A program made the position numbers and the translations under genes. A model generated the notes under the pieces. It was given only the letters and a program-made list of their open reading frames with translations. It was not told the DNA's origin and searched no databases. This document shows positions 1-64,000 of a stretch of DNA of 64,000 bases, in pieces. Every line of letters starts with the position of its first letter. The stretch's first letter is position 1. Source of the DNA: Wenyingzhuangia sp. 2_MG-2023 (GTDB taxonomy: Bacteria > Bacteroidota > Bacteroidia > Flavobacteriales > Flavobacteriaceae); NCBI RefSeq assembly GCF_030548295.1, contig NZ_JAUOSB010000005.1, positions 62,001-126,000 of the forward strand, in the 5' to 3' direction.

Positions 1-84
1 TAATCGCTATCAAAACAAAAAGAGTTGACAAGAAATTAATTTTATATTTTTTCATAATTTTAGTTTCAATTAAGCTTTTTACAA

Positions 85-1941
85 TTACCATCCTGGATTT
101 TGTTGATAGTTAGACAAATCAAACACGTCATTTGACGATACTGGATACCAGTAGTTTCTCTTATCAAAAACACGTTGTTCCGTAGTTAGGTCAATGTAGT
201 TGTAAGTAAAGGTCAATGTGCTTTTATCAGTAACACTACCATGACCTGCTGGTGGAATAGCTTCTACACCTCTAATTGGTTTTTTGAACACTTCTTCTGC
301 AATCATCCACCTTCTTAAGTCATGCCATCTGTGGTTCTCCCACATTAACTCCACAGCTCTTTCGTTTCTAATTCTATCTCTAAATACTACTTTGCTTGTT
401 GCAAACTCAGGTAATACATCTGGCATATCTACTCTATTTCTCACTTTATTAATTGCTTGTACCGCTGTTAGACCATATCCTTTAGGATCTGCATTGGGTC
501 CATATGCCTCGTTCATAGCCTCTGCATAATCTAAATACACTTGGGCAACTCTTATGTATATTGTATTTATGTTGTATATATCAAATTGAAACGGAAAGTT
601 TTGTGCTTCTGGCCATAAGTATTTTTTTATCATATATCCAGACAACATTCTATTTTTAGTATACCTACTATTACTTTGTAAATTATAATCTGTTCCATCT
701 ACATATAGTTCTTGGTACATTTTAGTTCCATTTTGAGCTATTCCCCATTCCTCACCAGGAATAATTATGTTATTTTCCAACCTTGGATCTCTGTTTTCAA
801 AGGGGTTTTGAGAATCATAACCTGATCTTGAATCATCAATAGGGTATGCGTTAGTTCCATCAAAGGTTTCATACATATCTACAATATTCTGAGTTGGGTT
901 TGTGTAAGCTGCTGCATCATTCCCTGTCCCTCTTGACATACGTTGAGGAATATAATTACATCTTAACCCTCTAGATTGACTAGATCTTTTTCCTGCATCC
1001 AATCGGTACCAAACAGACTCTGGAGATGCTTGGATTCCATCTGTATAAAATATGTTCTTATATTCTGCTTTTGTCATCAATCTAAAACCAGCTCCACCTG
1101 AACCTGCGTCAATGTATTTTATCAAGTCGTTTGCATATTCTGCTGCCATTTCTGACCATTCTGTACTGTAGTCAAGATCCTCTATTGAATTTAAATCATT
1201 TTGCATTAAAGGACTTGCAGCATACAATGTTGCCATAGATTTTACAGCCATTGCTGCTCCTTTAGTTACTCTACCAAATTGACTAGTTTCCCAAACATCT
1301 GGCAACATAGGAATGGCTTTGTCTAGATCTGTTAACATCCACTCAGTGCTTTCTTTATAAGTAAGTCTGCTTAAATTTGTATTGTCATCCGAAGCAAAAG
1401 CATTGTCTAAAATAGGCATACCTCCTGCTCTTTGAATGATTTGAAAATAGTACCATGCTCTAAAAAAGTAAGCTTGTCCTAACAATTCATTTCTTTGATC
1501 TTCTGTTAAACTTGGCACTATACCACTTTCTATATTCTCAATTACTTTATTGGCAACTCTAATAGCAAATGTAGCATTGGTAAACACGCTTCCTTGGTCA
1601 AAGCCAGAATTTCCTCCCCATCCAAGTTCTGGAACACCTGCCCATCTATTTGTCCAAGCTCCAGAATTTAAAACGGTAGCTATATTTCCATTATAAGGAC
1701 TTCCTGCCTCATCTGAAAGTGCATTTACAGAAGTTCTATCAAATCCTTGAGAACGCCAGTGGTGAATATCTAATAACACCTCGTAACAATTATCTAAATA
1801 CCCTCTAACCGACTGGTAACTTGAAAAAACATCTTCTTCCGCCAATCCAAAATCTGGATTTACATCTAAAAAATCTTCACATGATGACAGACTTATAAAA
1901 GTCAACATCATTACTATTGTTTTATAAAATTTTGTTTTCAT
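85..1941 (-). CDS. SusD/RagB-family glycan-binding outer-membrane lipoprotein
   Basis: This is the surface glycan-binding partner that caps a SusC transporter and hands oligosaccharides to it. The 618-residue length is typical of the family. It begins with a lipoprotein signal peptide whose lipobox (SLSSC) puts the acylated cysteine at residue 21, followed by the EDFLDVNPD stretch common just after the lipidated Cys of SusD proteins. The C-terminal half contains the RNERAVELMWENHRWHDLRRW segment that is a hallmark of RagB/SusD, and the protein ends in NPGW. It lies 13 bases downstream of susC on the same strand and is surely co-transcribed with it. Its ligand cannot be read from sequence; the neighbouring sulfatases suggest a sulfated glycan. 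Confidence 0.97.
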   Translation of the reverse strand: MKTKFYKTIVMMLTFISLSSCEDFLDVNPDFGLAEEDVFSSYQSVRGYLDNCYEVLLDIHHWRSQGFDRTSVNALSDEAGSPYNGNIATVLNSGAWTNRWAGVPELGWGGNSGFDQGSVFTNATFAIRVANKVIENIESGIVPSLTEDQRNELLGQAYFFRAWYYFQIIQRAGGMPILDNAFASDDNTNLSRLTYKESTEWMLTDLDKAIPMLPDVWETSQFGRVTKGAAMAVKSMATLYAASPLMQNDLNSIEDLDYSTEWSEMAAEYANDLIKYIDAGSGGAGFRLMTKAEYKNIFYTDGIQASPESVWYRLDAGKRSSQSRGLRCNYIPQRMSRGTGNDAAAYTNPTQNIVDMYETFDGTNAYPIDDSRSGYDSQNPFENRDPRLENNIIIPGEEWGIAQNGTKMYQELYVDGTDYNLQSNSRYTKNRMLSGYMIKKYLWPEAQNFPFQFDIYNINTIYIRVAQVYLDYAEAMNEAYGPNADPKGYGLTAVQAINKVRNRVDMPDVLPEFATSKVVFRDRIRNERAVELMWENHRWHDLRRWMIAEEVFKKPIRGVEAIPPAGHGSVTDKSTLTFTYNYIDLTTEQRVFDKRNYWYPVSSNDVFDLSNYQQNPGW

Positions 1942-1954
1942 ATCTTAATCTATA

Positions 1955-4900
1955 TTAAAATGAGACTCTTACTCCTAAACTATATCTTCTTATAATTGGA
2001 TAACTACCCGTTCCGTTGCTTTCTGGATCTAATTGATCTGGTAGCCTAGACCATGTATATAAATTATTTCCGTTTGCATAAACTTGTGCAGATTTCAGTC
2101 CTAATTTCTTAACCAATCCTTTAGTGAACCTATAACTTATCTCTGCACTTTTTAATCTCACATAAGATCCATCTGCATAGGTTAAAGTGCTGCTTTGCTT
2201 ACTATGTGCATAGTCATTCAAGTGCAACACTGGTTTTGTTGCTGTTGCAGCTGTTTCAGGTGTCCATCTATTAAGTACATCAGGATTTGACTGAATGTAA
2301 TTACTCATGTCATCATAATAATATAAGTTAGGAATGATGTATCCTGTGTTTGAAACACCGTAAAACCTTGCTGATAATGATAAGTTTTTATACCCTACAT
2401 TCAATCCTAAGTTGTACGTGTTTAATGGAAATTTAATTGTTTTGTCCATTGCAACAAGATCTTCATTTGTTATTTGACCATCTCCATTATAATCAACATA
2501 AGAAACATCTCCTGGAAGCAAACTAGTTTGTGCTACTCCTAAACTTGGTGTTGCTCCATTGTAAAGGTCATCTAAGCTATCATAAAAACCAGCATCTAAA
2601 TATCTTTGACCTCCTGAACTATTCCACCCGATTGGTTTTCCTGCTTGTTTTAAATAATCAACCTGTCCAGATGGATCATTTCTAAAAACAATTCTGTTTT
2701 CAGAAAAGGCTGTATTAAAATCAACTCCATAGGATAAGTTTTTTGTTATCTTATCTTTCCATCCTATTTGGAATTCATAACCACGCTTTTTGGTTTCTCC
2801 TAAATTTCCCGTAGGAGGATTTACTACTCCTGTAAATGACTGTTGTCTAACATCCATTAAAATATCTGTTCTACTTTCTTTGTACAAATCTAGACCTAAT
2901 GTTAATTTTTTAAAGGCCTCAAATTTAACCGTTAAGTTGTGTACACGACTTGTTTCCCATCCTACGCTTTCGTTGGCAAGAGATCCTTCTACATACCTAG
3001 GTCCGTAACCTGTTAGAGCATCATATCCAAAGTTTACGTTACCTCCTGTATTGTATATTTGAACATATTGAAAACGATCTTGGTCATTGTTAGGAAATTC
3101 ATTTCCATCCGCACCTGTTATACCATATGAATAATTTATTTTTAACAAGTCTAACCAATTTCCAGCAATTTTTTTCACAAAAGATTCTTCGGAAGCTACC
3201 CATCCTAAACCAACAGAAGGGAAAAACCCAAATCTATTTTTAGGAGAAAATTTTTCAGATCCAGAATAAGAACCGTTCAATTCTAGTAAATAACGTTTTT
3301 TATAGTAGTAGTTTATACGACCGATCCACTCTTCTCTTTTGGCTGAGTATTTATTTCTAGTATTGGTGATTTGTCTTGTCATAATCGCATTGGTCTTTAC
3401 TGTATGATCTCCAAAAGCACGATTATAATCAAACTGAAACTTATAATTTAACCTTCTTTGGTAAGAGAACAAGCTTGGGTTTGTAGCAACTACAGCAGTT
3501 CCTTGAGATTGATCGTTTGGAAACCTAACTTCTGATATAAGAGGATAAGTTACAGTACCATCATCTGCCACTATTGGATTTGCATAATCGTAATTTCTAA
3601 AATACCTTATGATTCCCACATTTGCAGAACCTAAACCTACTCTTAAGATTCTTTCTTCGTAACTAGATTGAGAAGAATAGTTAATACTTCCTTTAAAACT
3701 CAGTCCTTTGGTGATAAAATCTAAACCTTGTGTTAATTGAGCATCATAAAAACCTTGAAAGTATTTGTAAGTTCTAACCCCTCCTTCATTCAAAGCCATA
3801 AGAAGATTGGCTTCACCATTAGAGCTATCTCCATAACCATCTTCATATCTAATAGGAAATAGATTTCTAGGAGAGCTATAAAGAAGTCCAAAGAATTGAG
3901 ATTGTCCAAAACCATCTTCTCCATTTCCATCTATACGATATCCTGGTTGCGTTCTTACTCTATAGTTTCCTGAAAAATTCACACTGAATTTTGTACTAGG
4001 TGTAACATCAAAGTCTAAATTTGTTCTCCAATTGTATTTTTTTAAATTAAAAGCAGGATCATATTCATCTTGTGGAGTTGTTTTAAAAATATCTCCATCG
4101 TTTCTGTGCCCTAAGGAAACAAAGTAACGTACCAATCTTGACCCCCCACTCATGTTTAAATTATACGTTTGTTCGTATCCAATTCCTACCACTTCATCCG
4201 TCCAGTCTACTTCTGGGAAATAAATGTTATTCGGCCCTCTTTGGTCATAGTTTTGCGTCCATGCATCAATGGTAGATTGAGGAATTAATTGCCCCCATAA
4301 CCCTTCATTAGTAGCAGCTTCATTGTACATTTTTTGAGACGTAATATAATCTGAGTATTCTGGTTTTGCTGTAGGATCTTTAAAACCAAAATTAGATGTA
4401 AAGTTAAATTGAGGTTTACCCAATTTACCTCTTTTGGTCGTAATTAAAATTACCCCATTCGCACCTCTTACTCCATAAACTGCAGTTGCAGATGCATCTT
4501 TTAATACAGAAATAGTTTCTATTTCGTTGGGGTCAATATTGTTGATATCACGTTGAATCCCATCTACCAATGTAAGAGGACCTGTCTCATTCCACGAAGA
4601 TTTTCCTCTTAAATAAATGTCGGCAGCATCAGATCCTGGTTTTCCGTTAGTATTTATAACTGTTAACCCAGGCAAAACTCCTTGCAACCCTTCAGAAATG
4701 GTACTTACAGAACCAACTTTTTGCAATTCTTCTCCCTTTACAGATTCTACCGCTCCAACAAGTGTTTGTTTTGTTTGAGTTCCAAAACCAACAATTACAA
4801 CTTCTTCTAAATTTGTGGAGTCTAATTCTAATTTAACTTTTATTATAGAAGAGTCGGTTACGTTTTGAATAACTTGTGTTTTGTAACCTACATAACTAAT

Positions 4901-5206
4901 TTCTATGTTTGAATTGTAATCTACTTCCAAACTAAAGTTTCCATCAAAATCTGCCACACTCCCCTTAGAAGTATTTTGCTGTAATATTGTTGCCCCCAAC
5001 AACGGAATATTATTTTCATCAACAATATTTCCTTTCGCCATAACTTTTTTTGGAGTCTGAGCATATATCTCATTCTCACCAAATATTGATAGTGATATAC
5101 AGATTAAAATTGCACACAATATCGACTGAAAAGTCTTTTCAGGTATTTTCATTGTTTTCATCAAAAAACAAATCAGCTTTCTTTTATTATTCGTTTTCAT
5201 GTTCAT
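1955..5206 (-). CDS. SusC/RagA-family TonB-dependent outer-membrane transporter
   Basis: This 1083-residue protein imports oligosaccharides across the outer membrane using TonB energy. After an unusually long N-terminal region with a hydrophobic signal segment (about residues 28-50) comes a carboxypeptidase-regulatory-like beta domain (about 57-135), then the SusC plug with the GFGTQTKQTLVGAVESV-type TonB-box/plug start and the DPNEIETISVLKDASATAVY signature. A long beta-barrel follows, ending in an aromatic residue (VRVSF). Start choice: the ATG at 5206 gives the full signal; a second Met two codons later is equally possible. A candidate HTCS operator (5299-5314) lies 92 bases upstream. The susD gene follows after 13 bases. 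Family assignment is secure; the substrate is inferred only. Confidence 0.97.
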   Translation of the reverse strand: MNMKTNNKRKLICFLMKTMKIPEKTFQSILCAILICISLSIFGENEIYAQTPKKVMAKGNIVDENNIPLLGATILQQNTSKGSVADFDGNFSLEVDYNSNIEISYVGYKTQVIQNVTDSSIIKVKLELDSTNLEEVVIVGFGTQTKQTLVGAVESVKGEELQKVGSVSTISEGLQGVLPGLTVINTNGKPGSDAADIYLRGKSSWNETGPLTLVDGIQRDINNIDPNEIETISVLKDASATAVYGVRGANGVILITTKRGKLGKPQFNFTSNFGFKDPTAKPEYSDYITSQKMYNEAATNEGLWGQLIPQSTIDAWTQNYDQRGPNNIYFPEVDWTDEVVGIGYEQTYNLNMSGGSRLVRYFVSLGHRNDGDIFKTTPQDEYDPAFNLKKYNWRTNLDFDVTPSTKFSVNFSGNYRVRTQPGYRIDGNGEDGFGQSQFFGLLYSSPRNLFPIRYEDGYGDSSNGEANLLMALNEGGVRTYKYFQGFYDAQLTQGLDFITKGLSFKGSINYSSQSSYEERILRVGLGSANVGIIRYFRNYDYANPIVADDGTVTYPLISEVRFPNDQSQGTAVVATNPSLFSYQRRLNYKFQFDYNRAFGDHTVKTNAIMTRQITNTRNKYSAKREEWIGRINYYYKKRYLLELNGSYSGSEKFSPKNRFGFFPSVGLGWVASEESFVKKIAGNWLDLLKINYSYGITGADGNEFPNNDQDRFQYVQIYNTGGNVNFGYDALTGYGPRYVEGSLANESVGWETSRVHNLTVKFEAFKKLTLGLDLYKESRTDILMDVRQQSFTGVVNPPTGNLGETKKRGYEFQIGWKDKITKNLSYGVDFNTAFSENRIVFRNDPSGQVDYLKQAGKPIGWNSSGGQRYLDAGFYDSLDDLYNGATPSLGVAQTSLLPGDVSYVDYNGDGQITNEDLVAMDKTIKFPLNTYNLGLNVGYKNLSLSARFYGVSNTGYIIPNLYYYDDMSNYIQSNPDVLNRWTPETAATATKPVLHLNDYAHSKQSSTLTYADGSYVRLKSAEISYRFTKGLVKKLGLKSAQVYANGNNLYTWSRLPDQLDPESNGTGSYPIIRRYSLGVRVSF

Positions 5207-5298
5207 TCAGTATAATTTAGTTTTAATTTTATAGTAAGCAATATTTCAATCTCAAGAGTAAACTTAACAAGAATAGATATTATTAAATTCTCAATTAG

Positions 5299-5314
5299 AG
5301 GGTTTATATGTTGC
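5299..5314 (+). promoter_or_regulatory. Candidate HTCS operator upstream of susC
   Basis: The 16-mer AGGGTTTATATGTTGC matches 27117-27132 and the reverse complement of 13550-13565 at 12 invariant positions (consensus RGGGTNNAWATGTTGC). It sits 92 bases before the susC start, in the same orientation relative to the gene as the site before the GH2 operon. Downstream of it, CAAGAGTA (5253-5260) reads on the minus strand as TACTCTTG, close to the Bacteroidota -7 consensus TAnnTTTG. Binding by the HTCS at 13686 is inferred. Confidence 0.55.
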
Positions 5315-5389
5315 AAAAAAAGCACCTCAACACGCCAAAAACCTACATTACAGTTGTTTCAAGGCGTATATATTTGATTCTTGAGATTT

Positions 5390-7549
5390 TTATCGATTGC
5401 TTTTTAGCACTTTTAAAGTTGAGTTAATTCTTTTTGAATTTAATTTTAAGAAATATAAGCCCTTATTTACATTACTAATATTTATCTCCATTTTATAATT
5501 TAAGTCTCCTTGTAAAACAACCTGTCCATTAGAATTGATCAAAGAGTATGATAATTTTTCTTTTATAAAATCATCATCTATAACAAGGTGAATTTTTTCA
5601 TCTAAAACAGGGTTTGAAGAAACTCTAACGCTTGTATTATTGTTTATTTGTTTGCTAAAAAGAAGCTCATCACTTTGATTGGTATAAATACAAATACTTT
5701 TCGCTTTAAGGTCTGTAACAAATGTATTTGTATTTCCTTTTTTAATTATTACTTCAGCTCCTTCATCATTATTATCATTAGTCCATGTAATTTGTTTTAT
5801 ATCATCATCTAACTGAAAATTATTGAAATTAACAGGAATATTGTTTATGTCATCTTCACTATTATTAACAATAACTACTGTAAAATCATTTTCTTTAACA
5901 AATGCCATGCTGTGTACCTCTTCAAGTAGTGAAGTAGTACTTTCTACATATTTTTTCCCTACAACTCCATTAGCAAAATATTTCATTATATAATAACTTC
6001 GAAGCCTTTTTCCCTCTGTATTATTTTTAAAGTAAATAGCTCTAGTCTCAGAGTTTACACCTCTAGAGTTTACTTCAAAAAAACACTCTCCAACTAGCCC
6101 TCCTTTATACAGTACTGTTTTATCAATATACGTGTTTATTGCCAAGCTAATATCCGGGTTCACACCTGAAGTTCTTGACCCTCCTCCTGCAGAAGATTCA
6201 TCATTCCATGTTTTTTTACCTACTGATGTAGCTGCTAATGCAAAATCGTCATATAATTCTGATTGATTGTTTAAGTTATGTGATGAAAAAGAATGGTACT
6301 CATTTTGATATCCTTCCGTTTCAACATCTTCTATATAACTTACACCTTGTGATAATGACCAGGAAGCTGGACCTATAATTTCAGGAATGGGAATTCCTCT
6401 GTCAGCGCATTCTAATTTCATTTTTTCGTAAGCTACATGAGACCTTAAAGGTGTTACCACACTTGTCCATTCTTTTGCTGTTGCCAAATAATCTATAGTT
6501 ACTCCATTATTATGCATTAACTCTAAGTAGTCTGCCAAAAAAACTCCATAAGAATTTGCATTAAAAGATTTGTTTCCTATAGTTTTGATACAGTTACCTG
6601 CATCGTTAGTTTCTACACATGAATACTGATAGATATACTCTGGTAAGTTATTCCAATTACCACTTTTGTACCCATGGTAATCTGAGCGCATAGTTGCTAA
6701 AAACTTAACATTTGAATTTGTAGATTTTATAGCTTGCATTGTTTTAATAGCATTGTTATAAAATGCCATATTCTCTACAACCTCGTCTATATCTGTGTAA
6801 CGTAATCTTTTATCAAACCCTTTGTTATCAATAAAAACAATACTATTTGAATTGTTTTTTAGAGATAATTTCCATAGTGAATTCTCATCATTCTCGTTTA
6901 TTGTATTTACATCTACAGCCTTAACAAACAAACCTGTATTTGCAGATGGATCGGAAGTACATTGTAAATACTTGTTTTGTCCTACACTACGAATATTGTA
7001 ATAACCTGGATAGTTTTCATTTTCAGTCAACTCCCATTTGCACCAACTCCCTCCACAAGATCTAGCTGGTCTAGAAAAAACTCTATTCCCAGTATCATCG
7101 TCAGTTTTATCACTAGTACTTTGTAAATTTGTATTTGATGCGATATTTTGAATAAAATAAGTTCCATTCCCATTTTCACCTTCCCCAAAAGACCATTCTA
7201 CTATTTCTTCAGTAGCACCATTTCTTAATTGCCATTGTACATAAGTTCCTGAAGCACCAATGTTATTAGCCTCTATTTCATACTTCTCATTTTCAGTTTT
7301 CTGAATTTTATCGTACGCAACTCTTGCCAAGTTAAAATTAACATCTCTAAAAACCCAATCTATAATTTCATTAGTATTGGTTGCGTTTTGAACAAAATTT
7401 TGAGACCGTTCAAAATCCGCTCCCATAAATTCAATTTCTTGTTTTAGATTTCCAGCTTCAACAGTAATACTTTGGGAGTATACCACAACACAAACAAACA
7501 TAGAAAAGACAAATACGGTTAATTTTTCTAATTTAAATCTACATTTCAT
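5390..7549 (-). CDS. Secreted clan GH-A (GH30-like) glycosidase with inserted beta-trefoil module and T9SS domain
   Basis: This 719-residue protein is a probable glycan-cleaving enzyme. It has a signal peptide (about residues 1-25), the start of a TIM barrel (28-90), a segment (about 95-230) with three repeats built around QWQL, KWELTE and LWKLSL plus YYNIRSVGQNKYLQCTSD that looks like a ricin-type beta-trefoil (CBM13-like), the rest of the barrel, a beta-sandwich, and a C-terminal type IX secretion sorting domain (about 640-719). Likely catalytic acids are Glu360 (ATAKEW) and Glu451 (TWNDES). The barrel aligns with the lipoprotein at 10529-11878 around YLELM-x6-IDYL-x4-E and RGIPIPEIIGP, so the two are paralogues. 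GH30 is the nearest family I recognise, but a distinct family is possible. The gene stands apart from its neighbours (183 and 314 bases). Confidence 0.75.
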   Translation of the reverse strand: MKCRFKLEKLTVFVFSMFVCVVVYSQSITVEAGNLKQEIEFMGADFERSQNFVQNATNTNEIIDWVFRDVNFNLARVAYDKIQKTENEKYEIEANNIGASGTYVQWQLRNGATEEIVEWSFGEGENGNGTYFIQNIASNTNLQSTSDKTDDDTGNRVFSRPARSCGGSWCKWELTENENYPGYYNIRSVGQNKYLQCTSDPSANTGLFVKAVDVNTINENDENSLWKLSLKNNSNSIVFIDNKGFDKRLRYTDIDEVVENMAFYNNAIKTMQAIKSTNSNVKFLATMRSDYHGYKSGNWNNLPEYIYQYSCVETNDAGNCIKTIGNKSFNANSYGVFLADYLELMHNNGVTIDYLATAKEWTSVVTPLRSHVAYEKMKLECADRGIPIPEIIGPASWSLSQGVSYIEDVETEGYQNEYHSFSSHNLNNQSELYDDFALAATSVGKKTWNDESSAGGGSRTSGVNPDISLAINTYIDKTVLYKGGLVGECFFEVNSRGVNSETRAIYFKNNTEGKRLRSYYIMKYFANGVVGKKYVESTTSLLEEVHSMAFVKENDFTVVIVNNSEDDINNIPVNFNNFQLDDDIKQITWTNDNNDEGAEVIIKKGNTNTFVTDLKAKSICIYTNQSDELLFSKQINNNTSVRVSSNPVLDEKIHLVIDDDFIKEKLSYSLINSNGQVVLQGDLNYKMEINISNVNKGLYFLKLNSKRINSTLKVLKSNR

Positions 7550-7863
7550 TACAAATAATTTTACTTAGTTAGTATTTATTTTAATTATTCTTAAAATAAT
7601 ATCACAGCCAAATTAAAAGCTTTGTTTCAATTTAAAATCTCGTTTTAGGAGTGTTATTGTTACTTCTATGTCTTAATATTTGTTTATCTACAGTTTTGAA
7701 CGATTTACACCTAAAATTAGAAACAAATATCACCTGTTTCCATAATAGAGTGACCTAAGAAAAGTATATGGTAATCAAAATCAAGTTGCCATCAAACAAC
7801 TCTATAAGCTCAAAAAAAAAGAGAAGATAATTTTATCCTCTCTTTTTTTGAATTTAATCCCAA
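7550..7863. other. Intergenic region between two GH-A genes
   Basis: This 314-base stretch separates the gene starting at 7549 from the end of the gene at 7864. It holds an imperfect terminator hairpin at 7812-7849. The rest should contain the promoter for the 719-residue protein, but I see no good TAnnTTTG element and no copy of the 16-base operator motif. No ORF or RNA gene is evident. Confidence 0.6.
7812..7849 (-). terminator. Rho-independent terminator after the FN3 glycosidase gene
   Basis: A-rich and T-rich arms flank GAGAAGATA and TATCCTCTC, giving a hairpin with one A-C mismatch followed by a run of U on the minus-strand transcript. It lies 15 bases past the stop of the gene at 7864-10452. 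Confidence 0.75.
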
Positions 7864-10452
7864 TTAATCTGTAACAATGGTTTTGTTAGGCAATTTACTA
7901 TAGATGGTTTTTCCGTTTGTTTTCATATAGGCTTTGATAGCATATTTTGATTTTTTTGTCAACTCTGAATTAGAAATAAAAACCTCAAATGTTTTATCTT
8001 TTTTAGACAAATCACTTCCCTCAACCAATTGTTCTTCAACAGTTAAATAAGATATATTTTCTATTTTAAGTCCGTAAGAGTATTCCCCATCAAGCAAAAC
8101 CTTGTTATAAGATACATAAAATAAATATCCATCATTTTTCTTTTCTACCTTGTTAATTTTTACTGAAGATGTTTCTTTAACATCAATTAACGTAGCTGTA
8201 TTTGGATAAAAATTACTTTCTCCTGCTGATGTTTCTGCTTTTGCAGTGTAATAATATATTTTTTCTTTCACAGCTGTGGAATCTACATAACTAGACATTT
8301 TTATACCCTCTGCAATTTTGCTATAATGATGAAGTTTTTCTCCTCTATAAATATTATAAGTAGTTTCTGGATGAACATCTTTTTGTGTAATCCATTTTAC
8401 CATAACATTTCCTTCTTGATTTCTAACTGCCGATACATTTCTAGGACTCAAAGGCACTTTGTTTGACAACACCAAAGTAACTGGTTCTGAAAATTCACCA
8501 ACACCTATACCATTATATGCTGCAACTGAAAATTGATAAGCAACATTATAATCTAAGCCCTCTACTCTGTATCCATAAACATTATTAACATCAATAATGT
8601 TCTCTTCTCTTGTTTTAGTACTAACATACTTCAACTTATACGCACTTACATTGGCAACACTTTTCCAAAAAATAGTAGCTGTATTATTCCTTCTTGATGT
8701 TTTAAAAATCTTAGGACTATTAGGTGTAGCTATCTTCAATTTTATGTAATTTGAATAACCACTTTCTCCCTTTTTATTCTTAGCTAGCATTTTAAAATAA
8801 TACTCCTCTCCTTTTTCTAAATCAGAAACCTCAACAAAATTTCCTTTTTTAACCTTTAATTTATGGTTTAATGCATTAAGAGATTTCCCATAGTATACAA
8901 TGTAATTATCTGCATTCTCTATAGTTCCCCATGTTAATTTTATTCCCGATTTATTTATTTCTCCTTTATAAATAGTTGGAGTTGCAGGCTTTGCTATTTC
9001 TTTAGATTTCCACTTTGCAACTGTTACACTATAAGCAGGTATGTTTATACTTCCCTTTTTATATACTTTATTTTTAATTTCTGTATTGTGTACCTGTAAT
9101 GAATCAGCGTGAATAAATTGAGTTTCTATTTTTTTGTTTAATGGCTCTCCATCTATATTAATTTTAAAATCTTTAGATTGATTTGTTCTGTTGGTAAAAA
9201 CCAAATAATCATAACCATTAATACCTCTGTAAGCTTGTGAGTAAAAAGCTACTTCCGTAGTATTTTTCATTCCAGGAGCATTAAATCCACTAGTTACAGA
9301 TGACTTAAAAACAAAATCAGAATTATTGGTTGCGTTATGAAAAATTTCATAAGCTTTTCCTTCTAAGGTCTTTTTTATTCCAGTTAGAATACTATCTGTA
9401 TTTAGAGTTGTAGCATTTTGATAAGCTTGTTCAATTTGCTTATTGATATTCCTTTTAGGTTGAAATTTACTGCTTATTTCATGTGCTCCCACATACCATG
9501 TGTTGGTATGTTGCAACTGTCTCATTACGTATTCAATATTATAAATGCTTGAATAAATTCCATTTAAAGGAGTATTCCACACACCAAACTCAGTTATTAC
9601 CATAGGAACATTTTCCCATGTATAATCTTCTATCTCTTGCATTGCTTGAGGAGAAGTAGCTTGCAATAGTTTTGTGTTTCCTCTTTTATAAGCTTTCTCT
9701 AAAGATTCTTTTTTTCCTGTATGGGGTGCGTAAGAATGCTTAGAAAACACATTCCAATAAGCTCCATGTTCTTTTTGATAGGTATTGATTTCTTTCATAA
9801 ATCCCCAAATACCATCCCAAGTGCAATTTAAAGCTAAATATGCTTCAGGAAAAACTTCTCTAATAGCATCTGCATGAGGTTTCATTTTAGCAGCATAATC
9901 ATACCCATTGTTCCACCAATACACCTCTCTATGAGGCACATAAAAATAAGGCTCATTACAGAATTGCCATGTGGCAACTTCAATATTATTATTCTTACAA
10001 AAACGAGCTAACTCTTTGGTCATTTCTGGAGTTTCGGAAAAACCATTGACAGTTATAATTAGTTTCCCATTAATTTCACTTAATAAATCATACAAATCAA
10101 TTATACGATGTGGTCCTTTTACTTCTGTAAACCTATACCCCTTTAAGTATTGTTCAGAATGGTTGAACATCATTGCATAATCAATATCATATTGACCTGT
10201 TGCACTACTAAAGGCATCACCCATGGTACCTGAAAAATAACGAAGCCAACCTGGCTTTAGCTGATGAACTGCTTCTCTAAAATCTGGATGCGTGTAATTC
10301 CAACTTTTATCAGCTATACGCACATTAAATCCGCTTGACCCAACTTTAATTGAATGTCCTTTTTGAGTATCAATATTAATGATTCCTGTTTTTTGTTGAG
10401 CAAAGCAAGAAATTGATAGTAAAAGCAAGAAAAAATATTTCAAAAAATTCAT
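7864..10452 (-). CDS. Secreted clan GH-A glycosidase-like protein with three fibronectin type III domains
   Basis: This 862-residue protein is a probable exported glycosidase. A signal peptide (about 1-19) precedes a TIM-barrel domain (25-370) in which Glu167 (QFCNEPYF) fits the clan GH-A acid/base position NEP and Glu288 (MVITEFGVW) fits the nucleophile. A small beta-domain (about 370-490) follows, then three fibronectin type III domains (about 495-580, 582-670 and 672-770) and a C-terminal beta-domain of about 95 residues. I cannot place it in a named GH family; GH39, GH79 and GH51-like folds share this architecture. It follows the sulfatase and GH30-like lipoprotein genes on the same strand, 76 bases downstream of the latter, with a hairpin between. 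No T9SS domain is visible. Confidence 0.72.
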   Translation of the reverse strand: MNFLKYFFLLLLSISCFAQQKTGIINIDTQKGHSIKVGSSGFNVRIADKSWNYTHPDFREAVHQLKPGWLRYFSGTMGDAFSSATGQYDIDYAMMFNHSEQYLKGYRFTEVKGPHRIIDLYDLLSEINGKLIITVNGFSETPEMTKELARFCKNNNIEVATWQFCNEPYFYVPHREVYWWNNGYDYAAKMKPHADAIREVFPEAYLALNCTWDGIWGFMKEINTYQKEHGAYWNVFSKHSYAPHTGKKESLEKAYKRGNTKLLQATSPQAMQEIEDYTWENVPMVITEFGVWNTPLNGIYSSIYNIEYVMRQLQHTNTWYVGAHEISSKFQPKRNINKQIEQAYQNATTLNTDSILTGIKKTLEGKAYEIFHNATNNSDFVFKSSVTSGFNAPGMKNTTEVAFYSQAYRGINGYDYLVFTNRTNQSKDFKINIDGEPLNKKIETQFIHADSLQVHNTEIKNKVYKKGSINIPAYSVTVAKWKSKEIAKPATPTIYKGEINKSGIKLTWGTIENADNYIVYYGKSLNALNHKLKVKKGNFVEVSDLEKGEEYYFKMLAKNKKGESGYSNYIKLKIATPNSPKIFKTSRRNNTATIFWKSVANVSAYKLKYVSTKTREENIIDVNNVYGYRVEGLDYNVAYQFSVAAYNGIGVGEFSEPVTLVLSNKVPLSPRNVSAVRNQEGNVMVKWITQKDVHPETTYNIYRGEKLHHYSKIAEGIKMSSYVDSTAVKEKIYYYTAKAETSAGESNFYPNTATLIDVKETSSVKINKVEKKNDGYLFYVSYNKVLLDGEYSYGLKIENISYLTVEEQLVEGSDLSKKDKTFEVFISNSELTKKSKYAIKAYMKTNGKTIYSKLPNKTIVTD

Positions 10453-10480
10453 TTTGTTTTTTATTGTAATTATTAATAAA

Positions 10481-10518
10481 AAAAGGCAAAAAAGTATGTT
10501 TACTAATTTTTGCCTTTT
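10481..10518 (-). terminator. Intergenic hairpin between the GH30-like lipoprotein and FN3 glycosidase genes
   Basis: AAAAGGCAAAAA (10481-10492) pairs with TTTTTGCCTTTT (10507-10518) across a 14-base loop. It sits in a 76-base gap between same-strand genes, 28 bases before the downstream start codon. It could be a partial terminator, an mRNA-stabilising hairpin or a true operon end. Confidence 0.5.
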
Positions 10519-10528
10519 CCTTTTTATT

Positions 10529-11878
10529 TTATTTTATTTTAAACGTAAATCGTGAAATCGATCTTTCTGGTAACGTAAACATAAAAATATTATCCTCTTC
10601 TCCTTCAACATCAATTAACTTTTCTGTTCCTGTAACCACTCCACCATCTGTCCAATGTATAGTTCTTACTCCTCCATCTATACTAGCATCCTTTACTTGA
10701 AAAGTATAATCATCCCTTACAGTTGTATTCATATTTACTGCAAAAACTGTTATTGTTTTGTCTTCTATAAAAGCACGTGTTTGCAGTTTTCCTAAATCTG
10801 TTATGTCCTCTCCATCAATATCCGTTACCTGTATTGGTCTTGCTCCTAAAAGAGGTACAGATATAGCACGAATTAAATGTTTTCTTACATTACTAGCATT
10901 GTAATTTAAATCCCACCACATAAATCCTGTCATTCCAACATCTATCTGATCCCACAAGGCTACTATACCTTGTTCCGCTTCGTCAAAATCATTTACAGTT
11001 CCTTTGGTATCCCAATGAGGTTCTGTTGACCAAAAAGGCATATTTCCTACCAAATCTAAATCTTTTACAAGGTTAGCTTTAGGTCTGTATTTGGGATAGT
11101 AATGAGTTCCATAAATTTCCATAGTATCTCCCCATCCGTTTTCAAACAAGGTTTTCACCCATTTATTTTTATTCGGACCAAAATCCTCATAACCGACAAG
11201 AACAGGTATATCAAAATCTCTTTCTATTGCTAAAGACCTTAATTCAGCAATTGTTTCTGCATACTTTTGTGGAGTAATATTTCCTTCGTTGTATACATAT
11301 TCATTATCTATTCCTAAATAATCAATTTTAACATTTTTAGATTTCATAAACTCTAAAAAATCTGCAACTAAAATGGCATATTTTTCTGGTATAATACCAT
11401 CGTCTCCCTTAACCCAATCTGGAAAAGATCCTTGTCCTTCTAATTTTTTACTAGCAAAAACATAAGTATCATCGTTACCTCTAACCGCTTTTGCTAAATT
11501 GATAGACGTAATAAATCTTTCATAAACAGCTTCATCTACAACTCCTTCACTAGGATGTGCATTATCTTTATCTGTTCCTAAAATAGAAACTCTTAAGCCA
11601 TTAAGACCATCTTCCTTAAATATAGTATAAGCAGTTGTTGCATTTGTTGTATTTCTTGCTGCGTACTTAACATCATAGAAAAATACATCAATTAACTTTC
11701 CTGGATTTTCAAAAGAAATTACACTGTGAATTGTTGCTGGATCAAATTCTTCTGAATCAGTTATCTGATCTGAATCTGGCTCTACAGTATCTATCGACGA
11801 ATTGTCATCAGCACAAGCAATGGCTTGAAACAACAATACTACAATGACTATTTTTTTGAAGATGATGTTATTAATCAT
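10529..11878 (-). CDS. GH30-like clan GH-A glycosidase lipoprotein
   Basis: This 449-residue lipoprotein (lipobox FQAIAC, Cys22) is followed by an Asp/Ser/Glu-rich linker (about 23-46) and a TIM barrel plus beta-sandwich. Glu193 in LGIDNEY is the likely acid/base and Glu286 in FWSTEPHW the likely nucleophile, 93 residues apart. Segments ADFLEFMKSKNVKIDYL and ERDFDIPVLVGYEDFGP match the 719-residue protein at 5390-7549, showing common ancestry without the trefoil insertion or T9SS tail. Surface anchoring suggests action on glycan close to SusC/SusD. Its start codon overlaps the sulfatase stop (ATGATTAA, 8 bases), so the two are likely translationally coupled. The exact GH family is uncertain. 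Confidence 0.78.
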   Translation of the reverse strand: MINNIIFKKIVIVVLLFQAIACADDNSSIDTVEPDSDQITDSEEFDPATIHSVISFENPGKLIDVFFYDVKYAARNTTNATTAYTIFKEDGLNGLRVSILGTDKDNAHPSEGVVDEAVYERFITSINLAKAVRGNDDTYVFASKKLEGQGSFPDWVKGDDGIIPEKYAILVADFLEFMKSKNVKIDYLGIDNEYVYNEGNITPQKYAETIAELRSLAIERDFDIPVLVGYEDFGPNKNKWVKTLFENGWGDTMEIYGTHYYPKYRPKANLVKDLDLVGNMPFWSTEPHWDTKGTVNDFDEAEQGIVALWDQIDVGMTGFMWWDLNYNASNVRKHLIRAISVPLLGARPIQVTDIDGEDITDLGKLQTRAFIEDKTITVFAVNMNTTVRDDYTFQVKDASIDGGVRTIHWTDGGVVTGTEKLIDVEGEEDNIFMFTLPERSISRFTFKIK

Positions 11879-13352
11879 GACCTAAAAATGTTTCTTGACT
11901 AAATGTAAATACATCTGAAGAAGTTCTAGCACTGTCTAAAATAGCTTGCATTTTTGAAACAATATCAGGATGTTCACTAGCTATGTTATTTTGTTCTCCT
12001 ATATCATTAGACAAATCATACAATTCTAATGGAGCTTTCGGATTTTTTAAAACATTGTATTTAACTGCTTTCCAATTGTCCATTCTTACCGCTTGACGAC
12101 CTCCTTTTTCATGAAACTCCCAATACAAATATTTGTGTTTTTTCTGATTTTGAGCTTCACCCAATAGCTCAGGTAAAAATGAAATTCCATCAGTATTATT
12201 AGGAACCTCAATTCCTACAATATCAGAAAATGTTGGAAACACATCCCAGAATGCAGAAACATGGTCTGATATACTACCTTCTTTTATTTTCCCTGGCCAT
12301 TTGATAATCATAGGAACTCTAATTCCACCTTCATACAAATCTCTTTTAAATCCTTTAAGAGCTCCATTGCTGTTAAAATATTTAGGATCTGCTCCTCCTT
12401 CTTTGTGGGGGCCATTGTCTGATGTAAAAATAACTATGGTATTGTCTGCAATTCCAAGCTCCTCAACCTTATCCATAATTTCACCTACTTGCTGATCTAA
12501 CAAATCAACCATCGCTGCAAAAGCTGCATGAGATTCGTCTTGAGACTGGTATGCTCCATTATTTAGTTCAGCTGGATTGTTAGATCCTTTGTATTTCTTT
12601 TCTGGTAAAAATTTATTTCTATACTTATTTATAAGCTCCTCTGGTGCTGCCAATTCTGCATGAGGAATTATAGATGCTACGTAAGCAAAAAACGGCTTGT
12701 CTTTATTTTCTTCTATAAATTGAATTGTTTTATTATGAATCACTGTAGGAGCATACACTCCATTTGCAAAATTCTCATTCTCTTTTATACCGATAGAATC
12801 TCTATTGAACCATAAATGATCTGGAAAATATTTATGCCCTAAACGCTGACAATTGTATCCAAAAAAAGTATCAAAACCTTGATTTACAGGATCTCCTTCA
12901 GACCCAGGAAAACCAAGTCCCCATTTCCCAAAAGCCCCTGTGGTATAACCCGCTTTTTTCATAGCTTCTGCTAAAGTGTATGTATTGTCTGGTATTGGAT
13001 ATTGTCCTTCTGGCTGAATTTCTTTATTCCCCCTTACAACAGTGTGGCCTGTATGCATTCCCGTAAGCAATGCTGACCTTGAAGGGGCACAAACAGTACT
13101 TCCTGAATAATGCTGTGTAAACAACATTCCTTGTGATGCAAGCTTGTCTATATTAGGTGTTTTAAAATTCTGCTGCCCGTATGAACTTAAATCACCATAA
13201 CCTAAATCATCAGCTAAAATGTAAATAATATTTGGCTTATCTACATGATTAGAAACTAACGGCTCTCCTTTACTTTTTTTACTTGTAGAATTACATGATA
13301 TCAAAAGCGTTACCAGCAATAGAACAAAATAATGAATTGAATGTTTTATCAT
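11871..13352 (-). CDS. S1-family (formylglycine-dependent) sulfatase lipoprotein
   Basis: This enzyme hydrolyses sulfate esters, probably from an algal polysaccharide. It is 493 residues long with a lipobox (LLISC, Cys20). The metal-binding pair Asp48-Asp49 lies in ILADDLGYGD, and the active-site signature CAPSRSALLTG starts at Cys88, the residue expected to become formylglycine. A second metal-binding motif SDNGPH is present, as is the typical GKWGLG segment. It is the first gene of a cluster reading into the GH30-like lipoprotein (8-base overlap). The 333-base region upstream is shared with the divergent HTCS gene and has several ATGTTGC elements. The S1 subfamily, and so the sulfate position attacked, cannot be fixed by eye. 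Maturation needs a formylglycine-generating enzyme encoded elsewhere. Confidence 0.95.
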   Translation of the reverse strand: MIKHSIHYFVLLLVTLLISCNSTSKKSKGEPLVSNHVDKPNIIYILADDLGYGDLSSYGQQNFKTPNIDKLASQGMLFTQHYSGSTVCAPSRSALLTGMHTGHTVVRGNKEIQPEGQYPIPDNTYTLAEAMKKAGYTTGAFGKWGLGFPGSEGDPVNQGFDTFFGYNCQRLGHKYFPDHLWFNRDSIGIKENENFANGVYAPTVIHNKTIQFIEENKDKPFFAYVASIIPHAELAAPEELINKYRNKFLPEKKYKGSNNPAELNNGAYQSQDESHAAFAAMVDLLDQQVGEIMDKVEELGIADNTIVIFTSDNGPHKEGGADPKYFNSNGALKGFKRDLYEGGIRVPMIIKWPGKIKEGSISDHVSAFWDVFPTFSDIVGIEVPNNTDGISFLPELLGEAQNQKKHKYLYWEFHEKGGRQAVRMDNWKAVKYNVLKNPKAPLELYDLSNDIGEQNNIASEHPDIVSKMQAILDSARTSSDVFTFSQETFLGHD

Positions 13353-13685
13353 CGTTTAAATTGTATAAAAACTATAGAGTACTAGCCTCTATAAAATTAG
13401 TTGTCTTATAGATTTGATTGTTTTTAATCTATAGTTCTCGAAATTACAACGTTTACCGTCATTACATTTCTCATATAACACCGCCAAATGTTGCAACAAA
13501 GCGTGTTTTACGTATTTTTAGCCATTTGCAACATTACCAATCACACCAAGCAACATTTTTACCCCCACCATTTAAGGTTTCAATAAAAAAAATAATGAAA
13601 TTGCAACAATATCATAATGTAAGTTGTATTTTGATTCATCATACACAAAAACAAAGAATTTTTCTACACTTGAAAAAAATATACC
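13353..13685. promoter_or_regulatory. Divergent regulatory region between sulfatase and HTCS
   Basis: This 333-base gap separates divergent genes. It contains four TTGCAAC/GTTGC-type elements: AAATGTTGC at 13486-13494, its inverted form GCAACAT at 13528-13534, the full 16-base operator match at 13550-13565, and TTGCAACAAT at 13601-13610. A 98-codon open frame crosses it but has no protein-like composition. Both promoters must lie here; I cannot place their -7 boxes with confidence. Confidence 0.5.
13550..13565 (-). promoter_or_regulatory. Candidate HTCS operator upstream of the regulator gene
   Basis: Read on the minus strand this is GGGGTAAAAATGTTGC, identical to the GH2-operon copy (27117-27132) at 14 of 16 positions. 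Relative to the HTCS gene it has the same orientation and a similar distance (120 bases before the start codon) as the copies at susC and the GH2 operon, which fits autoregulation. It may also serve the divergent sulfatase operon. Confidence 0.5.
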
Positions 13686-16600
13686 GTGCGAAACATAATT
13701 ACACCATTGCTTAAGCAAATAACTATTTTTATCTTATTTTTAAACATCTCTTCTGTTCTTTCACAATCAAAAGAATCGTCTTTTCATGAGCTAAATACTC
13801 AAGGTACTATATTCAATAAAAAAGTAAATACACTGTATGAAGATAGTATTGGTTTTTTATGGATTGGAACACAAACGGGACTATATAGATATGATGGAAA
13901 TAATTTAGTAGTATTTCAAAACAATGTTTTTGATCCTTACTCTATACCTAATAACAGTATAAATTCTATCATAGAAGATGATGATAAAAATTTATGGATT
14001 GGAAGTGAAAGCTTTTTAATATTTTACAATCGTAAGTTAAATAGGTTTACAGGGTTTTATAAAAACGCAACATCAATAGTTTTACAAAAAACATCCGATG
14101 GAAGTATTTGGGTCAACTCTAAAAACTCTGAGTTGATTATAATTAGTCCTAAAACTAAATTCACAAAAGTTGACTCTACATCTCATTTTAACTATAATAA
14201 CAACCAAAGTATTATTCAACTTGATACTCAAATAAATTGTTTTGTTGAAGATAGTTTTAATAGATTTTGGGTAGGTACCAACAAAGGAATAGCATTATTA
14301 GATGAATCTAACAAACACATTAAAAGTAATTTTAATCACCAAATTAAAGGATTAAAAAACATAGAAAACAATCGATTTATTGCGTTGACGAACAATGGCA
14401 TATACCTATTAAGCTATAATAAAGCTAACGCTACTCTTGAAACTCTTGAATCTTATCCAAACATTTTAAAACCATTTAAAAAACAAGGATTATTAACTTC
14501 TTTAGCACAAACATCAACACATAATAATTTGTGGATTGGAACTACCAATGGACTTATAAAAGCCGTAAGGAAAAACCATCAATATACTTTTTTATATCAT
14601 TCCGAAGAAAACTTAAGAACCAATCATATCAACTCTACAATATTTGATTCTTATGGAAATTTGTGGATTGGCTCTAACAAAGGTATTAACAAACACATCA
14701 GCAGAACCTCTCTTTTTGATTTTCAGCATGTCAATAAATTTTCAAACAAAGAAGTATCAAACACAAATAGTCTTCTTTTTTACTCTGAAAACAATGTACT
14801 TATTGGAACTAGTAATGGATTGTACAAGTACAATTCTAAAAAAAAGAATGCTCACGAAGTTCAACTTATTACAAATTCAAAAATCAATGGCATTAATAAC
14901 TTAACGCTTAATTATGATAAAACTGAGCTTTTACTAAGCAGTGAACACCGCTTATTTAAGTCTGTTAACTACAACCCAACTGACAATAAAATACATCTAC
15001 AAGAAATTGGAAAATACAACAGACTAATAACTGATATTGCACCTATCAATAAAAATGAAGTATGGATTGGTTTGTGGAATGGAGGAATAGATATTCTTAA
15101 CAACAAATCTCCTCTTTCTGAGTTTAAGAAAAAAGTATTAAAAAAACTCTCTAAAAATCATACTTCTGTTTTTTTATTAACTAGTGATTATCAATTATGG
15201 ATTGGTACTCGTGGTGAAGGTTTATTTAAAATTGATTTTAATACTGAAACGCTAGAGGAGTTTTTACCAAATAAAGACGGACTGTCTTCTAATGCTATTT
15301 TAAGTTTGTACGAAGATCGTCATAAAAACATATGGGTGGGTACAAGAGGTGGTGGTTTGAATCTTTATCTTGAAGAAAAAAATAGCTTTAAAAACTTTAA
15401 CAACTCTAGAGGATTGGTTCCAAACACTATTATTGCTCTTGAAGAAGATAATAAGGGACACATATGGATGAGTACACAAGATGGTATTACTCGTTTTGAT
15501 GTTGCAAATGAAAAATTCATCCCTTTTGGAGTAGAAGATGGCATACATGAAATTCATTTCACCTACAAATCTAGCTCATCTAGCAAAAATAAAAAATCTC
15601 TGTATTTTGGTAACAAAGAGGGTTTTTATAATGTAAGTCCCAACACATTTTCACAAAAAAATAAGACTCCAGCTACCATTATCACAAACTTTTCTATTCT
15701 GAGTGATTCTAAAAACAATACGTCAAACTCTTTTCAAAATCACTCAACCTCAATCAACATCAACTCAGAGCAACCAATTGTTTTGCCTTATGATCAAAAC
15801 AATATAGTGGTCAATTTTTCATCTCTAGACTTAACTACTCCAAACAAAAATGAGTATGCTTATAAATTAGAGGGATTAAACAATTATTGGATTTATACCA
15901 CCGCTTATAACAGAAATGCAAATTACAACGACCTTGCTCCAGGATCTTACACTTTTAAAGTAAAAAGTTCTAATAGCGATGGTGTTTGGAATGAAAATCC
16001 AACTGTATTAAAATTTAAAATCACACCTCCTTTTTGGAGAAGTACATTGGCTCATATTATTTATGCATTGATTTATACTACCCTAATTTTAATAGGATAT
16101 TTTCTAATTAACCGATGGTACAACCTTAAAAAAAACCTAGTAGCTGAAACTATTAGTAGAGAAAAAGACAATGAGCATAACAGAATGAAAATGATTTTTT
16201 TCACAGATATTTCACACGAATTGCGCACTCCTTTGTCTCTAATTTTAGGAACTATTGAAAAAGTTGTTAAAGAAAAAAATTTCTCCTTAAGTCCACTCAC
16301 TGCCCAACGTATTTACAACAATACACTTAGAATGCATAGACTTATCAATCAGATAATGGACATTCGTAAGTTTGATGTAGGTAAATTTAATTTAAGTGTA
16401 TCTAAAAATGACATTGTTAAAGATGTTAGCATCATTAAAGATAGTTTTAATGATTTTGCAAGAATTTACGAAATTGACTATAATTTTATCTCTAAAGAAG
16501 AAAAAATTAGAGGTTGGTACGATGTAGATATATTAGAAAAAACACTCTTTAATTTGTTATCTAATGCTTTTAAATACACCAAAGAAAAAGGAGCTATTAG

Positions 16601-17813
16601 TGTTACTTTAGAAATTGCAAATGCAGAAGATACTAAAACAACAACTCTTGATTTAGAAAAAAACAACTATATCAAATGTGCTGTTAGAGATAATGGTATG
16701 GGAATTCCTAAAAAAGATTTAGCATTTATTTTTGACCGTTATTATCAAGCAACTAAATCACACACCAATCAAATACCCGGTACTGGAGTCGGGATGGAAC
16801 TTGTTCACAAATTGATAGAAAGACACCATGGTATTATTTGTGTTGAAAGTGAAGAAAATATCTTTACAGAATTCACTTTTTACCTACCTATTAATAAAGA
16901 TAAGTATCCTAAAAACGAACTTTTAAAAACAAGCATCCCTCTAAAACGAAATTTTATAGAAAACTCTGAATTCCAGGTAATTGAAGAAGTATCCAGCGAA
17001 TTTGAATCAAAACAGAATTCAAAAAAATCAATAAAACCAACTGTTTTACTTGTAGAAGACAATGAAGATTTAAGACGTATGGTTAAGGATGAATTAATTT
17101 CTGATTTTCATATCATTGAAGCTCCTAACGGTAAAGAAGGTTACGACCTTATTTTAAAAGAGAAACCATTGCTAATTATTAGCGATATTTTAATGCCTAT
17201 AGAAGACGGAATATCTATGTTGCAACGCATTAAAGACAATAAGGAGATTAGCAATATTCCTATCTTTATGCTAACTGCAAAAAACTCGGACGACACTAAA
17301 ATTAAATGTTTAAGCCTTGGTGCTGATGATTATATTGAAAAACCTTTTAGTTTAGAATTTGTGAAATGGAAGGTGAAAAATGCTCTAGGAACTAGAAAAG
17401 AACTTAAAGAAAAATACAGTAAGATTATTACTCCTGAACCTTCTAAAATTGAAATTGATTCTAACGATGAAAAATTCATCAAAAAACTCATTAAAATTAT
17501 TGAAGAATCTATGACCGATAATTTATTAAGTGTTGAGTATTTAGCTTCTGAAGTAGGAATGAGTAGAGCTAATTTGTATAGAAAACTTCAAGCTATTGTT
17601 AACGACACTCCTGTTAATTTTATCAAAAAAATAAAACTAAAAAGAGCAGCGCAATTGTTAAAACAAAACAACATGTATATTTCTGAAGTAGCTTATATGA
17701 CAGGATTTAACAATCAAAAATATTTTGGTAAATGTTTTCAAAAAGAATACAAAATGAGCCCAACAGAATACATTAAGAAGCATGCAGAACAGTTAGACAG
17801 CAATAATGATTAA
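13686..17813 (+). CDS. Hybrid two-component system regulator (HTCS) of the PUL
   Basis: This 1375-residue one-protein signalling system senses a glycan breakdown product in the periplasm and activates PUL transcription. In order: signal peptide/membrane anchor (about 1-27), a double-propeller sensor with Reg_prop repeats (LWIGTQTGLYRYDG, NLWIGTTNGLIKAV, NIWVGTRGGGLNLY and others), a Y_Y_Y domain (about 690-775), one transmembrane helix (about 785-805), a histidine kinase with His844 in DISHELRTPLS, an ATPase domain with DNGMGIP, a receiver domain with Asp1167 (IISDILMP), and an AraC-type HTH domain (about 1265-1372). The start is GTG: an in-frame TGA at 13671 leaves GTG at 13686 as the first usable start. 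It is the only regulator in the locus, divergent from the sulfatase gene. Confidence 0.96.
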   Translation: MRNIITPLLKQITIFILFLNISSVLSQSKESSFHELNTQGTIFNKKVNTLYEDSIGFLWIGTQTGLYRYDGNNLVVFQNNVFDPYSIPNNSINSIIEDDDKNLWIGSESFLIFYNRKLNRFTGFYKNATSIVLQKTSDGSIWVNSKNSELIIISPKTKFTKVDSTSHFNYNNNQSIIQLDTQINCFVEDSFNRFWVGTNKGIALLDESNKHIKSNFNHQIKGLKNIENNRFIALTNNGIYLLSYNKANATLETLESYPNILKPFKKQGLLTSLAQTSTHNNLWIGTTNGLIKAVRKNHQYTFLYHSEENLRTNHINSTIFDSYGNLWIGSNKGINKHISRTSLFDFQHVNKFSNKEVSNTNSLLFYSENNVLIGTSNGLYKYNSKKKNAHEVQLITNSKINGINNLTLNYDKTELLLSSEHRLFKSVNYNPTDNKIHLQEIGKYNRLITDIAPINKNEVWIGLWNGGIDILNNKSPLSEFKKKVLKKLSKNHTSVFLLTSDYQLWIGTRGEGLFKIDFNTETLEEFLPNKDGLSSNAILSLYEDRHKNIWVGTRGGGLNLYLEEKNSFKNFNNSRGLVPNTIIALEEDNKGHIWMSTQDGITRFDVANEKFIPFGVEDGIHEIHFTYKSSSSSKNKKSLYFGNKEGFYNVSPNTFSQKNKTPATIITNFSILSDSKNNTSNSFQNHSTSININSEQPIVLPYDQNNIVVNFSSLDLTTPNKNEYAYKLEGLNNYWIYTTAYNRNANYNDLAPGSYTFKVKSSNSDGVWNENPTVLKFKITPPFWRSTLAHIIYALIYTTLILIGYFLINRWYNLKKNLVAETISREKDNEHNRMKMIFFTDISHELRTPLSLILGTIEKVVKEKNFSLSPLTAQRIYNNTLRMHRLINQIMDIRKFDVGKFNLSVSKNDIVKDVSIIKDSFNDFARIYEIDYNFISKEEKIRGWYDVDILEKTLFNLLSNAFKYTKEKGAISVTLEIANAEDTKTTTLDLEKNNYIKCAVRDNGMGIPKKDLAFIFDRYYQATKSHTNQIPGTGVGMELVHKLIERHHGIICVESEENIFTEFTFYLPINKDKYPKNELLKTSIPLKRNFIENSEFQVIEEVSSEFESKQNSKKSIKPTVLLVEDNEDLRRMVKDELISDFHIIEAPNGKEGYDLILKEKPLLIISDILMPIEDGISMLQRIKDNKEISNIPIFMLTAKNSDDTKIKCLSLGADDYIEKPFSLEFVKWKVKNALGTRKELKEKYSKIITPEPSKIEIDSNDEKFIKKLIKIIEESMTDNLLSVEYLASEVGMSRANLYRKLQAIVNDTPVNFIKKIKLKRAAQLLKQNNMYISEVAYMTGFNNQKYFGKCFQKEYKMSPTEYIKKHAEQLDSNND

Positions 17814-17855
17814 AACTTATTGAACATCTAGTATTTTGTTCATGCTATTGCATAT

Positions 17856-17889
17856 AAAAAGGGCTTAGTTAAAAAACTAAGCCCTTTTT
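17856..17889. terminator. Bidirectional terminator between HTCS and GH2
   Basis: A perfect 15-bp stem (17856-17870 with 17875-17889) around GGGCTTAG/CTAAGCCC closes on a 4-base loop and is flanked by A and T runs. It serves the convergent HTCS and GH2 genes. Confidence 0.92.
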
Positions 17890-17941
17890 ATTTAAATCAT
17901 TATTCATTTGAAACAGTTGCAAATCAAAAACAGGTGCCTTT

Positions 17942-20900
17942 TTATTCTACTATTAACATTAAAATATTTGGACCACTTTTACCAACTGTTTTCAGTTCAA
18001 TATAATTAGCTCCTGCTTCTAATTTTTTTTCTACTTCAATTTCTCCCCATTTAGAATTCCAAGAACCTGTAGACTTAAACTCTATGATTCCAGTACTTTT
18101 ATTATTCACAAAAAGTTCCATTGGTCTTAATTTTGTATCGTTAGATGCGTACTTAAATTTTAAAATAAAACTTCCTGCACTACCATCATTTTCTTGATAC
18201 CAACTTACCTTACCTTCATTTCCTTTAAAATCAACATAACGCTGACCTTGGTTAGATATTTTTTTTGCTCCTTTTACATCTGCATTTACAGCCAACATAC
18301 CATTTGTATTTATAGCACTTGTTGTATTTTCATTTGCTTTCCAATACAATCCTAAATCAGCTGCAAAGGTCTCTTCCATTGTCAATATTATTTTTCCTTG
18401 TTTAACTACAATAGCCTTGACTGTGGTTCCTAAACCAACTTCAAAAGAGCTTTTATATTTTGTACTTTTTATTGATGGCTGGGTACCATCTAATGTGTAG
18501 TATATAGCATATGCTTCCTGTTTTTCAGTATCAAGAAAGTTTAAAGTTTTTACATCTATACTTACTTTTTCAGAAGTTAACAATTGCTTTTCTCCTAAAA
18601 TTGCTCCTGTTGTAATCAATGCTTTTTTAGCGTTTTCAGACACTCTTAAAAATGCTCTTGTAGCTCCCATAAATGCTTTTTTCTCATAAATATTAACATT
18701 TTTAGTAACATCTACAGGATCTCCATTTTCTAAAGAAAGTAATACAACATCTCCTTCTAAGTGGTAATATATTTTATTTTCTCCATAAGGATAAAAAACA
18801 TTTTTAGTATCTACCAAATTGGCTGTTACAATAGCAACTTTATCTGTTGCTGTATTTGTATATTTTTTTTCCAAATCTAATTGAATTGCAGATGGAGTTG
18901 ATGCTGTAGTTTGTTTTGACATCACAACTTCTTTTCCATCAACATATCCTTTTACGACTAACTCTCCTGTCTCCCAAGGTACCATCCATTCACATTGCAT
19001 TTCATCCCATTTTGTTCCAGGTTTATCCCTACCTAAAGAGCGTCCATTTAAAAATAACTCTACCTCTTCACAATTAGAATATACCCAAACTGGAATTTCT
19101 ACTCCTTTTTCTAAGGTTGGGTGTGTCCAATGTGGTAAAATATGAGCCATCGGTTCTTTTGTCCATTGACTCTGATAAAAATAGAATAGATCTTTTTTAA
19201 ATCCAGCAACATCTAAAGCACCTCCCATAAACAATCGGAAAGGCCAACCACCATGTACATATCCTGCTTCACCATAATAATCATAACCAGTCCATCTGAA
19301 ATGACCACTAAACCAAGGTAAATCACGCATCAATTCCCAATTTTTACGAGCAGAAATACGCACCATAGCATTGTCATAAGAGGAATTAAAATGTTGTTTT
19401 CCATTTGTCCATTTATCACTAGAAGCCCATTCGTAAGTAAATACTTCTTTTTCAGTTAAATCTGGCAACTCAAAAGGTTGCTGCCCTTTGTTAGGGTACC
19501 CATCTCTAAACCAAGTTTTGGTTCTATAGTATCCTCTAGTTTGCCAAGTATGTGGAGCTTCTGTAGAAACAAATGGTTTGTTGGGTCTAGGTTTGTTAAA
19601 GAAATCCATTTTTTCACTTCCTCCGTTTACTCCATAAACATCCATGTATTCAGAAGAACTGTGTCCAGAAGTTACAGGTTTTTCAGCATCTAACTCATGG
19701 CACAATGCAACCAATTCTTTTCCTATTTTTCCTCTAGTTTCATTACCAACACTATAAATAATTATAGACGGATGGTTTCTATTTCTTAACAACCACTCAG
19801 TCATATCTCTCTTCCACCAAGTATCGAAAGCTTGTTTTCCGTAATCTTCTTTTGCTTTTTTACTCCACCCATCAAATATCTCATCCATAACTAAAATACC
19901 CAACTCATCACACAAATCATAAAACATTGGTGGTGCAGGATTGTGTGCTGTACGTATCGCATTTACTCCCATATCTTTCAATAAACCTAATTTCCATCTT
20001 AATAAAGGCTCTGTCCATGCTCCTCCCAAAGGGCCACCCTCATAATGTTCACTCACCCCCAATAACTTTGTTATCTTTCCATTCAACCAAAAACCTGTCT
20101 CCGTTTTCCACGCTATTGATCGTACTCCTAAATTGATTGTAACCTCATCAATTATCTTGTTTTTAATCACCAAACGGCTTACTACTTTGTACAAATAAGG
20201 GTTCTCCAAACTCCATAATTCTGGAGTTTCAATTTTAAGCTCCGTCTCTAATTCTAAGTCAGATTTACGATCCTTATATTTTTGTTTTTTTTGAGCAACA
20301 ATATTTCCCTCAATGTCTAAAATCAATGTTTCTAAGGTTCCTTTTGACTTTAATGAGCTTTTATTCCCTAAAGAAGTTTTTACATTGACTAAAGCAAAAT
20401 CCTTCTTAATTTCTGGTGTAGATACATATACTCCATTAGGCTTAATATATTGTTGATTTGTAACCACTAAATGCACAGGAGCATAAATTCCACAAGGGTG
20501 ATACCAACGTGCAGAAGGCTCCTTTGAATTGTCGACTCTTACAGCAATTATGTTTTTTCCGGTTGTTAAAAATTTAGAAATTTCATAACGAAATGAAATG
20601 TATCCATACGGTCGTTTCTCAAGGTAATGACCATTGACCCAAACTTCACTATTCATATAAACACCATCAAATTCAATACTAACAAGCTTATTTTCCCAGT
20701 TTTTTGAGGCTTCAAATGTCTTTTGATACCAACCAATTCCACCACCAAAATATCCACCACTTGCTCCTTGTGCTCCATCTTTAGAAATCCCCTCTTCAAA
20801 AGCCCAATCGTGAGGAATTTGTATAGAATTCCATGTAGATGTATTTGTATTAGGTTTTGAGAATTCTGGGTTGTCCTGTAATATAAATTTCCAGTTCTTA

Positions 20901-20989
20901 TTAAACACAATAGTTTCTCTTTGAGAGAAACTATTGTTAGAACATAGAAGAATAAAAAATAAATAGGTAACAATTAATTTATACTTCAT
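17942..20989 (-). CDS. Secreted GH2-family glycosidase with C-terminal carbohydrate-binding region
   Basis: This 1015-residue protein is probably an exo-acting beta-galactosidase or related GH2 enzyme. A signal peptide (about 1-23) precedes the GH2 sugar-binding (about 27-180), immunoglobulin-like (180-295) and TIM-barrel domains. Glu417 in IYSVGNETRG is the acid/base, and Glu477 in FVSTEAPH is the likely nucleophile; this differs from the CEYAH motif of LacZ-type enzymes. Downstream are beta domains, a YYTLDGTQPS segment typical of a chitobiase-type C-terminal domain (about 835-870), and a terminal CBM6/35-like jelly roll (about 910-1015). It is the last gene of a four-gene cluster (27005 to 17942), 31 bases after the sulfatase. 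Linkage specificity is unknown. Confidence 0.9.
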   Translation of the reverse strand: MKYKLIVTYLFFILLCSNNSFSQRETIVFNKNWKFILQDNPEFSKPNTNTSTWNSIQIPHDWAFEEGISKDGAQGASGGYFGGGIGWYQKTFEASKNWENKLVSIEFDGVYMNSEVWVNGHYLEKRPYGYISFRYEISKFLTTGKNIIAVRVDNSKEPSARWYHPCGIYAPVHLVVTNQQYIKPNGVYVSTPEIKKDFALVNVKTSLGNKSSLKSKGTLETLILDIEGNIVAQKKQKYKDRKSDLELETELKIETPELWSLENPYLYKVVSRLVIKNKIIDEVTINLGVRSIAWKTETGFWLNGKITKLLGVSEHYEGGPLGGAWTEPLLRWKLGLLKDMGVNAIRTAHNPAPPMFYDLCDELGILVMDEIFDGWSKKAKEDYGKQAFDTWWKRDMTEWLLRNRNHPSIIIYSVGNETRGKIGKELVALCHELDAEKPVTSGHSSSEYMDVYGVNGGSEKMDFFNKPRPNKPFVSTEAPHTWQTRGYYRTKTWFRDGYPNKGQQPFELPDLTEKEVFTYEWASSDKWTNGKQHFNSSYDNAMVRISARKNWELMRDLPWFSGHFRWTGYDYYGEAGYVHGGWPFRLFMGGALDVAGFKKDLFYFYQSQWTKEPMAHILPHWTHPTLEKGVEIPVWVYSNCEEVELFLNGRSLGRDKPGTKWDEMQCEWMVPWETGELVVKGYVDGKEVVMSKQTTASTPSAIQLDLEKKYTNTATDKVAIVTANLVDTKNVFYPYGENKIYYHLEGDVVLLSLENGDPVDVTKNVNIYEKKAFMGATRAFLRVSENAKKALITTGAILGEKQLLTSEKVSIDVKTLNFLDTEKQEAYAIYYTLDGTQPSIKSTKYKSSFEVGLGTTVKAIVVKQGKIILTMEETFAADLGLYWKANENTTSAINTNGMLAVNADVKGAKKISNQGQRYVDFKGNEGKVSWYQENDGSAGSFILKFKYASNDTKLRPMELFVNNKSTGIIEFKSTGSWNSKWGEIEVEKKLEAGANYIELKTVGKSGPNILMLIVE

Positions 20990-21020
20990 ATACGAAATTT
21001 TTATGATATTTTATTTTTGA

Positions 21021-22526
21021 TTAATGGCTTGTTTTTTTGACGTTTTTTAAATCAACTCCTTTAAAATATTTATCTAAAGTATACTTTGGTTGTTTGTCAT
21101 CTGGCCTCTGTTTCAGTTTTTTATAATCGTATTCTAGAGGTAGAATGGTTGATGGATTAAGGTCTGCCGTGTCATCTGTTGTTTGATGCCAACTTTTTAT
21201 TAAGCCCATCATTTCATCAACCTTAGATTTATACCCATCTAACTCAGCCAAATTGTGAATTTCTAAGGGATCCGTTTTTAAATTAAACAATTGCGTATAA
21301 TTTCTTTCTGGATATCTAATCAATTTCCATTCATCTGTTCTTACTGCTCTTGCTGTATGTCTATATGAAGTGTAAAGCGATTCTCTTATTTTTGTTTCTT
21401 TTCCTTTAACAATTGCAGCAAAGTTTTTTCCATCAATATTTTTTGGTTCAGGCAAATCACATAAATCTGCCAAACTAGGAAATACATCAAATAAGTAAAC
21501 CAAAGCATCTTTTGTTTGATTTTTTGGAATTCCTGGACCACTAATCATCAATGGAACTTTCATACTATGCTCATACAAATCTTGTTTACCTAACAAACCA
21601 TGACTACCAATTGCCAACCCATTATCTGCTGCATAAACAATAATCGTATTTTCATACAATCCTTGTTTTTTTAGGGTGTTGATGATGTCACCAACTCTAT
21701 TGTCTAAATGACTAATCAAAGCATAATAATCTGCTAAAGAAGCCTGAATTAACTTTGGTGTTCTAGGCCAAGGTCCTAATGTTTCATCTCTAACATTCAA
21801 ATTATCAAACTTAAAAGGATGCAATGCTTTAAAGTTTCCTGGTAAAGGAATTGATTCGTCTGGGTACATGCCTATATAATCTTCTCTTGGTGATCTAGGA
21901 TCATGTGGAGCTGTAAAAGCTACATAACAGAAGAAAGGATCGTCTTGTTTACCTTTGGCATATCCTTCTAAATAATCAATGGCTACATCTGCAAACAAAT
22001 CTGTAGAATATCCCTTATTAACTGGGTCACTTAATTTTCCATCTTTCCCAAGACTTCTCATAGGTGTGCTGTAATGATTTGCCATACCTCCAACAAAAAC
22101 ATTTTCTCCATGTTGAAAACTTGCTTCAAAGCTTGTTTTTTCGTTGTGCCATTTTCCGGTACCAAAAGTTTGATAACCATTTTCTGCAAAATGCATAGGC
22201 ATGGTTTTTACACCTTTTAATTTATCGTAGACATGAAACAAACTTTTCCCACTCATTAGCATAGCTCTACTAGGTGCACAAATGGCTCCATGATGACCTC
22301 CCATAACATAGCTATTGGTAAATCTAACTCCATTTTTAGCTAACTGATCAATATTAGGTGTTTGAATATATGTATTTCCTGCACACCCTAAAGCATCAGC
22401 TCTTTGATCATCCGCAAAAATGAATAGTACATTTGGCTTAGGTTTTACCTCTTGTTTAGAAGCTAAAGAATTACTAAATATAGAGGTGGATATAAAAAGG
22501 GGTAGAAAATATACTATTTTTAACAT
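21021..22526 (-). CDS. S1-family (formylglycine-dependent) sulfatase, second copy
   Basis: This 501-residue secreted sulfatase has a signal peptide (about 1-22), metal-binding Asp39-Asp40 in FIFADDQRADALG, and the active-site signature CAPSRAMLMSG starting at Cys83. GKWHNEK and AADNGLAIGSHG further support the family; the latter resembles the choline-sulfatase/iduronate-sulfatase-like branch rather than the arylsulfatase-like branch of the lipoprotein sulfatase at 11871. The two therefore probably remove sulfate from different positions. The C-terminus is Lys-rich. It sits between the GH29-type gene (62 bases upstream) and the GH2 gene (31 bases downstream) in one apparent operon. Confidence 0.94.
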   Translation of the reverse strand: MLKIVYFLPLFISTSIFSNSLASKQEVKPKPNVLFIFADDQRADALGCAGNTYIQTPNIDQLAKNGVRFTNSYVMGGHHGAICAPSRAMLMSGKSLFHVYDKLKGVKTMPMHFAENGYQTFGTGKWHNEKTSFEASFQHGENVFVGGMANHYSTPMRSLGKDGKLSDPVNKGYSTDLFADVAIDYLEGYAKGKQDDPFFCYVAFTAPHDPRSPREDYIGMYPDESIPLPGNFKALHPFKFDNLNVRDETLGPWPRTPKLIQASLADYYALISHLDNRVGDIINTLKKQGLYENTIIVYAADNGLAIGSHGLLGKQDLYEHSMKVPLMISGPGIPKNQTKDALVYLFDVFPSLADLCDLPEPKNIDGKNFAAIVKGKETKIRESLYTSYRHTARAVRTDEWKLIRYPERNYTQLFNLKTDPLEIHNLAELDGYKSKVDEMMGLIKSWHQTTDDTADLNPSTILPLEYDYKKLKQRPDDKQPKYTLDKYFKGVDLKNVKKTSH

Positions 22527-22588
22527 GTTTCAATTTTTTATGAACAATTATTTTTTTCTAATTTATTGATATGTAAAGGAGAATTATA

Positions 22589-23707
22589 TTAGCTCTTTAA
22601 TAAATTTTCCCAACCTTTGGTTTTGATCTCTTTACCTACTTCTCTTAAAACCTTAACATCTTCTGGATGCATTTCTCCCGATGGTAATGGCCCTGTATTC
22701 AATAGCAAATTAGCAGGATAACTATTTGCTTTTTTCAACATTTTTATAACCTCTTCTTTGGTTTTGTGTTTCCCATCTTGTGTTTTGGTGTATCCCCAAC
22801 CTTTACGCTGTAAATGATCGCAAATCTCAAGTGGTGTTTCTATTTTTTCGTCAGCATTATATTTACGTTCTGGAGCTAAAAAGTCTTCCGTTCCTAACAT
22901 TCCTTGTTTATAAGAAACTAAAACTTGTGGTTGCTTAGAATGAATCAAATCATATAATTCTTGACATTTAAACAAAGAACGATCTCCAGAAGCTGGTGTT
23001 GAAAAACCATCTAACCAAATACCTGCAACATCCTTATAGTTAGTTAACAATTCAGTTACCTGATTGGTCATAAACTCTAAATAATTATTCAAATTATGCT
23101 TTTTACCATAGTTGTAAAAAGGTTCTTCGGTTTCAAATTTAGGTCTCGCTGCTCCTCCCCATTCATCATTATTTGGTGCATCAGGATGTCTCCAATCTCT
23201 ACCGTGTGAATAGTATAAGAAAAGTGCGATACCTTTTTTATTACATTGTTCTGATAACTCTGCGACCAAATCTCTTTTGGCAGGAGAATTAACACTATTA
23301 AAATCGGTATATTTAGTATCCCACAAACAAAAACTATCGTGATGACGTGTGGTAAGGTTGATGTATTTCATACCTGCCTCTAATGCTAAATCTGTAATAA
23401 AATCTGCATCAAACTTATCTGCTGTAAATTGATCTTTCAACTTTGCATATTCTGCTACGTGAATCTTCTCATTATATTGCACCCATTCATGTCTTCCTAA
23501 AATAGAATACAAACCATAATGGATAAACATACCATATTTAGCATCTTTAAACCATTGAATAGCAGCTTCTCTTGGATCGGTTTTGTACAAATCTTCGTAT
23601 CCTTTTAAATAACTAGGCATCTCAGTACCCTTTCCTATACAACTAGGAAACATCATGGTTCCAGCTGTTGCTAACATGGATACCTTTATAAAATCTTTTC
23701 TGTTCAT
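22589..23707 (-). CDS. GH29-type alpha-L-fucosidase or alpha-L-galactosidase
   Basis: This 372-residue enzyme has a short export signal ending near FPSC (Cys23), possibly lipidated, with an RK-D-F-I-K N-terminus weakly like a Tat signal. The GH29 barrel shows KYGMFIHYGLYSILGRHEW, LTTRHHDSFCLWDTKY and the nucleophile Asp233 in AGIWLDGF. The family includes alpha-L-fucosidases and alpha-L-galactosidases, which differ by one substituent on the sugar, so the sequence alone does not tell which. No C-terminal binding module is present, so it is a short, single-domain form. It lies between the LacZ-type GH2 gene and the second sulfatase on the same strand. Confidence 0.9.
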   Translation of the reverse strand: MNRKDFIKVSMLATAGTMMFPSCIGKGTEMPSYLKGYEDLYKTDPREAAIQWFKDAKYGMFIHYGLYSILGRHEWVQYNEKIHVAEYAKLKDQFTADKFDADFITDLALEAGMKYINLTTRHHDSFCLWDTKYTDFNSVNSPAKRDLVAELSEQCNKKGIALFLYYSHGRDWRHPDAPNNDEWGGAARPKFETEEPFYNYGKKHNLNNYLEFMTNQVTELLTNYKDVAGIWLDGFSTPASGDRSLFKCQELYDLIHSKQPQVLVSYKQGMLGTEDFLAPERKYNADEKIETPLEICDHLQRKGWGYTKTQDGKHKTKEEVIKMLKKANSYPANLLLNTGPLPSGEMHPEDVKVLREVGKEIKTKGWENLLKS

Positions 23708-23760
23708 AATTTAATATCTAAATTCGATTTATACTGTTTTTTATATCTCTTCAATGAAAC

Positions 23761-23795
23761 AAGAAGACCCTATCCTATCAGGAAAAAGTCTTCTT
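23761..23795 (-). other. Intergenic stem-loop between the LacZ-type GH2 and GH29 genes
   Basis: AAGAAGAC (23761-23768) pairs with GTCTTCTT (23788-23795), with a short inner CCT/AGG pairing. No U-run follows on the minus-strand transcript, so it looks more like an mRNA-stabilising or processing hairpin than a terminator. Confidence 0.45.
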
Positions 23796-23804
23796 ATTAA
23801 ATAA

Positions 23805-27044
<3,240 letters not shown>

Positions 27045-27076
27045 CTAATTGTTACTTAGCTTAGTCTCATTAACTA

Positions 27077-27084
27077 CAAATTTA
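27077..27084 (-). promoter_or_regulatory. Candidate -7 element of the GH2-GH29-sulfatase-GH2 operon
   Basis: The minus strand reads TAAATTTG, an exact match to TAnnTTTG. No TTTG is found about 19 bases upstream, which fits an activator-dependent promoter, and the 16-base operator begins 32 bases upstream. Confidence 0.5.
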
Positions 27085-27116
27085 GATTAAAAACAAAATT
27101 TATAATTATCAGATAA

Positions 27117-27132
27117 GGGGTCTAAATGTTGC
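27117..27132 (+). promoter_or_regulatory. Candidate HTCS operator upstream of the GH2 operon
   Basis: GGGGTCTAAATGTTGC shares 12 invariant positions with the copies at 5299-5314 and 13550-13565. It lies 111 bases before the LacZ-type start codon, just upstream of where a -33 element would be, a usual position for an activator. Confidence 0.55.
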
Positions 27133-27253
27133 ATTCTTCACAAATTTAACAGTAAATGCTTGCTAAAACAGAGACATTCATTCTATATCTCCATCTAAAA
27201 TTGACGCATCTATATTTCTATTGTTACATTTCATAAATCCTATTCCATTTATC

Positions 27254-27261
27254 TATATTTG
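27254..27261 (+). promoter_or_regulatory. Candidate -7 element of tRNA-Leu/tsaE
   Basis: TATATTTG matches TAnnTTTG and would start transcription about 24 bases before the tRNA. No clear TTTG is present 19-21 bases upstream. Confidence 0.45.
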
Positions 27262-27291
27262 CATTCTTTAAAAGGAATATTTTTTTTAATA

Positions 27292-27374
27292 GCACCTATG
27301 GCGGAATTGGTAGACGTGCTACCTTGAGGGGGTAGTGTCCTATGGACGTGCTGGTTCGAATCCAGTTAGGTGTA
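27292..27374 (+). tRNA. tRNA-Leu (anticodon GAG)
   Basis: This 83-base gene folds as a class II tRNA. The acceptor stem is GCACCTA with TAGGTGT (first pair G-U), the D arm contains GGCGGAATTGGTAGACG, the anticodon stem CTACC/GGTAG encloses the loop TTGAGGG with GAG at positions 34-36, a variable arm follows (TGTCCTATGGACG), and the T arm has CTGG-TTCGAAT-CCAG. The discriminator base is A. CCA is not encoded (the next bases are CAA), so it must be added enzymatically. tsaE begins 12 bases after the 3' end. Confidence 0.95.
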
Positions 27375-27386
27375 CAAAATATCACT

Positions 27387-27791
27387 ATGGAAATAACATA
27401 TTCTTTAGACAATTTACCCGTTGTTGCCTCTCAAATTTTAGAGCATACAAAAAGTAAAATCTTGTTGTTTTATGCAACTATGGGAACAGGAAAAACAACC
27501 TTAATTAAAGAACTAGCAAATCAATTAGGTTGCAACATTAGCTCTTCTCCAACTTTTTCTTTGGTCAACGAATATGAGACACCAGAACAAGAAATATTGT
27601 ATCACTTTGATTTTTACAGAATTGATAACGATGATGAAGCCTACGACATTGGTATTGAAGAGTATTTTTATAACAACCAATGGTGTTTTGTAGAATGGCC
27701 TGAGAATATAGAAAATTTATTACCTTTAGATGCACAGGTAATTTCCATTAAGACAAATAGTGACCACACAAGAACGCTTTGCCTTAAATAA
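27387..27791 (+). CDS. tsaE: TsaE, tRNA N6-threonylcarbamoyladenosine biosynthesis ATPase
   Basis: TsaE is the ATPase that works with TsaB and TsaD to make t6A at position 37 of ANN-decoding tRNAs. The Walker A motif ATMGTGKTTL is at residues 30-39, followed by the conserved SSPTFSLVNEYE and HFDFYRI, and a C-terminal FVEWPENI segment. I set the start at ATG 27387 (134 residues, usual for TsaE), not at an earlier in-frame ATG at 27342 that lies inside the tRNA. With only 12 bases between the tRNA 3' end and the start codon, there is no room for a separate promoter, so tsaE is probably transcribed through the tRNA. Confidence 0.95.
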   Translation: MEITYSLDNLPVVASQILEHTKSKILLFYATMGTGKTTLIKELANQLGCNISSSPTFSLVNEYETPEQEILYHFDFYRIDNDDEAYDIGIEEYFYNNQWCFVEWPENIENLLPLDAQVISIKTNSDHTRTLCLK

Positions 27792-27823
27792 CAACTTTAC
27801 CTGCTTTCTAACTAAACTCGTGT

Positions 27824-29023
27824 ATGGATAAGCGTATGACTGCATTTGGAAAAATTGAGTTTCATGTTCAAGAAGAACGTTTGGCAATTACTCCCAAGAA
27901 AGGAGATTTGTTTATAGGACTCCCTAAAGAAACCTGTCACGAAGAAAAAAGAGTTTGCCTAACTCCAGATGCTGTGGCAGCCATGACTTTGCAAGGTCAC
28001 AGAATTATTATTGAATCAGGTGCCGGGTTGGCTTCCAATTTTACAGACAAGGAATATTCTGATTCTGGAGCAAAAATATCTTACAGTACAAAAGAAGTTT
28101 TTGAATGCAATATTGTTTTAAAAGTTTCTCCCCCATCCATTGAAGAAATCAACCTAATCAAACCTCAAGCCTTTTTAGTTTCTTCTTTACAACTAAAAAC
28201 ACAAGCCAAAGACTATTTTAAAGCCTTAGCAAACAAACGCATTACTGCTATTGCTTTTGATTTTATCAAAGACGAGCAAGATAGTTTTCCTATTGTAAAA
28301 TCTTTGAGCGAAATTGCTGGAACTGCTTCTATTTTAATCGCCTCAGAATTGATGAATGCTGAAAATGGTGGTTCTGGAAGATTGCTAGGAAATATTAGTG
28401 GAGTACCTCCTTGCGAAGTAGTAATTTTAGGAGCAGGAACCGTAGCTTTATTTGCAGCAAAATCCGCAAAAGCACTGGGAGCAAGCGTTAAGGTGTTTGA
28501 CAATTCTATCACCAAACTAAGACAATTACAGCAAGACTTAAACATTCCTGTTTACACCTCTACCATACATCACAAAGCACTAGAAAAAGCATTGATGAGA
28601 GCCGATGTTGTGATTGGAGCCATCAAAGGAAAAACAAGAGCACCCATTGTAGTCTCAGAAGATTTGATTTGTGTGATGAAAGAAGGGGCGGTTATTATTG
28701 ATGTTAGTATTGACAGAGGTGGTTGTTTTGAAACCTCCGAATTGACAACACACAGCAATCCTACTTTTAAGAAACACGGAGTGATTCATTATGGTGTTCC
28801 CAACATTCCCTCTAGATATGCCAAAACAGCTACTGTATCTATCAGCAACATTATTACTCCTTATTTGTTAGCCGTTGGTGACGAAGGTGGCTTTGAAACT
28901 GCCGTAAAATACGATACCGTAATTAGAAGTGGTATGTATATGTACAAAGGTATTTTAACTAAAAAAGCAGTTGGAGATTGGTTCAACATCCCTTTTACAG
29001 ACATCAACCTATTGATTTTATAA
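27824..29023 (+). CDS. ald: Alanine dehydrogenase
   Basis: This enzyme interconverts L-alanine with pyruvate and ammonia using NAD. The protein has 399 residues: an N-terminal extension of about 30 residues before IGLPKETCHEEKRVCLTPDAV, the substrate-binding domain, a Rossmann domain with VVILGAGTVALFAAKSAKAL, then the DVSIDRGG motif and YGVPNIPSRYAKTAT near the C-terminus. The extension makes it longer than the usual 370-residue enzyme, as I recall for Flavobacteriaceae. A second Met four codons in (27836) is an alternative start. It follows tsaE by 32 bases and ends before a perfect bidirectional terminator. Confidence 0.9.
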   Translation: MDKRMTAFGKIEFHVQEERLAITPKKGDLFIGLPKETCHEEKRVCLTPDAVAAMTLQGHRIIIESGAGLASNFTDKEYSDSGAKISYSTKEVFECNIVLKVSPPSIEEINLIKPQAFLVSSLQLKTQAKDYFKALANKRITAIAFDFIKDEQDSFPIVKSLSEIAGTASILIASELMNAENGGSGRLLGNISGVPPCEVVILGAGTVALFAAKSAKALGASVKVFDNSITKLRQLQQDLNIPVYTSTIHHKALEKALMRADVVIGAIKGKTRAPIVVSEDLICVMKEGAVIIDVSIDRGGCFETSELTTHSNPTFKKHGVIHYGVPNIPSRYAKTATVSISNIITPYLLAVGDEGGFETAVKYDTVIRSGMYMYKGILTKKAVGDWFNIPFTDINLLIL

Positions 29024-29048
29024 AAATTACACTTAATTTCTAAATATT

Positions 29049-29086
29049 AAAAAAGGTTGTAAAACTTAAGTTTTACAACCTTTTTT
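29049..29086. terminator. Bidirectional terminator between ald and the Asp-box protein
   Basis: This is a perfect 38-base palindrome (19-bp arms, no spacer) around GGTTGTAAAACTT, with A and T runs at the ends. It lies between convergent genes ending at 29023 and 29106. Confidence 0.92.
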
Positions 29087-29105
29087 AATTCCTATAACAA
29101 ACGTA

Positions 29106-31907
29106 TTAATGTACCGTTACAACTGAATAATCTCCAAAACGTCCGTCTTTGGTAGTTGCCCAAATCTTCACATTACCTTTACCAACAGGAGTTATTGTTC
29201 CTGTTTTACTTACTTTGGCAATTGCTGAATTTTCAGATTTCCAAACAATCTTTTCACTTTGGTAACTTTTATTAACAATTTTAGCTTTTAACTGAATCTT
29301 TTTACCGTCTTTTATAGTTACCACAGGAGTTGTTACTTTAACTACTTGTACTTGGTTCCCATTTTCAATTTTCCCTTTATAGAAACCTCCTCCTTTGGTT
29401 GCCAACCACATTTCTGCTGGATTGTGTAAATCGAACTTTACATCTTCTATTTGATGAGGAATTACAATGCTTTTATTAATCTTTTCCCAAGTCTCTCCAC
29501 GATCTTTACTTAAATACACTCCTGGATTTTTGGATAAAAACTTGGTAGTAACCACCATTAAATTATGATCAAAAGGAGAAATTGCAAAACACTCTGTTTC
29601 TGGTGCTTTAAAAACTTGTTCCCAATTTTCACCAAAATCATCAGAATACCAAACACCTGCTCCACCTCCACGGTAACCTGTAGTAATATACATACGGTTG
29701 GTATGGTCAAAAGTTACAAATTGTACTCCCTCTACCTCACTCGGTGTTTTTACTTCTTTCCAAGTTGCTCCTCTATCTGTAGAATGAAACAAACCTCCTT
29801 CTGACAAAGGCTTTCTATAATTGTGAATGTTTTTCTCTGCAGCTATAAACAACGATTTTCTAGATAGATCTCTTGGATCAAATTGTACATCGTTAATTTT
29901 TGCAGGGCTTGGCAATCCCTCATTGCTTTGCTGGAATGTTTTCCCCTTGTCTTTAGACACAAAGAACCCTCCTTGATGCCCCTTTTTAGCATTGGCTATG
30001 TCAGTAATTCCAAAATACATATAATTCGGATCAATAGGGTCTATCAACAACCCATTAGTATAAAAGTCATCTTTCCATTTGTTGGTGGCAGGAGTAGCAA
30101 TTCCATGCTTGTGCCAAGTTAATCCTCCATCTGTACTTCTAAACATATATTGTTTTTCCTCTTGTCGGTTAGAGGTTACATACACAGTTTTAGCATCATA
30201 CGGATCAAATACAATATTACTAACCGTAGCTTGAGCACTTTCTATATACTTTAAAGCAATCTCTCCGCTTTCTGTAATTTCGGGAATCCATAATCTATGC
30301 TCACCCGATCCTAACAAAGTAGTTTCAAATCTTTTGTCCTGAGCAATGGTCAATGCAGGCAAATTGCTGTTTCCTGTTCCTATAATAGCACCTGTTGAAG
30401 TAACATTTTCATCTACCTGTTTCCACGTTGCCCCTCTATCAGAGCTTAACATAGTACTGTGATCAGAAATAATCATCACACTTCCATCAACACCAACATC
30501 CATCCCCCTCATAGAGCGTAAGGCATAATTTTTACCAAAACGCATATGTGGAGAAGAATGTCCAACCTCCATATTGTTATGTGTTGGATTTCCTCTTTTT
30601 TCCCAATACGCTTTGTCTTTTTCCCATGTTTCTTGGTACAAACGAGCGGTACTAATCCATTTATTTCCAAAATCTTCTGTTTTCCACAAACGTCCTGGCA
30701 TGATTGATTTTCCTATTTGTGGATCTGCAAAACCTAAATACACAACACCTTCTTTACTAGGATCAGCACTAATCATATTAAAACGTTGTAGTGCCTTTGT
30801 TGGCAATTCTGGATATAATTCTTGAGCTTTTCCTTTAGAAATCCCAAACCATTTAGCCAAATATAAATAGTAATTAGCCGGCACTCCTCCAGATAGTTGA
30901 TTGATATCTAAATACAATTCTCCAGTTATATTTTTCCATGACTTTCCTTCATCATTAGAATAAAAAACTCCTCCTGTACATTGGGTTGTTTTTCCATTAG
31001 CAACGTATTGCGTTTGATCTATAACAAATAACTGAAATGATTTAGTCTTAGCATTGTAATAAAAATCCATATCCATGATAATATCATTATCAAACTGCCC
31101 AGAAACTTTTTTCCATTTTTTCCCTCCATTTTCTGATTGAAACAAACCGTAATTAGAAGCTGCAAAAATTTGCTTTGGTTTCCTAGGATTTACAATAATT
31201 CTACAAACTTGAATTTGTTCTGGCAAACCATTATTAATCAGTTTCCAGCTTTTTCCTCCATTGCTAGTTTTCCACAATTTTCCAATATGCATGAACTTTT
31301 TACTTTCATCACCTCTAGGATTTTTTGCATTTATATCTTTTAAAGAAGACATCCAATCTTGTTGACGGACATTCCCTCCTCCTGCTACATACCAAACTTT
31401 TTCATTTGTTGGATCAATGGTAACTGCCGCTACTTTTCTTCTCCAACTCTCTTTATCAGTTCCATCATTATCTACTTTATACCAAGGACAATATTTTACA
31501 ATTTCCCAATTCTTTCCTAAATCTTTTGTTTTCCATAGTTGCGATGATGTTAATGCTAAACCAAATTTTGCATCGGTAACAGAATACTCCAAATCTCTTA
31601 AATGGTAAAACGAAGCATCTCCATCATAATCTGTAATTCCGTACCAACTTTTTCCGTTATTTTCAGATTGATAAGCATTCCACATATCTGGACATTGAGT
31701 AATAAGTTCTGGAATGGTTGGATGGTAACGCATTAAATTAGCAAAACCTGCATTTCCCGGAGCAACCTGTTTCCAAACTACTCCGTTAGTAGAAGCTACT
31801 TTTTCATTCTCTAATTTTTTAAAAAACTTGTTTTGAGAATTTGCACTAGTACTTACAAGTAAAATAACGGTAAATACTCCTTTAAATATTTTATATATCT
31901 GTTTCAT
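29106..31907 (-). CDS. Secreted Asp-box (BNR/VPS10-like) beta-propeller protein with Ig-like domain
   Basis: This 933-residue exported protein (signal peptide about 1-24) carries around a dozen Asp-box motifs of the S-x-D-x-G-x-x-W type, e.g. YSNDEGKSW, LSSDRGATW, RSTDGGLTW, HSTDRGATW, YSDDFGENW and LSKDRGETW. These span residues 60-850 and indicate one large or two consecutive propellers, as in VPS10 proteins and GH74 xyloglucanases. The C-terminus (about 855-933) is a bacterial Ig-like (BIG2) domain with WKSENSAIAKVSKTGTITPVG. I cannot identify catalytic residues, so a binding or glycosidase role is open. It is transcribed alone, between the ald terminator and a 199-base upstream gap lacking the PUL operator motif. 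Confidence 0.8.
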   Translation of the reverse strand: MKQIYKIFKGVFTVILLVSTSANSQNKFFKKLENEKVASTNGVVWKQVAPGNAGFANLMRYHPTIPELITQCPDMWNAYQSENNGKSWYGITDYDGDASFYHLRDLEYSVTDAKFGLALTSSQLWKTKDLGKNWEIVKYCPWYKVDNDGTDKESWRRKVAAVTIDPTNEKVWYVAGGGNVRQQDWMSSLKDINAKNPRGDESKKFMHIGKLWKTSNGGKSWKLINNGLPEQIQVCRIIVNPRKPKQIFAASNYGLFQSENGGKKWKKVSGQFDNDIIMDMDFYYNAKTKSFQLFVIDQTQYVANGKTTQCTGGVFYSNDEGKSWKNITGELYLDINQLSGGVPANYYLYLAKWFGISKGKAQELYPELPTKALQRFNMISADPSKEGVVYLGFADPQIGKSIMPGRLWKTEDFGNKWISTARLYQETWEKDKAYWEKRGNPTHNNMEVGHSSPHMRFGKNYALRSMRGMDVGVDGSVMIISDHSTMLSSDRGATWKQVDENVTSTGAIIGTGNSNLPALTIAQDKRFETTLLGSGEHRLWIPEITESGEIALKYIESAQATVSNIVFDPYDAKTVYVTSNRQEEKQYMFRSTDGGLTWHKHGIATPATNKWKDDFYTNGLLIDPIDPNYMYFGITDIANAKKGHQGGFFVSKDKGKTFQQSNEGLPSPAKINDVQFDPRDLSRKSLFIAAEKNIHNYRKPLSEGGLFHSTDRGATWKEVKTPSEVEGVQFVTFDHTNRMYITTGYRGGGAGVWYSDDFGENWEQVFKAPETECFAISPFDHNLMVVTTKFLSKNPGVYLSKDRGETWEKINKSIVIPHQIEDVKFDLHNPAEMWLATKGGGFYKGKIENGNQVQVVKVTTPVVTIKDGKKIQLKAKIVNKSYQSEKIVWKSENSAIAKVSKTGTITPVGKGNVKIWATTKDGRFGDYSVVTVH

Positions 31908-32106
31908 ATTGATTAAAAATAATTATCAAACAAACTTAATTATTTACTTAACAAACTAGTATAACAAATAGTTTATACACTAAAACATACGATCTATAAA
32001 ACTAGACTTGTCTATTTTTAAGCACTTAATTAAATATAATTTAATTTTAAATAACTCTTAAATTCTTTTATTCTTCTTTACTTTTGATGATAGAAAATGA
32101 ATAATA

Positions 32107-32538
32107 ATGATCAAAGAATTATTGAAACAAATAGACGCTAAATTATTACGAAGATTTGGTTATTATTTTGGAGGATTGGCACTTGGAGTCGTAGCATTAA
32201 GCTACATTAACAAACAAAAAGGAACTACTTTTGCATACTTTCCCAATGCTCGTACTTTAAAACAAATTCAACTAAAAGACACGCTTAAAATTGATGCGTT
32301 GGCTCAAAAAACAATGGATCAATTTCATCTAGACTCTCTAGACATTCAATACGTTTTACACAAAGGAAACGTTGATTTTTCCAAAAGCCACCCAAGAGTT
32401 ACTCCGTGTCCTGATTATTGGATTGATATCACTATTGGTAAAAAAACAAACGACCAAGTATTGTCTCAAAAGTTTGCTTTCATCATTGAAAGGTGTGAGT
32501 ATGTAGCTACTATTAAAGAAATAAAACCATTACCATAA
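32107..32538 (+). CDS. Small membrane-anchored protein, possibly DUF4258-like
   Basis: The function of this 143-residue protein is unknown. It has one transmembrane segment near the N-terminus (about residues 20-36, YYFGGLALGVVALSYIN), then a globular part. The stretch HKGNVDFSKSHPRVTPCPDYWID resembles the core of DUF4258 proteins, though I would not insist on it. Five bases separate it from the aldose-1-epimerase-like gene, so the two form a small operon closed by the terminator at 33426-33470. Confidence 0.75.
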   Translation: MIKELLKQIDAKLLRRFGYYFGGLALGVVALSYINKQKGTTFAYFPNARTLKQIQLKDTLKIDALAQKTMDQFHLDSLDIQYVLHKGNVDFSKSHPRVTPCPDYWIDITIGKKTNDQVLSQKFAFIIERCEYVATIKEIKPLP

Positions 32539-32543
32539 ACATC

Positions 32544-33425
32544 ATGAGTTCTACCTATTGCCTAGAAAATGAGTACCTAAAAGCTAACTTTACTTCTAAA
32601 GGAGCAGAATTGATTAGCCTTACTAACAAAAACGAAATTGAATACATTTGGAATGGAAATCCTGAATTCTGGGGTAGACACGCTCCTGTTTTATTTCCTA
32701 TTGTTGGAGGTCTAAAAGACAATACTTTTTATGTAGAGGATCAGAAATTTGAAATGAAACAACATGGCTTTGCTAGAAATAGTGAATTCAACATAGTAGA
32801 ACAATCTAATGACTCTATTACTTTTGAACTTGCTTCTTCTAAAGAAACTTTAGAATGGTATCCGTTTGAATTTGTATTGCAAATAACCTATACATTAACC
32901 AATAAAACCATTAATACAAAATACTTAGTTAAAAATCCATCAGACAAAAACTTATTATTTTCTATAGGTGCACACCCTGCATACGCTTGTCCTTTTGAAA
33001 AAAATCAGACAAGAGAAGAATATATTTTGGTTTTTGACAACGATGCAGCACCTCTATCAACACACCTAATCAACGGATGTAGAAACAAAGAAACTTCAAA
33101 AGTCTTTAATCAAGGTGGTGTTTTAGATTTGCCAAAAAATGTGTTTGACAAAGATGCGCTTATCTTTAATCCTAATCCTTTTTCTGAAGTTTCTTTTATT
33201 CATGAACCTACAGGAAAAACATATATGAGTGTAAAATTTGAAAACTTTCCTTATTTAGGAATTTGGTCCGCAAACCAAGAAGCCCCGTTTGTTTGTATTG
33301 AGCCATGGCACGGAATTACAGATCACGCAGACCACAATCAGCAATTAAAAGATAAAGAAGGAATTATTTCTTTAGGACCTAAACAGGTTTTTACCTGTGC
33401 ATATCTTGTAACAATTAACAACTAG
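32544..33425 (+). CDS. Aldose 1-epimerase (galactose mutarotase)-family protein
   Basis: The family interconverts alpha and beta anomers of hexoses or hexose-6-phosphates. The 293-residue protein shows family landmarks: the early GAELISL strand, WGRHAPVLFPIVGGL, KQHGFARNSEF with a catalytic-site His, SIGAHPAY (His144), and the late acidic motif CIEPWHGITD whose Glu is the likely base. It has no signal peptide, so it is cytoplasmic. It resembles the LacX-like branch that includes proteins of undefined sugar specificity. It is not next to the PUL, but could act on galactose or glucose liberated there; that is speculation. Confidence 0.88.
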   Translation: MSSTYCLENEYLKANFTSKGAELISLTNKNEIEYIWNGNPEFWGRHAPVLFPIVGGLKDNTFYVEDQKFEMKQHGFARNSEFNIVEQSNDSITFELASSKETLEWYPFEFVLQITYTLTNKTINTKYLVKNPSDKNLLFSIGAHPAYACPFEKNQTREEYILVFDNDAAPLSTHLINGCRNKETSKVFNQGGVLDLPKNVFDKDALIFNPNPFSEVSFIHEPTGKTYMSVKFENFPYLGIWSANQEAPFVCIEPWHGITDHADHNQQLKDKEGIISLGPKQVFTCAYLVTINN

Positions 33426-33470
33426 ACAACATAAAAAAAGAGGCTAATTTAGCCTCTTTTTTTATGTTGT
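33426..33470. terminator. Strong hairpin terminator after the epimerase gene
   Basis: A perfect 21-bp stem (33426-33446 with 33450-33470) with a 3-base loop contains AGAGGCTA/TAGCCTCT and long A and T runs. It starts right after the stop codon of the + strand gene and is symmetrical, so it may also stop the gene ending at 33535. Confidence 0.93.
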
Positions 33471-33534
33471 TATTTATCAACCAACTGTTGATTATTTTTA
33501 TTCATACTATTACAAATTTTCTATAGTAGGTGAA

Positions 33535-34116
33535 TTATTTTTTGACGATTTCATTTTCTACTTCATAACACATATTTGATCCCAAAAGACCAAAAATTCG
33601 TCCATTTACAGCTTCATAATTAGCATACAACTTTCCGTTTTTCCTCCAAGCTTTCTGCATTCCTTTTTCTTGACCATAATGGAGTATTCTTTCTTTTTGT
33701 TTTTCTCCTGTAGAATACCAAATAATCTCTGTTCCATGTACAACACCCTTAAAATAGGTAGCTTCACTTTGCAATTGTCCACTTCGGAACCAAATTTTAG
33801 TCAACCCTTGTTTTCTGCCGTTGACATATTGAGTTTCATAATTTTTATTTCCATTGTCATACCATCGTTTTGAAATACCATTTTTCAACCCTTCTGAATA
33901 CGTGACTAAGTATTTTAATGTTTTCCCATCTTTCATGTATTCTTTGGCAACCCCAGTAAACAAAACTCCTTGATAAAGCATAAAACCATTTGCTAGATTT
34001 TTTTCTAACTCATCAAAAACTACTTGTACCACAGGACTTTCTTCTTTCTCTATATTTTTCTTACATGCGACAACAAGTGACAACAACAATATTAAAGTGC
34101 TAAAATAGATTTTCAT
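33535..34116 (-). CDS. MORN-repeat (YwqK-like) lipoprotein
   Basis: This 193-residue lipoprotein has a lipobox at SLVVAC (Cys18). It carries repeated MORN-variant units of about 22 residues, such as YSEGLKNGISKRWYDNGNKNYE, YVNGRKQGLTKIWFRSGQLQSE and YFKGVVHGTEIIWYSTGEKQKE (each quoted only in part in meaning: Y-x-x-G-x-x-x-G-x-x-x-x-W-x-x-x-G). Databases often label such proteins 'YwqK antitoxin', but nothing here suggests a toxin partner. The role is unknown, probably a surface-exposed scaffold. It lies 36 bases downstream of the YHYH lipoprotein gene on the same strand. Confidence 0.82.
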   Translation of the reverse strand: MKIYFSTLILLLSLVVACKKNIEKEESPVVQVVFDELEKNLANGFMLYQGVLFTGVAKEYMKDGKTLKYLVTYSEGLKNGISKRWYDNGNKNYETQYVNGRKQGLTKIWFRSGQLQSEATYFKGVVHGTEIIWYSTGEKQKERILHYGQEKGMQKAWRKNGKLYANYEAVNGRIFGLLGSNMCYEVENEIVKK

Positions 34117-34152
34117 TTCTTACTCATTATATGTTAAGAACTTTTCTCTCAT

Positions 34153-34950
34153 TTAATTTCTACCTGAAATTCTATAAGGTGTCCCTTGGTAATCTCCCGT
34201 AAAGTTTACATAATATTCATTGTAAATAGTAGTATTTCCAATGTGGTAATGGTACTCTGCATCATCATTGTACTGAGTTACAGAAGTGTGTCCGTTAGAA
34301 CTATCTAAATCTGTAGGATAGCCTCCTGTGGAATAACATTTTCTTCCGTACAAGAAAAATCCATCGGCAATTACACCTACTAAATTGGAATCGTTATCTG
34401 TAAAAGCTGTTGGTTCAAAATGATAATGATAGCTACTTGGTCCTGTATGAGCTCCATTATAATCCAATCCTGAAGCTACATTCTCTGTAATTTGAATATT
34501 TCCAGCTTCATTCTGATTGTAAATTACCGCTCCACTAACTGCAATTCCAATAGCCCCTAAGCTTGTAGCTGTAGTCCGACTTGCCTTTTGTGGATTTGTG
34601 GAAACCTGTAACGCAAAAGTTCCCTCAAAATCATCAATATATCCTGGTGACATGTGTGCCACTCTAGCTACGGTTGCTGCAGTATACAAATCACTGGTTG
34701 GTGACCAGTAAGGAGATGTATGATTTGGCAATCCATCTGTTTCAATAGAAACGGTATCGTCATCCAAAAGAACAATTTCTATATCCGAAGAAAAATCTTC
34801 AAAAGCAGCATGAAGAGTTCCTGTAACTATAGTTTCATCTGTAATATCTGTTGTATCTGTATCTTCTGTTGTTGTCATAGAATCATCACCGCTACACGAA
34901 ACAACAAAAACAAGAAAACCTAGTCTTAATAAATTTGTAAAATAATTCAT
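34153..34950 (-). CDS. YHYH-domain lipoprotein
   Basis: This lipoprotein of about 265 residues has unknown function. I start it at ATG 34950 because MNYFTNLLRLGFLVFVVSC forms a complete lipoprotein signal with lipobox VVSC; an ATG at 34980 would add ten polar residues in front. After the Cys come an acidic Thr/Asp-rich linker (DDSMTTTEDTDTTDITDET) and a domain with two YHYH-type motifs: SSYHYHFEPTAF and EYHYHIGNTT. The first, with DGFFLYGRKCY, defines the YHYH family, whose His residues suggest metal binding. It is followed by the MORN lipoprotein gene. Confidence 0.85.
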   Translation of the reverse strand: MNYFTNLLRLGFLVFVVSCSGDDSMTTTEDTDTTDITDETIVTGTLHAAFEDFSSDIEIVLLDDDTVSIETDGLPNHTSPYWSPTSDLYTAATVARVAHMSPGYIDDFEGTFALQVSTNPQKASRTTATSLGAIGIAVSGAVIYNQNEAGNIQITENVASGLDYNGAHTGPSSYHYHFEPTAFTDNDSNLVGVIADGFFLYGRKCYSTGGYPTDLDSSNGHTSVTQYNDDAEYHYHIGNTTIYNEYYVNFTGDYQGTPYRISGRN

Positions 34951-35011
34951 AGATCTATATTGTATTATGAGTTTATACATATATAACCATTACTTGTTAA
35001 AAAACCCTACC

Positions 35012-35686
35012 CTACTTTTTAATATTTTCATAATATCTTTCCTTTATCTGTTTTACAGAACCGATAGATTTTTCTAACCAACTAAAATACAATTCTTCCT
35101 TTTCTTGTTCGGTAAATTTCCAATCCAAGTTAGACTGTCTTAATCTATCGGTTGTGTTTTGTAACGTAATAGCAGCAGCTACAGAAACATTAAGACTCTC
35201 TGTAAACCCAACCATCGGAATTTTTAAGTAGCCATCTGCCTGATCCATAATCAAATCAGAAGCTCCCCTACCCTCAACTCCAAAAACAAAAGCTGACTTT
35301 TTAGTAATGTCAAAATCCGAGACAAAAGAGGATTCTTCGTGCGGTGTGGTTACTATAATTTGATATCCTTTTGCTTTCAATTCGTCCACGCATTCTTGCG
35401 TATTATTTTCTCTTGTTTTAAAACGATAAAAATCCACCCATTTCTGAGCTCCTTTTCCTACTCCGTTAGAAATATATGCACTGTATTTGTTTTCTATGGT
35501 ATAAATATCTTGCACTCCAAAAACGTCACAACTACGCACTACGGCACTCCAATTGTGTTTTTGGTACAAATCCTCTAACACAACAGCAAAATGCCTTGTT
35601 CTGTTCTCTATCACTTTTTTGAACAATGCCTTTCGTTCGTCTGTAACAAATTCTTCTAAATAAGAAACCAATGCTTTATCTATCAT
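35012..35686 (-). CDS. trmH: tRNA (guanosine-2'-O-)-methyltransferase TrmH (SpoU family)
   Basis: This enzyme methylates the 2'-OH of a guanosine in tRNA, classically G18, using S-adenosylmethionine. The 224-residue SPOUT protein shows the substrate motif LEDLYQKHNWSAVVRSCDVFG near the N-terminus, then VFGVEGRGASDLI and the knot signature IPMVGFTESLNVSVAAAI. Length and N-terminal motif fit TrmH better than the rRNA-modifying RlmB. The gene follows the DUF6495-like gene by 4 bases, an operon. A TrmL-type assignment is less likely. Confidence 0.9.
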   Translation of the reverse strand: MIDKALVSYLEEFVTDERKALFKKVIENRTRHFAVVLEDLYQKHNWSAVVRSCDVFGVQDIYTIENKYSAYISNGVGKGAQKWVDFYRFKTRENNTQECVDELKAKGYQIIVTTPHEESSFVSDFDITKKSAFVFGVEGRGASDLIMDQADGYLKIPMVGFTESLNVSVAAAITLQNTTDRLRQSNLDWKFTEQEKEELYFSWLEKSIGSVKQIKERYYENIKK

Positions 35687-35690
35687 AGGA

Positions 35691-36164
35691 TTAGTTTACA
35701 AATTTTTCAAAATTCTGATACAACACTCCCTCTTTGCTAATACTTGCTCCTTTCAATATCAAATCAAAAATTTCTAGATTTCGCTCTTTATTGTATTTTT
35801 TTGCTCCTTTAAAAAACTCAAACTTTTCATTTTTAGGTTGATTTAGCAATTCTTGAATTCCTTCTTGAGATGACAAATCTATAACCTCGTCATTGGTTTT
35901 TATCATAATTCTCTGAATCACTCCTTCTGTACAAAAAAACAAATTGATACTTTGCTTAGAAAAGTGTTCTACATATGTTGCCTTGGTCAACACATCTTCC
36001 CAAACCAAATCGCTAAAAATATTAATTTCTTCATCTGCTACTTCTGGTTTCTCTGCCTTTATAACCGCCCACTCCTTTGCATCTATTTGCTGACTTGCTA
36101 AAAATGTAGCAAATTCCTCATGCAATTCTTCTAACTGTTCTTTAGTCAATTGGATGTATTTCAT
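35691..36164 (-). CDS. DUF6495-like small acidic protein
   Basis: This 157-residue protein has no signal peptide or membrane segment and so is cytoplasmic. It opens with MKYIQLTKEQLEELHEEFA and has an EWAVIK and FSDLVWEDVL segment that I associate with a conserved Bacteroidota family (DUF6495); the assignment is from memory. Function unknown. It is encoded immediately before trmH (4-base gap), and a promoter fits upstream at 36217-36245. Confidence 0.75.
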   Translation of the reverse strand: MKYIQLTKEQLEELHEEFATFLASQQIDAKEWAVIKAEKPEVADEEINIFSDLVWEDVLTKATYVEHFSKQSINLFFCTEGVIQRIMIKTNDEVIDLSSQEGIQELLNQPKNEKFEFFKGAKKYNKERNLEIFDLILKGASISKEGVLYQNFEKFVN

Positions 36165-36490
36165 ATCTTATACCTAATGCTTCCTTTTCGTTTTTATTTA
36201 TTCTATAATCAGAGTGCAAAAATAAGAAAATATGAACGAAGCCAATCATATCCAATGAGAGATGATGTGTTTTTCACGCTTTCTTTTCTCCTAAATTTCA
36301 CAATTGACAATAAAAACTTTCTTAATTCTTTTTTCATTTGTGAAAACAATCATTTTTTGGGATATGTGTTTTATTCTAATAGTCATGCATATTATTATTA
36401 AAAACTATCTGTTAATCTTCTTAAATAGACGATATTAGATACAACAAAACAAGCTGTATTTAATATGGTTTTACTCTAAAGTTGAAATAG
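36165..36490. other. Intergenic region between divergent DUF6495-like and transglutaminase genes
   Basis: This 326-base, very AT-rich gap holds the promoter of the minus-strand gene (36217-36245). An 83-codon open frame on the + strand crosses it but looks non-coding. I see no clear promoter for the transglutaminase gene, no RNA gene and no repeats. Confidence 0.55.
36217..36245 (-). promoter_or_regulatory. Candidate promoter of the DUF6495-like/trmH operon
   Basis: The minus strand reads TTG, 18 bases, then TATTTTTG, a match to the Bacteroidota pattern TTTG-N19-TAnnTTTG with slightly short spacing. The start codon is at 36164, which leaves a leader of about 45 bases. Confidence 0.55.
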
Positions 36491-37303
36491 ATGCATTTAC
36501 GTATTAGCTGTTATTTAAGTTTTGAAATTGCTGTTCCCACTCCATTTATCCTAATGTTAAGACCAAGAAGCGGGGGACAACAATGGGTAGAAAAAGACGA
36601 GTATAAAATCACTCCTAGTACTCCTGTTTTTGAATTTACAGATCATTACGGAAATTTATGCCAACGATTGATTGCCAAACCTGGCATATTTTCTATTACT
36701 ACTTCTGCAGATGTAATTACGTCTGACGTTACCGATCAAGCTTTTGGTGCTCCATTTGTTGAAATTCAAAACTTACCAGAATCTGTACTTTGCTACTTAT
36801 TGCCTAGTAGGTATTGTGAATCTGATTTTTTTAACGAAATGGCTTGTTCTATCACAGATGATGATCTTGCTGGTTACGATCAGGTACATGCAATTACAGA
36901 ATGGTTACGCAACAATATTCAATACATACCAGGTAGCAATAACGAACCTTTGTCTGCCATACAAGTAAACAATCGTCAGTTTGGAGTTTGTAAAGATTTG
37001 GCTCATTTGGGAATTGCTCTTTGCAGAAGTTTGAGCATTCCAGCCCGAATTGTTGTAGGCTATCTACACCAACTTCAGCCTATGGATATGCATGCTTGGT
37101 TTGAAGCCTATGTAGGAAATAGATGGTATACTTTTGATGCCACACAAATCAATTCACCTTGTGGATATGTAGCTTTAGGATATGGTAGAGATGCAGCCGA
37201 TGTAGCTGTATTCAATCAGTTTGGATTGTCTGTTTTTCCTATAGAACAAAAGTTTGATGTCCAATGTTTTTCTTCATTTTCACCAGATAATAATTGGACA
37301 TAA
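36491..37303 (+). CDS. Transglutaminase-like cysteine protease-fold protein
   Basis: This 270-residue cytoplasmic protein has an N-terminal beta domain (1-100, with [11 protein letters not shown]) and a transglutaminase core. The catalytic triad is visible: Cys167 in [11 protein letters not shown], His201 in [10 protein letters not shown] and Asp216 in WYTFDATQ. Members of this branch are mostly uncharacterised and act as peptidases or amidases rather than true transglutaminases. It is transcribed alone toward the ribosomal operon, with a shared terminator at 37303-37335. Confidence 0.9.
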
Positions 37304-37335
37304 AAAAGCTCACTATTTCTAGTGAGCCTTATATA
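37303..37335. terminator. Bidirectional terminator between transglutaminase and rplI
   Basis: GCTCACTA (37308-37315) and TAGTGAGC (37320-37327) form an 8-bp stem with a TTTC loop, flanked by an A run and an AT-rich stretch. It lies between convergent genes. Confidence 0.8.
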
Positions 37336-37353
37336 TTTTAATTGCAGTGAAAA

Positions 37354-37800
37354 TTACTCACCAACAATTTCAAATTCTAAATCAGCTGTAACTGTTCTGT
37401 GTAAACGAACAGATGCAGTATATTTACCTGTACGTTTGATAGATCCTCCAGCAATTTTGATGAATTTTCTTTCAATAGAATGTCCAGCTTTTGCTAAAGA
37501 TTCAGCTATATCAATATTAGAAATAGAACCAAATAATTTAGTTCCTTGACCTACTTTAGAAGTCAATTTAATTTCTAATTCTTTGATAGCTTCAGCAGTT
37601 ACATTAGCCTCTTCTACCAATTTAGCTTCTTTGTATGCACGTTGTTTTAACGTTTCAGCTAATACTTTTTTAGCAGACTCTGTTGCTAAAACAGCTTTTC
37701 CTGTAGGAATCAAAAAGTTACGTCCGTAACCATTTTTAACCTCTACTATATCGTCTGCAAACCCTAGGTTCTCAACGTCTTGTTTTAATATTACTTGCAT
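37354..37800 (-). CDS. rplI: 50S ribosomal protein L9
   Basis: This 148-residue protein of the large subunit binds 23S rRNA and has an elongated two-domain form. The signature GYGRNFLIPTGKAVLAT is near residue 25, followed by the long connecting helix (about 41-75) and the C-terminal domain with GQGTKLFGSISNIDIAE. It is the third gene of the rpsF-rpsR-rplI operon, 14 bases after rpsR. Confidence 0.98.
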   Translation of the reverse strand: MQVILKQDVENLGFADDIVEVKNGYGRNFLIPTGKAVLATESAKKVLAETLKQRAYKEAKLVEEANVTAEAIKELEIKLTSKVGQGTKLFGSISNIDIAESLAKAGHSIERKFIKIAGGSIKRTGKYTASVRLHRTVTADLEFEIVGE

Positions 37801-37814
37801 GATAGTCTACTTAT

Positions 37815-38111
37815 TTATTTTAATAAATCTCCAACATATGGCATTAATGCCAAGTGACGCGATCTTTTAATTGCTTGAGCCACTTTACGTTGATATTTTA
37901 AAGAAGTTCCTGTCAAACGTCTTGGTAAAATTTTACCTTGTTCGTTTACCAAGTACATTAAGAAATCAGCATCTTTAAAATCGATGTATTTGATTCCTTT
38001 TTTCTTAAATCTACAGTATTTAGCTTCTTTCTTAGTTTCGATGTCTAAGGGAGTTAAGTATCTTACATCTCCTTTAGCACCACCTTTTGCTTGTTGATCA
38101 ATAGTTGCCAT
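37815..38111 (-). CDS. rpsR: 30S ribosomal protein S18
   Basis: This 98-residue small-subunit protein forms a heterodimer with S6 on 16S rRNA. It shows [17 protein letters not shown] and the conserved [19 protein letters not shown]. The N-terminal 20 residues ([15 protein letters not shown]) form an extension typical of Bacteroidota S18. It is placed 2 bases after rpsF and 14 before rplI. Confidence 0.98.
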
Positions 38112-38113
38112 AA

Positions 38114-38452
38114 TTACTTCGCAGATTTTAAGTTAGACTTTCTTTTATCAGCCCATGCAGCAGCGTGCTTATCTAACTTTACAGTTAAATAACGCATAAC
38201 GCTATCGTCACGTCTAAACTCTAATTCAAATGGAGCTACTACTTCACCTGGAGCTTTGAACTCAAACAAGTGATAAAATCCACTTTTTTTCTTTTGGATT
38301 GTGTAAGCTAATTTTTTTAGCCCCCAATCTTCCTTATGCAACATTTCGGCACCTTTAGAAACCAAATAGTCCTCGAACTTTTGTACTGTTTCCTTTACCT
38401 GAGTATCAGATAAAACGGGATTCAAAATGAAAACAGTTTCGTAATGATTCAT
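38114..38452 (-). CDS. rpsF: 30S ribosomal protein S6
   Basis: This 112-residue small-subunit protein begins [16 protein letters not shown] and contains [19 protein letters not shown] and the [14 protein letters not shown] strand, all standard for S6. It is the first gene of the operon, with a near-perfect Bacteroidota promoter at 38487-38517 and a leader of about 30 bases. Confidence 0.98.
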
Positions 38453-38486
38453 AATGATTGTTTTTAATTAAATTTTAAATCGGGTG

Positions 38487-38517
38487 CAAATATAGTCATT
38501 ACAAACCATTTATCAAA
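38487..38517 (-). promoter_or_regulatory. Promoter of the rpsF-rpsR-rplI operon
   Basis: The minus strand reads TTTG (38514-38517), exactly 19 bases, then TATATTTG (38487-38494). This is the full Bacteroidota housekeeping consensus TTTG-N19-TAnnTTTG, 35 bases before the rpsF start codon. Confidence 0.85.
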
Positions 38518-38538
38518 AAGGATAAACCTAAAAAAAAG

Positions 38539-40002
38539 CTATTTCTTAAGTTTAGACAAGCTTTGAGTACAAAGTAAGCTAATATCTCCTGAAAACTGAA
38601 ATTGGAGTACCACAAAAATGTAAACTACTGATAACAAAAGAGATTCTAACATTATATTAAAAACAGGATGGAAAGGAAAATTTAAAAAATAGCCTCCTAA
38701 AGTAAAACACAAAATTGCCAAAAGTGTTAACCATGTTTTAGTCGTGGTAGGTTGGATCTTAAATTTTCTTTTGACATAAATTAATTTAACCGAATTGAAT
38801 ACAAACACCACAATTAATGTAGACAACGCAGCTCCATTGATTCCAAAAAGTCCAATCAACCAAAAATTTAAAAACACCACCATCAATGCCATAGCCACTC
38901 CATAAGGTAATAATATTTTATAGTACTTTGAATTGGAAATAATAGATCCATTGTTTCCCAAAAACATGTGATACAATTTGGCACAAGCAATCATCAACAC
39001 CACCCAAAAACCTCCAGTGTACTTTTCTGGCAACAGTGCATATAACGAGTCTATGTTAGAAATGACCAAAATAAAAATCAACCCAGACGCTATTAATAAA
39101 TTGATAGAGCTTTTTTGATACAAGCTCAAGACCCCATCCGTATTGTTTTCATTCAATGCCTTAGCAGTTAAAGGTTGTACAATTTGACTCATGGCCCTAC
39201 CCGGAATTTCAATAATAGTTCCTATATATACCGCAACGGCATAAAAAGCAACTTGCTCTATAGCTTCTTTTTGAGGAATCATAAACTTATCAATATCTAA
39301 CAAAATACTAGCTGCGGAACCTGCTAAAATAATGTAAATACTGTATTGAAAAATATCTTTAAAATTGGATGGAATTTCAAAAACAAATTTAGGTCGATAC
39401 AAGTGAAAAGCAAAAAACAACATCACCAACATTTGAAAACCGTAAGATGCTGCCACAAAAAGCACAAATTGATGTTCCGTAATTACATCAAAAGAAACAA
39501 GAACTAACAACAATGTTGTAATCACTCTAACAAATAATTCTTTCAACACATTTCCTAAAACAGATTTAAAATGAACACGTGCCCAAGCGTAAAAAATATC
39601 AAAATAAGTTATGGCGATAGCTACCCAAAAAATAAGATAACTGTAATTTTTCACCATTGGATTTTTCTCAGACAAATAATCTGACCACTGCTGATAAAAA
39701 AAAGCCGCAACAATCCCTAACGGAACAATGATCAAAAGCGGCAACCAAAGAACTGTACTCAGAAATTTATCTTTCTCAACTTTGTCTGTATAACCTGAAA
39801 AAAACTTGACAATGCTGTAGTTTACTCCCAAAGAAATAAACGGTTTTAAAATAAGAGATGTTGACAATAAAAAAGAAAGCAATCCGTAATAACTAGTATC
39901 TAAATAATAGACATATAAAAACAACGTGTTGACAGCTCCTATTGAAATTGCCAACATTAAGGTTACTGTATTTTGATACGATTCTTTTAAAACGATTCCC
40001 AT
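38539..40002 (-). CDS. Polysaccharide flippase-like membrane protein (Wzx/MATE fold)
   Basis: This 487-residue integral membrane protein with about 14 hydrophobic segments looks like an oligosaccharide flippase that moves lipid-linked glycan units across the inner membrane. The N-terminal ESYQNTVTLMLAISIGAVNTLFLY and mid-protein DKFMIPQ segments fit the family. Its ATG overlaps the wecB stop by one base (TAATG), so translation is coupled. It closes the glycan cluster that starts at 45945. Substrate unknown. Confidence 0.88.
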   Translation of the reverse strand: MGIVLKESYQNTVTLMLAISIGAVNTLFLYVYYLDTSYYGLLSFLLSTSLILKPFISLGVNYSIVKFFSGYTDKVEKDKFLSTVLWLPLLIIVPLGIVAAFFYQQWSDYLSEKNPMVKNYSYLIFWVAIAITYFDIFYAWARVHFKSVLGNVLKELFVRVITTLLLVLVSFDVITEHQFVLFVAASYGFQMLVMLFFAFHLYRPKFVFEIPSNFKDIFQYSIYIILAGSAASILLDIDKFMIPQKEAIEQVAFYAVAVYIGTIIEIPGRAMSQIVQPLTAKALNENNTDGVLSLYQKSSINLLIASGLIFILVISNIDSLYALLPEKYTGGFWVVLMIACAKLYHMFLGNNGSIISNSKYYKILLPYGVAMALMVVFLNFWLIGLFGINGAALSTLIVVFVFNSVKLIYVKRKFKIQPTTTKTWLTLLAILCFTLGGYFLNFPFHPVFNIMLESLLLSVVYIFVVLQFQFSGDISLLCTQSLSKLKK

Positions 40003-41084
40003 TAAGACAGCAATTGCACTAGTTGTTTGTATATTTCTAAACCAACATTTTTACCGTATAAAGAAACAGAAAAATCATGTTGTGTGTCTAAAAGTTGCTT
40101 GTATGCTTCCTTCATTTTTATGCTTTCACTCCCTACTAATACAGCAAAACCATGATTTACCAATTCCACCCATTCCGTTTCTTCTCTAGCTATCATACAG
40201 GCCTTTTTGTTAAAAAAAGCTTCTTTTTGCAAACCACCACTATCTGTAACTACAATCAAGCAGTTTTTCAACAAAGACAACATGTCAAAATACCCAACAG
40301 GATCTATAAAAGTAATCGGATATTCTAACTTATTCTTTTCTAAAACTGCTTTGGTTCGTGGATGCAAAGGCATCACTACTTGTTTGTTTTGATGAATAGC
40401 AGTCAATCCTTCAAAAATTCCTTTCAACGCTTTAAGGTCGTCAGTATTTTCCTGTCTATGAATGGTTGCCAACACAAATTCATTCGGTTCTAAATTGTGT
40501 TTTTCCAACACAGTAGCTTTCTCTTTAGACAGATCTCCGTAAAACTCTACAGCATCTTTCATAATATCTCCAGATTTCACCACTTTGATATCTAAATCGT
40601 CAAACCCTTCTTTCGTCAAATTATGCATTGCCGTTTCCGTTGGACATAATAGTAAACTGGAAATTCTATCTGTCAAAATTCTATTTACTTCTTCTGGCAT
40701 ACTCATGTTGTACGAGCGCAATCCTGCTTCTACATGCACAACTTTAATTCCTAATTTCTGAGCTGCCAAAGCTCCTGCCAATGTTGAATTGGTGTCTCCA
40801 TAAACCACAACAGCATCTGGTTTTTCAAACATTAAAACGTCCTCTATTTTAATCAACATCTGACCAGTCATCGCTCCATGATTCAACCCATTAATGTTTA
40901 AATTGTACTTAGGAACGGGAATTTTCATCTCTTCAAAAAAGACCGTGCTCATGTTGTTATCGTAATGCTGACCTGTATGCACAATAACTTCTTCGATCGT
41001 ATCAAACTCCGAAATTACTCTACTCAACACAGCAGCTTTTACAAACTGTGGTCGTGCTCCTAATATGGTGACTATTTTTTTCAA
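40002..41084 (-). CDS. wecB: UDP-N-acetylglucosamine 2-epimerase (non-hydrolysing)
   Basis: This enzyme interconverts UDP-GlcNAc and UDP-ManNAc, supplying ManNAc-type residues for surface glycans. The 360-residue cytoplasmic protein shows the GT-B-like family motifs ILGARPQFVKAAVLS, VHTGQHYD, VVYGDTNSTLAGALAA, HVEAGLRSYNMSMPEEVNR and LTDSGGLQKEAFF (as VTDSGGLQKEA). It sits between a glycosyltransferase gene (1-base gap) and the flippase (1-base overlap). Confidence 0.94.
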   Translation of the reverse strand: MKKIVTILGARPQFVKAAVLSRVISEFDTIEEVIVHTGQHYDNNMSTVFFEEMKIPVPKYNLNINGLNHGAMTGQMLIKIEDVLMFEKPDAVVVYGDTNSTLAGALAAQKLGIKVVHVEAGLRSYNMSMPEEVNRILTDRISSLLLCPTETAMHNLTKEGFDDLDIKVVKSGDIMKDAVEFYGDLSKEKATVLEKHNLEPNEFVLATIHRQENTDDLKALKGIFEGLTAIHQNKQVVMPLHPRTKAVLEKNKLEYPITFIDPVGYFDMLSLLKNCLIVVTDSGGLQKEAFFNKKACMIAREETEWVELVNHGFAVLVGSESIKMKEAYKQLLDTQHDFSVSLYGKNVGLEIYKQLVQLLS

Positions 41085-41085
41085 T

Positions 41086-42339
41086 TTATTGCTGAATGAT
41101 GTTTGCCAATTGTTCTGTCAATGCTTTGCGATGGTATTTTTCTACTCCTGTAGAAGCTATTTGTAAATTTCCCAAAGTGTATTGATGGTGTAAATCTACA
41201 AGTATTTCTTTTAAGTTGTTCACCTCTTTAAAATCTACCACAAAACCTGCATTTGCATTCTCTAAAATACTCGCTAAATCTCCATCTTTTGGAGCAATGG
41301 CAATAACAGGTCTTTGTGCTTGTAAATATTCAAATATTTTTCCTGTAATAATACCTTTCGCACTTGGTACATTGTTTACAGCCAGCAGTAATACTTGTGA
41401 TTTTTGTTGATACTTTCTTACCTCATCATGGGGTAAATAATCAATAAACGTAATTGAATCTGTCAATTGATAATCCTCAATGCTTTGCTTTACTTCTTGT
41501 GCTACTTTTCCTATCAACTGTATTTTGCAGTTTACACTCTCTTTCAGTTCACTCAATGCTTGCCATAAAACTATAGGATTTCTGTCCGCATTTAGCATTC
41601 CTATATGTGTCAATGTAAACTCTTTGTCTAGTTTTTTTTCATTGCTCAACTCCCCATCAAAACCATTGGTAATAACGTGTACATGATTTGAAAACACATC
41701 GTAAGATTTTTTCATTTCATTTCCAACCACCAATACCTCATCTGCATTTTTCAAAACTTCTTGTTCTAACTTGTGATGTTTTTGAATTGATTTTTTGGTC
41801 AAAGGCAATTGATGAAAATAATCTATTTCTGTCCAAGGATCTCTAAAATCAGCAATCCACCGGATATTTGTTTTTTTCTTTAACCCCAAAGCAATACAGT
41901 GTGTAGTATGCGGAGGTCCTGTAGAAATAATGGCATCTATTTTATGCGTAGATAAATAATTTTCTAAAAAAGAAATAGAAGGTTTTATCCAAAATACACG
42001 AGCATCTGGAATAAAATAATTTGCTCGAATGTAGGTAGCAATTTTTGTCAATCTACTCTTTTGGGGACTTAAAAAACCTGCGCTTGTCTTTATTTTTTTC
42101 TTTCTCGAAAATATGGAAGCTAATTGATAAGGTTCCCAAATGGGTTGTTTGATAACTTCTATATTTGCAGGAATATCATCACACAAAGTCTCATCCAATA
42201 TAGGATAATCTGGATTGTCAACGGTATAAATCACTGGGGTAATGTCAAAATCTTGTAAGTATTTTACAAATTTCAACCAACGTTGCACACCAGAACCTCC
42301 CGCAGGCGGCCAATAATAAGTGATGATTAAAACCTTCAT
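41086..42339 (-). CDS. GT4-type glycosyltransferase
   Basis: This 417-residue GT-B protein begins MKVLIITYYWPPAGGSGVQRW, the usual nucleotide-sugar glycosyltransferase start, and has DFRDPWTEID, a VITNGFDGE hinge and a C-terminal EYLQAQRPVIAIAPKDGD donor-site region. Donor and acceptor are unknown. It lies in the envelope glycan cluster between another GT4 (2-base gap) and wecB. No signal peptide, so it acts on the cytoplasmic face. Confidence 0.88.
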   Translation of the reverse strand: MKVLIITYYWPPAGGSGVQRWLKFVKYLQDFDITPVIYTVDNPDYPILDETLCDDIPANIEVIKQPIWEPYQLASIFSRKKKIKTSAGFLSPQKSRLTKIATYIRANYFIPDARVFWIKPSISFLENYLSTHKIDAIISTGPPHTTHCIALGLKKKTNIRWIADFRDPWTEIDYFHQLPLTKKSIQKHHKLEQEVLKNADEVLVVGNEMKKSYDVFSNHVHVITNGFDGELSNEKKLDKEFTLTHIGMLNADRNPIVLWQALSELKESVNCKIQLIGKVAQEVKQSIEDYQLTDSITFIDYLPHDEVRKYQQKSQVLLLAVNNVPSAKGIITGKIFEYLQAQRPVIAIAPKDGDLASILENANAGFVVDFKEVNNLKEILVDLHHQYTLGNLQIASTGVEKYHRKALTEQLANIIQQ

Positions 42340-42341
42340 TT

Positions 42342-43529
42342 TTAAATGGTATTATACAAATCAATCAACCCTTTACAGGCTTGATCCCAGTTGAATTCAT
42401 TATCGATAAACGCTTTTCCTTTTTGCCCCATTTTAGTTCTCAAAGCTTCATTCTTGTACAATTCTAAAGTCTTTTCTACAAAATCATCTACATCTCTATC
42501 TTTGTGAACCAATCCTGCTCCTACCCTGTTTACCAATGTTTTTTGAGCCGTAGCATTGCTTACCAAAAGTGGCTTGGAAAAACTCATGTATTGAAAAATT
42601 TTATTGGCATACGCAACATCGTGCTGCATGCTTCTGTGTAATGGTGATATACACACGCTACTGGCTTTTATATAAGACGGAAACAACGCTACATTTTGCC
42701 AACCTTCAAAATCAACTAGATCTTCTACTCCCAAATCTTGAACTTGTTTTTTTAAAACAATATCTGTTGTGTTGGTTCCAACAATCACCAATTTTACATT
42801 CTCAATTTTATCAGCAATAATTTTAATTGCACTTATCGCTGTTTGCAAACCTCTCCTTAAATGCGTATCTCCCAAGTACAAAATCACAAAACTATCTTTG
42901 TATCTTTTTAAGATCTCTGTATCCATAACTGCATCTTGGTAAAAAGATTTACGGATGGTATTAGGAACCAAAACTATTTTATCATTTGATATTTTAGTTC
43001 TTTGCACAACTTCCGAAACAAACTCTGGAGAAACGGTGATAATTTTAGTAGCTTTTGCTATAAACTCCTCTTCCTTTTTTTTCCATTTTGTAGGTGATAT
43101 GATGTATTTACCCGGAAACTTCTGTAAATGAGGATAAAACTTCATCACTTCTGGCATGTTGTCATGAAGATCTAAAACCGTTTTCAATCCTATTTTTTTG
43201 TTGGCTTTAAAAACGGCATCTGCAATTCTAATGTCATGAATGTGAAGTATCTCAACATTCTGTTGCTTTACAAATAGTTCAATTTTTTTAGCCATTCTGT
43301 TTGTGTAAAAAGGAACCGTATAGGCCAAAGCAGACAACTTATATTCTAATAAATTGGACGTAAATCTACTAACCTGAATTCCATTGATCACTTCAAAATC
43401 ACTCTCTTTTTCATCGTATTTCAAACAAAATAAAAAAACGTCGTGCCCTGAATTCACCAAAGACACAGCTTCATTTTCTACCCTTGGATCTGGTGGAAAA
43501 TTTTTATCCAAAATCATTCCTATACGCAT
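42342..43529 (-). CDS. GT4-family glycosyltransferase
   Basis: This 395-residue GT-B protein has MILDKNFPPDPRVENEA, ILHIHDIRIADAVF and LDLHDNMPE in the acceptor half, then VLYLGDTHLRRGLQTAI and PLLVSNATAQKTLVN in the donor half. The arrangement is that of GT4 enzymes that extend cell-surface polysaccharides. It is encoded 4 bases after the YfhO-type gene and 2 before the next glycosyltransferase. Confidence 0.88.
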   Translation of the reverse strand: MRIGMILDKNFPPDPRVENEAVSLVNSGHDVFLFCLKYDEKESDFEVINGIQVSRFTSNLLEYKLSALAYTVPFYTNRMAKKIELFVKQQNVEILHIHDIRIADAVFKANKKIGLKTVLDLHDNMPEVMKFYPHLQKFPGKYIISPTKWKKKEEEFIAKATKIITVSPEFVSEVVQRTKISNDKIVLVPNTIRKSFYQDAVMDTEILKRYKDSFVILYLGDTHLRRGLQTAISAIKIIADKIENVKLVIVGTNTTDIVLKKQVQDLGVEDLVDFEGWQNVALFPSYIKASSVCISPLHRSMQHDVAYANKIFQYMSFSKPLLVSNATAQKTLVNRVGAGLVHKDRDVDDFVEKTLELYKNEALRTKMGQKGKAFIDNEFNWDQACKGLIDLYNTI

Positions 43530-43533
43530 CCGA

Positions 43534-45945
43534 TTACTTCTTTTTTCGATATAGAAATGCTAAAATTGCAGAAATTACAATTAACAAAATATACCCTATC
43601 AAACTAATACTTGCCCCTTGTTGAATTACTTTAGGTTCAAATTTAAACTCAACAGTATGTGCTCCTTCAGGAACATTCATTGCTCTTAAAACATAATTGG
43701 CTCTAAAATGAGGTTTCAAAACACCATCTATATATGCATTCCATCCTGGCTGGTAATAAATTTCCGAAAACACCGCTACCTGAGGCTTTTCCGATTTGTA
43801 TGTATAAACCAAATCATTAGGTTCATAAGATTGTAATTGAATCTCTGCTGTAGGATCTTTTTCGATTGGAGCTACGTTAAATTCGCTGGTATTTACAACC
43901 ACATCCGTTTTAGAATTGAAATTTGATAAAGCTAAAATTTCTTCATCGGCATTATTTACATTAATGGTATTGTTTACAAACCAAGCATTTCCATTTGCTC
44001 CAGGATTTCTTTGCACTTGCTTACTATCTTCTGTAGGAACTATAAAATATTTGGTATTTAACATATTCAACACCTCAATATTGTTCTTTGAAATCTGAAA
44101 ATCCACCAATTCTTGATATCTTCTCAACTTAGCTGCATGATACCCTCCAATAGATTTGTGAAAATAGGATGTTGCCCCATCATTCATAAAATTACCAGAA
44201 AAATTCACCACTCTATAATGCCCTGTATCTTGTAAAATCTGTTTGTCTATAGCAGATTTCTGAAAAGGCTTTTCTACTTTGTTCGATGGTAAAAAATCAG
44301 CATCGTTTACATATCTTTTTGCTACACTCATGGTATCAAAAAGCAGTACCAATCCTAAAACAACAAGTGTATATTCTTTCTTAAACTTTGTTTTTAATGT
44401 CAACCACAAAGCTCCAATTACAATCAAAATCAAAAACAAAGAACGTACACCATCTCCATATAACATTGCTTTTCTATCCGCTTGCAGTGCTCCAGAAAAA
44501 CCTGCAATTTGAGAATTCCAATACACATCATTTACTCCTTCAAAAGAATAAAACATTCCTCCCAAAAAGACAAAAAGCAACAACAAACCACCTGTAATTA
44601 GTGATCCAAGTTTTAATGCTTTAAATTTTTCTGTTTTAGAAACCTCATCAGCCAACAATTCTTTTAAAGCCAACATTCCTAACAAAGGAATGCATATTTC
44701 TGCTATAATCTGAATAGACGTAACTGCTCTAAACTTGTTGTACATCGGTACAAAATCAATAAAAAAATCGGTTAAAAAACTTAAATTTTTACCCAAACTC
44801 ATCAACAAAGAAAAAACAACCGCTGCAATCAATCCTTTTTTAATCCATCCTTTCACTAAAAAACAACCTACAAAAAACAGAAAAACAAATACCGCTCCAA
44901 TATATGCAGGTGCTGCTACAATAGGCTGTTCTCCCCAATAAGTTGGAGCATTTTCTGAAAACTTAGCTGCTTGTTTCACTCCTATTTTAGGAGCTAAAAA
45001 TTGATATGTATGAGATTCTATACCGAGGTTTTCATTGTTGGCACCTCCAACAAAACCAGGCACCATTAAATTTAGTAGCTCTAATTTTCCGTAACTATAT
45101 TCTGTAATGTAATCCTTAGACAAACCCGTTGTTTCTTCTCTGCTTTTTTGATCAGGAGTAATTGTCAATTCACTTTTACTACGCGTACTGTTAGATGCGT
45201 ATTCTTTGGTAGCTAACAAGCTTTGGGCATTCATTAACAACCCAACAACCATAGCTACAATAACAAAAGAAATTGGCTTGATGACTTCTTTGATTGTTTT
45301 GTTTTGATAATGTTCTAACACATAAAATCCGCCCACAAACAAAAACATGAACAACATATAATACGTCATTTGTGGATGACTTGTGTGTACTTCTAAACCT
45401 GTAGCCAATGCTGTTAAAACAAACCCCAAAACGTATTTATTTTGGAACAACAACAAAACTCCAGACAAAACCAAAGGAATGTAACCAATAGCATGTGCTT
45501 TTGCATTGTGTCCAACCCCTAAAATAATGATAAAATAGGTAGAAAAACCAAACGCCAAAGAACCAATCAAAGCTAGCTTCCAATCAAACTTTAAAACTGT
45601 TAGCAGAACAAAGAAACCAACAAAATATAAAAACAGATAATCTGCAGGTCTTGGTAAAAAGCGAATAATACTGTCTACCGTTTTGATATAATCATTGGGA
45701 TAATACGTACTTAATTGATACGAAGGCATTCCTCCAAAGGCAGCATCCGTCCAATAAGCTTCTTTACCATTTTCTGTTCTGTAATCATTCAATTCTTTAG
45801 ACATTCCTCTAAACTGAGCAATATCACTCTGAAAAATTTTATATCCTTTTAAGACAGGTTTGAAATAAAAAAGTGCTACGATACAAAAAGCAGCAAGCAC
45901 TCCTAAATAAACTGCTACTTGTTTTACATTTATTGATTTTTTCAA
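43534..45945 (-). CDS. YfhO-family multi-spanning membrane protein
   Basis: This 803-residue protein has about 12 transmembrane segments in its first 540 residues, a large extracytoplasmic domain (about 560-770) and a last helix followed by RKKK. The N-terminal loop FQSDIAQFRGMSKELNDYR and the AFGGMPSYQLS stretch are typical of Bacteroidota YfhO proteins. Relatives in Gram-positives are GT-C-type enzymes that glycosylate surface polymers using lipid-linked sugars. The same general role is plausible here, but not shown. First gene of the cluster reading to 38539. Confidence 0.85.
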   Translation of the reverse strand: MKKSINVKQVAVYLGVLAAFCIVALFYFKPVLKGYKIFQSDIAQFRGMSKELNDYRTENGKEAYWTDAAFGGMPSYQLSTYYPNDYIKTVDSIIRFLPRPADYLFLYFVGFFVLLTVLKFDWKLALIGSLAFGFSTYFIIILGVGHNAKAHAIGYIPLVLSGVLLLFQNKYVLGFVLTALATGLEVHTSHPQMTYYMLFMFLFVGGFYVLEHYQNKTIKEVIKPISFVIVAMVVGLLMNAQSLLATKEYASNSTRSKSELTITPDQKSREETTGLSKDYITEYSYGKLELLNLMVPGFVGGANNENLGIESHTYQFLAPKIGVKQAAKFSENAPTYWGEQPIVAAPAYIGAVFVFLFFVGCFLVKGWIKKGLIAAVVFSLLMSLGKNLSFLTDFFIDFVPMYNKFRAVTSIQIIAEICIPLLGMLALKELLADEVSKTEKFKALKLGSLITGGLLLLFVFLGGMFYSFEGVNDVYWNSQIAGFSGALQADRKAMLYGDGVRSLFLILIVIGALWLTLKTKFKKEYTLVVLGLVLLFDTMSVAKRYVNDADFLPSNKVEKPFQKSAIDKQILQDTGHYRVVNFSGNFMNDGATSYFHKSIGGYHAAKLRRYQELVDFQISKNNIEVLNMLNTKYFIVPTEDSKQVQRNPGANGNAWFVNNTINVNNADEEILALSNFNSKTDVVVNTSEFNVAPIEKDPTAEIQLQSYEPNDLVYTYKSEKPQVAVFSEIYYQPGWNAYIDGVLKPHFRANYVLRAMNVPEGAHTVEFKFEPKVIQQGASISLIGYILLIVISAILAFLYRKKK

Positions 45946-45963
45946 CTTTTATTTTTTAGAAAA

Positions 45964-46221
45964 TTAATCTACTTCTTCATAATCTACATACTCCCCAACA
46001 TTATCACTTACTGTACTATTTTGTTGTGGTTTTTTATCAATTGTTGTGGTGCCTTCTTTTGTAACAGTTTCTTTTTTAGTTTGCTGTTGTCCCGTTTTTT
46101 TTTCCACATATTTCACTAACAAAACAGGAGCAATATACTTCATGAAAAACTTAGCAACGTAATATATTGCCATAATAATTAAGATAGTTCTAATCAGTCC
46201 CATAACACTCGCTTCTTGCAT
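45964..46221 (-). CDS. DUF4834-like small membrane protein
   Basis: This 85-residue protein has one N-terminal transmembrane helix (LIRTILIIMAIYYVAKFFM) and a polar, Lys/Gln/Thr-rich tail ending in an acidic EYVDYEEVD. It resembles the DUF4834 family of Bacteroidota. Relatives usually start at MG-x-x-R-T-I-L-I-I, so the real start may be Met7 (46203) rather than 46221. It lies 18 bases before the YfhO-type gene and is probably in its operon. Function unknown. Confidence 0.75.
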   Translation of the reverse strand: MQEASVMGLIRTILIIMAIYYVAKFFMKYIAPVLLVKYVEKKTGQQQTKKETVTKEGTTTIDKKPQQNSTVSDNVGEYVDYEEVD

Positions 46222-46319
46222 TCTTAAATTTTTAGTTCCCCAAAAATAATAATTTGAAAACGAACCAACCTCTCACAGTATAAAATATTATATTTACACT
46301 TATATATTTTCTAGCTATT

Positions 46320-47492
46320 ATGAACCGAATACTTTTAAGCATCTTTTGTTATTTGTTTTTTACAACCACAAATTATGCACAATACACGAGCATTATAAAT
46401 TCAAATAGGCCTGGTCATACAGAAACACCTTATGCTCTTGGTACAGATGTACTTCAGTTTGAAAACACTTCTTTTGTTAAGTCTTTTAAAAACCCAAGCA
46501 TAAAGTCCACAGCCATCAGCAATTTACTAAACGTTCGTTATGGGTTTGCTACTGAAAGACTAGAAGCCTCTTTTGATGTACTTTACACACACCAAAGTTT
46601 TTCTACAGAAAACTTACCTTCTATTACTGGAGCAGAAAATTTAGCTATCGGGCTTAAATATCTTATTTATCAACATACCAACAAAGAAAGTACTGAACTT
46701 AAAAAAAGTTGGAACAGAAGATATGGGTTTAAATACAACGGACTGATACCTAGCATAGCCTTAGCCGTACATTTAAATACCCCGCTTACAAGTAGTAATT
46801 TTGTAAATGGTGGTGCTGGATCTTTTTCTTTTAGCCTGATTACTCAAAACAATATTAGCAGAAAATTACGAATCAACAATCAATTTGATTACAATTATTT
46901 TGGTGGTGATTTGCCTGAATTTATTTATACAATATCTAGTGCGTACTTAATGTTTGATAGATTCAACCCTTTTGTGCAATTAGGATATCACAACAACGAT
47001 CTGTATTCTTATCTAAATTTAGGGATCGGTACTCCTTATTTAATCCAAAAAAATCTTTCAGTTTCCGCCTATTTAGACGCTTCTTTTGGTAATGATGTTT
47101 CTGGATTAGAATTTGGGATCAATGCTTCGTACCGAATAGACAAACACGAAGACAAATGGGTTTACAAAAAAAGCAAATTACTTGAAGATGAATATTGGGA
47201 GGATGAAGCAAATATAGACCAAGAACTTCTTGAACAAGAATTAGAAATGGGAACTATAGAAGAAGAACCAAAAAAAGACAATTTCTTTACTCGATTTTTC
47301 AGTAAATTCAAAAGCAAGAAAAAAGATTTGAAACCTAAAAAGAAGAAAAAAAGGAAAAAGAAATCTAAAGAAGAAGATTCTGAGGAAGATATTAAAGCAG
47401 AGAAAAAAGGTTTCTTTAGTAGATTCTTTAAGAAAAAAGAAAAAAAAGAAGACCCCGAAGAAGAAATTGAGGATGTAATTTCTGATTACTAA
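46320..47492 (+). CDS. Outer-membrane beta-barrel (transporter-like) with Lys/Glu-rich C-terminal tail
   Basis: This 390-residue exported protein has a signal peptide (about 1-20) and a beta-barrel region (25-275) resembling the outer-membrane family annotated as 'transporter' (phenol MetA-like), with SNRPGHTETPYALGTDVLQFE at its start. Residues about 280-390 form a charged tail with two similar units, FFTRFFSKFKSKKK and FFSRFFKKKEKKE, separated by Lys- and Glu-rich stretches. Such a tail after a barrel is odd; it may face the periplasm and bind DNA, peptidoglycan or acidic polymers. It is followed by rsmE after 15 bases. Cargo and role unknown. Confidence 0.75.
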   Translation: MNRILLSIFCYLFFTTTNYAQYTSIINSNRPGHTETPYALGTDVLQFENTSFVKSFKNPSIKSTAISNLLNVRYGFATERLEASFDVLYTHQSFSTENLPSITGAENLAIGLKYLIYQHTNKESTELKKSWNRRYGFKYNGLIPSIALAVHLNTPLTSSNFVNGGAGSFSFSLITQNNISRKLRINNQFDYNYFGGDLPEFIYTISSAYLMFDRFNPFVQLGYHNNDLYSYLNLGIGTPYLIQKNLSVSAYLDASFGNDVSGLEFGINASYRIDKHEDKWVYKKSKLLEDEYWEDEANIDQELLEQELEMGTIEEEPKKDNFFTRFFSKFKSKKKDLKPKKKKKRKKKSKEEDSEEDIKAEKKGFFSRFFKKKEKKEDPEEEIEDVISDY

Positions 47493-47507
47493 ACATCCAG
47501 AAGAAAT

Positions 47508-48215
47508 ATGATTTTATCGATTAGCGAACACATACAACCTACAGACACATCGTTTGTTTTTGACAAAGATGAAAGTAGACATTTGATAAAAGTACTCCGA
47601 AAAAAAGAAGGAGATTTTGTTTATATAACTGATGGAAAAGGTAATTTTTACACTACTTCTATCAATTTAGCCAATGAAAAAAGATGCATCGTTGTTGTAG
47701 ATAACGTAACACAGCATCCTAAAAACAGGCCGTATCATTTACATATTGCCATTGCTCCCACCAAATTAAATGATCGATACGAGTGGTTTTTAGAAAAAGC
47801 TGTAGAAATAGGAATTGATGAAATTACTCCTATTATTTGCAAAAACTCTGAACGAAAAATAATAAAAATAGATCGAATGAAAAAAATCATTCAATCTGCA
47901 ATAAAACAATCACTTCAGTTGCATCTCCCTATTTTAAACGAACCTGTTTTGTTTGATACTTTTCTAAAGCAACAAACAGCTTCACAAAAATTTATTGCAC
48001 ATTGCGAAGACGAGGACAATAAAAAATATTTACAAAAAATAGCAAAACCTAGCAATGATCTTTTGATACTTGTAGGTCCTGAAGGAGATTTTACTCCCAA
48101 TGAAATTGATCTTGCAATACAGCAAAATTACATTCCCGTTACGTTGGGTCAAAATAGACTTAGAACAGAAACTGCTGGCGTATATATCACCTCTTTAATG
48201 ACAACCCTATTATAG
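47508..48215 (+). CDS. rsmE: 16S rRNA (uracil(1498)-N(3))-methyltransferase
   Basis: RsmE methylates N3 of U1498 in the decoding region of 16S rRNA, using S-adenosylmethionine. The 235-residue protein has the N-terminal PUA-like part (SRHLIKVLRKKEGD), the central APTKLNDRYEWFLEKAVEIGIDEITPI segment (described here by its first residues APTKLNDRYEW), and the SPOUT knot motifs LLILVGPEGDFTPNEI and TLGQNRLRTETAG. It lies between the barrel gene and murF, and its stop codon is 6 bases before the murF ATG. Confidence 0.95.
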   Translation: MILSISEHIQPTDTSFVFDKDESRHLIKVLRKKEGDFVYITDGKGNFYTTSINLANEKRCIVVVDNVTQHPKNRPYHLHIAIAPTKLNDRYEWFLEKAVEIGIDEITPIICKNSERKIIKIDRMKKIIQSAIKQSLQLHLPILNEPVLFDTFLKQQTASQKFIAHCEDEDNKKYLQKIAKPSNDLLILVGPEGDFTPNEIDLAIQQNYIPVTLGQNRLRTETAGVYITSLMTTLL

Positions 48216-48221
48216 TTGGAC

Positions 48222-49481
48222 ATGAAAATTCAAGAATTACACGAATTGTTTTTATTACAAAAGCAAAACTTTACCACTGATACTAGAAAAATCACTCCCA
48301 ATTCCATGTTTTTTGCTCTAAAAGGAGAAAAATTTAATGGAAATACTTTTGCACAACAAGCATTGGAAAAAGGAGCTTCTTACGTTGTTATTGATGAAAA
48401 GGATTTCTATATAGATGAAAGAACTATTTTAGTGAACAATGTTCTAGAAAAACTACAGCAATTGGCTCATTTTCATAGAGAACATTTGGGTATTCCCATC
48501 ATTGCTTTAACGGGTAGCAACGGAAAAACCACCACCAAAGAATTGATTAGAGAGGTTTTAGCAACTCAACACAACGTAGTGGCAACTGTAGGAAACTTGA
48601 ACAATCATATTGGTGTTCCTCTTACAATTTTAAGCATGACCGCTGAGACTGAGATTGGAATTGTAGAAATGGGTGCCAATCATTTAAAAGAAATTCAATT
48701 TTTATGTTTTATTGCTGCTCCAAATTTTGGTTACATCACCAATTTCGGAAAAGCACACTTAGAAGGTTTTGGATCTGAAGAAGGAATTATTCAAGGGAAA
48801 TCTGAAATGTATGATTATATAGCCAATGCAGAAGGAACTGCATTTGTAAATCAAGAAGAGAAAAAACAAGTTGAGCAAGCTGAATTGTGTGATTGTATTT
48901 ATTTCAATCCACACGAGACACCTTTGTTAGAACTGACTCCTTATGTTCAATTGGCTCATAACAATCAAATTATTCAGAGCAATTTGATTGGGAAATACAA
49001 TTACAACAATATTATTGCTGCCATTGCAATTGGAACTCACTTTAACATTTCCAACGACAACATTAAAAAAGCAATTGAAGGTTACATTCCCGAAAACAAT
49101 CGTTCTCAAATTATTAAAAAAAATACAATTCAAATTATTTTAGATGCTTACAATGCCAATCCTACCAGCATGAATGCAGCTTTGGAAAATTTAACAGCTC
49201 TCAATGTTTCTAAAAAAGCTGTCATTCTAGGTGATATGTTTGAACTTGGAACAACAAGCTCTCAAGAACATGAAAATTTAATCAATCATACATTGGCTAA
49301 CAATTTTGAAACAAACGTATTTGTAGGCGAACATTTTTACAAACATCAAAGAAAAGGTGCACATTTTTACAAAACTTTTAACGATTTAAAGAATAACTTT
49401 TATTTTGATTTTAAGAACACAACCTTATTAATTAAAGGCTCTAGAGGGATGGCATTAGAAAGAATTTTAGAAGCACTATAA
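48222..49481 (+). CDS. murF: UDP-N-acetylmuramoyl-tripeptide--D-alanyl-D-alanine ligase
   Basis: MurF adds D-Ala-D-Ala to the UDP-MurNAc-tripeptide, the last cytoplasmic step of the peptidoglycan precursor. It has an N-terminal domain with FALKGEKFNGNTFA, the ATP loop IALTGSNGKTTTKELI, VGNLNNHIGVPLT, EMGANHLKEI and a C-terminal ligase domain with LDAYNANPTSMNAAL and LGDMFELG. I use ATG 48222 (MKIQEL, 419 residues) rather than the TTG at 48216 directly after the rsmE stop. The gene ends before a hairpin terminator at 49505. Confidence 0.95.
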   Translation: MKIQELHELFLLQKQNFTTDTRKITPNSMFFALKGEKFNGNTFAQQALEKGASYVVIDEKDFYIDERTILVNNVLEKLQQLAHFHREHLGIPIIALTGSNGKTTTKELIREVLATQHNVVATVGNLNNHIGVPLTILSMTAETEIGIVEMGANHLKEIQFLCFIAAPNFGYITNFGKAHLEGFGSEEGIIQGKSEMYDYIANAEGTAFVNQEEKKQVEQAELCDCIYFNPHETPLLELTPYVQLAHNNQIIQSNLIGKYNYNNIIAAIAIGTHFNISNDNIKKAIEGYIPENNRSQIIKKNTIQIILDAYNANPTSMNAALENLTALNVSKKAVILGDMFELGTTSSQEHENLINHTLANNFETNVFVGEHFYKHQRKGAHFYKTFNDLKNNFYFDFKNTTLLIKGSRGMALERILEAL

Positions 49482-49504
49482 AAATAGACAACCAACAGAT
49501 AACC

Positions 49505-49542
49505 AAGGCTTAAATTATTTTTTTAAGCCTTTTATTTTTTTC
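49505..49542 (+). terminator. Terminator after murF
   Basis: A 10-bp stem, AAGGCTTAAA (49505-49514) with TTTAAGCCTT (49522-49531), and a 7-base loop, is followed by a T-rich tract. Confidence 0.88.
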
Positions 49543-49665
49543 ATATGAGAACACAACTAACTCATTTGAGCAAAAACAAACAATATTCTATCGCTAATTT
49601 TGGACTAACAAACACGATGTTTCTGTGATACACATCATCTAAGTATCACACTAAAAAATAACACC

Positions 49666-50115
49666 ATGAAAACAGTTCAAAAAGCAATTACTGACAAATT
49701 AGAAACACTATTAGTACGAACACACGATGCTGAAAAGGGATTTTCCAAAGCAGCCGAAAATACAAGTCACTTAGGATTAAAAGCCTATTTTAAAACAAAA
49801 TCAGAACAAAGAAAAAAATTTTCTGATGAATTAATGGATGAGATAAAAGCCCTAGACGGAGATTTTGACAAAGAAGGAAGTATGCAAGGTTCTGCTCACA
49901 GAACATGGATGGATTTAAAATCTTATTTTACCAATGATGATGCCGAAGCGATGTTAGAAGAAGCTATTACAGGTGAAAAAAAATCAGTTGAAGATTATAA
50001 AGACGTCATTTATGACACCGCAATTCCACCTTCAATCAAATCTATTTTACAAACACAATTGTCTAAAATAGAAAACGGATTGTCTACCATCAAGACTTTG
50101 GAAGACATTCATTAA
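49666..50115 (+). CDS. PA2169/DUF2383-like four-helix-bundle protein
   Basis: This 149-residue, mostly helical, charged, cytoplasmic protein resembles the ferritin-like family DUF2383 (PA2169). Features include an AEKGFSKAAEN segment and a helix with EAITGEKKSVEDYKDVIYD. These proteins often appear in stress-response contexts and lack an assigned reaction. I see no complete diiron ligand set. The gene stands alone between the murF terminator and its own terminator. Confidence 0.85.
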   Translation: MKTVQKAITDKLETLLVRTHDAEKGFSKAAENTSHLGLKAYFKTKSEQRKKFSDELMDEIKALDGDFDKEGSMQGSAHRTWMDLKSYFTNDDAEAMLEEAITGEKKSVEDYKDVIYDTAIPPSIKSILQTQLSKIENGLSTIKTLEDIH

Positions 50116-50128
50116 GATATACTCAAAC

Positions 50129-50174
50129 AATCAAAAAAAGCTAATAGATCAACCTCTATTAGCTTTTTTTGATT
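50129..50174. terminator. Terminator after the DUF2383-like gene
   Basis: A perfect 19-bp stem (50129-50147 with 50156-50174) containing AGCTAATAG/CTATTAGCT, with an 8-base loop and A and T runs. Confidence 0.92.
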
Positions 50175-50282
50175 TAAAACACACAAAATCACATGATTAT
50201 AATTTTGGCACGTTCTTTGGATTCTAACCTGTGTTAAGTTTCTTGAAATAAAGAAACCAAGTTTCATTAAAACACACAGATT

Positions 50283-50996
50283 ATGAAAAAATTAATACTC
50301 TTATTTTCCGCTGTTGTTCTTCTACAATTTTCCGCTAATGCAGCTATCAATCACTACGAAGAAAAACCTTTTGTTTTTGTTGAAAACAATGTAGAATACG
50401 CTGTTTTTAAAGATGGTCAATTTGATTTCAATATCATTCCCAAATCTAACAATATTCACATCAACACAAGAAACATTAATGTTAGTTTCAATACAGGACA
50501 AAATTACACTCCATACATCAAACACAATCGAAATGGAGAAATTGTTCAAATAGAAAATACTTCTATTTTTTACGATTATTATGGTAGAGTTAATAGAATT
50601 GGTAATGTTTCCATCAATTACAATAGATATGGATTTATAAACAATATCGGTAATTTAACCGTCTATTACCACCAAAATGGTGCTTATAACAGATCCGTAG
50701 GCTATGTTAATAGGTACAATATTAACTACAGACCATATAGAACTACATATACTAGACCTGTTACAAAAAGACGTGTTGTTGTTTACAACAAACCTAAATA
50801 TTATCCATCTAACAAATATTACGCAAACAAATACAACAAAAAAAACAAGTACACTTCTAAGAAAACAAAAGAATACAACTCTACAAAAAGCAGTCAAAAA
50901 AAGTCTGCTAAAACCGAATACACTACTAAAGATAATTCCGAATCTAGTGTTGCTTATAGTAAAAGAGAGAACAGCAATTCATACAGACGAAAATAA
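50283..50996 (+). CDS. Secreted basic Tyr/Asn-rich repeat protein
   Basis: This 237-residue protein has a clear signal peptide (about 1-20, cleaved near ANAAIN) and no recognisable enzyme domain. Residues about 75-140 are built of short units around G-x-[IV]-x-[RN]-I-G-N-[VL]-x-[IV]-x-Y: YGRVNRIGNVSINYN and YGFINNIGNLTVYYH are the clearest. The C-terminal 90 residues are low-complexity, rich in Tyr, Lys, Asn and Ser (KPKYYPSNKYYANKYNKKNK). It probably acts in the periplasm or outside. It is transcribed alone and closed by the hairpin at 51016-51051. The function is unknown. Confidence 0.75.
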   Translation: MKKLILLFSAVVLLQFSANAAINHYEEKPFVFVENNVEYAVFKDGQFDFNIIPKSNNIHINTRNINVSFNTGQNYTPYIKHNRNGEIVQIENTSIFYDYYGRVNRIGNVSINYNRYGFINNIGNLTVYYHQNGAYNRSVGYVNRYNINYRPYRTTYTRPVTKRRVVVYNKPKYYPSNKYYANKYNKKNKYTSKKTKEYNSTKSSQKKSAKTEYTTKDNSESSVAYSKRENSNSYRRK

Positions 50997-51015
50997 ACAT
51001 AAATTCTGCCAAAAT

Positions 51016-51051
51016 AAAAAAGGAAGTTTGATGTTTCAAACTTCCTTTTTT
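51016..51051. terminator. Bidirectional terminator between the repeat protein and sugar kinase genes
   Basis: A perfect 16-bp stem (51016-51031 with 51036-51051) containing GGAAGTTTGA/TCAAACTTCC, a 4-base loop, and A and T runs, lies between convergent genes. Confidence 0.92.
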
Positions 51052-51074
51052 GCATAATAATTTTTAATGAGCAA

Positions 51075-51926
51075 CTATAGCAAATGTTTTTTGTGATAGT
51101 TAATCATATTATCTATAGGTCTTTGAATAGCTCCTGCAAAAGTCAAATCGTACTTGTTGGCTACTTTCTCAATAATATTTGAGAAATAAAAAGCAACAGA
51201 ACCTATAAAATAAATAGGTGTTTCTTTTCCTTTTCCATAAGGTAAAACACGATATCTGAAAAATTCATCTACTCCTTTTTCTATCAAACCAGTAATATAA
51301 TCATGTTCTTTAAATTCAAACATAAAAGCAGCATGACTTGCTAAAAATGTATTTGGAGTTTTTCCTTTGTACAATTCTTTTTTAATATAGTCATCTTCCA
51401 AATTAAAGCTATCCTGAAATTTTTCTCTAATTTCTTCTGGCATAATTTTATAGTAGTAATCACGTATCAATTGTTTCCCAAAGTAATTACCGCTTGCCTC
51501 ATCCATAATAGCCCATCCTAAAGACACAGAACAAGACATTATTTCTTTTCCATCAAAATAACAACTATTAGAACCTGTTCCTAAAATACACACAATAGCT
51601 GGTTCTGCTTCTGATGCTGCATATACAGCTCCCAACATATCTTCTGCAACAACAATTTCTGCGTTTACAAAAATCTCTTGAAACACTTCTTCTAAGTTTT
51701 TTATTGCTTTAGATGTTCCACAACCTGCTCCGTAAAAGAAAACCTTTGTAACCTCTTTTCTTACCGGCTCTAAATTTATATTATCTAAAACTCTATCTTT
51801 AAGAATATCTTTATCTACAATAGCTGGATTCAATCCTTCCGTTCTGGTTTTAAACCTTTCCGTTTTATCTATGTTAAGGGCAAACCAATCCACCTTTGTA
51901 GATCCGCCATCTGCAATTAATATCAT
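51075..51926 (-). CDS. BadF/BadG-type ATPase, probable N-acetylglucosamine kinase
   Basis: This 283-residue ASKHA-fold protein opens with the phosphate-binding ILIADGGSTKVDWF, has VCILGTGSNSCYF as the second phosphate loop, GWAIMDEASGNYFG and the late YFIGSVAFYFSNII adenosine-site strand. The family phosphorylates N-acetylglucosamine or other amino sugars in the cytoplasm; the exact sugar cannot be told from sequence. It is transcribed alone on the minus strand, just downstream of the rpsA terminator. Confidence 0.85.
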   Translation of the reverse strand: MILIADGGSTKVDWFALNIDKTERFKTRTEGLNPAIVDKDILKDRVLDNINLEPVRKEVTKVFFYGAGCGTSKAIKNLEEVFQEIFVNAEIVVAEDMLGAVYAASEAEPAIVCILGTGSNSCYFDGKEIMSCSVSLGWAIMDEASGNYFGKQLIRDYYYKIMPEEIREKFQDSFNLEDDYIKKELYKGKTPNTFLASHAAFMFEFKEHDYITGLIEKGVDEFFRYRVLPYGKGKETPIYFIGSVAFYFSNIIEKVANKYDLTFAGAIQRPIDNMINYHKKHLL

Positions 51927-51986
51927 AATAATTAATTTTTAGTTTTATACTTCATACTGGTGGGGTAAATATACAAAGTATGGCAC

Positions 51987-52020
51987 AAAAAAAGCTGTTT
52001 TGGCGAACCAAAACAGCTTT
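51987..52020 (-). terminator. Terminator after rpsA
   Basis: AAAGCTGTTTTGG (51991-52003) pairs with CCAAAACAGCTTT (52008-52020) around a CGAA loop, and the A run at 51987-51993 gives a U tract on the minus-strand transcript. It starts 21 bases past the rpsA stop. Confidence 0.9.
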
Positions 52021-52041
52021 AAATTTATCTAAAAAGGAAGC

Positions 52042-53838
52042 TTATTTCCCTTCCATTTTTTTCTTCAAATCAGCCAATCCAGCGATGTCTCCAAAAGTAG
52101 ACTTGCTTTCTGTGTTTGCTTCAGCTTTTCTAGCTTGAGCTTTTACATTTTTAGCTTCTGCATCTTTAAAAGTAGCAGTGTGAGAAGCAACAATTCTTCT
52201 AAATTCTTTAGAGAACTCTATTACTTTGAAAATAGCAGTATCTCCTTTGTTAATTTTAGAACCATCTTCTTTTTCTAACAAACGAGTAGGTACAAATGCT
52301 TCAACTCCTTCTTGGAATTCAACAACAGCACCTTTGTCAGTTTTCTCTTTTACAGTTCCTTCGTGGTCAGTATTCAAAGCGTAAGTAGCTTCGTGTCCAT
52401 CCCAAGGATTGCTTTGAGTTTGTTTGTGTCCTAAGTTTAATTTTCTGTTTTCAACATCCAATTCTAACACTTGTACATCTAATTTATCACCTACAGCAAC
52501 AAAGTCAGATGGGTGTTTGATTTTCTTAGTCCATGACAAGTCAGAAATATAAACCAATCCATCAATACCTTCTTCTAACTCAACAAAAACACCAAAGTTA
52601 GTGTAGTTACGAACAATTCCGTTGTGAGTAGATCCGATTGGGTATTTAGCAGTAATATCCGCCCATGGATCTGGGTGTAATTGCTTGATACCTAATGACA
52701 TTTTACGTTCTTCTCTATCTAAAGTCAATACTTGAGCATCTACAATATCTCCGATTTTCACGAAATCTTGTGCAGAACGCAAGTGAGTAGACCAAGACAT
52801 TTCAGAAACGTGAATCAATCCTTCAACTCCTTCAGCAACTTCGATAAATGCACCGTAGTCAGCCAAAACAACAACTTTTCCTTTAACTTTATCACCAACA
52901 TTTAAGTTCGTATCTAAAGCATCCCAAGGGTGTTGAGACAATTGCTTCAATCCTAATTGGATTCTAGTTTTCTTGTCATCAAAGTCTAAAATTACAACGT
53001 TTAATTTTTGATCTAATTCAACTACCTCAGACGGGTGGTTAATTCTTGACCAAGATAAATCTGTAATGTGGATCAATCCATCTACTCCTCCTAAATCTAC
53101 GAATACACCGTAAGAAGTAACGTTTTTAACCACACCTTCTAATACTTGACCTTTTTCTAATCCAGAAATAATTTCTTTTTTCTGAACTTCAATATCAGCC
53201 TCGATAAGAGCTTTGTGAGATACAACAACGTTCTTAAATTCGTGGTTGATTTTCACAACTTTGAATTCCATTGTTTTGTCTACATACTGATCGTAATCTC
53301 TAATTGGCTTCACGTCAATTTGAGATCCTGGTAAGAATGCTTCAATTCCAAAAACATCAACAATCATACCTCCTCTAGTTCTACACTTAACGTATCCGTT
53401 AACTACTTCACCAGATTCTTGAGCAGCAATAACTCTATCCCAAGCTTTGATTACTCTTGCTTTTTTGTGAGACAATACCAATTGTCCTGAGTGATCTTCT
53501 CTTCTATCAACTAAAACCTCTACTTTATCTCCAACAGCTAAGTTAGGATTGTAACGGAATTCATTTAAAGAAATAACTCCCTCAGATTTAGAATTGATAT
53601 CGATGATCGCGTCACGGTCAGTAATACGAACTACAGTTCCTTCAATTACATCACGTTCGTTAACAAAACCTACAGTTCCTTCTAAAGCAGCGTCAAATTC
53701 CTTCAACTTTTCTTCGTTAACTTCATCAATACCTTGCTCGTATTTGTGCCAGTTAAAGTTTGCTAAAAATTCTTGTGGGTTTACTTGTACAGTTTCTTGC
53801 TCTTGAGCTTCTACTGTGTTTTGAGTTTCTTCAGACAT
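52042..53838 (-). CDS. rpsA: 30S ribosomal protein S1
   Basis: S1 binds mRNA at the small subunit. The 598-residue protein has a short acidic N-terminus and six S1 RNA-binding domains starting about residues 60, 145, 230, 315, 400 and 485; the central ones carry YGVFVDLGGVDGLIHITDLSW, YGAFIEVAEGVEGLIHVSE and FGVFVELEEGIDGLVYISD (the last residues DLSW or MSW). It is the typical Bacteroidota form, slightly longer than the Escherichia coli protein. It has its own promoter (53961-53968) with a leader of about 115 bases, and its own terminator. Confidence 0.97.
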   Translation of the reverse strand: MSEETQNTVEAQEQETVQVNPQEFLANFNWHKYEQGIDEVNEEKLKEFDAALEGTVGFVNERDVIEGTVVRITDRDAIIDINSKSEGVISLNEFRYNPNLAVGDKVEVLVDRREDHSGQLVLSHKKARVIKAWDRVIAAQESGEVVNGYVKCRTRGGMIVDVFGIEAFLPGSQIDVKPIRDYDQYVDKTMEFKVVKINHEFKNVVVSHKALIEADIEVQKKEIISGLEKGQVLEGVVKNVTSYGVFVDLGGVDGLIHITDLSWSRINHPSEVVELDQKLNVVILDFDDKKTRIQLGLKQLSQHPWDALDTNLNVGDKVKGKVVVLADYGAFIEVAEGVEGLIHVSEMSWSTHLRSAQDFVKIGDIVDAQVLTLDREERKMSLGIKQLHPDPWADITAKYPIGSTHNGIVRNYTNFGVFVELEEGIDGLVYISDLSWTKKIKHPSDFVAVGDKLDVQVLELDVENRKLNLGHKQTQSNPWDGHEATYALNTDHEGTVKEKTDKGAVVEFQEGVEAFVPTRLLEKEDGSKINKGDTAIFKVIEFSKEFRRIVASHTATFKDAEAKNVKAQARKAEANTESKSTFGDIAGLADLKKKMEGK

Positions 53839-53960
53839 TTGTCTAAAATAATTTGTATTTAGCTGAAAATCAGTTTTTAAAAGCGAGTAACAACAACTAA
53901 AGGTGTTAATTGATTTTTTGTTTCATTCCTTTTCTAAACCTAGCTCGCTAAAAAGGACTG

Positions 53961-53968
53961 CAAATATA
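53961..53968 (-). promoter_or_regulatory. Candidate -7 element of rpsA
   Basis: The minus strand reads TATATTTG, exact to TAnnTTTG, with TTAG (a near-match to TTTG) 19 bases upstream. It predicts a leader of about 115 bases before the rpsA ATG, long enough for translational autoregulation. Confidence 0.6.
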
Positions 53969-54132
53969 CAACATTTATTTTATTTAACTAATCGGTAAAT
54001 CAGTCTTTTATCACATCTTCAAAATATTTTTATAGGCAATTTTACAGCAACAAAAAAAGCTTTGTATGTGGTAGTTATTAGTAATAAAAAATTGACGATG
54101 ATAATTCAGAATACAAGTATAGCTACAAAAGA

Positions 54133-55026
54133 TCAAACATTGTTTTTAGATGTTTCTAGAGTGTATTTTTTTAATTGGAATCCTACTCCAACCAAAGAAA
54201 TTACGGCAGTTATAAACGTAAATAACAATCCAATGGCTACAGAAATATCTTTGTCATACCGCAACAAATCTGCGGCTTGGTAAAATACAAATTCTCTAAC
54301 ACCAATTCCCGCAAAAGAAACAATAGATAATACAACGGAGATTAAAAAGACCAATAAGTACGATAATAGATCTGATAAAACATCAAAATTAACAACCAAA
54401 CAACCGATGGAAATCAACTGAAGAATTTGTACAATGATTGACAATCCTAAGGTTTTAAAAAACACATCTTTAAAAGATGGAAATAGTTTGTGAACAAAAA
54501 TCAAAGAAATTAACGGAATCAGGGCTAGTAACAAAAACCCTAAGACATATAACAAAACATTAGATTTGATCCAACCTAAAGACTGTACAAAAGGAATACA
54601 TAAAACTACCAACAACATTCCAATAGCCGTCAATCCCGAAAAACGATCTATAAAAACTGCTGCTGATAGTTTTTTTACTTTCCAGTCAAATTGTTTGTTC
54701 AATTTAAAAATTTTATATGCATCTCCTCCTATTCCTCCTGGAATAAAAAAATTATAAAACATTCCTATAAAATAGAGAACATGATTGCTTTTGTGTGATA
54801 AGAAATAACCTAAAGCATGAAAAAAAGTATTCAATCTAATGGAAGAAACCCATTGAGATATCAATAAAAAAACAGCACTGCACACCAACAAACCTACATT
54901 GCTTTCTCTTATAATGTTAAACACATCTGAAAAAGAGATTTTAGTAGCAACAAAATAAAACAGGAGTGCACTGACTCCTATTTTTAAGCTTGTGGTTACA
55001 ATTTTCTTAAGTTGTTTAGTTTTCAA
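54133..55026 (-). CDS. UPF0104/AglD-like integral membrane protein
   Basis: This 297-residue protein has about eight transmembrane helices and belongs to the lysylphosphatidylglycerol-synthase-type membrane domain family (UPF0104). The FYNFFIPGGIGGDAYKIFKL stretch and GIGVREFVFYQAA motif are characteristic. Stand-alone members often sit next to polyprenyl-phosphate glycosyltransferases and may flip or modify lipid-linked sugars. It overlaps the GT2 gene by 11 bases, so the two are co-translated. It lacks the soluble synthase domain, so it is unlikely to make lysyl-phosphatidylglycerol. Confidence 0.87.
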   Translation of the reverse strand: MKTKQLKKIVTTSLKIGVSALLFYFVATKISFSDVFNIIRESNVGLLVCSAVFLLISQWVSSIRLNTFFHALGYFLSHKSNHVLYFIGMFYNFFIPGGIGGDAYKIFKLNKQFDWKVKKLSAAVFIDRFSGLTAIGMLLVVLCIPFVQSLGWIKSNVLLYVLGFLLLALIPLISLIFVHKLFPSFKDVFFKTLGLSIIVQILQLISIGCLVVNFDVLSDLLSYLLVFLISVVLSIVSFAGIGVREFVFYQAADLLRYDKDISVAIGLLFTFITAVISLVGVGFQLKKYTLETSKNNV

Positions 55027-55960
55027 AAGTAGTTACTTTTCTTAAGTTGTACGGACGTTTGTCTTGAGATTCGTAATATGTTTTCATCAACAAATCTATA
55101 ATGATTCCTACAGTAAAAAACTGAATTCCCATTACCACCATCAACACTCCTAAAATCAACAAAGGTCTTCCCCAAATGTCTTCTCCTAACAATTTAATTA
55201 CCAACAAATAAATATTGATAAGCATTCCAATACCGGCAAAAGTCAATCCGATATTTCCGAATAAATAAATTGGTTTTTGCAAATATTTTCTTTGGAACAG
55301 AATCAATAACAAATCATTGATTACTTTAAACGTTCTTCCCAAACCGTATTTAGAAACTCCAAACTGACGAGCATGGTGTTTTACGGGCATTTCAGAAATA
55401 CGAGCTCCATTCATAAACGTTACCAAAGAAATAAAACGGTGCATTTCACCATACAATTTCAATCCCTTAGCAGTTTCTGCTGTAAAAATTTTAATAGCAC
55501 AACCGTGATCAGTAATATGTAATCCCGTAGTTTTTCTAATGATGAAATTGGCTATTTTTGAAGGCAAGGTTCTTACAAAATTATCTTTTCTTTTTTGACG
55601 AATTCCTGTAATCATGTCCAAATCCTCCTCTATCAACTTGTCCAACATTGCTGGCAAATCCGATGGGTCATTCTGTAAATCACCATCCATGGTTATGATA
55701 TAATCTCCTTTGGCAGTATCTATACCGGCTGCAATGGCAGAACTTTGTCCGTAATTTTTTCTAAGTTCTACTAAAATTACTTTAGGATGTTTTAGTTCTT
55801 TTATTTCTTTACGTGTGTTGTCTGTAGAACAATCGTCTATATATATAATTTCATACTGATAACCTTCTAAACCTCTATCTATATTCTCAGTTAATAAGGT
55901 TACATTCCCTTCTTCATTGTAAACGGGAATTACGATGGATAACAAACTAGTCTTACTCAT
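55016..55960 (-). CDS. GT2 glycosyltransferase of the ArnC/DPM polyprenyl-phosphate type
   Basis: This 314-residue enzyme transfers a sugar from a nucleotide donor to undecaprenyl phosphate. The catalytic GT-A domain has IVIPVYNEEGNV, YIDDCSTDNT, the metal-binding TMDGDLQNDP and DHGCAIKIF, and two C-terminal transmembrane helices (about 230-290) anchor it. The product would be the donor for the ArnT-like enzymes encoded just upstream at 56078-59362. It is separated from them by 117 bases and overlaps the UPF0104-type gene by 11. Confidence 0.92.
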   Translation of the reverse strand: MSKTSLLSIVIPVYNEEGNVTLLTENIDRGLEGYQYEIIYIDDCSTDNTRKEIKELKHPKVILVELRKNYGQSSAIAAGIDTAKGDYIITMDGDLQNDPSDLPAMLDKLIEEDLDMITGIRQKRKDNFVRTLPSKIANFIIRKTTGLHITDHGCAIKIFTAETAKGLKLYGEMHRFISLVTFMNGARISEMPVKHHARQFGVSKYGLGRTFKVINDLLLILFQRKYLQKPIYLFGNIGLTFAGIGMLINIYLLVIKLLGEDIWGRPLLILGVLMVVMGIQFFTVGIIIDLLMKTYYESQDKRPYNLRKVTTFEN

Positions 55961-56077
55961 TTTTTATGTTTTCGATTAGGCAAACTTACTGATAAAACAC
56001 ATAATTTAAACTACATTCTTTCAATTTATCATCATTTTCAGCAGTCTCATTCATTTTATTTTGCCTCTTGTTTTAGA

Positions 56078-57745
56078 TTACTTTATCACTAAATATCTCT
56101 TGCTTAATTTTTTGTGTCTTGTTTTAGGATTCAAAAAAGCAGGTTTTAGCATTGTAATTCTGTAATGCTCTAACTCATATTCTTTTGTCCAAACAACCCC
56201 ACTTTTCTTCAATTCTTGATTGGATTTTTCATCAATATACAACCATTGTCCTGGTTTTAAATCTTCCGCAACTTTATCCAAAGGAATGGTTTCTAAAATT
56301 TCATGTGTATAAAAATTTAAAGACCAACTCCACAATCCATCCAACAAAAACAAATCTTTTTTAGCCACATGATGTTCTTGTATTATTTTGGTTGCAGGAA
56401 TCCCAGATTGGTATTGTAATAAATTGGGATAAAACTGAGCATTCAATGTAAAATTGATCAGAATCATAAAACCAACAGAAGCCACAATCAGCTTTCTAAA
56501 AGGTTCTGCTTTTACTTTGATCAAAAAATAAATCAGTAAAAATAAAATCACCAAAATCCCAAAAACAACAAACATATTTTTTAAAGGAAATGCATAGAAA
56601 GACAAGGTTAAAACAAACAACGATAGAAAAGAGAACAATCCTATTTGAAAATTAGCCCAACGTTTTAGCGTTTTTACTTTGTGTTCTGAATGCAATTGCC
56701 ACAAATAACTAACGACCAAAATAGCCATTAATGAAAATAGACTATTTAAGTAATGAGGCAATTTAAATTTAGAAGTACTGATTACCAACAATACCAAAAG
56801 TACACCTAAAGAGCTCATCAACTCAAAAGATTTAATTTTTCTAAATTTTTGTGTAATTCCTTTTTTAATATTTACAAACAAACCTGTATACATTAACAAT
56901 GGCCAAGGTAAAAAAGCCCACAAAATAGTGTGAAAAAAGAAAAAATAATCTGGACTATTTTGTTGATGCCCCGTAGCTGTTAATCTATTAAAACTCTGAT
57001 CCCATAAAATAAAACGAACACCAGAAATGTTATTTTTTCCTAAGAACACCTTTTCTGGATGCAAATCAAATTGTAAATAATACGCATAAAGAATTGGAGA
57101 AATAAACAACGCATAAGCAAACACACCCAATAGTAACTTCCACGAAAAAACGTAGTTCCATTTACGTGCATAAATTACATGAACCAGCATGATGACTCCA
57201 CAAACAAAAACCGCCAACTGTCCTTTAGTTCCAAAACCTATGGCCAAACCTAAAAAACCTAACAATATGTTTTTAAGATTTCCAGAATCTAAATACTTGA
57301 CAAAATTATAAACTGCCAAAATTGTAGCTCCCGTTAAAACAGCATCAGTTCTTACATCGTGATTTGATAAAATAACAGCTTGGGCAGCTAAAAAAATCAA
57401 TGCTGCAATATGATTGATTTTTTTTCCATAAAAATGAACGGCTAACTTATTGGTGCAATAAGCTCCCATAAATGTAAACAGTAAAGCTGGAATTCGGTAT
57501 GCCCAATCGTAAATTCCAAAAATTTTAAACGACAGTGCTGCCAACCAAAAATGCACGTGAGGTTTGTCTAAATAATCTTGAGTTCCTTTGTATATATTCC
57601 AAAAATCATTTTTCAAATACATTCTCATTGCCATGGTTGCATGTTGTGCAGAATCATTTTCCATTACAGGAATAAACAACCCACACACATATACTAAAAG
57701 CAATAAACTATAGAGAATATAAACATCTCTTTTGGATAAAATCAT
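56078..57745 (-). CDS. ArnT-like (GT83/GT39) membrane glycosyltransferase
   Basis: This 555-residue integral membrane protein has about 12 helices. The first periplasmic loop carries FIPVMENDSAQHATMAMRM, where Glu and Asp fit the catalytic carboxylates of GT-C enzymes, and TQDYLDKPHVHFWLAALSF matches ArnT/PMT-type sequences. Such enzymes move a sugar from undecaprenyl phosphate to lipid A or a surface glycan on the periplasmic side. It lies 12 bases after a second ArnT-like gene. The sugar and acceptor are unknown. Confidence 0.88.
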   Translation of the reverse strand: MILSKRDVYILYSLLLLVYVCGLFIPVMENDSAQHATMAMRMYLKNDFWNIYKGTQDYLDKPHVHFWLAALSFKIFGIYDWAYRIPALLFTFMGAYCTNKLAVHFYGKKINHIAALIFLAAQAVILSNHDVRTDAVLTGATILAVYNFVKYLDSGNLKNILLGFLGLAIGFGTKGQLAVFVCGVIMLVHVIYARKWNYVFSWKLLLGVFAYALFISPILYAYYLQFDLHPEKVFLGKNNISGVRFILWDQSFNRLTATGHQQNSPDYFFFFHTILWAFLPWPLLMYTGLFVNIKKGITQKFRKIKSFELMSSLGVLLVLLVISTSKFKLPHYLNSLFSLMAILVVSYLWQLHSEHKVKTLKRWANFQIGLFSFLSLFVLTLSFYAFPLKNMFVVFGILVILFLLIYFLIKVKAEPFRKLIVASVGFMILINFTLNAQFYPNLLQYQSGIPATKIIQEHHVAKKDLFLLDGLWSWSLNFYTHEILETIPLDKVAEDLKPGQWLYIDEKSNQELKKSGVVWTKEYELEHYRITMLKPAFLNPKTRHKKLSKRYLVIK

Positions 57746-57757
57746 GTTTTAACTATT

Positions 57758-59362
57758 TTACTCAGGAATTGAATTTATTCCTTTTTCATAGACTCTTGTT
57801 GTATGATTTTCAAACAAGCTCTTTTGTGAGAATACTTCTTTAAAAACACTCAATTCTTTTAGCTCCTCTTTATTTCTTGTATTGGTCATTACAACACCTG
57901 ATGGATATTTTTCTAAAAAGATTGATACTTCTGTAATACTTTGTACAACTTTATAAGTTCTATTAAAATTGATAGGAAAGGCAGCATCCATTCTTTTGTA
58001 AACAACAACAGGCCTATCCATACTTACCATTTCTTTGAATTTTTCTACAGGAGTGGCTTTTGTAAGTACAGGAAATGCGATTCCAAATAGCACCAAACCT
58101 AACAACATAAAAGTACCTATCAATAATTTGAAACTTATTTTTAAGTGCAGTTTTATATAGTAATAAAATGAAACACCTACACCAACAGGTACAAAAATTA
58201 ATAAGAAAGCTACCCAAGTTTTCCCTACCAATTGAGGCTCTAATGACAAGCCTACAAAACCAGCTACTGGAAGTGCTAGAGAAATCATCAACAAAACAAT
58301 CCATTCTGCATACTTCAATTTCAACTCCCCTTTTTTACTGTTTCTTCTATATTTCTTTTTAAAATACCATGCTAATAAAATAGCTATAAAAGGATAGCAA
58401 GGCATGGTATAATTAGGCAACTTGGTAGATGAGATTGCAAAAAATGCAACAAAAATAAGAACGACCAATCCACTATAAAAAATAAATACATTTTCTTTTT
58501 TCTGTTTCATAGACTCAAACAAAGCTCTAAAGCTCCAAAAAGAAAAAGGAAACATTCCTAAGAGCACAAAACCTATTGTAATCAAGAAAATTCCACCATG
58601 ACCTTCCATTTTCCCTTGAAAACGATTCAAGTTATGTTTAAAGAAAAAGCCCTCTGTAAAAACACCATTGGTAGTTTCGTGAGCCATATAAAACCAAGGA
58701 AAACTAATCAGTAAGGCCAACAGAATACCTTCTAAAAACTTGTACTTTAAAATCACTTTTAACGTGAAATTTTTATTCAACAACAAGTGTACAAAAGCCA
58801 CCAAACTTGGCAATACCAAAGCCACTGGACCTTTGGTTAGCATTCCAAACCCTACAGCAATATAAAGCAACCAAAGTATTTTTTTATCTTGAGAAATGTA
58901 AAAATCAATATAACAAAAGAACACCAAACTCACCCAAAAAATCAAATAAGGATCTGGTACTGCTAAATGAAATTCTTGAATAAAATAAAAGGATGATAGT
59001 AAAATCCAAAATGTAATTTTAGAAATTTCTTTTCCCAAATGTTTTTTGGTAAATACAAAAGTAGATAGAACGGTTAGTGCCCCGAAAACCGCAGAGAAGA
59101 ACCTGGCTCCAAAAGCGTTTACACCAAAAATTTTATATCCAATTATCATTAAAAAATAATGAAATGGAGGTTTGTCCGTTCTTACAACATCATTAAAAGT
59201 AGGTTTAAAATACGTTCCATACACCATCATTTCTCTGGCAGCTTCGCTATTTTTTGCTTCGTCTAGTATGTAAATAATAGAATCTCCTATACCAAACAAA
59301 CAAAGTACAAAAGCAAATAAAAACACCCATAAATAAGTGTATCGTGTATTGAATATTTTCAT
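57758..59362 (-). CDS. ArnT-like (GT83/GT39) membrane glycosyltransferase, second copy
   Basis: This 534-residue membrane protein has about 12 helices. The first loop holds YILDEAKNSEAAREMM, a good match to the ArnT catalytic loop, followed by VVRTDKPPFHYFLMIIGYKIFG. A soluble periplasmic tail of about 100 residues ends at the C-terminus. It is only distantly similar to the gene at 56078, so the pair probably adds different sugars or acts on different acceptors. It follows the PAP2 gene by 18 bases and precedes the other ArnT-like gene by 12. Confidence 0.9.
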   Translation of the reverse strand: MKIFNTRYTYLWVFLFAFVLCLFGIGDSIIYILDEAKNSEAAREMMVYGTYFKPTFNDVVRTDKPPFHYFLMIIGYKIFGVNAFGARFFSAVFGALTVLSTFVFTKKHLGKEISKITFWILLSSFYFIQEFHLAVPDPYLIFWVSLVFFCYIDFYISQDKKILWLLYIAVGFGMLTKGPVALVLPSLVAFVHLLLNKNFTLKVILKYKFLEGILLALLISFPWFYMAHETTNGVFTEGFFFKHNLNRFQGKMEGHGGIFLITIGFVLLGMFPFSFWSFRALFESMKQKKENVFIFYSGLVVLIFVAFFAISSTKLPNYTMPCYPFIAILLAWYFKKKYRRNSKKGELKLKYAEWIVLLMISLALPVAGFVGLSLEPQLVGKTWVAFLLIFVPVGVGVSFYYYIKLHLKISFKLLIGTFMLLGLVLFGIAFPVLTKATPVEKFKEMVSMDRPVVVYKRMDAAFPINFNRTYKVVQSITEVSIFLEKYPSGVVMTNTRNKEELKELSVFKEVFSQKSLFENHTTRVYEKGINSIPE

Positions 59363-59380
59363 TGTAATATTTGAATTACA

Positions 59381-60040
59381 TTAGCGTGTTTTCTTTTGAA
59401 AAAGACGTTTATTATACCATTCCTTTTCCGTTTTAAAGACCAACAGATATGCTACACAAGTCATAGAAATACCTACAACAGCACCGGTAAAAACATCCAT
59501 AAAAAAATGCTGCACCAAATACATTCTAGACATTCCAACAAACGCTGCGAAAACACTTAAAAAGATAGAAAAACGAACTTTATTTACTTTTAACGCAAAA
59601 AAAGTAGCCATACAAAAAGAATAAGCCGTATGCCCTGATGGAAATGATTTTCTCTTATTGATTTTAATTCCCTCAACAAAATCCACTTGATCCAAAATAC
59701 CCTGCGCTTCAAAAAATAAATAAGGTCTGGGAGCTCCTTTAAAAATAAGATTTTTAGAAAGTACAATTATTAACGATTCTAAAAGAAAAGCCAGTACAAA
59801 AAAGTACAAATACTTCAATTCAAACTTCCACAAAACAATTGCTAAAAAGAAAAAAATGCTCAACGCATTTCCTATGCTACTCAACTTTGTAAAAACTAAA
59901 TTCCAAAAAGGGCTGTGAATCCTATTCATCATCAAAACGACTTCTCCTTTAGGATACACAAAGAAATACAAGCTTAAAATCAACACCCCTACAAATGGCA
60001 GTAGAGACGGATATCTATCTTGAAAAGTTTTATTTATCAT
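59381..60040 (-). CDS. PAP2-family membrane phosphatase
   Basis: This 219-residue enzyme with five or six transmembrane helices removes phosphate from lipid phosphates. The three PAP2 motifs are complete: Lys101...Arg105-Pro106 (KGAPRPY), PSGH (134-137, with His137) and Ser171-Arg172...His178...Asp182 (SRMYLVQHFFMD). Its operon position before two ArnT-like transferases fits recycling of undecaprenyl pyrophosphate or dephosphorylation of lipid A, as done by LpxE/LpxF; the sequence alone does not decide which. Confidence 0.92.
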   Translation of the reverse strand: MINKTFQDRYPSLLPFVGVLILSLYFFVYPKGEVVLMMNRIHSPFWNLVFTKLSSIGNALSIFFFLAIVLWKFELKYLYFFVLAFLLESLIIVLSKNLIFKGAPRPYLFFEAQGILDQVDFVEGIKINKRKSFPSGHTAYSFCMATFFALKVNKVRFSIFLSVFAAFVGMSRMYLVQHFFMDVFTGAVVGISMTCVAYLLVFKTEKEWYNKRLFQKKTR

Positions 60041-60096
60041 GGGGCTAAATTACTTAACTCTTAAGATTCTCACAAGGCTTTGACTTTAATATAATC

Positions 60097-62055
60097 TTAA
60101 TTGGATGCCTTAGATATTCCATTCTGCAACCAACTCAAATAAGCATCCACATTGGGTGTATAGCCTACAGGTTTTGACACGTCTTCACCTTCAGCATTTA
60201 AAACAACATAAAAAGGCTGTGCATTGGTCTTGTATTTTTGTTCTTGAAAATGCGACCACTTTTGCCCTTTGTATCGATATGGTTTTCCTGTTAATGGAGA
60301 AATCTCTTCCTCATCAAAACTTTGCCTATCGTCTACATGAAGAGAAATTAAAACTATTTTATTCTGAAGTATTGACAAAACTTTTGCATCTGTCCATACA
60401 TTTTGTTCCATTTTTCTACAATTCACACATGCATAACCTGTAAAATCTAACAAAATAGGTTTGTTAACTTTTTTAGCATAGGCCAATCCTAAATCATAAT
60501 CCTTAAACGTTAAAATATTATATGGTGATAAAATATGAGCACCTTCTGGTAAATTTTCATGAGTACTTTGTTGTGCCCCAAATCCATTTGGAGATTCACT
60601 ATATTCTATAGGAGGAACAAATGCTCCTACCATTTTTACAGGTGCCCCAAACAAACCTGGAATTAAATAAGCCACTAAGACAAAAGAAAACATAGACAAC
60701 AAAAGTCTGGTGACCGAAATTTTTTCTATCGCTTGGTAATCGTGTGGCAATCTTATTTTACCTAATAAATAAAGTCCCATCATTAAAAATACCACAATCC
60801 AAATAGCAATAAACACTTCTCTCTCCAACCAATGCGCTTGCAATACCAAATCTGCATTGGATAAAAATTTAAATGCCAAAGCCAATTCTAAAAATCCTAA
60901 AACTACTTTTACCGTATTCAACCATCCTCCTGATTTTGGCAATGAATTCATCCAACCTGGAAAAACAGCAAACAACGTAAATGGAATGGCAATTGCCAAA
61001 GAAAACCCTAACATAGAAACAATAGGTCCTATTCCTCCTTGTGATGCAGATTGTACCAATGCTGTTCCAACAATAGGCCCTGTACATGAAAAAGAAACTA
61101 CGGACAGTGCCAATGCCATAAAAAAGATTCCTAAAACTCCACCTTTGTCAGCTTTTTCATCCAATTTGGTTCCCCAAGAACTTGGCAGCACCAATTCATA
61201 AGCTCCCAAAAAGGCAAAAGCAAAAAGGATTAGAATTACAAAAAAGGCAATATTAAAAGTAACACTTGTAGACAATTCATTCAATGCACTTGGTCCAAAA
61301 ACAGCCACGACTAACGTACCTAGCAGTACATAAATCACAACAATACTCAAACCATATATAATAGCATTTTTAATTCCTATGGCTCTATTTTTACTTTGTT
61401 TGGTAAAAAAACTAACGGTCATCGGAATCATAGGAAACACACACGGAGTAATCAGTGCAGTCAATCCAGCTAAAAAACTCAATGCAAATAACATCCAATA
61501 ACTTTCTTTAGCAACTGTTTCTTCAATGTTCGTAGAGACAACATTTTTTGGAATCTCTTGTTTTTTATTTTCACCTTTTGAAATGAATGAAATCTCTTGT
61601 TTTTCAATGTTTTTTACATCATAAATTAAATCTACCTCTTTAGGAGGCAAACATTTTTCATCGTTACAAACCATATATTCAACTGATGCTTGAATCTTTG
61701 ACAAAGAATTTAATAGTGCTATTTTTTGTCTAAAAGTCACTTCTTTCCCAAAATACTTTACACGCATTCCAAAATTAGGATCATCTACTTCAATTCCCTC
61801 CCCTTCAACAGTTTCTCCTAGTTTTTGAATCGTTTCAGAATAATAAAAAGTAGTTGGAATGGGGCCACCATCCTCTATATGTTGACTGTATAAATGCCAA
61901 CCTTCTTCTATGGTAGCTGTTGTTATCAAAAACAAGTCTCCTTCTTGATTTTCCGCGACAGAAGTTTTCCAAGATACAGGATCAAATACCTGTGCTTGGG
62001 TAGACAAAACAATAAAAAATGTGATTAATTTAAAAAAATGCAATCCGAGTTTCAT
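60097..62055 (-). CDS. dsbD: Thiol:disulfide interchange protein DsbD
   Basis: DsbD carries electrons from cytoplasmic thioredoxin across the inner membrane to periplasmic reductases. The 652-residue protein has a signal peptide (about 1-21), an N-terminal periplasmic domain (to about 150, with YMVCNDEKCLPP carrying its Cys pair), the CcdA-like transmembrane core with ITPCVFPMIPMTVSFF and SFSCTGPIVG (each with a redox Cys), and a C-terminal thioredoxin domain with the CxxC site YACVNCRKME. All three Cys pairs needed for relay are there. It is separated from the PAP2 gene by 56 bases. Confidence 0.95.
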   Translation of the reverse strand: MKLGLHFFKLITFFIVLSTQAQVFDPVSWKTSVAENQEGDLFLITTATIEEGWHLYSQHIEDGGPIPTTFYYSETIQKLGETVEGEGIEVDDPNFGMRVKYFGKEVTFRQKIALLNSLSKIQASVEYMVCNDEKCLPPKEVDLIYDVKNIEKQEISFISKGENKKQEIPKNVVSTNIEETVAKESYWMLFALSFLAGLTALITPCVFPMIPMTVSFFTKQSKNRAIGIKNAIIYGLSIVVIYVLLGTLVVAVFGPSALNELSTSVTFNIAFFVILILFAFAFLGAYELVLPSSWGTKLDEKADKGGVLGIFFMALALSVVSFSCTGPIVGTALVQSASQGGIGPIVSMLGFSLAIAIPFTLFAVFPGWMNSLPKSGGWLNTVKVVLGFLELALAFKFLSNADLVLQAHWLEREVFIAIWIVVFLMMGLYLLGKIRLPHDYQAIEKISVTRLLLSMFSFVLVAYLIPGLFGAPVKMVGAFVPPIEYSESPNGFGAQQSTHENLPEGAHILSPYNILTFKDYDLGLAYAKKVNKPILLDFTGYACVNCRKMEQNVWTDAKVLSILQNKIVLISLHVDDRQSFDEEEISPLTGKPYRYKGQKWSHFQEQKYKTNAQPFYVVLNAEGEDVSKPVGYTPNVDAYLSWLQNGISKASN

Positions 62056-62096
62056 AAAAATAATTTGATACTTAAGACGTTTTTAAAACTAGTTCT

Positions 62097-62708
62097 TTAC
62101 ACTAAGCTAATAATGTCTGATAATAAAATTTTAATATTTCCATAAGTGTTTTCAAGACACTTTTTAGATTCGGCGATGGATTTAAAACCAACGTCGGTTA
62201 TTCCTTCCTCCAATTGTGGTGCCAAATTAGGTTGTCTCTCCTCTGTTTTCATCAAAAACCAGTATGTAACTTTTAACACATTTTTATTTTTGTGTTTAAA
62301 AACATGATATGTAGTTTGCAACTCACGCTCTATTTTCAATCCAAAAACACTGCATTCCTCCTCCACTTCACGTATAGCTGCCACCTCATTAGACTCCTCA
62401 TTTTCAACATGTCCCTTAGGCAAATCCCATTTGTCAAATCTGTAAATCCACAGCAATTCATCTAGTTGATTTTTAACAACTCCTCCTGCCGCTTTTCTGA
62501 TTTCAAAATTTAAAAGGAATCTTATCCAATCATTCTCTAAATTGTCACAAATAACATTTATTTTTGCAGAGTGATCTTCTCGAAGTTCACGCAAAAAAAA
62601 TTGAAAATCGAGATCTTTAAACTTTACCAAACGGAAACCTGTCAACACAGTGTTTGCGTCTGTGAATGCGACAAGATTCTCATTGAAAAAAACTTTATAC
62701 ATTTGCAT
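62097..62708 (-). CDS. Nudix hydrolase-domain protein
   Basis: This protein of about 203 residues has an N-terminal domain of about 70 residues and a Nudix domain. The Nudix box, GHVENEESNEVAAIREVEEE followed by CSV, fits G-x5-E-x7-REU-x-EE-x-G-U except that the last Gly is Ser. Substrates of this family are nucleoside diphosphates linked to another group; which one is unknown. I start it at ATG 62708 (Met-Gln-Met) or 62702; an upstream ATG at 62774 would run through pyrE. Its start is 1-7 bases from the divergent pyrE start, with a candidate -7 element TATCTTTG (minus strand, 62721-62728). Confidence 0.88.
   Translation of the reverse strand: MQMYKVFFNENLVAFTDANTVLTGFRLVKFKDLDFQFFLRELREDHSAKINVICDNLENDWIRFLLNFEIRKAAGGVVKNQLDELLWIYRFDKWDLPKGHVENEESNEVAAIREVEEECSVFGLKIERELQTTYHVFKHKNKNVLKVTYWFLMKTEERQPNLAPQLEEGITDVGFKSIAESKKCLENTYGNIKILLSDIISLV
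62698..62705 (+). promoter_or_regulatory. Candidate -7 element of pyrE
   Basis: TACATTTG matches TAnnTTTG and ends 4 bases before the pyrE ATG at 62710, which predicts an mRNA starting at or very near the start codon. It lies inside the first codons of the divergent Nudix gene. No TTTG is seen at the expected spacing. Confidence 0.4.
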
Positions 62709-62709
62709 T

Positions 62710-63360
62710 ATGATATTTGACAAAGATACAGCAAATAATACCGCAGAGCAGCTTTTGAAAATTAAAGCGATCAAATTACAACCACAAGAACCATTTACAT
62801 GGGCTTCTGGATGGAAATCTCCTATTTATTGTGACAACAGAATCACACTGTCTTACCCAACAATCAGAAATTTCTTAAAAGCCAACATGGCCAAAGCAAT
62901 TGAAGAGAAATATGGAAAGCCAGACGTTATTGCTGGTGTTGCTACAGGAGCTATTGCTATTGGGGTACTTGTTGCTCAAGAATTGGGAATTCCTTTTGTA
63001 TATGTGAGACCCGAACCTAAAAAGCACGGCAGGCAAAACCAGATAGAAGGACATTTAGAAAAAGGTTCTAATGTAGTGGTCGTAGAAGATTTGATTAGCA
63101 CAGGAAAAAGTAGCCTGCAAGCGGTTGAAGCACTAAGAGAAGCTGATGTTATTATAAAAGGAATGATGGCTATTTTTACATATGGTTTTCCTGTTGCTAC
63201 GCAAAATTTTGAAGAAGCCAACGTTGATTTAACAACACTAAGCGATTATAAAACGCTGCTAGAGCAAGCAGAAAAAGACAATTATATCAATTCTAAAGAA
63301 TTGGCAATGATTCAAACATGGAGAAAGTCTCCTGAAACTTGGACTGTTGAAGAAGATTAA
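62710..63360 (+). CDS. pyrE: Orotate phosphoribosyltransferase
   Basis: PyrE condenses orotate with PRPP to give orotidine 5'-monophosphate in pyrimidine synthesis. The protein has 216 residues from ATG 62710 (MIFDKDTANN), the standard length. It has the substrate segment YCDNRITLSYPTIRNF, RPEPKKHGRQNQIEG, and the PRPP motif VVVVEDLISTGKSS. An earlier in-frame ATG (62650) adds 20 atypical residues and is rejected. It is head-to-head with the Nudix gene and ends at a 15-bp hairpin terminator. Confidence 0.97.
   Translation: MIFDKDTANNTAEQLLKIKAIKLQPQEPFTWASGWKSPIYCDNRITLSYPTIRNFLKANMAKAIEEKYGKPDVIAGVATGAIAIGVLVAQELGIPFVYVRPEPKKHGRQNQIEGHLEKGSNVVVVEDLISTGKSSLQAVEALREADVIIKGMMAIFTYGFPVATQNFEEANVDLTTLSDYKTLLEQAEKDNYINSKELAMIQTWRKSPETWTVEED
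62721..62728 (-). promoter_or_regulatory. Candidate -7 element of the Nudix gene
   Basis: The minus strand reads TATCTTTG, an exact TAnnTTTG match, 12 bases before the ATG at 62708 and within pyrE codons 4-7. It mirrors the pyrE element on the other strand. Confidence 0.4.
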
Positions 63361-63368
63361 AAAACACC

Positions 63369-63410
63369 AACACCTTAATCTTAAAAAAGTTAAGATTAAG
63401 GTGTTTTTTC
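63369..63410 (+). terminator. Terminator after pyrE
   Basis: AACACCTTAATCTTA (63369-63383) pairs perfectly with 63391-63405 across a 7-base loop, followed by a T run. Confidence 0.9.
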
Positions 63411-63432
63411 TTATCCCAAAATTCTTATTCCT

Positions 63433-63822
63433 ATGAAACTTGAAACTCCTATTGTTACCATATCAAAAACACCTGCTGAAAGTTTTGCTTTTTTAACAGA
63501 TTTAAAAAACTTTGATCAATTGATGCCTAGCAACAAACAGAAATTTGAAGTTGACGGAGATTCTTTTTTATTTGCTTTATCAGGAATGCCTGAAATAAGA
63601 CTTGTTTTAAAAGAAAAGATTCCTAATGAAAAAATTGTTTTAGGAGCAGCTTCTAGCAAACTAGACTTTACGCTTACCGTTCTTTTAACAGAAAGTGATG
63701 ATCACAAAACAAATTCACAATTGTTTTTTGAGGGAGATTTCAATCCAATGATGGCCATGATGGTCAAAAAACCATTGACCAATTTCATCAATGCATTAAG
63801 TGAAAACATGAAAAATGCTTAA
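63433..63822 (+). CDS. SRPBCC-fold (START-like) small protein
   Basis: This 129-residue protein has the opening typical of the START/polyketide-cyclase-like SRPBCC fold (IVTISKTPAESFAFLTDLKNFDQLMP) in which a hydrophobic ligand cavity forms; I quote only the strand and helix in words where longer. It contains a final helix with PLTNFINALSENM. The ligand is unknown. The genomic position between pyrE and birA is a common order in Flavobacteriaceae, from memory. Its stop overlaps the birA stop by three bases (convergent). Confidence 0.82.
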   Translation: MKLETPIVTISKTPAESFAFLTDLKNFDQLMPSNKQKFEVDGDSFLFALSGMPEIRLVLKEKIPNEKIVLGAASSKLDFTLTVLLTESDDHKTNSQLFFEGDFNPMMAMMVKKPLTNFINALSENMKNA

Positions 63823-64000
63823 AGAAGAAAACTAACTTCTTTAACTTCGTACTCATATTCTAGCTCGTCTTGTTTTTCAACGACTAATTTACCTACATCC
63901 GAAACTCCAGTAATTTTCCCCATAAAAACACCTCCAGTTGCATCTTTAAACATGGTAGGTATTTTTAATTTGTAGAGGTATGACAAATACGTTTGTTTTA
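63819..64000 (-). CDS. birA: Biotin--[acetyl-CoA-carboxylase] ligase, C-terminal part (cut by window end)
   Basis: I translated this region by hand on the minus strand. About 60 residues remain, ending in EYEVKEVSFLL. They include YLSYLYKLKIPTMFKDATGG and VFMGKITGVSDVGKLVVE, which match the C-terminal domain of Bacteroidota BirA. The enzyme attaches biotin to the acetyl-CoA carboxylase carrier protein. The gene continues beyond the window. Its stop codon (63819-63821) overlaps the stop of the convergent SRPBCC gene. Confidence 0.85.
   Translation of the reverse strand, partial: KQTYLSYLYKLKIPTMFKDATGGVFMGKITGVSDVGKLVVEKQDELEYEYEVKEVSFLL

Follow-up and report, generated by a model that had tools for sequence, protein, structure and literature searches.

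What kind of enzyme is encoded at 7864..10452 on the minus strand, and on which polysaccharide would it act? The window, i.e., the whole stretch of 64,000 nucleotides that was analysed, carries here a protein (hereafter the orphan) in which a preliminary description had recognised the NEP and ITEFG motifs of clan GH-A retaining glycosidases, three consecutive FN3 domains and a distinct C-terminal beta domain, and whose barrel it could assign to no family. The gene is laid out as follows.

7864..10452, minus strand: whole gene, predicted orphan clan GH-A glycosidase with three FN3 domains (862 aa, ATG start)
10399..10452, minus strand: signal peptide, residues 1-18 (simple type by eye; hydrophobic core; Cys16 without a good or conserved lipobox)
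9001..10398, minus strand: catalytic (beta/alpha)8 barrel and beta-sandwich, residues 19-484 (AlphaFold models; GH51 and GH79 folds nearest)
9952..9954, minus strand: codon of Glu167 (NEP), predicted acid/base after strand 4 (invariant in 16/16; aligned with the Glu of NEL in the distant relative P0001)
9589..9591, minus strand: codon of Glu288 (ITEFG), predicted nucleophile at strand 7 (invariant in 16/16; in model strand 266-272)
8734..8991, minus strand: FN3 domain 1, residues ~488-573, with the lowest conservation among the FN3 domains (Pfam, AlphaFold model, alignment)
8464..8733, minus strand: FN3 domain 2, residues ~574-663 (Pfam, AlphaFold model, alignment)
8194..8463, minus strand: FN3 domain 3, residues ~664-753 (AlphaFold model; third fn3 stretch by Pfam in homologue L022)
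7867..8181, minus strand: C-terminal beta domain, residues ~758-862 (AlphaFold model)

Domain layout and catalytic acids

The C-terminal half of the ORF matches the Pfam fn3 model (E 4e-14) in two passing stretches, the homologue L022 has three such stretches, and the AlphaFold model shows three beta-sandwich units in a row with a further beta domain behind them, which bears out both the FN3 array and the separate C-terminal domain of the preliminary description. For the latter domain a YscW match was seen in homologue L022 only, and below threshold (21.1 bits vs. a cut-off of 22.6).

The catalytic domain alone was modelled from 12 sequences (mean pLDDT 68.9, with low-confidence stretches in the barrel) and the mature protein from 16 sequences (mean pLDDT 81.6, pTM 0.81), the full model having pLDDT <50 at 29-31, 58-67, 80-95, 152-160, 224-229 and 273-277, some of which adjoin the catalytic acids. 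In both models a (beta/alpha)8 barrel precedes a beta-sandwich, and the barrel carries the Glu of NEP immediately past strand 4 and that of TEFG at strand 7; the three FN3-like units and the last beta domain are additionally present in the full model only. When Foldseek was run with the full model, eukaryotic FN3 proteins came out on top.

In the full model (model residue + 18 = full-length number), Glu167 follows directly on strand 141-147 (strand 4) and Glu288 lies within strand 266-272 (strand 7). Since both motifs occupy the catalytic-acid sites of a modelled GH-A barrel, their occurrence is more than chance. Retaining enzymes of clan GH-A work by double displacement, with the Glu of the strand-4 NE as the acid/base and the strand-7 Glu as the nucleophile. 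With the barrel and the catalytic Glu pair at the expected strands, the orphan is, as modelled, a member of clan GH-A, and by analogy it would be a retaining enzyme with Glu167 as acid/base and Glu288 as nucleophile.

An alignment of 16 sequences (the window protein and 15 homologues that are 45-84% identical to it; L016 and L017 were left out as duplicates of L008 and L012 at 100% identity, and L003 and L004, 94% identical, count as near-duplicates) leaves both residues invariant in 16/16. The two acids had thus been correctly named as GH-A residues, and their loss in close relatives, which had been put forward as a ground for rejecting the assignment, is seen in none of the 15 homologues. 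The barrel has a mean pairwise identity of 78% and 136 invariant positions out of 316, vs. 13/121 in the sandwich, 7/86, 14/90 and 15/90 in FN3 domains 1, 2 and 3, and 8/105 in the C-terminal domain; the mean pairwise identity of FN3-2 (57%) and FN3-3 (59%) is above that of FN3-1 (42%). A catalytically dead, GH-derived protein that merely binds glycans would agree with the family having kept its three FN3 domains and the additional beta domain, but with both acids invariant and the sandwich and FN3 domains varying more than the barrel we regard it as very improbable, and the pseudo-enzyme was set aside as unlikely on the conservation of the catalytic acids and of the barrel.

Fold and family placement

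In VIA-align comparisons the domain model met the GH79 beta-glucuronidase 7psj first (Z 28.1, rmsd 3.5, 376 aligned), with the GH51 structure 6d25 at Z 26.9 (rmsd 3.3, 393 aligned), while the full model met GH51 first (6zt9, Z 24.0, rmsd 3.2, 406 aligned), with GH79 7psk at Z 21.6 (rmsd 3.5, 387 aligned), GH44 2eqd at Z 18.1 (rmsd 3.5, 376 aligned) and GH30 7n6h at Z 17.5 (rmsd 3.6, 366 aligned). We take the best 50 structure matches of each model to be enzymes of clan GH-A families. Identity over the structural alignments was 10-16% for all matches listed (11-16% for GH51 and GH79). Because GH79 comes first for one model and GH51 for the other, structure prefers neither of them, and no structure of the more recently named GH-A families stood out in the fold searches, which excludes nothing. 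The comparison with GH51, GH79 and GH30 that had been proposed for this protein therefore bears out the clan GH-A fold, with GH51 and GH79 nearest, and fixes no family: the modelled fold settles the clan, not the family.

The sequence searches agree with the earlier remark that the barrel fits no known family, as no clear match was obtained in Pfam, NCBIfam or the PDB sequences; a clear match to a characterised family, the other stated ground for rejecting the assignment, did not turn up in these searches. NCBIfam matches nothing in the catalytic half up to E 1, and the catalytic region of 12 members, searched against Pfam to E 10, gave scattered sub-threshold matches only, the best being the GH42 C-terminal domain (E 0.065, one member of 12). 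PF00150 (GH5) appeared at E 0.7 in 1/12 members and reached 21.1 bits vs. a cut-off of 23.5 in L022; the Pfam models of GH51, GH79, GH39 (PF01229) and GH30 matched none of the 12 members scanned. A PDB profile search with the 12-sequence domain alignment returned meaningless matches only (best E 0.3). The word unplaced thus means outside Pfam, NCBIfam and the PDB sequences, the CAZy HMMs lying beyond that comparison. Among the open-access literature matches listed, no title or beginning of an abstract describes such a protein.

Single-sequence phmmer against PDB sequences gave as its best match 2bfg, which we take to be a GH39-type xylosidase (E 0.58, residues 153-315), with 1w91 at E 0.64, both spanning the two motifs. 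This weak match is what the orphan shares with GH39 beta-xylosidases, and it differs from them in the lack of any Pfam GH39 match (12 members) and in the hhalign comparison of the orphan profile with 10 GH39 proteins (8.8%). The same comparison gave 1.0% for 14 GH51 proteins, which is below the sulfatase control (5.1%), 0.6-0.7% for the two GH59-like neighbour groups described below and 0.1% for a GH29 control. Since hhalign also missed a clan-level kinship (GH51 vs. GH39, 2.5%), these values speak to family-level closeness only; by profile comparison of sequences, the orphan is in neither GH51 nor GH39.

A very divergent enzyme of GH51 or GH79 type (alpha-L-arabinofuranosidase or beta-glucuronidase) that trims the side chains of a sulfated polysaccharide has to be considered here, as these are the nearest folds of both models. 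GH51 alpha-L-arabinofuranosidases (6zt9, 6d25) have the same barrel and beta-sandwich and include the top match of the full model, and GH79 beta-glucuronidase/heparanase (7psj, 5bwi) has the same fold and includes the top match of the domain model. A bridging protein also speaks for GH51, namely P0001, an uncharacterised 526-aa protein of genome G227 (L031:9932-11509). It is a distant catalytic relative of the orphan (E 4e-4, 23% over 203 residues) in which the Glu of NEL aligns with Glu167, but it has no FN3 match, carries an LRYPGGT motif and matches Glyco_hydro_cc below threshold only; as a single sequence it gives a profile match of 88% with GH51 and 47% with the orphan. However, the structural alignments reach just 11-14% identity for GH51 and 13-16% for GH79, neither family has a Pfam match in the 12 members, the hhalign value for GH51 is under that of the control, the GH51 C-terminal model matches nothing in the window's genome, and the orphan has an FN3 tail and a sulfatase-bearing locus. 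The GH79 model PF03662 matched 0/247 genomes and 0/14 controls and is hence mute on absence. In our opinion this alternative is unlikely. The scores of P0001 suggest that the orphan may be an outlying branch near GH51-like proteins, and we would class it as a branch of clan GH-A at the family level, so far uncatalogued and located in a sulfated-polysaccharide locus.

Locus, relatives and sulfatases

The genes around the orphan are the following.

85..5206, minus strand: SusD and SusC pair (named by eye from sequence; pairs recur in other loci)
5390..7549, minus strand: protein akin to the GH59-like neighbour, with a RicinB domain and a T9SS tail (Pfam/NCBIfam)
10529..11878, minus strand: GH59-like protein (GH-A-like), probable lipoprotein by eye (PF02057 E 2.5e-4, below cut-off)
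11871..13352, minus strand: sulfatase S1_A, nearest to S1_20-type Gal/GalNAc-3-sulfatases (Pfam, PDB sequence matches)
13686..17813, plus strand: hybrid two-component regulator, HTCS-type (by eye; similar genes in other neighbourhoods)
17942-20989, minus strand: GH2 (NCBIfam GalA and GalB are the best models, below their cut-offs)
21021-22526, minus strand: sulfatase S1_B
22589-23707, minus strand: GH29
23805-27005, minus strand: GH2 (by eye from sequence)

On the minus strand the order is GH2 (23805), GH29, S1_B, GH2 (17942), S1_A, GH59-like gene, orphan, 5390-7549 protein, SusC and SusD. In the same-genus genome G383 it is GH2, GH29, sulfatase, GH2, HTCS, sulfatase, enzyme and SusCD x2, i.e., the order of the window without both GH59-like genes.

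A scan of genome contigs found 11 loci with homologues, carried by two Flavivirga, two Mariniflexile, two Flavobacterium, one Lutibacter and one Cellulophaga, together with MAGs of Allomuricauda, Croceivirga and Fulvivirga. Matches were obtained in 7/397 genomes of a family-level survey (a count that takes in the window's genome and one weak match), in 2/395 of a phylum-level survey (own included) and in 1/199 of a survey of the family of G564, this one being G564 itself; with so few matching genomes, the orphan protein is rare.

Fourteen other neighbourhoods were compared with the window proteins by blastp, spanning up to 10 kb per side for L003-L013 (less downstream in L013) and ~20 kb for G383, G121 and G564, with L018 left out. 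An orthologue of S1_A (63-81% identity) lies near the enzyme in 10 of these 14, and in eight of the ten it lies immediately upstream of the enzyme gene, on the same strand, at a distance of 3-181 bases or with the two ORFs overlapping; L007 resembles the window in having a GH59-like gene between the two, and in G564 S1_A is on the opposite strand. L003, L004 and L008 have no S1_A orthologue and carry other sulfatases; a sulfatase of any kind is present in 13/14 neighbourhoods, the exception being L013 (17 kb covered). Sulfatases are common in the window's genome (81 matches in 3.98 Mb), and therefore a nearby sulfatase alone is weak evidence. In genome G564, a single ORF of 1322 residues encodes an S1 sulfatase followed by the enzyme (L022), a natural fusion that represents a direct, testable tie between desulfation and hydrolysis; the sulfatase domain of L022 is closer to another sulfatase of these loci (38%, fragment L027:18417-19901) than to S1_A (31%).

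The remaining genes vary. A GH2 type is found in 8/14 other neighbourhoods (at least 40% identical to a window GH2 in six) and a GH29 type in 3/14, and other loci contain GH97, GH43, GH28, GH29 and GH128-like genes, GH128 being presumably the family of these Glyco_hydro_cc entries.

Substrate, location and proposed role

The nearest PDB sequences of S1_A are 7ana (E 1.8e-124) and 7an1/7oqd (2.5e-119), which we assume to be BT1636 and BT1622, and a His aligned in S1_A and in both nearest solved sulfatases is presumably the O4-recognising His of S1_20. A paper on S1_20 sulfatases pictures 7OQD (PMC13383068), and according to a review the B. theta S1_20 enzymes have 3-O-sulfated Gal or GalNAc as substrates and read the axial O4 through a His (PMC10154612). 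S1_B is nearest to a mucin-desulfating sulfatase, its fourth match being an exo-L-galactose-6-sulfatase. The GH2 at 17942 has a candidate GH2 beta-glycosidase as its closest match, followed by beta-galactosidases. Aldose epimerases occur in two loci (L007, L010), and in L005 and L010 there are genes that we take to be galactokinase-like from an N-terminal motif. Taken together, the clues from S1_A, S1_B, GH2, the galactokinase-like genes and the epimerases favour a sulfated polysaccharide containing galactose, which is probably the substrate of the locus, and the GH29, GH97, GH43, GH28 and GH128-like genes of other loci mean that the polymer may carry other sugars; these genes would suit a more complex or fucose-rich polymer equally well.

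Two narrower substrates were dropped. No GH16, GH86 or GH117 model matched among the scanned proteins, which cover part of each locus (six from the window; other batches of 10, 10 with one from the window, 10 and 8), and this disfavours agar or porphyran as the sole substrate; in the same proteins no GH127 or GH129 model matched, and kappa/iota-carrageenan was set aside.

NEP-bearing enzymes of clan GH-A usually cut equatorial beta-bonds, and this habit is one of the points against a fucose-rich, fucoidan-like sulfated polysaccharide in place of a galactan. GH29, GH97 and GH28 do stand beside the enzyme in some loci, genes of these kinds are also listed in a description of a flavobacterial locus connected with ulvan and fucoidan (PMC8072126), and one carrier is named Mariniflexile fucanivorans. 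However, GH29-type genes are present in three of the 14 neighbourhoods only, a blastp comparison with the window proteins shows no such gene in G121, which yet has two GH2 types, S1_A and SusCD x2, and S1_A resembles galactose/GalNAc-3-sulfatases. A fucose-rich substrate consequently seems doubtful to us.

As to the location, the preliminary description had remarked that FN3 arrays in this position often keep enzymes at the surface or present them to a polymer. Surface display by the FN3 array was abandoned here, as Pfam finds no T9SS sorting domain in the orphan (the neighbour at 5390-7549 has one) and no conserved lipobox is visible by eye: the Cys after SIS in the window protein forms a poor, unconserved one, and a good one (LVSC) occurs only in the fusion homologue L022. 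The N-termini of 15/16 proteins look like simple signal peptides by eye, and with the T9SS tail absent, the periplasm is, judged from these sequences, a more likely place for the enzyme than the surface. In the periplasm the FN3 array would not be a surface anchor, and the FN3 and C-terminal beta domains are probably spacer, oligomerisation or glycan-holding modules.

With modest confidence we lean towards a clan GH-A glycoside hydrolase of the retaining type that belongs to none of the families tested, would act on sulfated oligosaccharides and perhaps cuts beta-galactosides. A simple signal peptide would export it, probably to the periplasm, where SusC/D would bring in the sulfated oligosaccharides. 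Glu167 would serve as proton donor to the leaving group, the covalent glycosyl-enzyme intermediate would form on Glu288, and the partners would be a 3-O-(galactose)-sulfatase, the GH2 enzymes and, in some loci, GH29. In this picture the ORF, its domains, the conserved motifs, the modelled fold, the gene context and the fusion are observed, and the retaining mechanism, the location, the substrate and the role of the FN3 domains are inferred. The bond most likely cut would be a beta-galactoside in a sulfated galactan or a galactose-rich sulfated polysaccharide, a call made from the neighbours only, which vary between loci. To hypothesize further, the orphan could be the first member of a new clan GH-A family, namely a sulfate-tolerant beta-galactosidase or galactanase of the periplasm working in step with (in one lineage, fused to) a carbohydrate sulfatase in a largely uncatalogued sulfated-galactan pathway; we find this conceivable, although we would not yet call it probable. 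If true, clan GH-A gains a family, and the orphan may fill a gap among the enzymes for a sulfated polysaccharide that contains galactose.

The 5390-7549 protein matches the group of the GH59-like neighbour in profile at 99.5%, and the catalytic parts of both have no match among PDB sequences (for the 10529 gene, to E 1). With these two further poorly classified GH-A-like proteins, the locus could offer a direct way into a polysaccharide pathway that is not yet described. Together with the orphan, three poorly classified proteins of GH-A type stand side by side in the window.

Distant relatives of the orphan and its sulfatase fusion

The orphan, the predicted clan GH-A glycosidase with three FN3 domains, was bridged to GH51 in profile comparison by one distant catalytic relative from genome G227:

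L031:9932-11509, P0001, uncharacterised, 526 aa

The gene cluster of P0001 contains sulfatases, GH92 and an ADP-ribosylglycohydrolase-type gene. In another genome, G564, a single ORF of 1322 residues (L022:55-4020) joins an S1 sulfatase to an orphan-type GH-A/FN3 protein as a natural fusion, at the start of which a lipobox-like LVSC is present.

GH-A-like neighbours in the window

The orphan's neighbours encode two additional GH-A-like proteins:

5390-7549, reverse strand
10529-11878, reverse strand

One of the pair gave a sub-threshold GH59 match in Pfam, for the other a catalytic Pfam match was not found, and a PDB search with the catalytic parts of both returned no match. The groups of the two proteins showed a mutual profile match of 99.5%.

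Glyco_hydro_cc, esterase-like and repeat-like proteins

Near the orphan's locus, T9SS-tailed Glyco_hydro_cc (GH128-like) proteins are encoded that have weak FIVAR matches:

L004:3043-5217
L006:5857-8031
L005:14994-16541
L023:1051-3189

Some of these genes are adjoined, in L004 and L008, by ORFs alike in length and N-terminus. Two proteins are encoded close to each other in the downstream portion of the window's locus:

L023:4998-7937, T9SS-tailed protein of 980 aa with an esterase-like (BD-FAE) domain
L023:12601-14094, SASA-type esterase

Judged by eye, the window ORF at 29106-31907 (933 aa) looks like a BNR/sortilin-type repeat protein.
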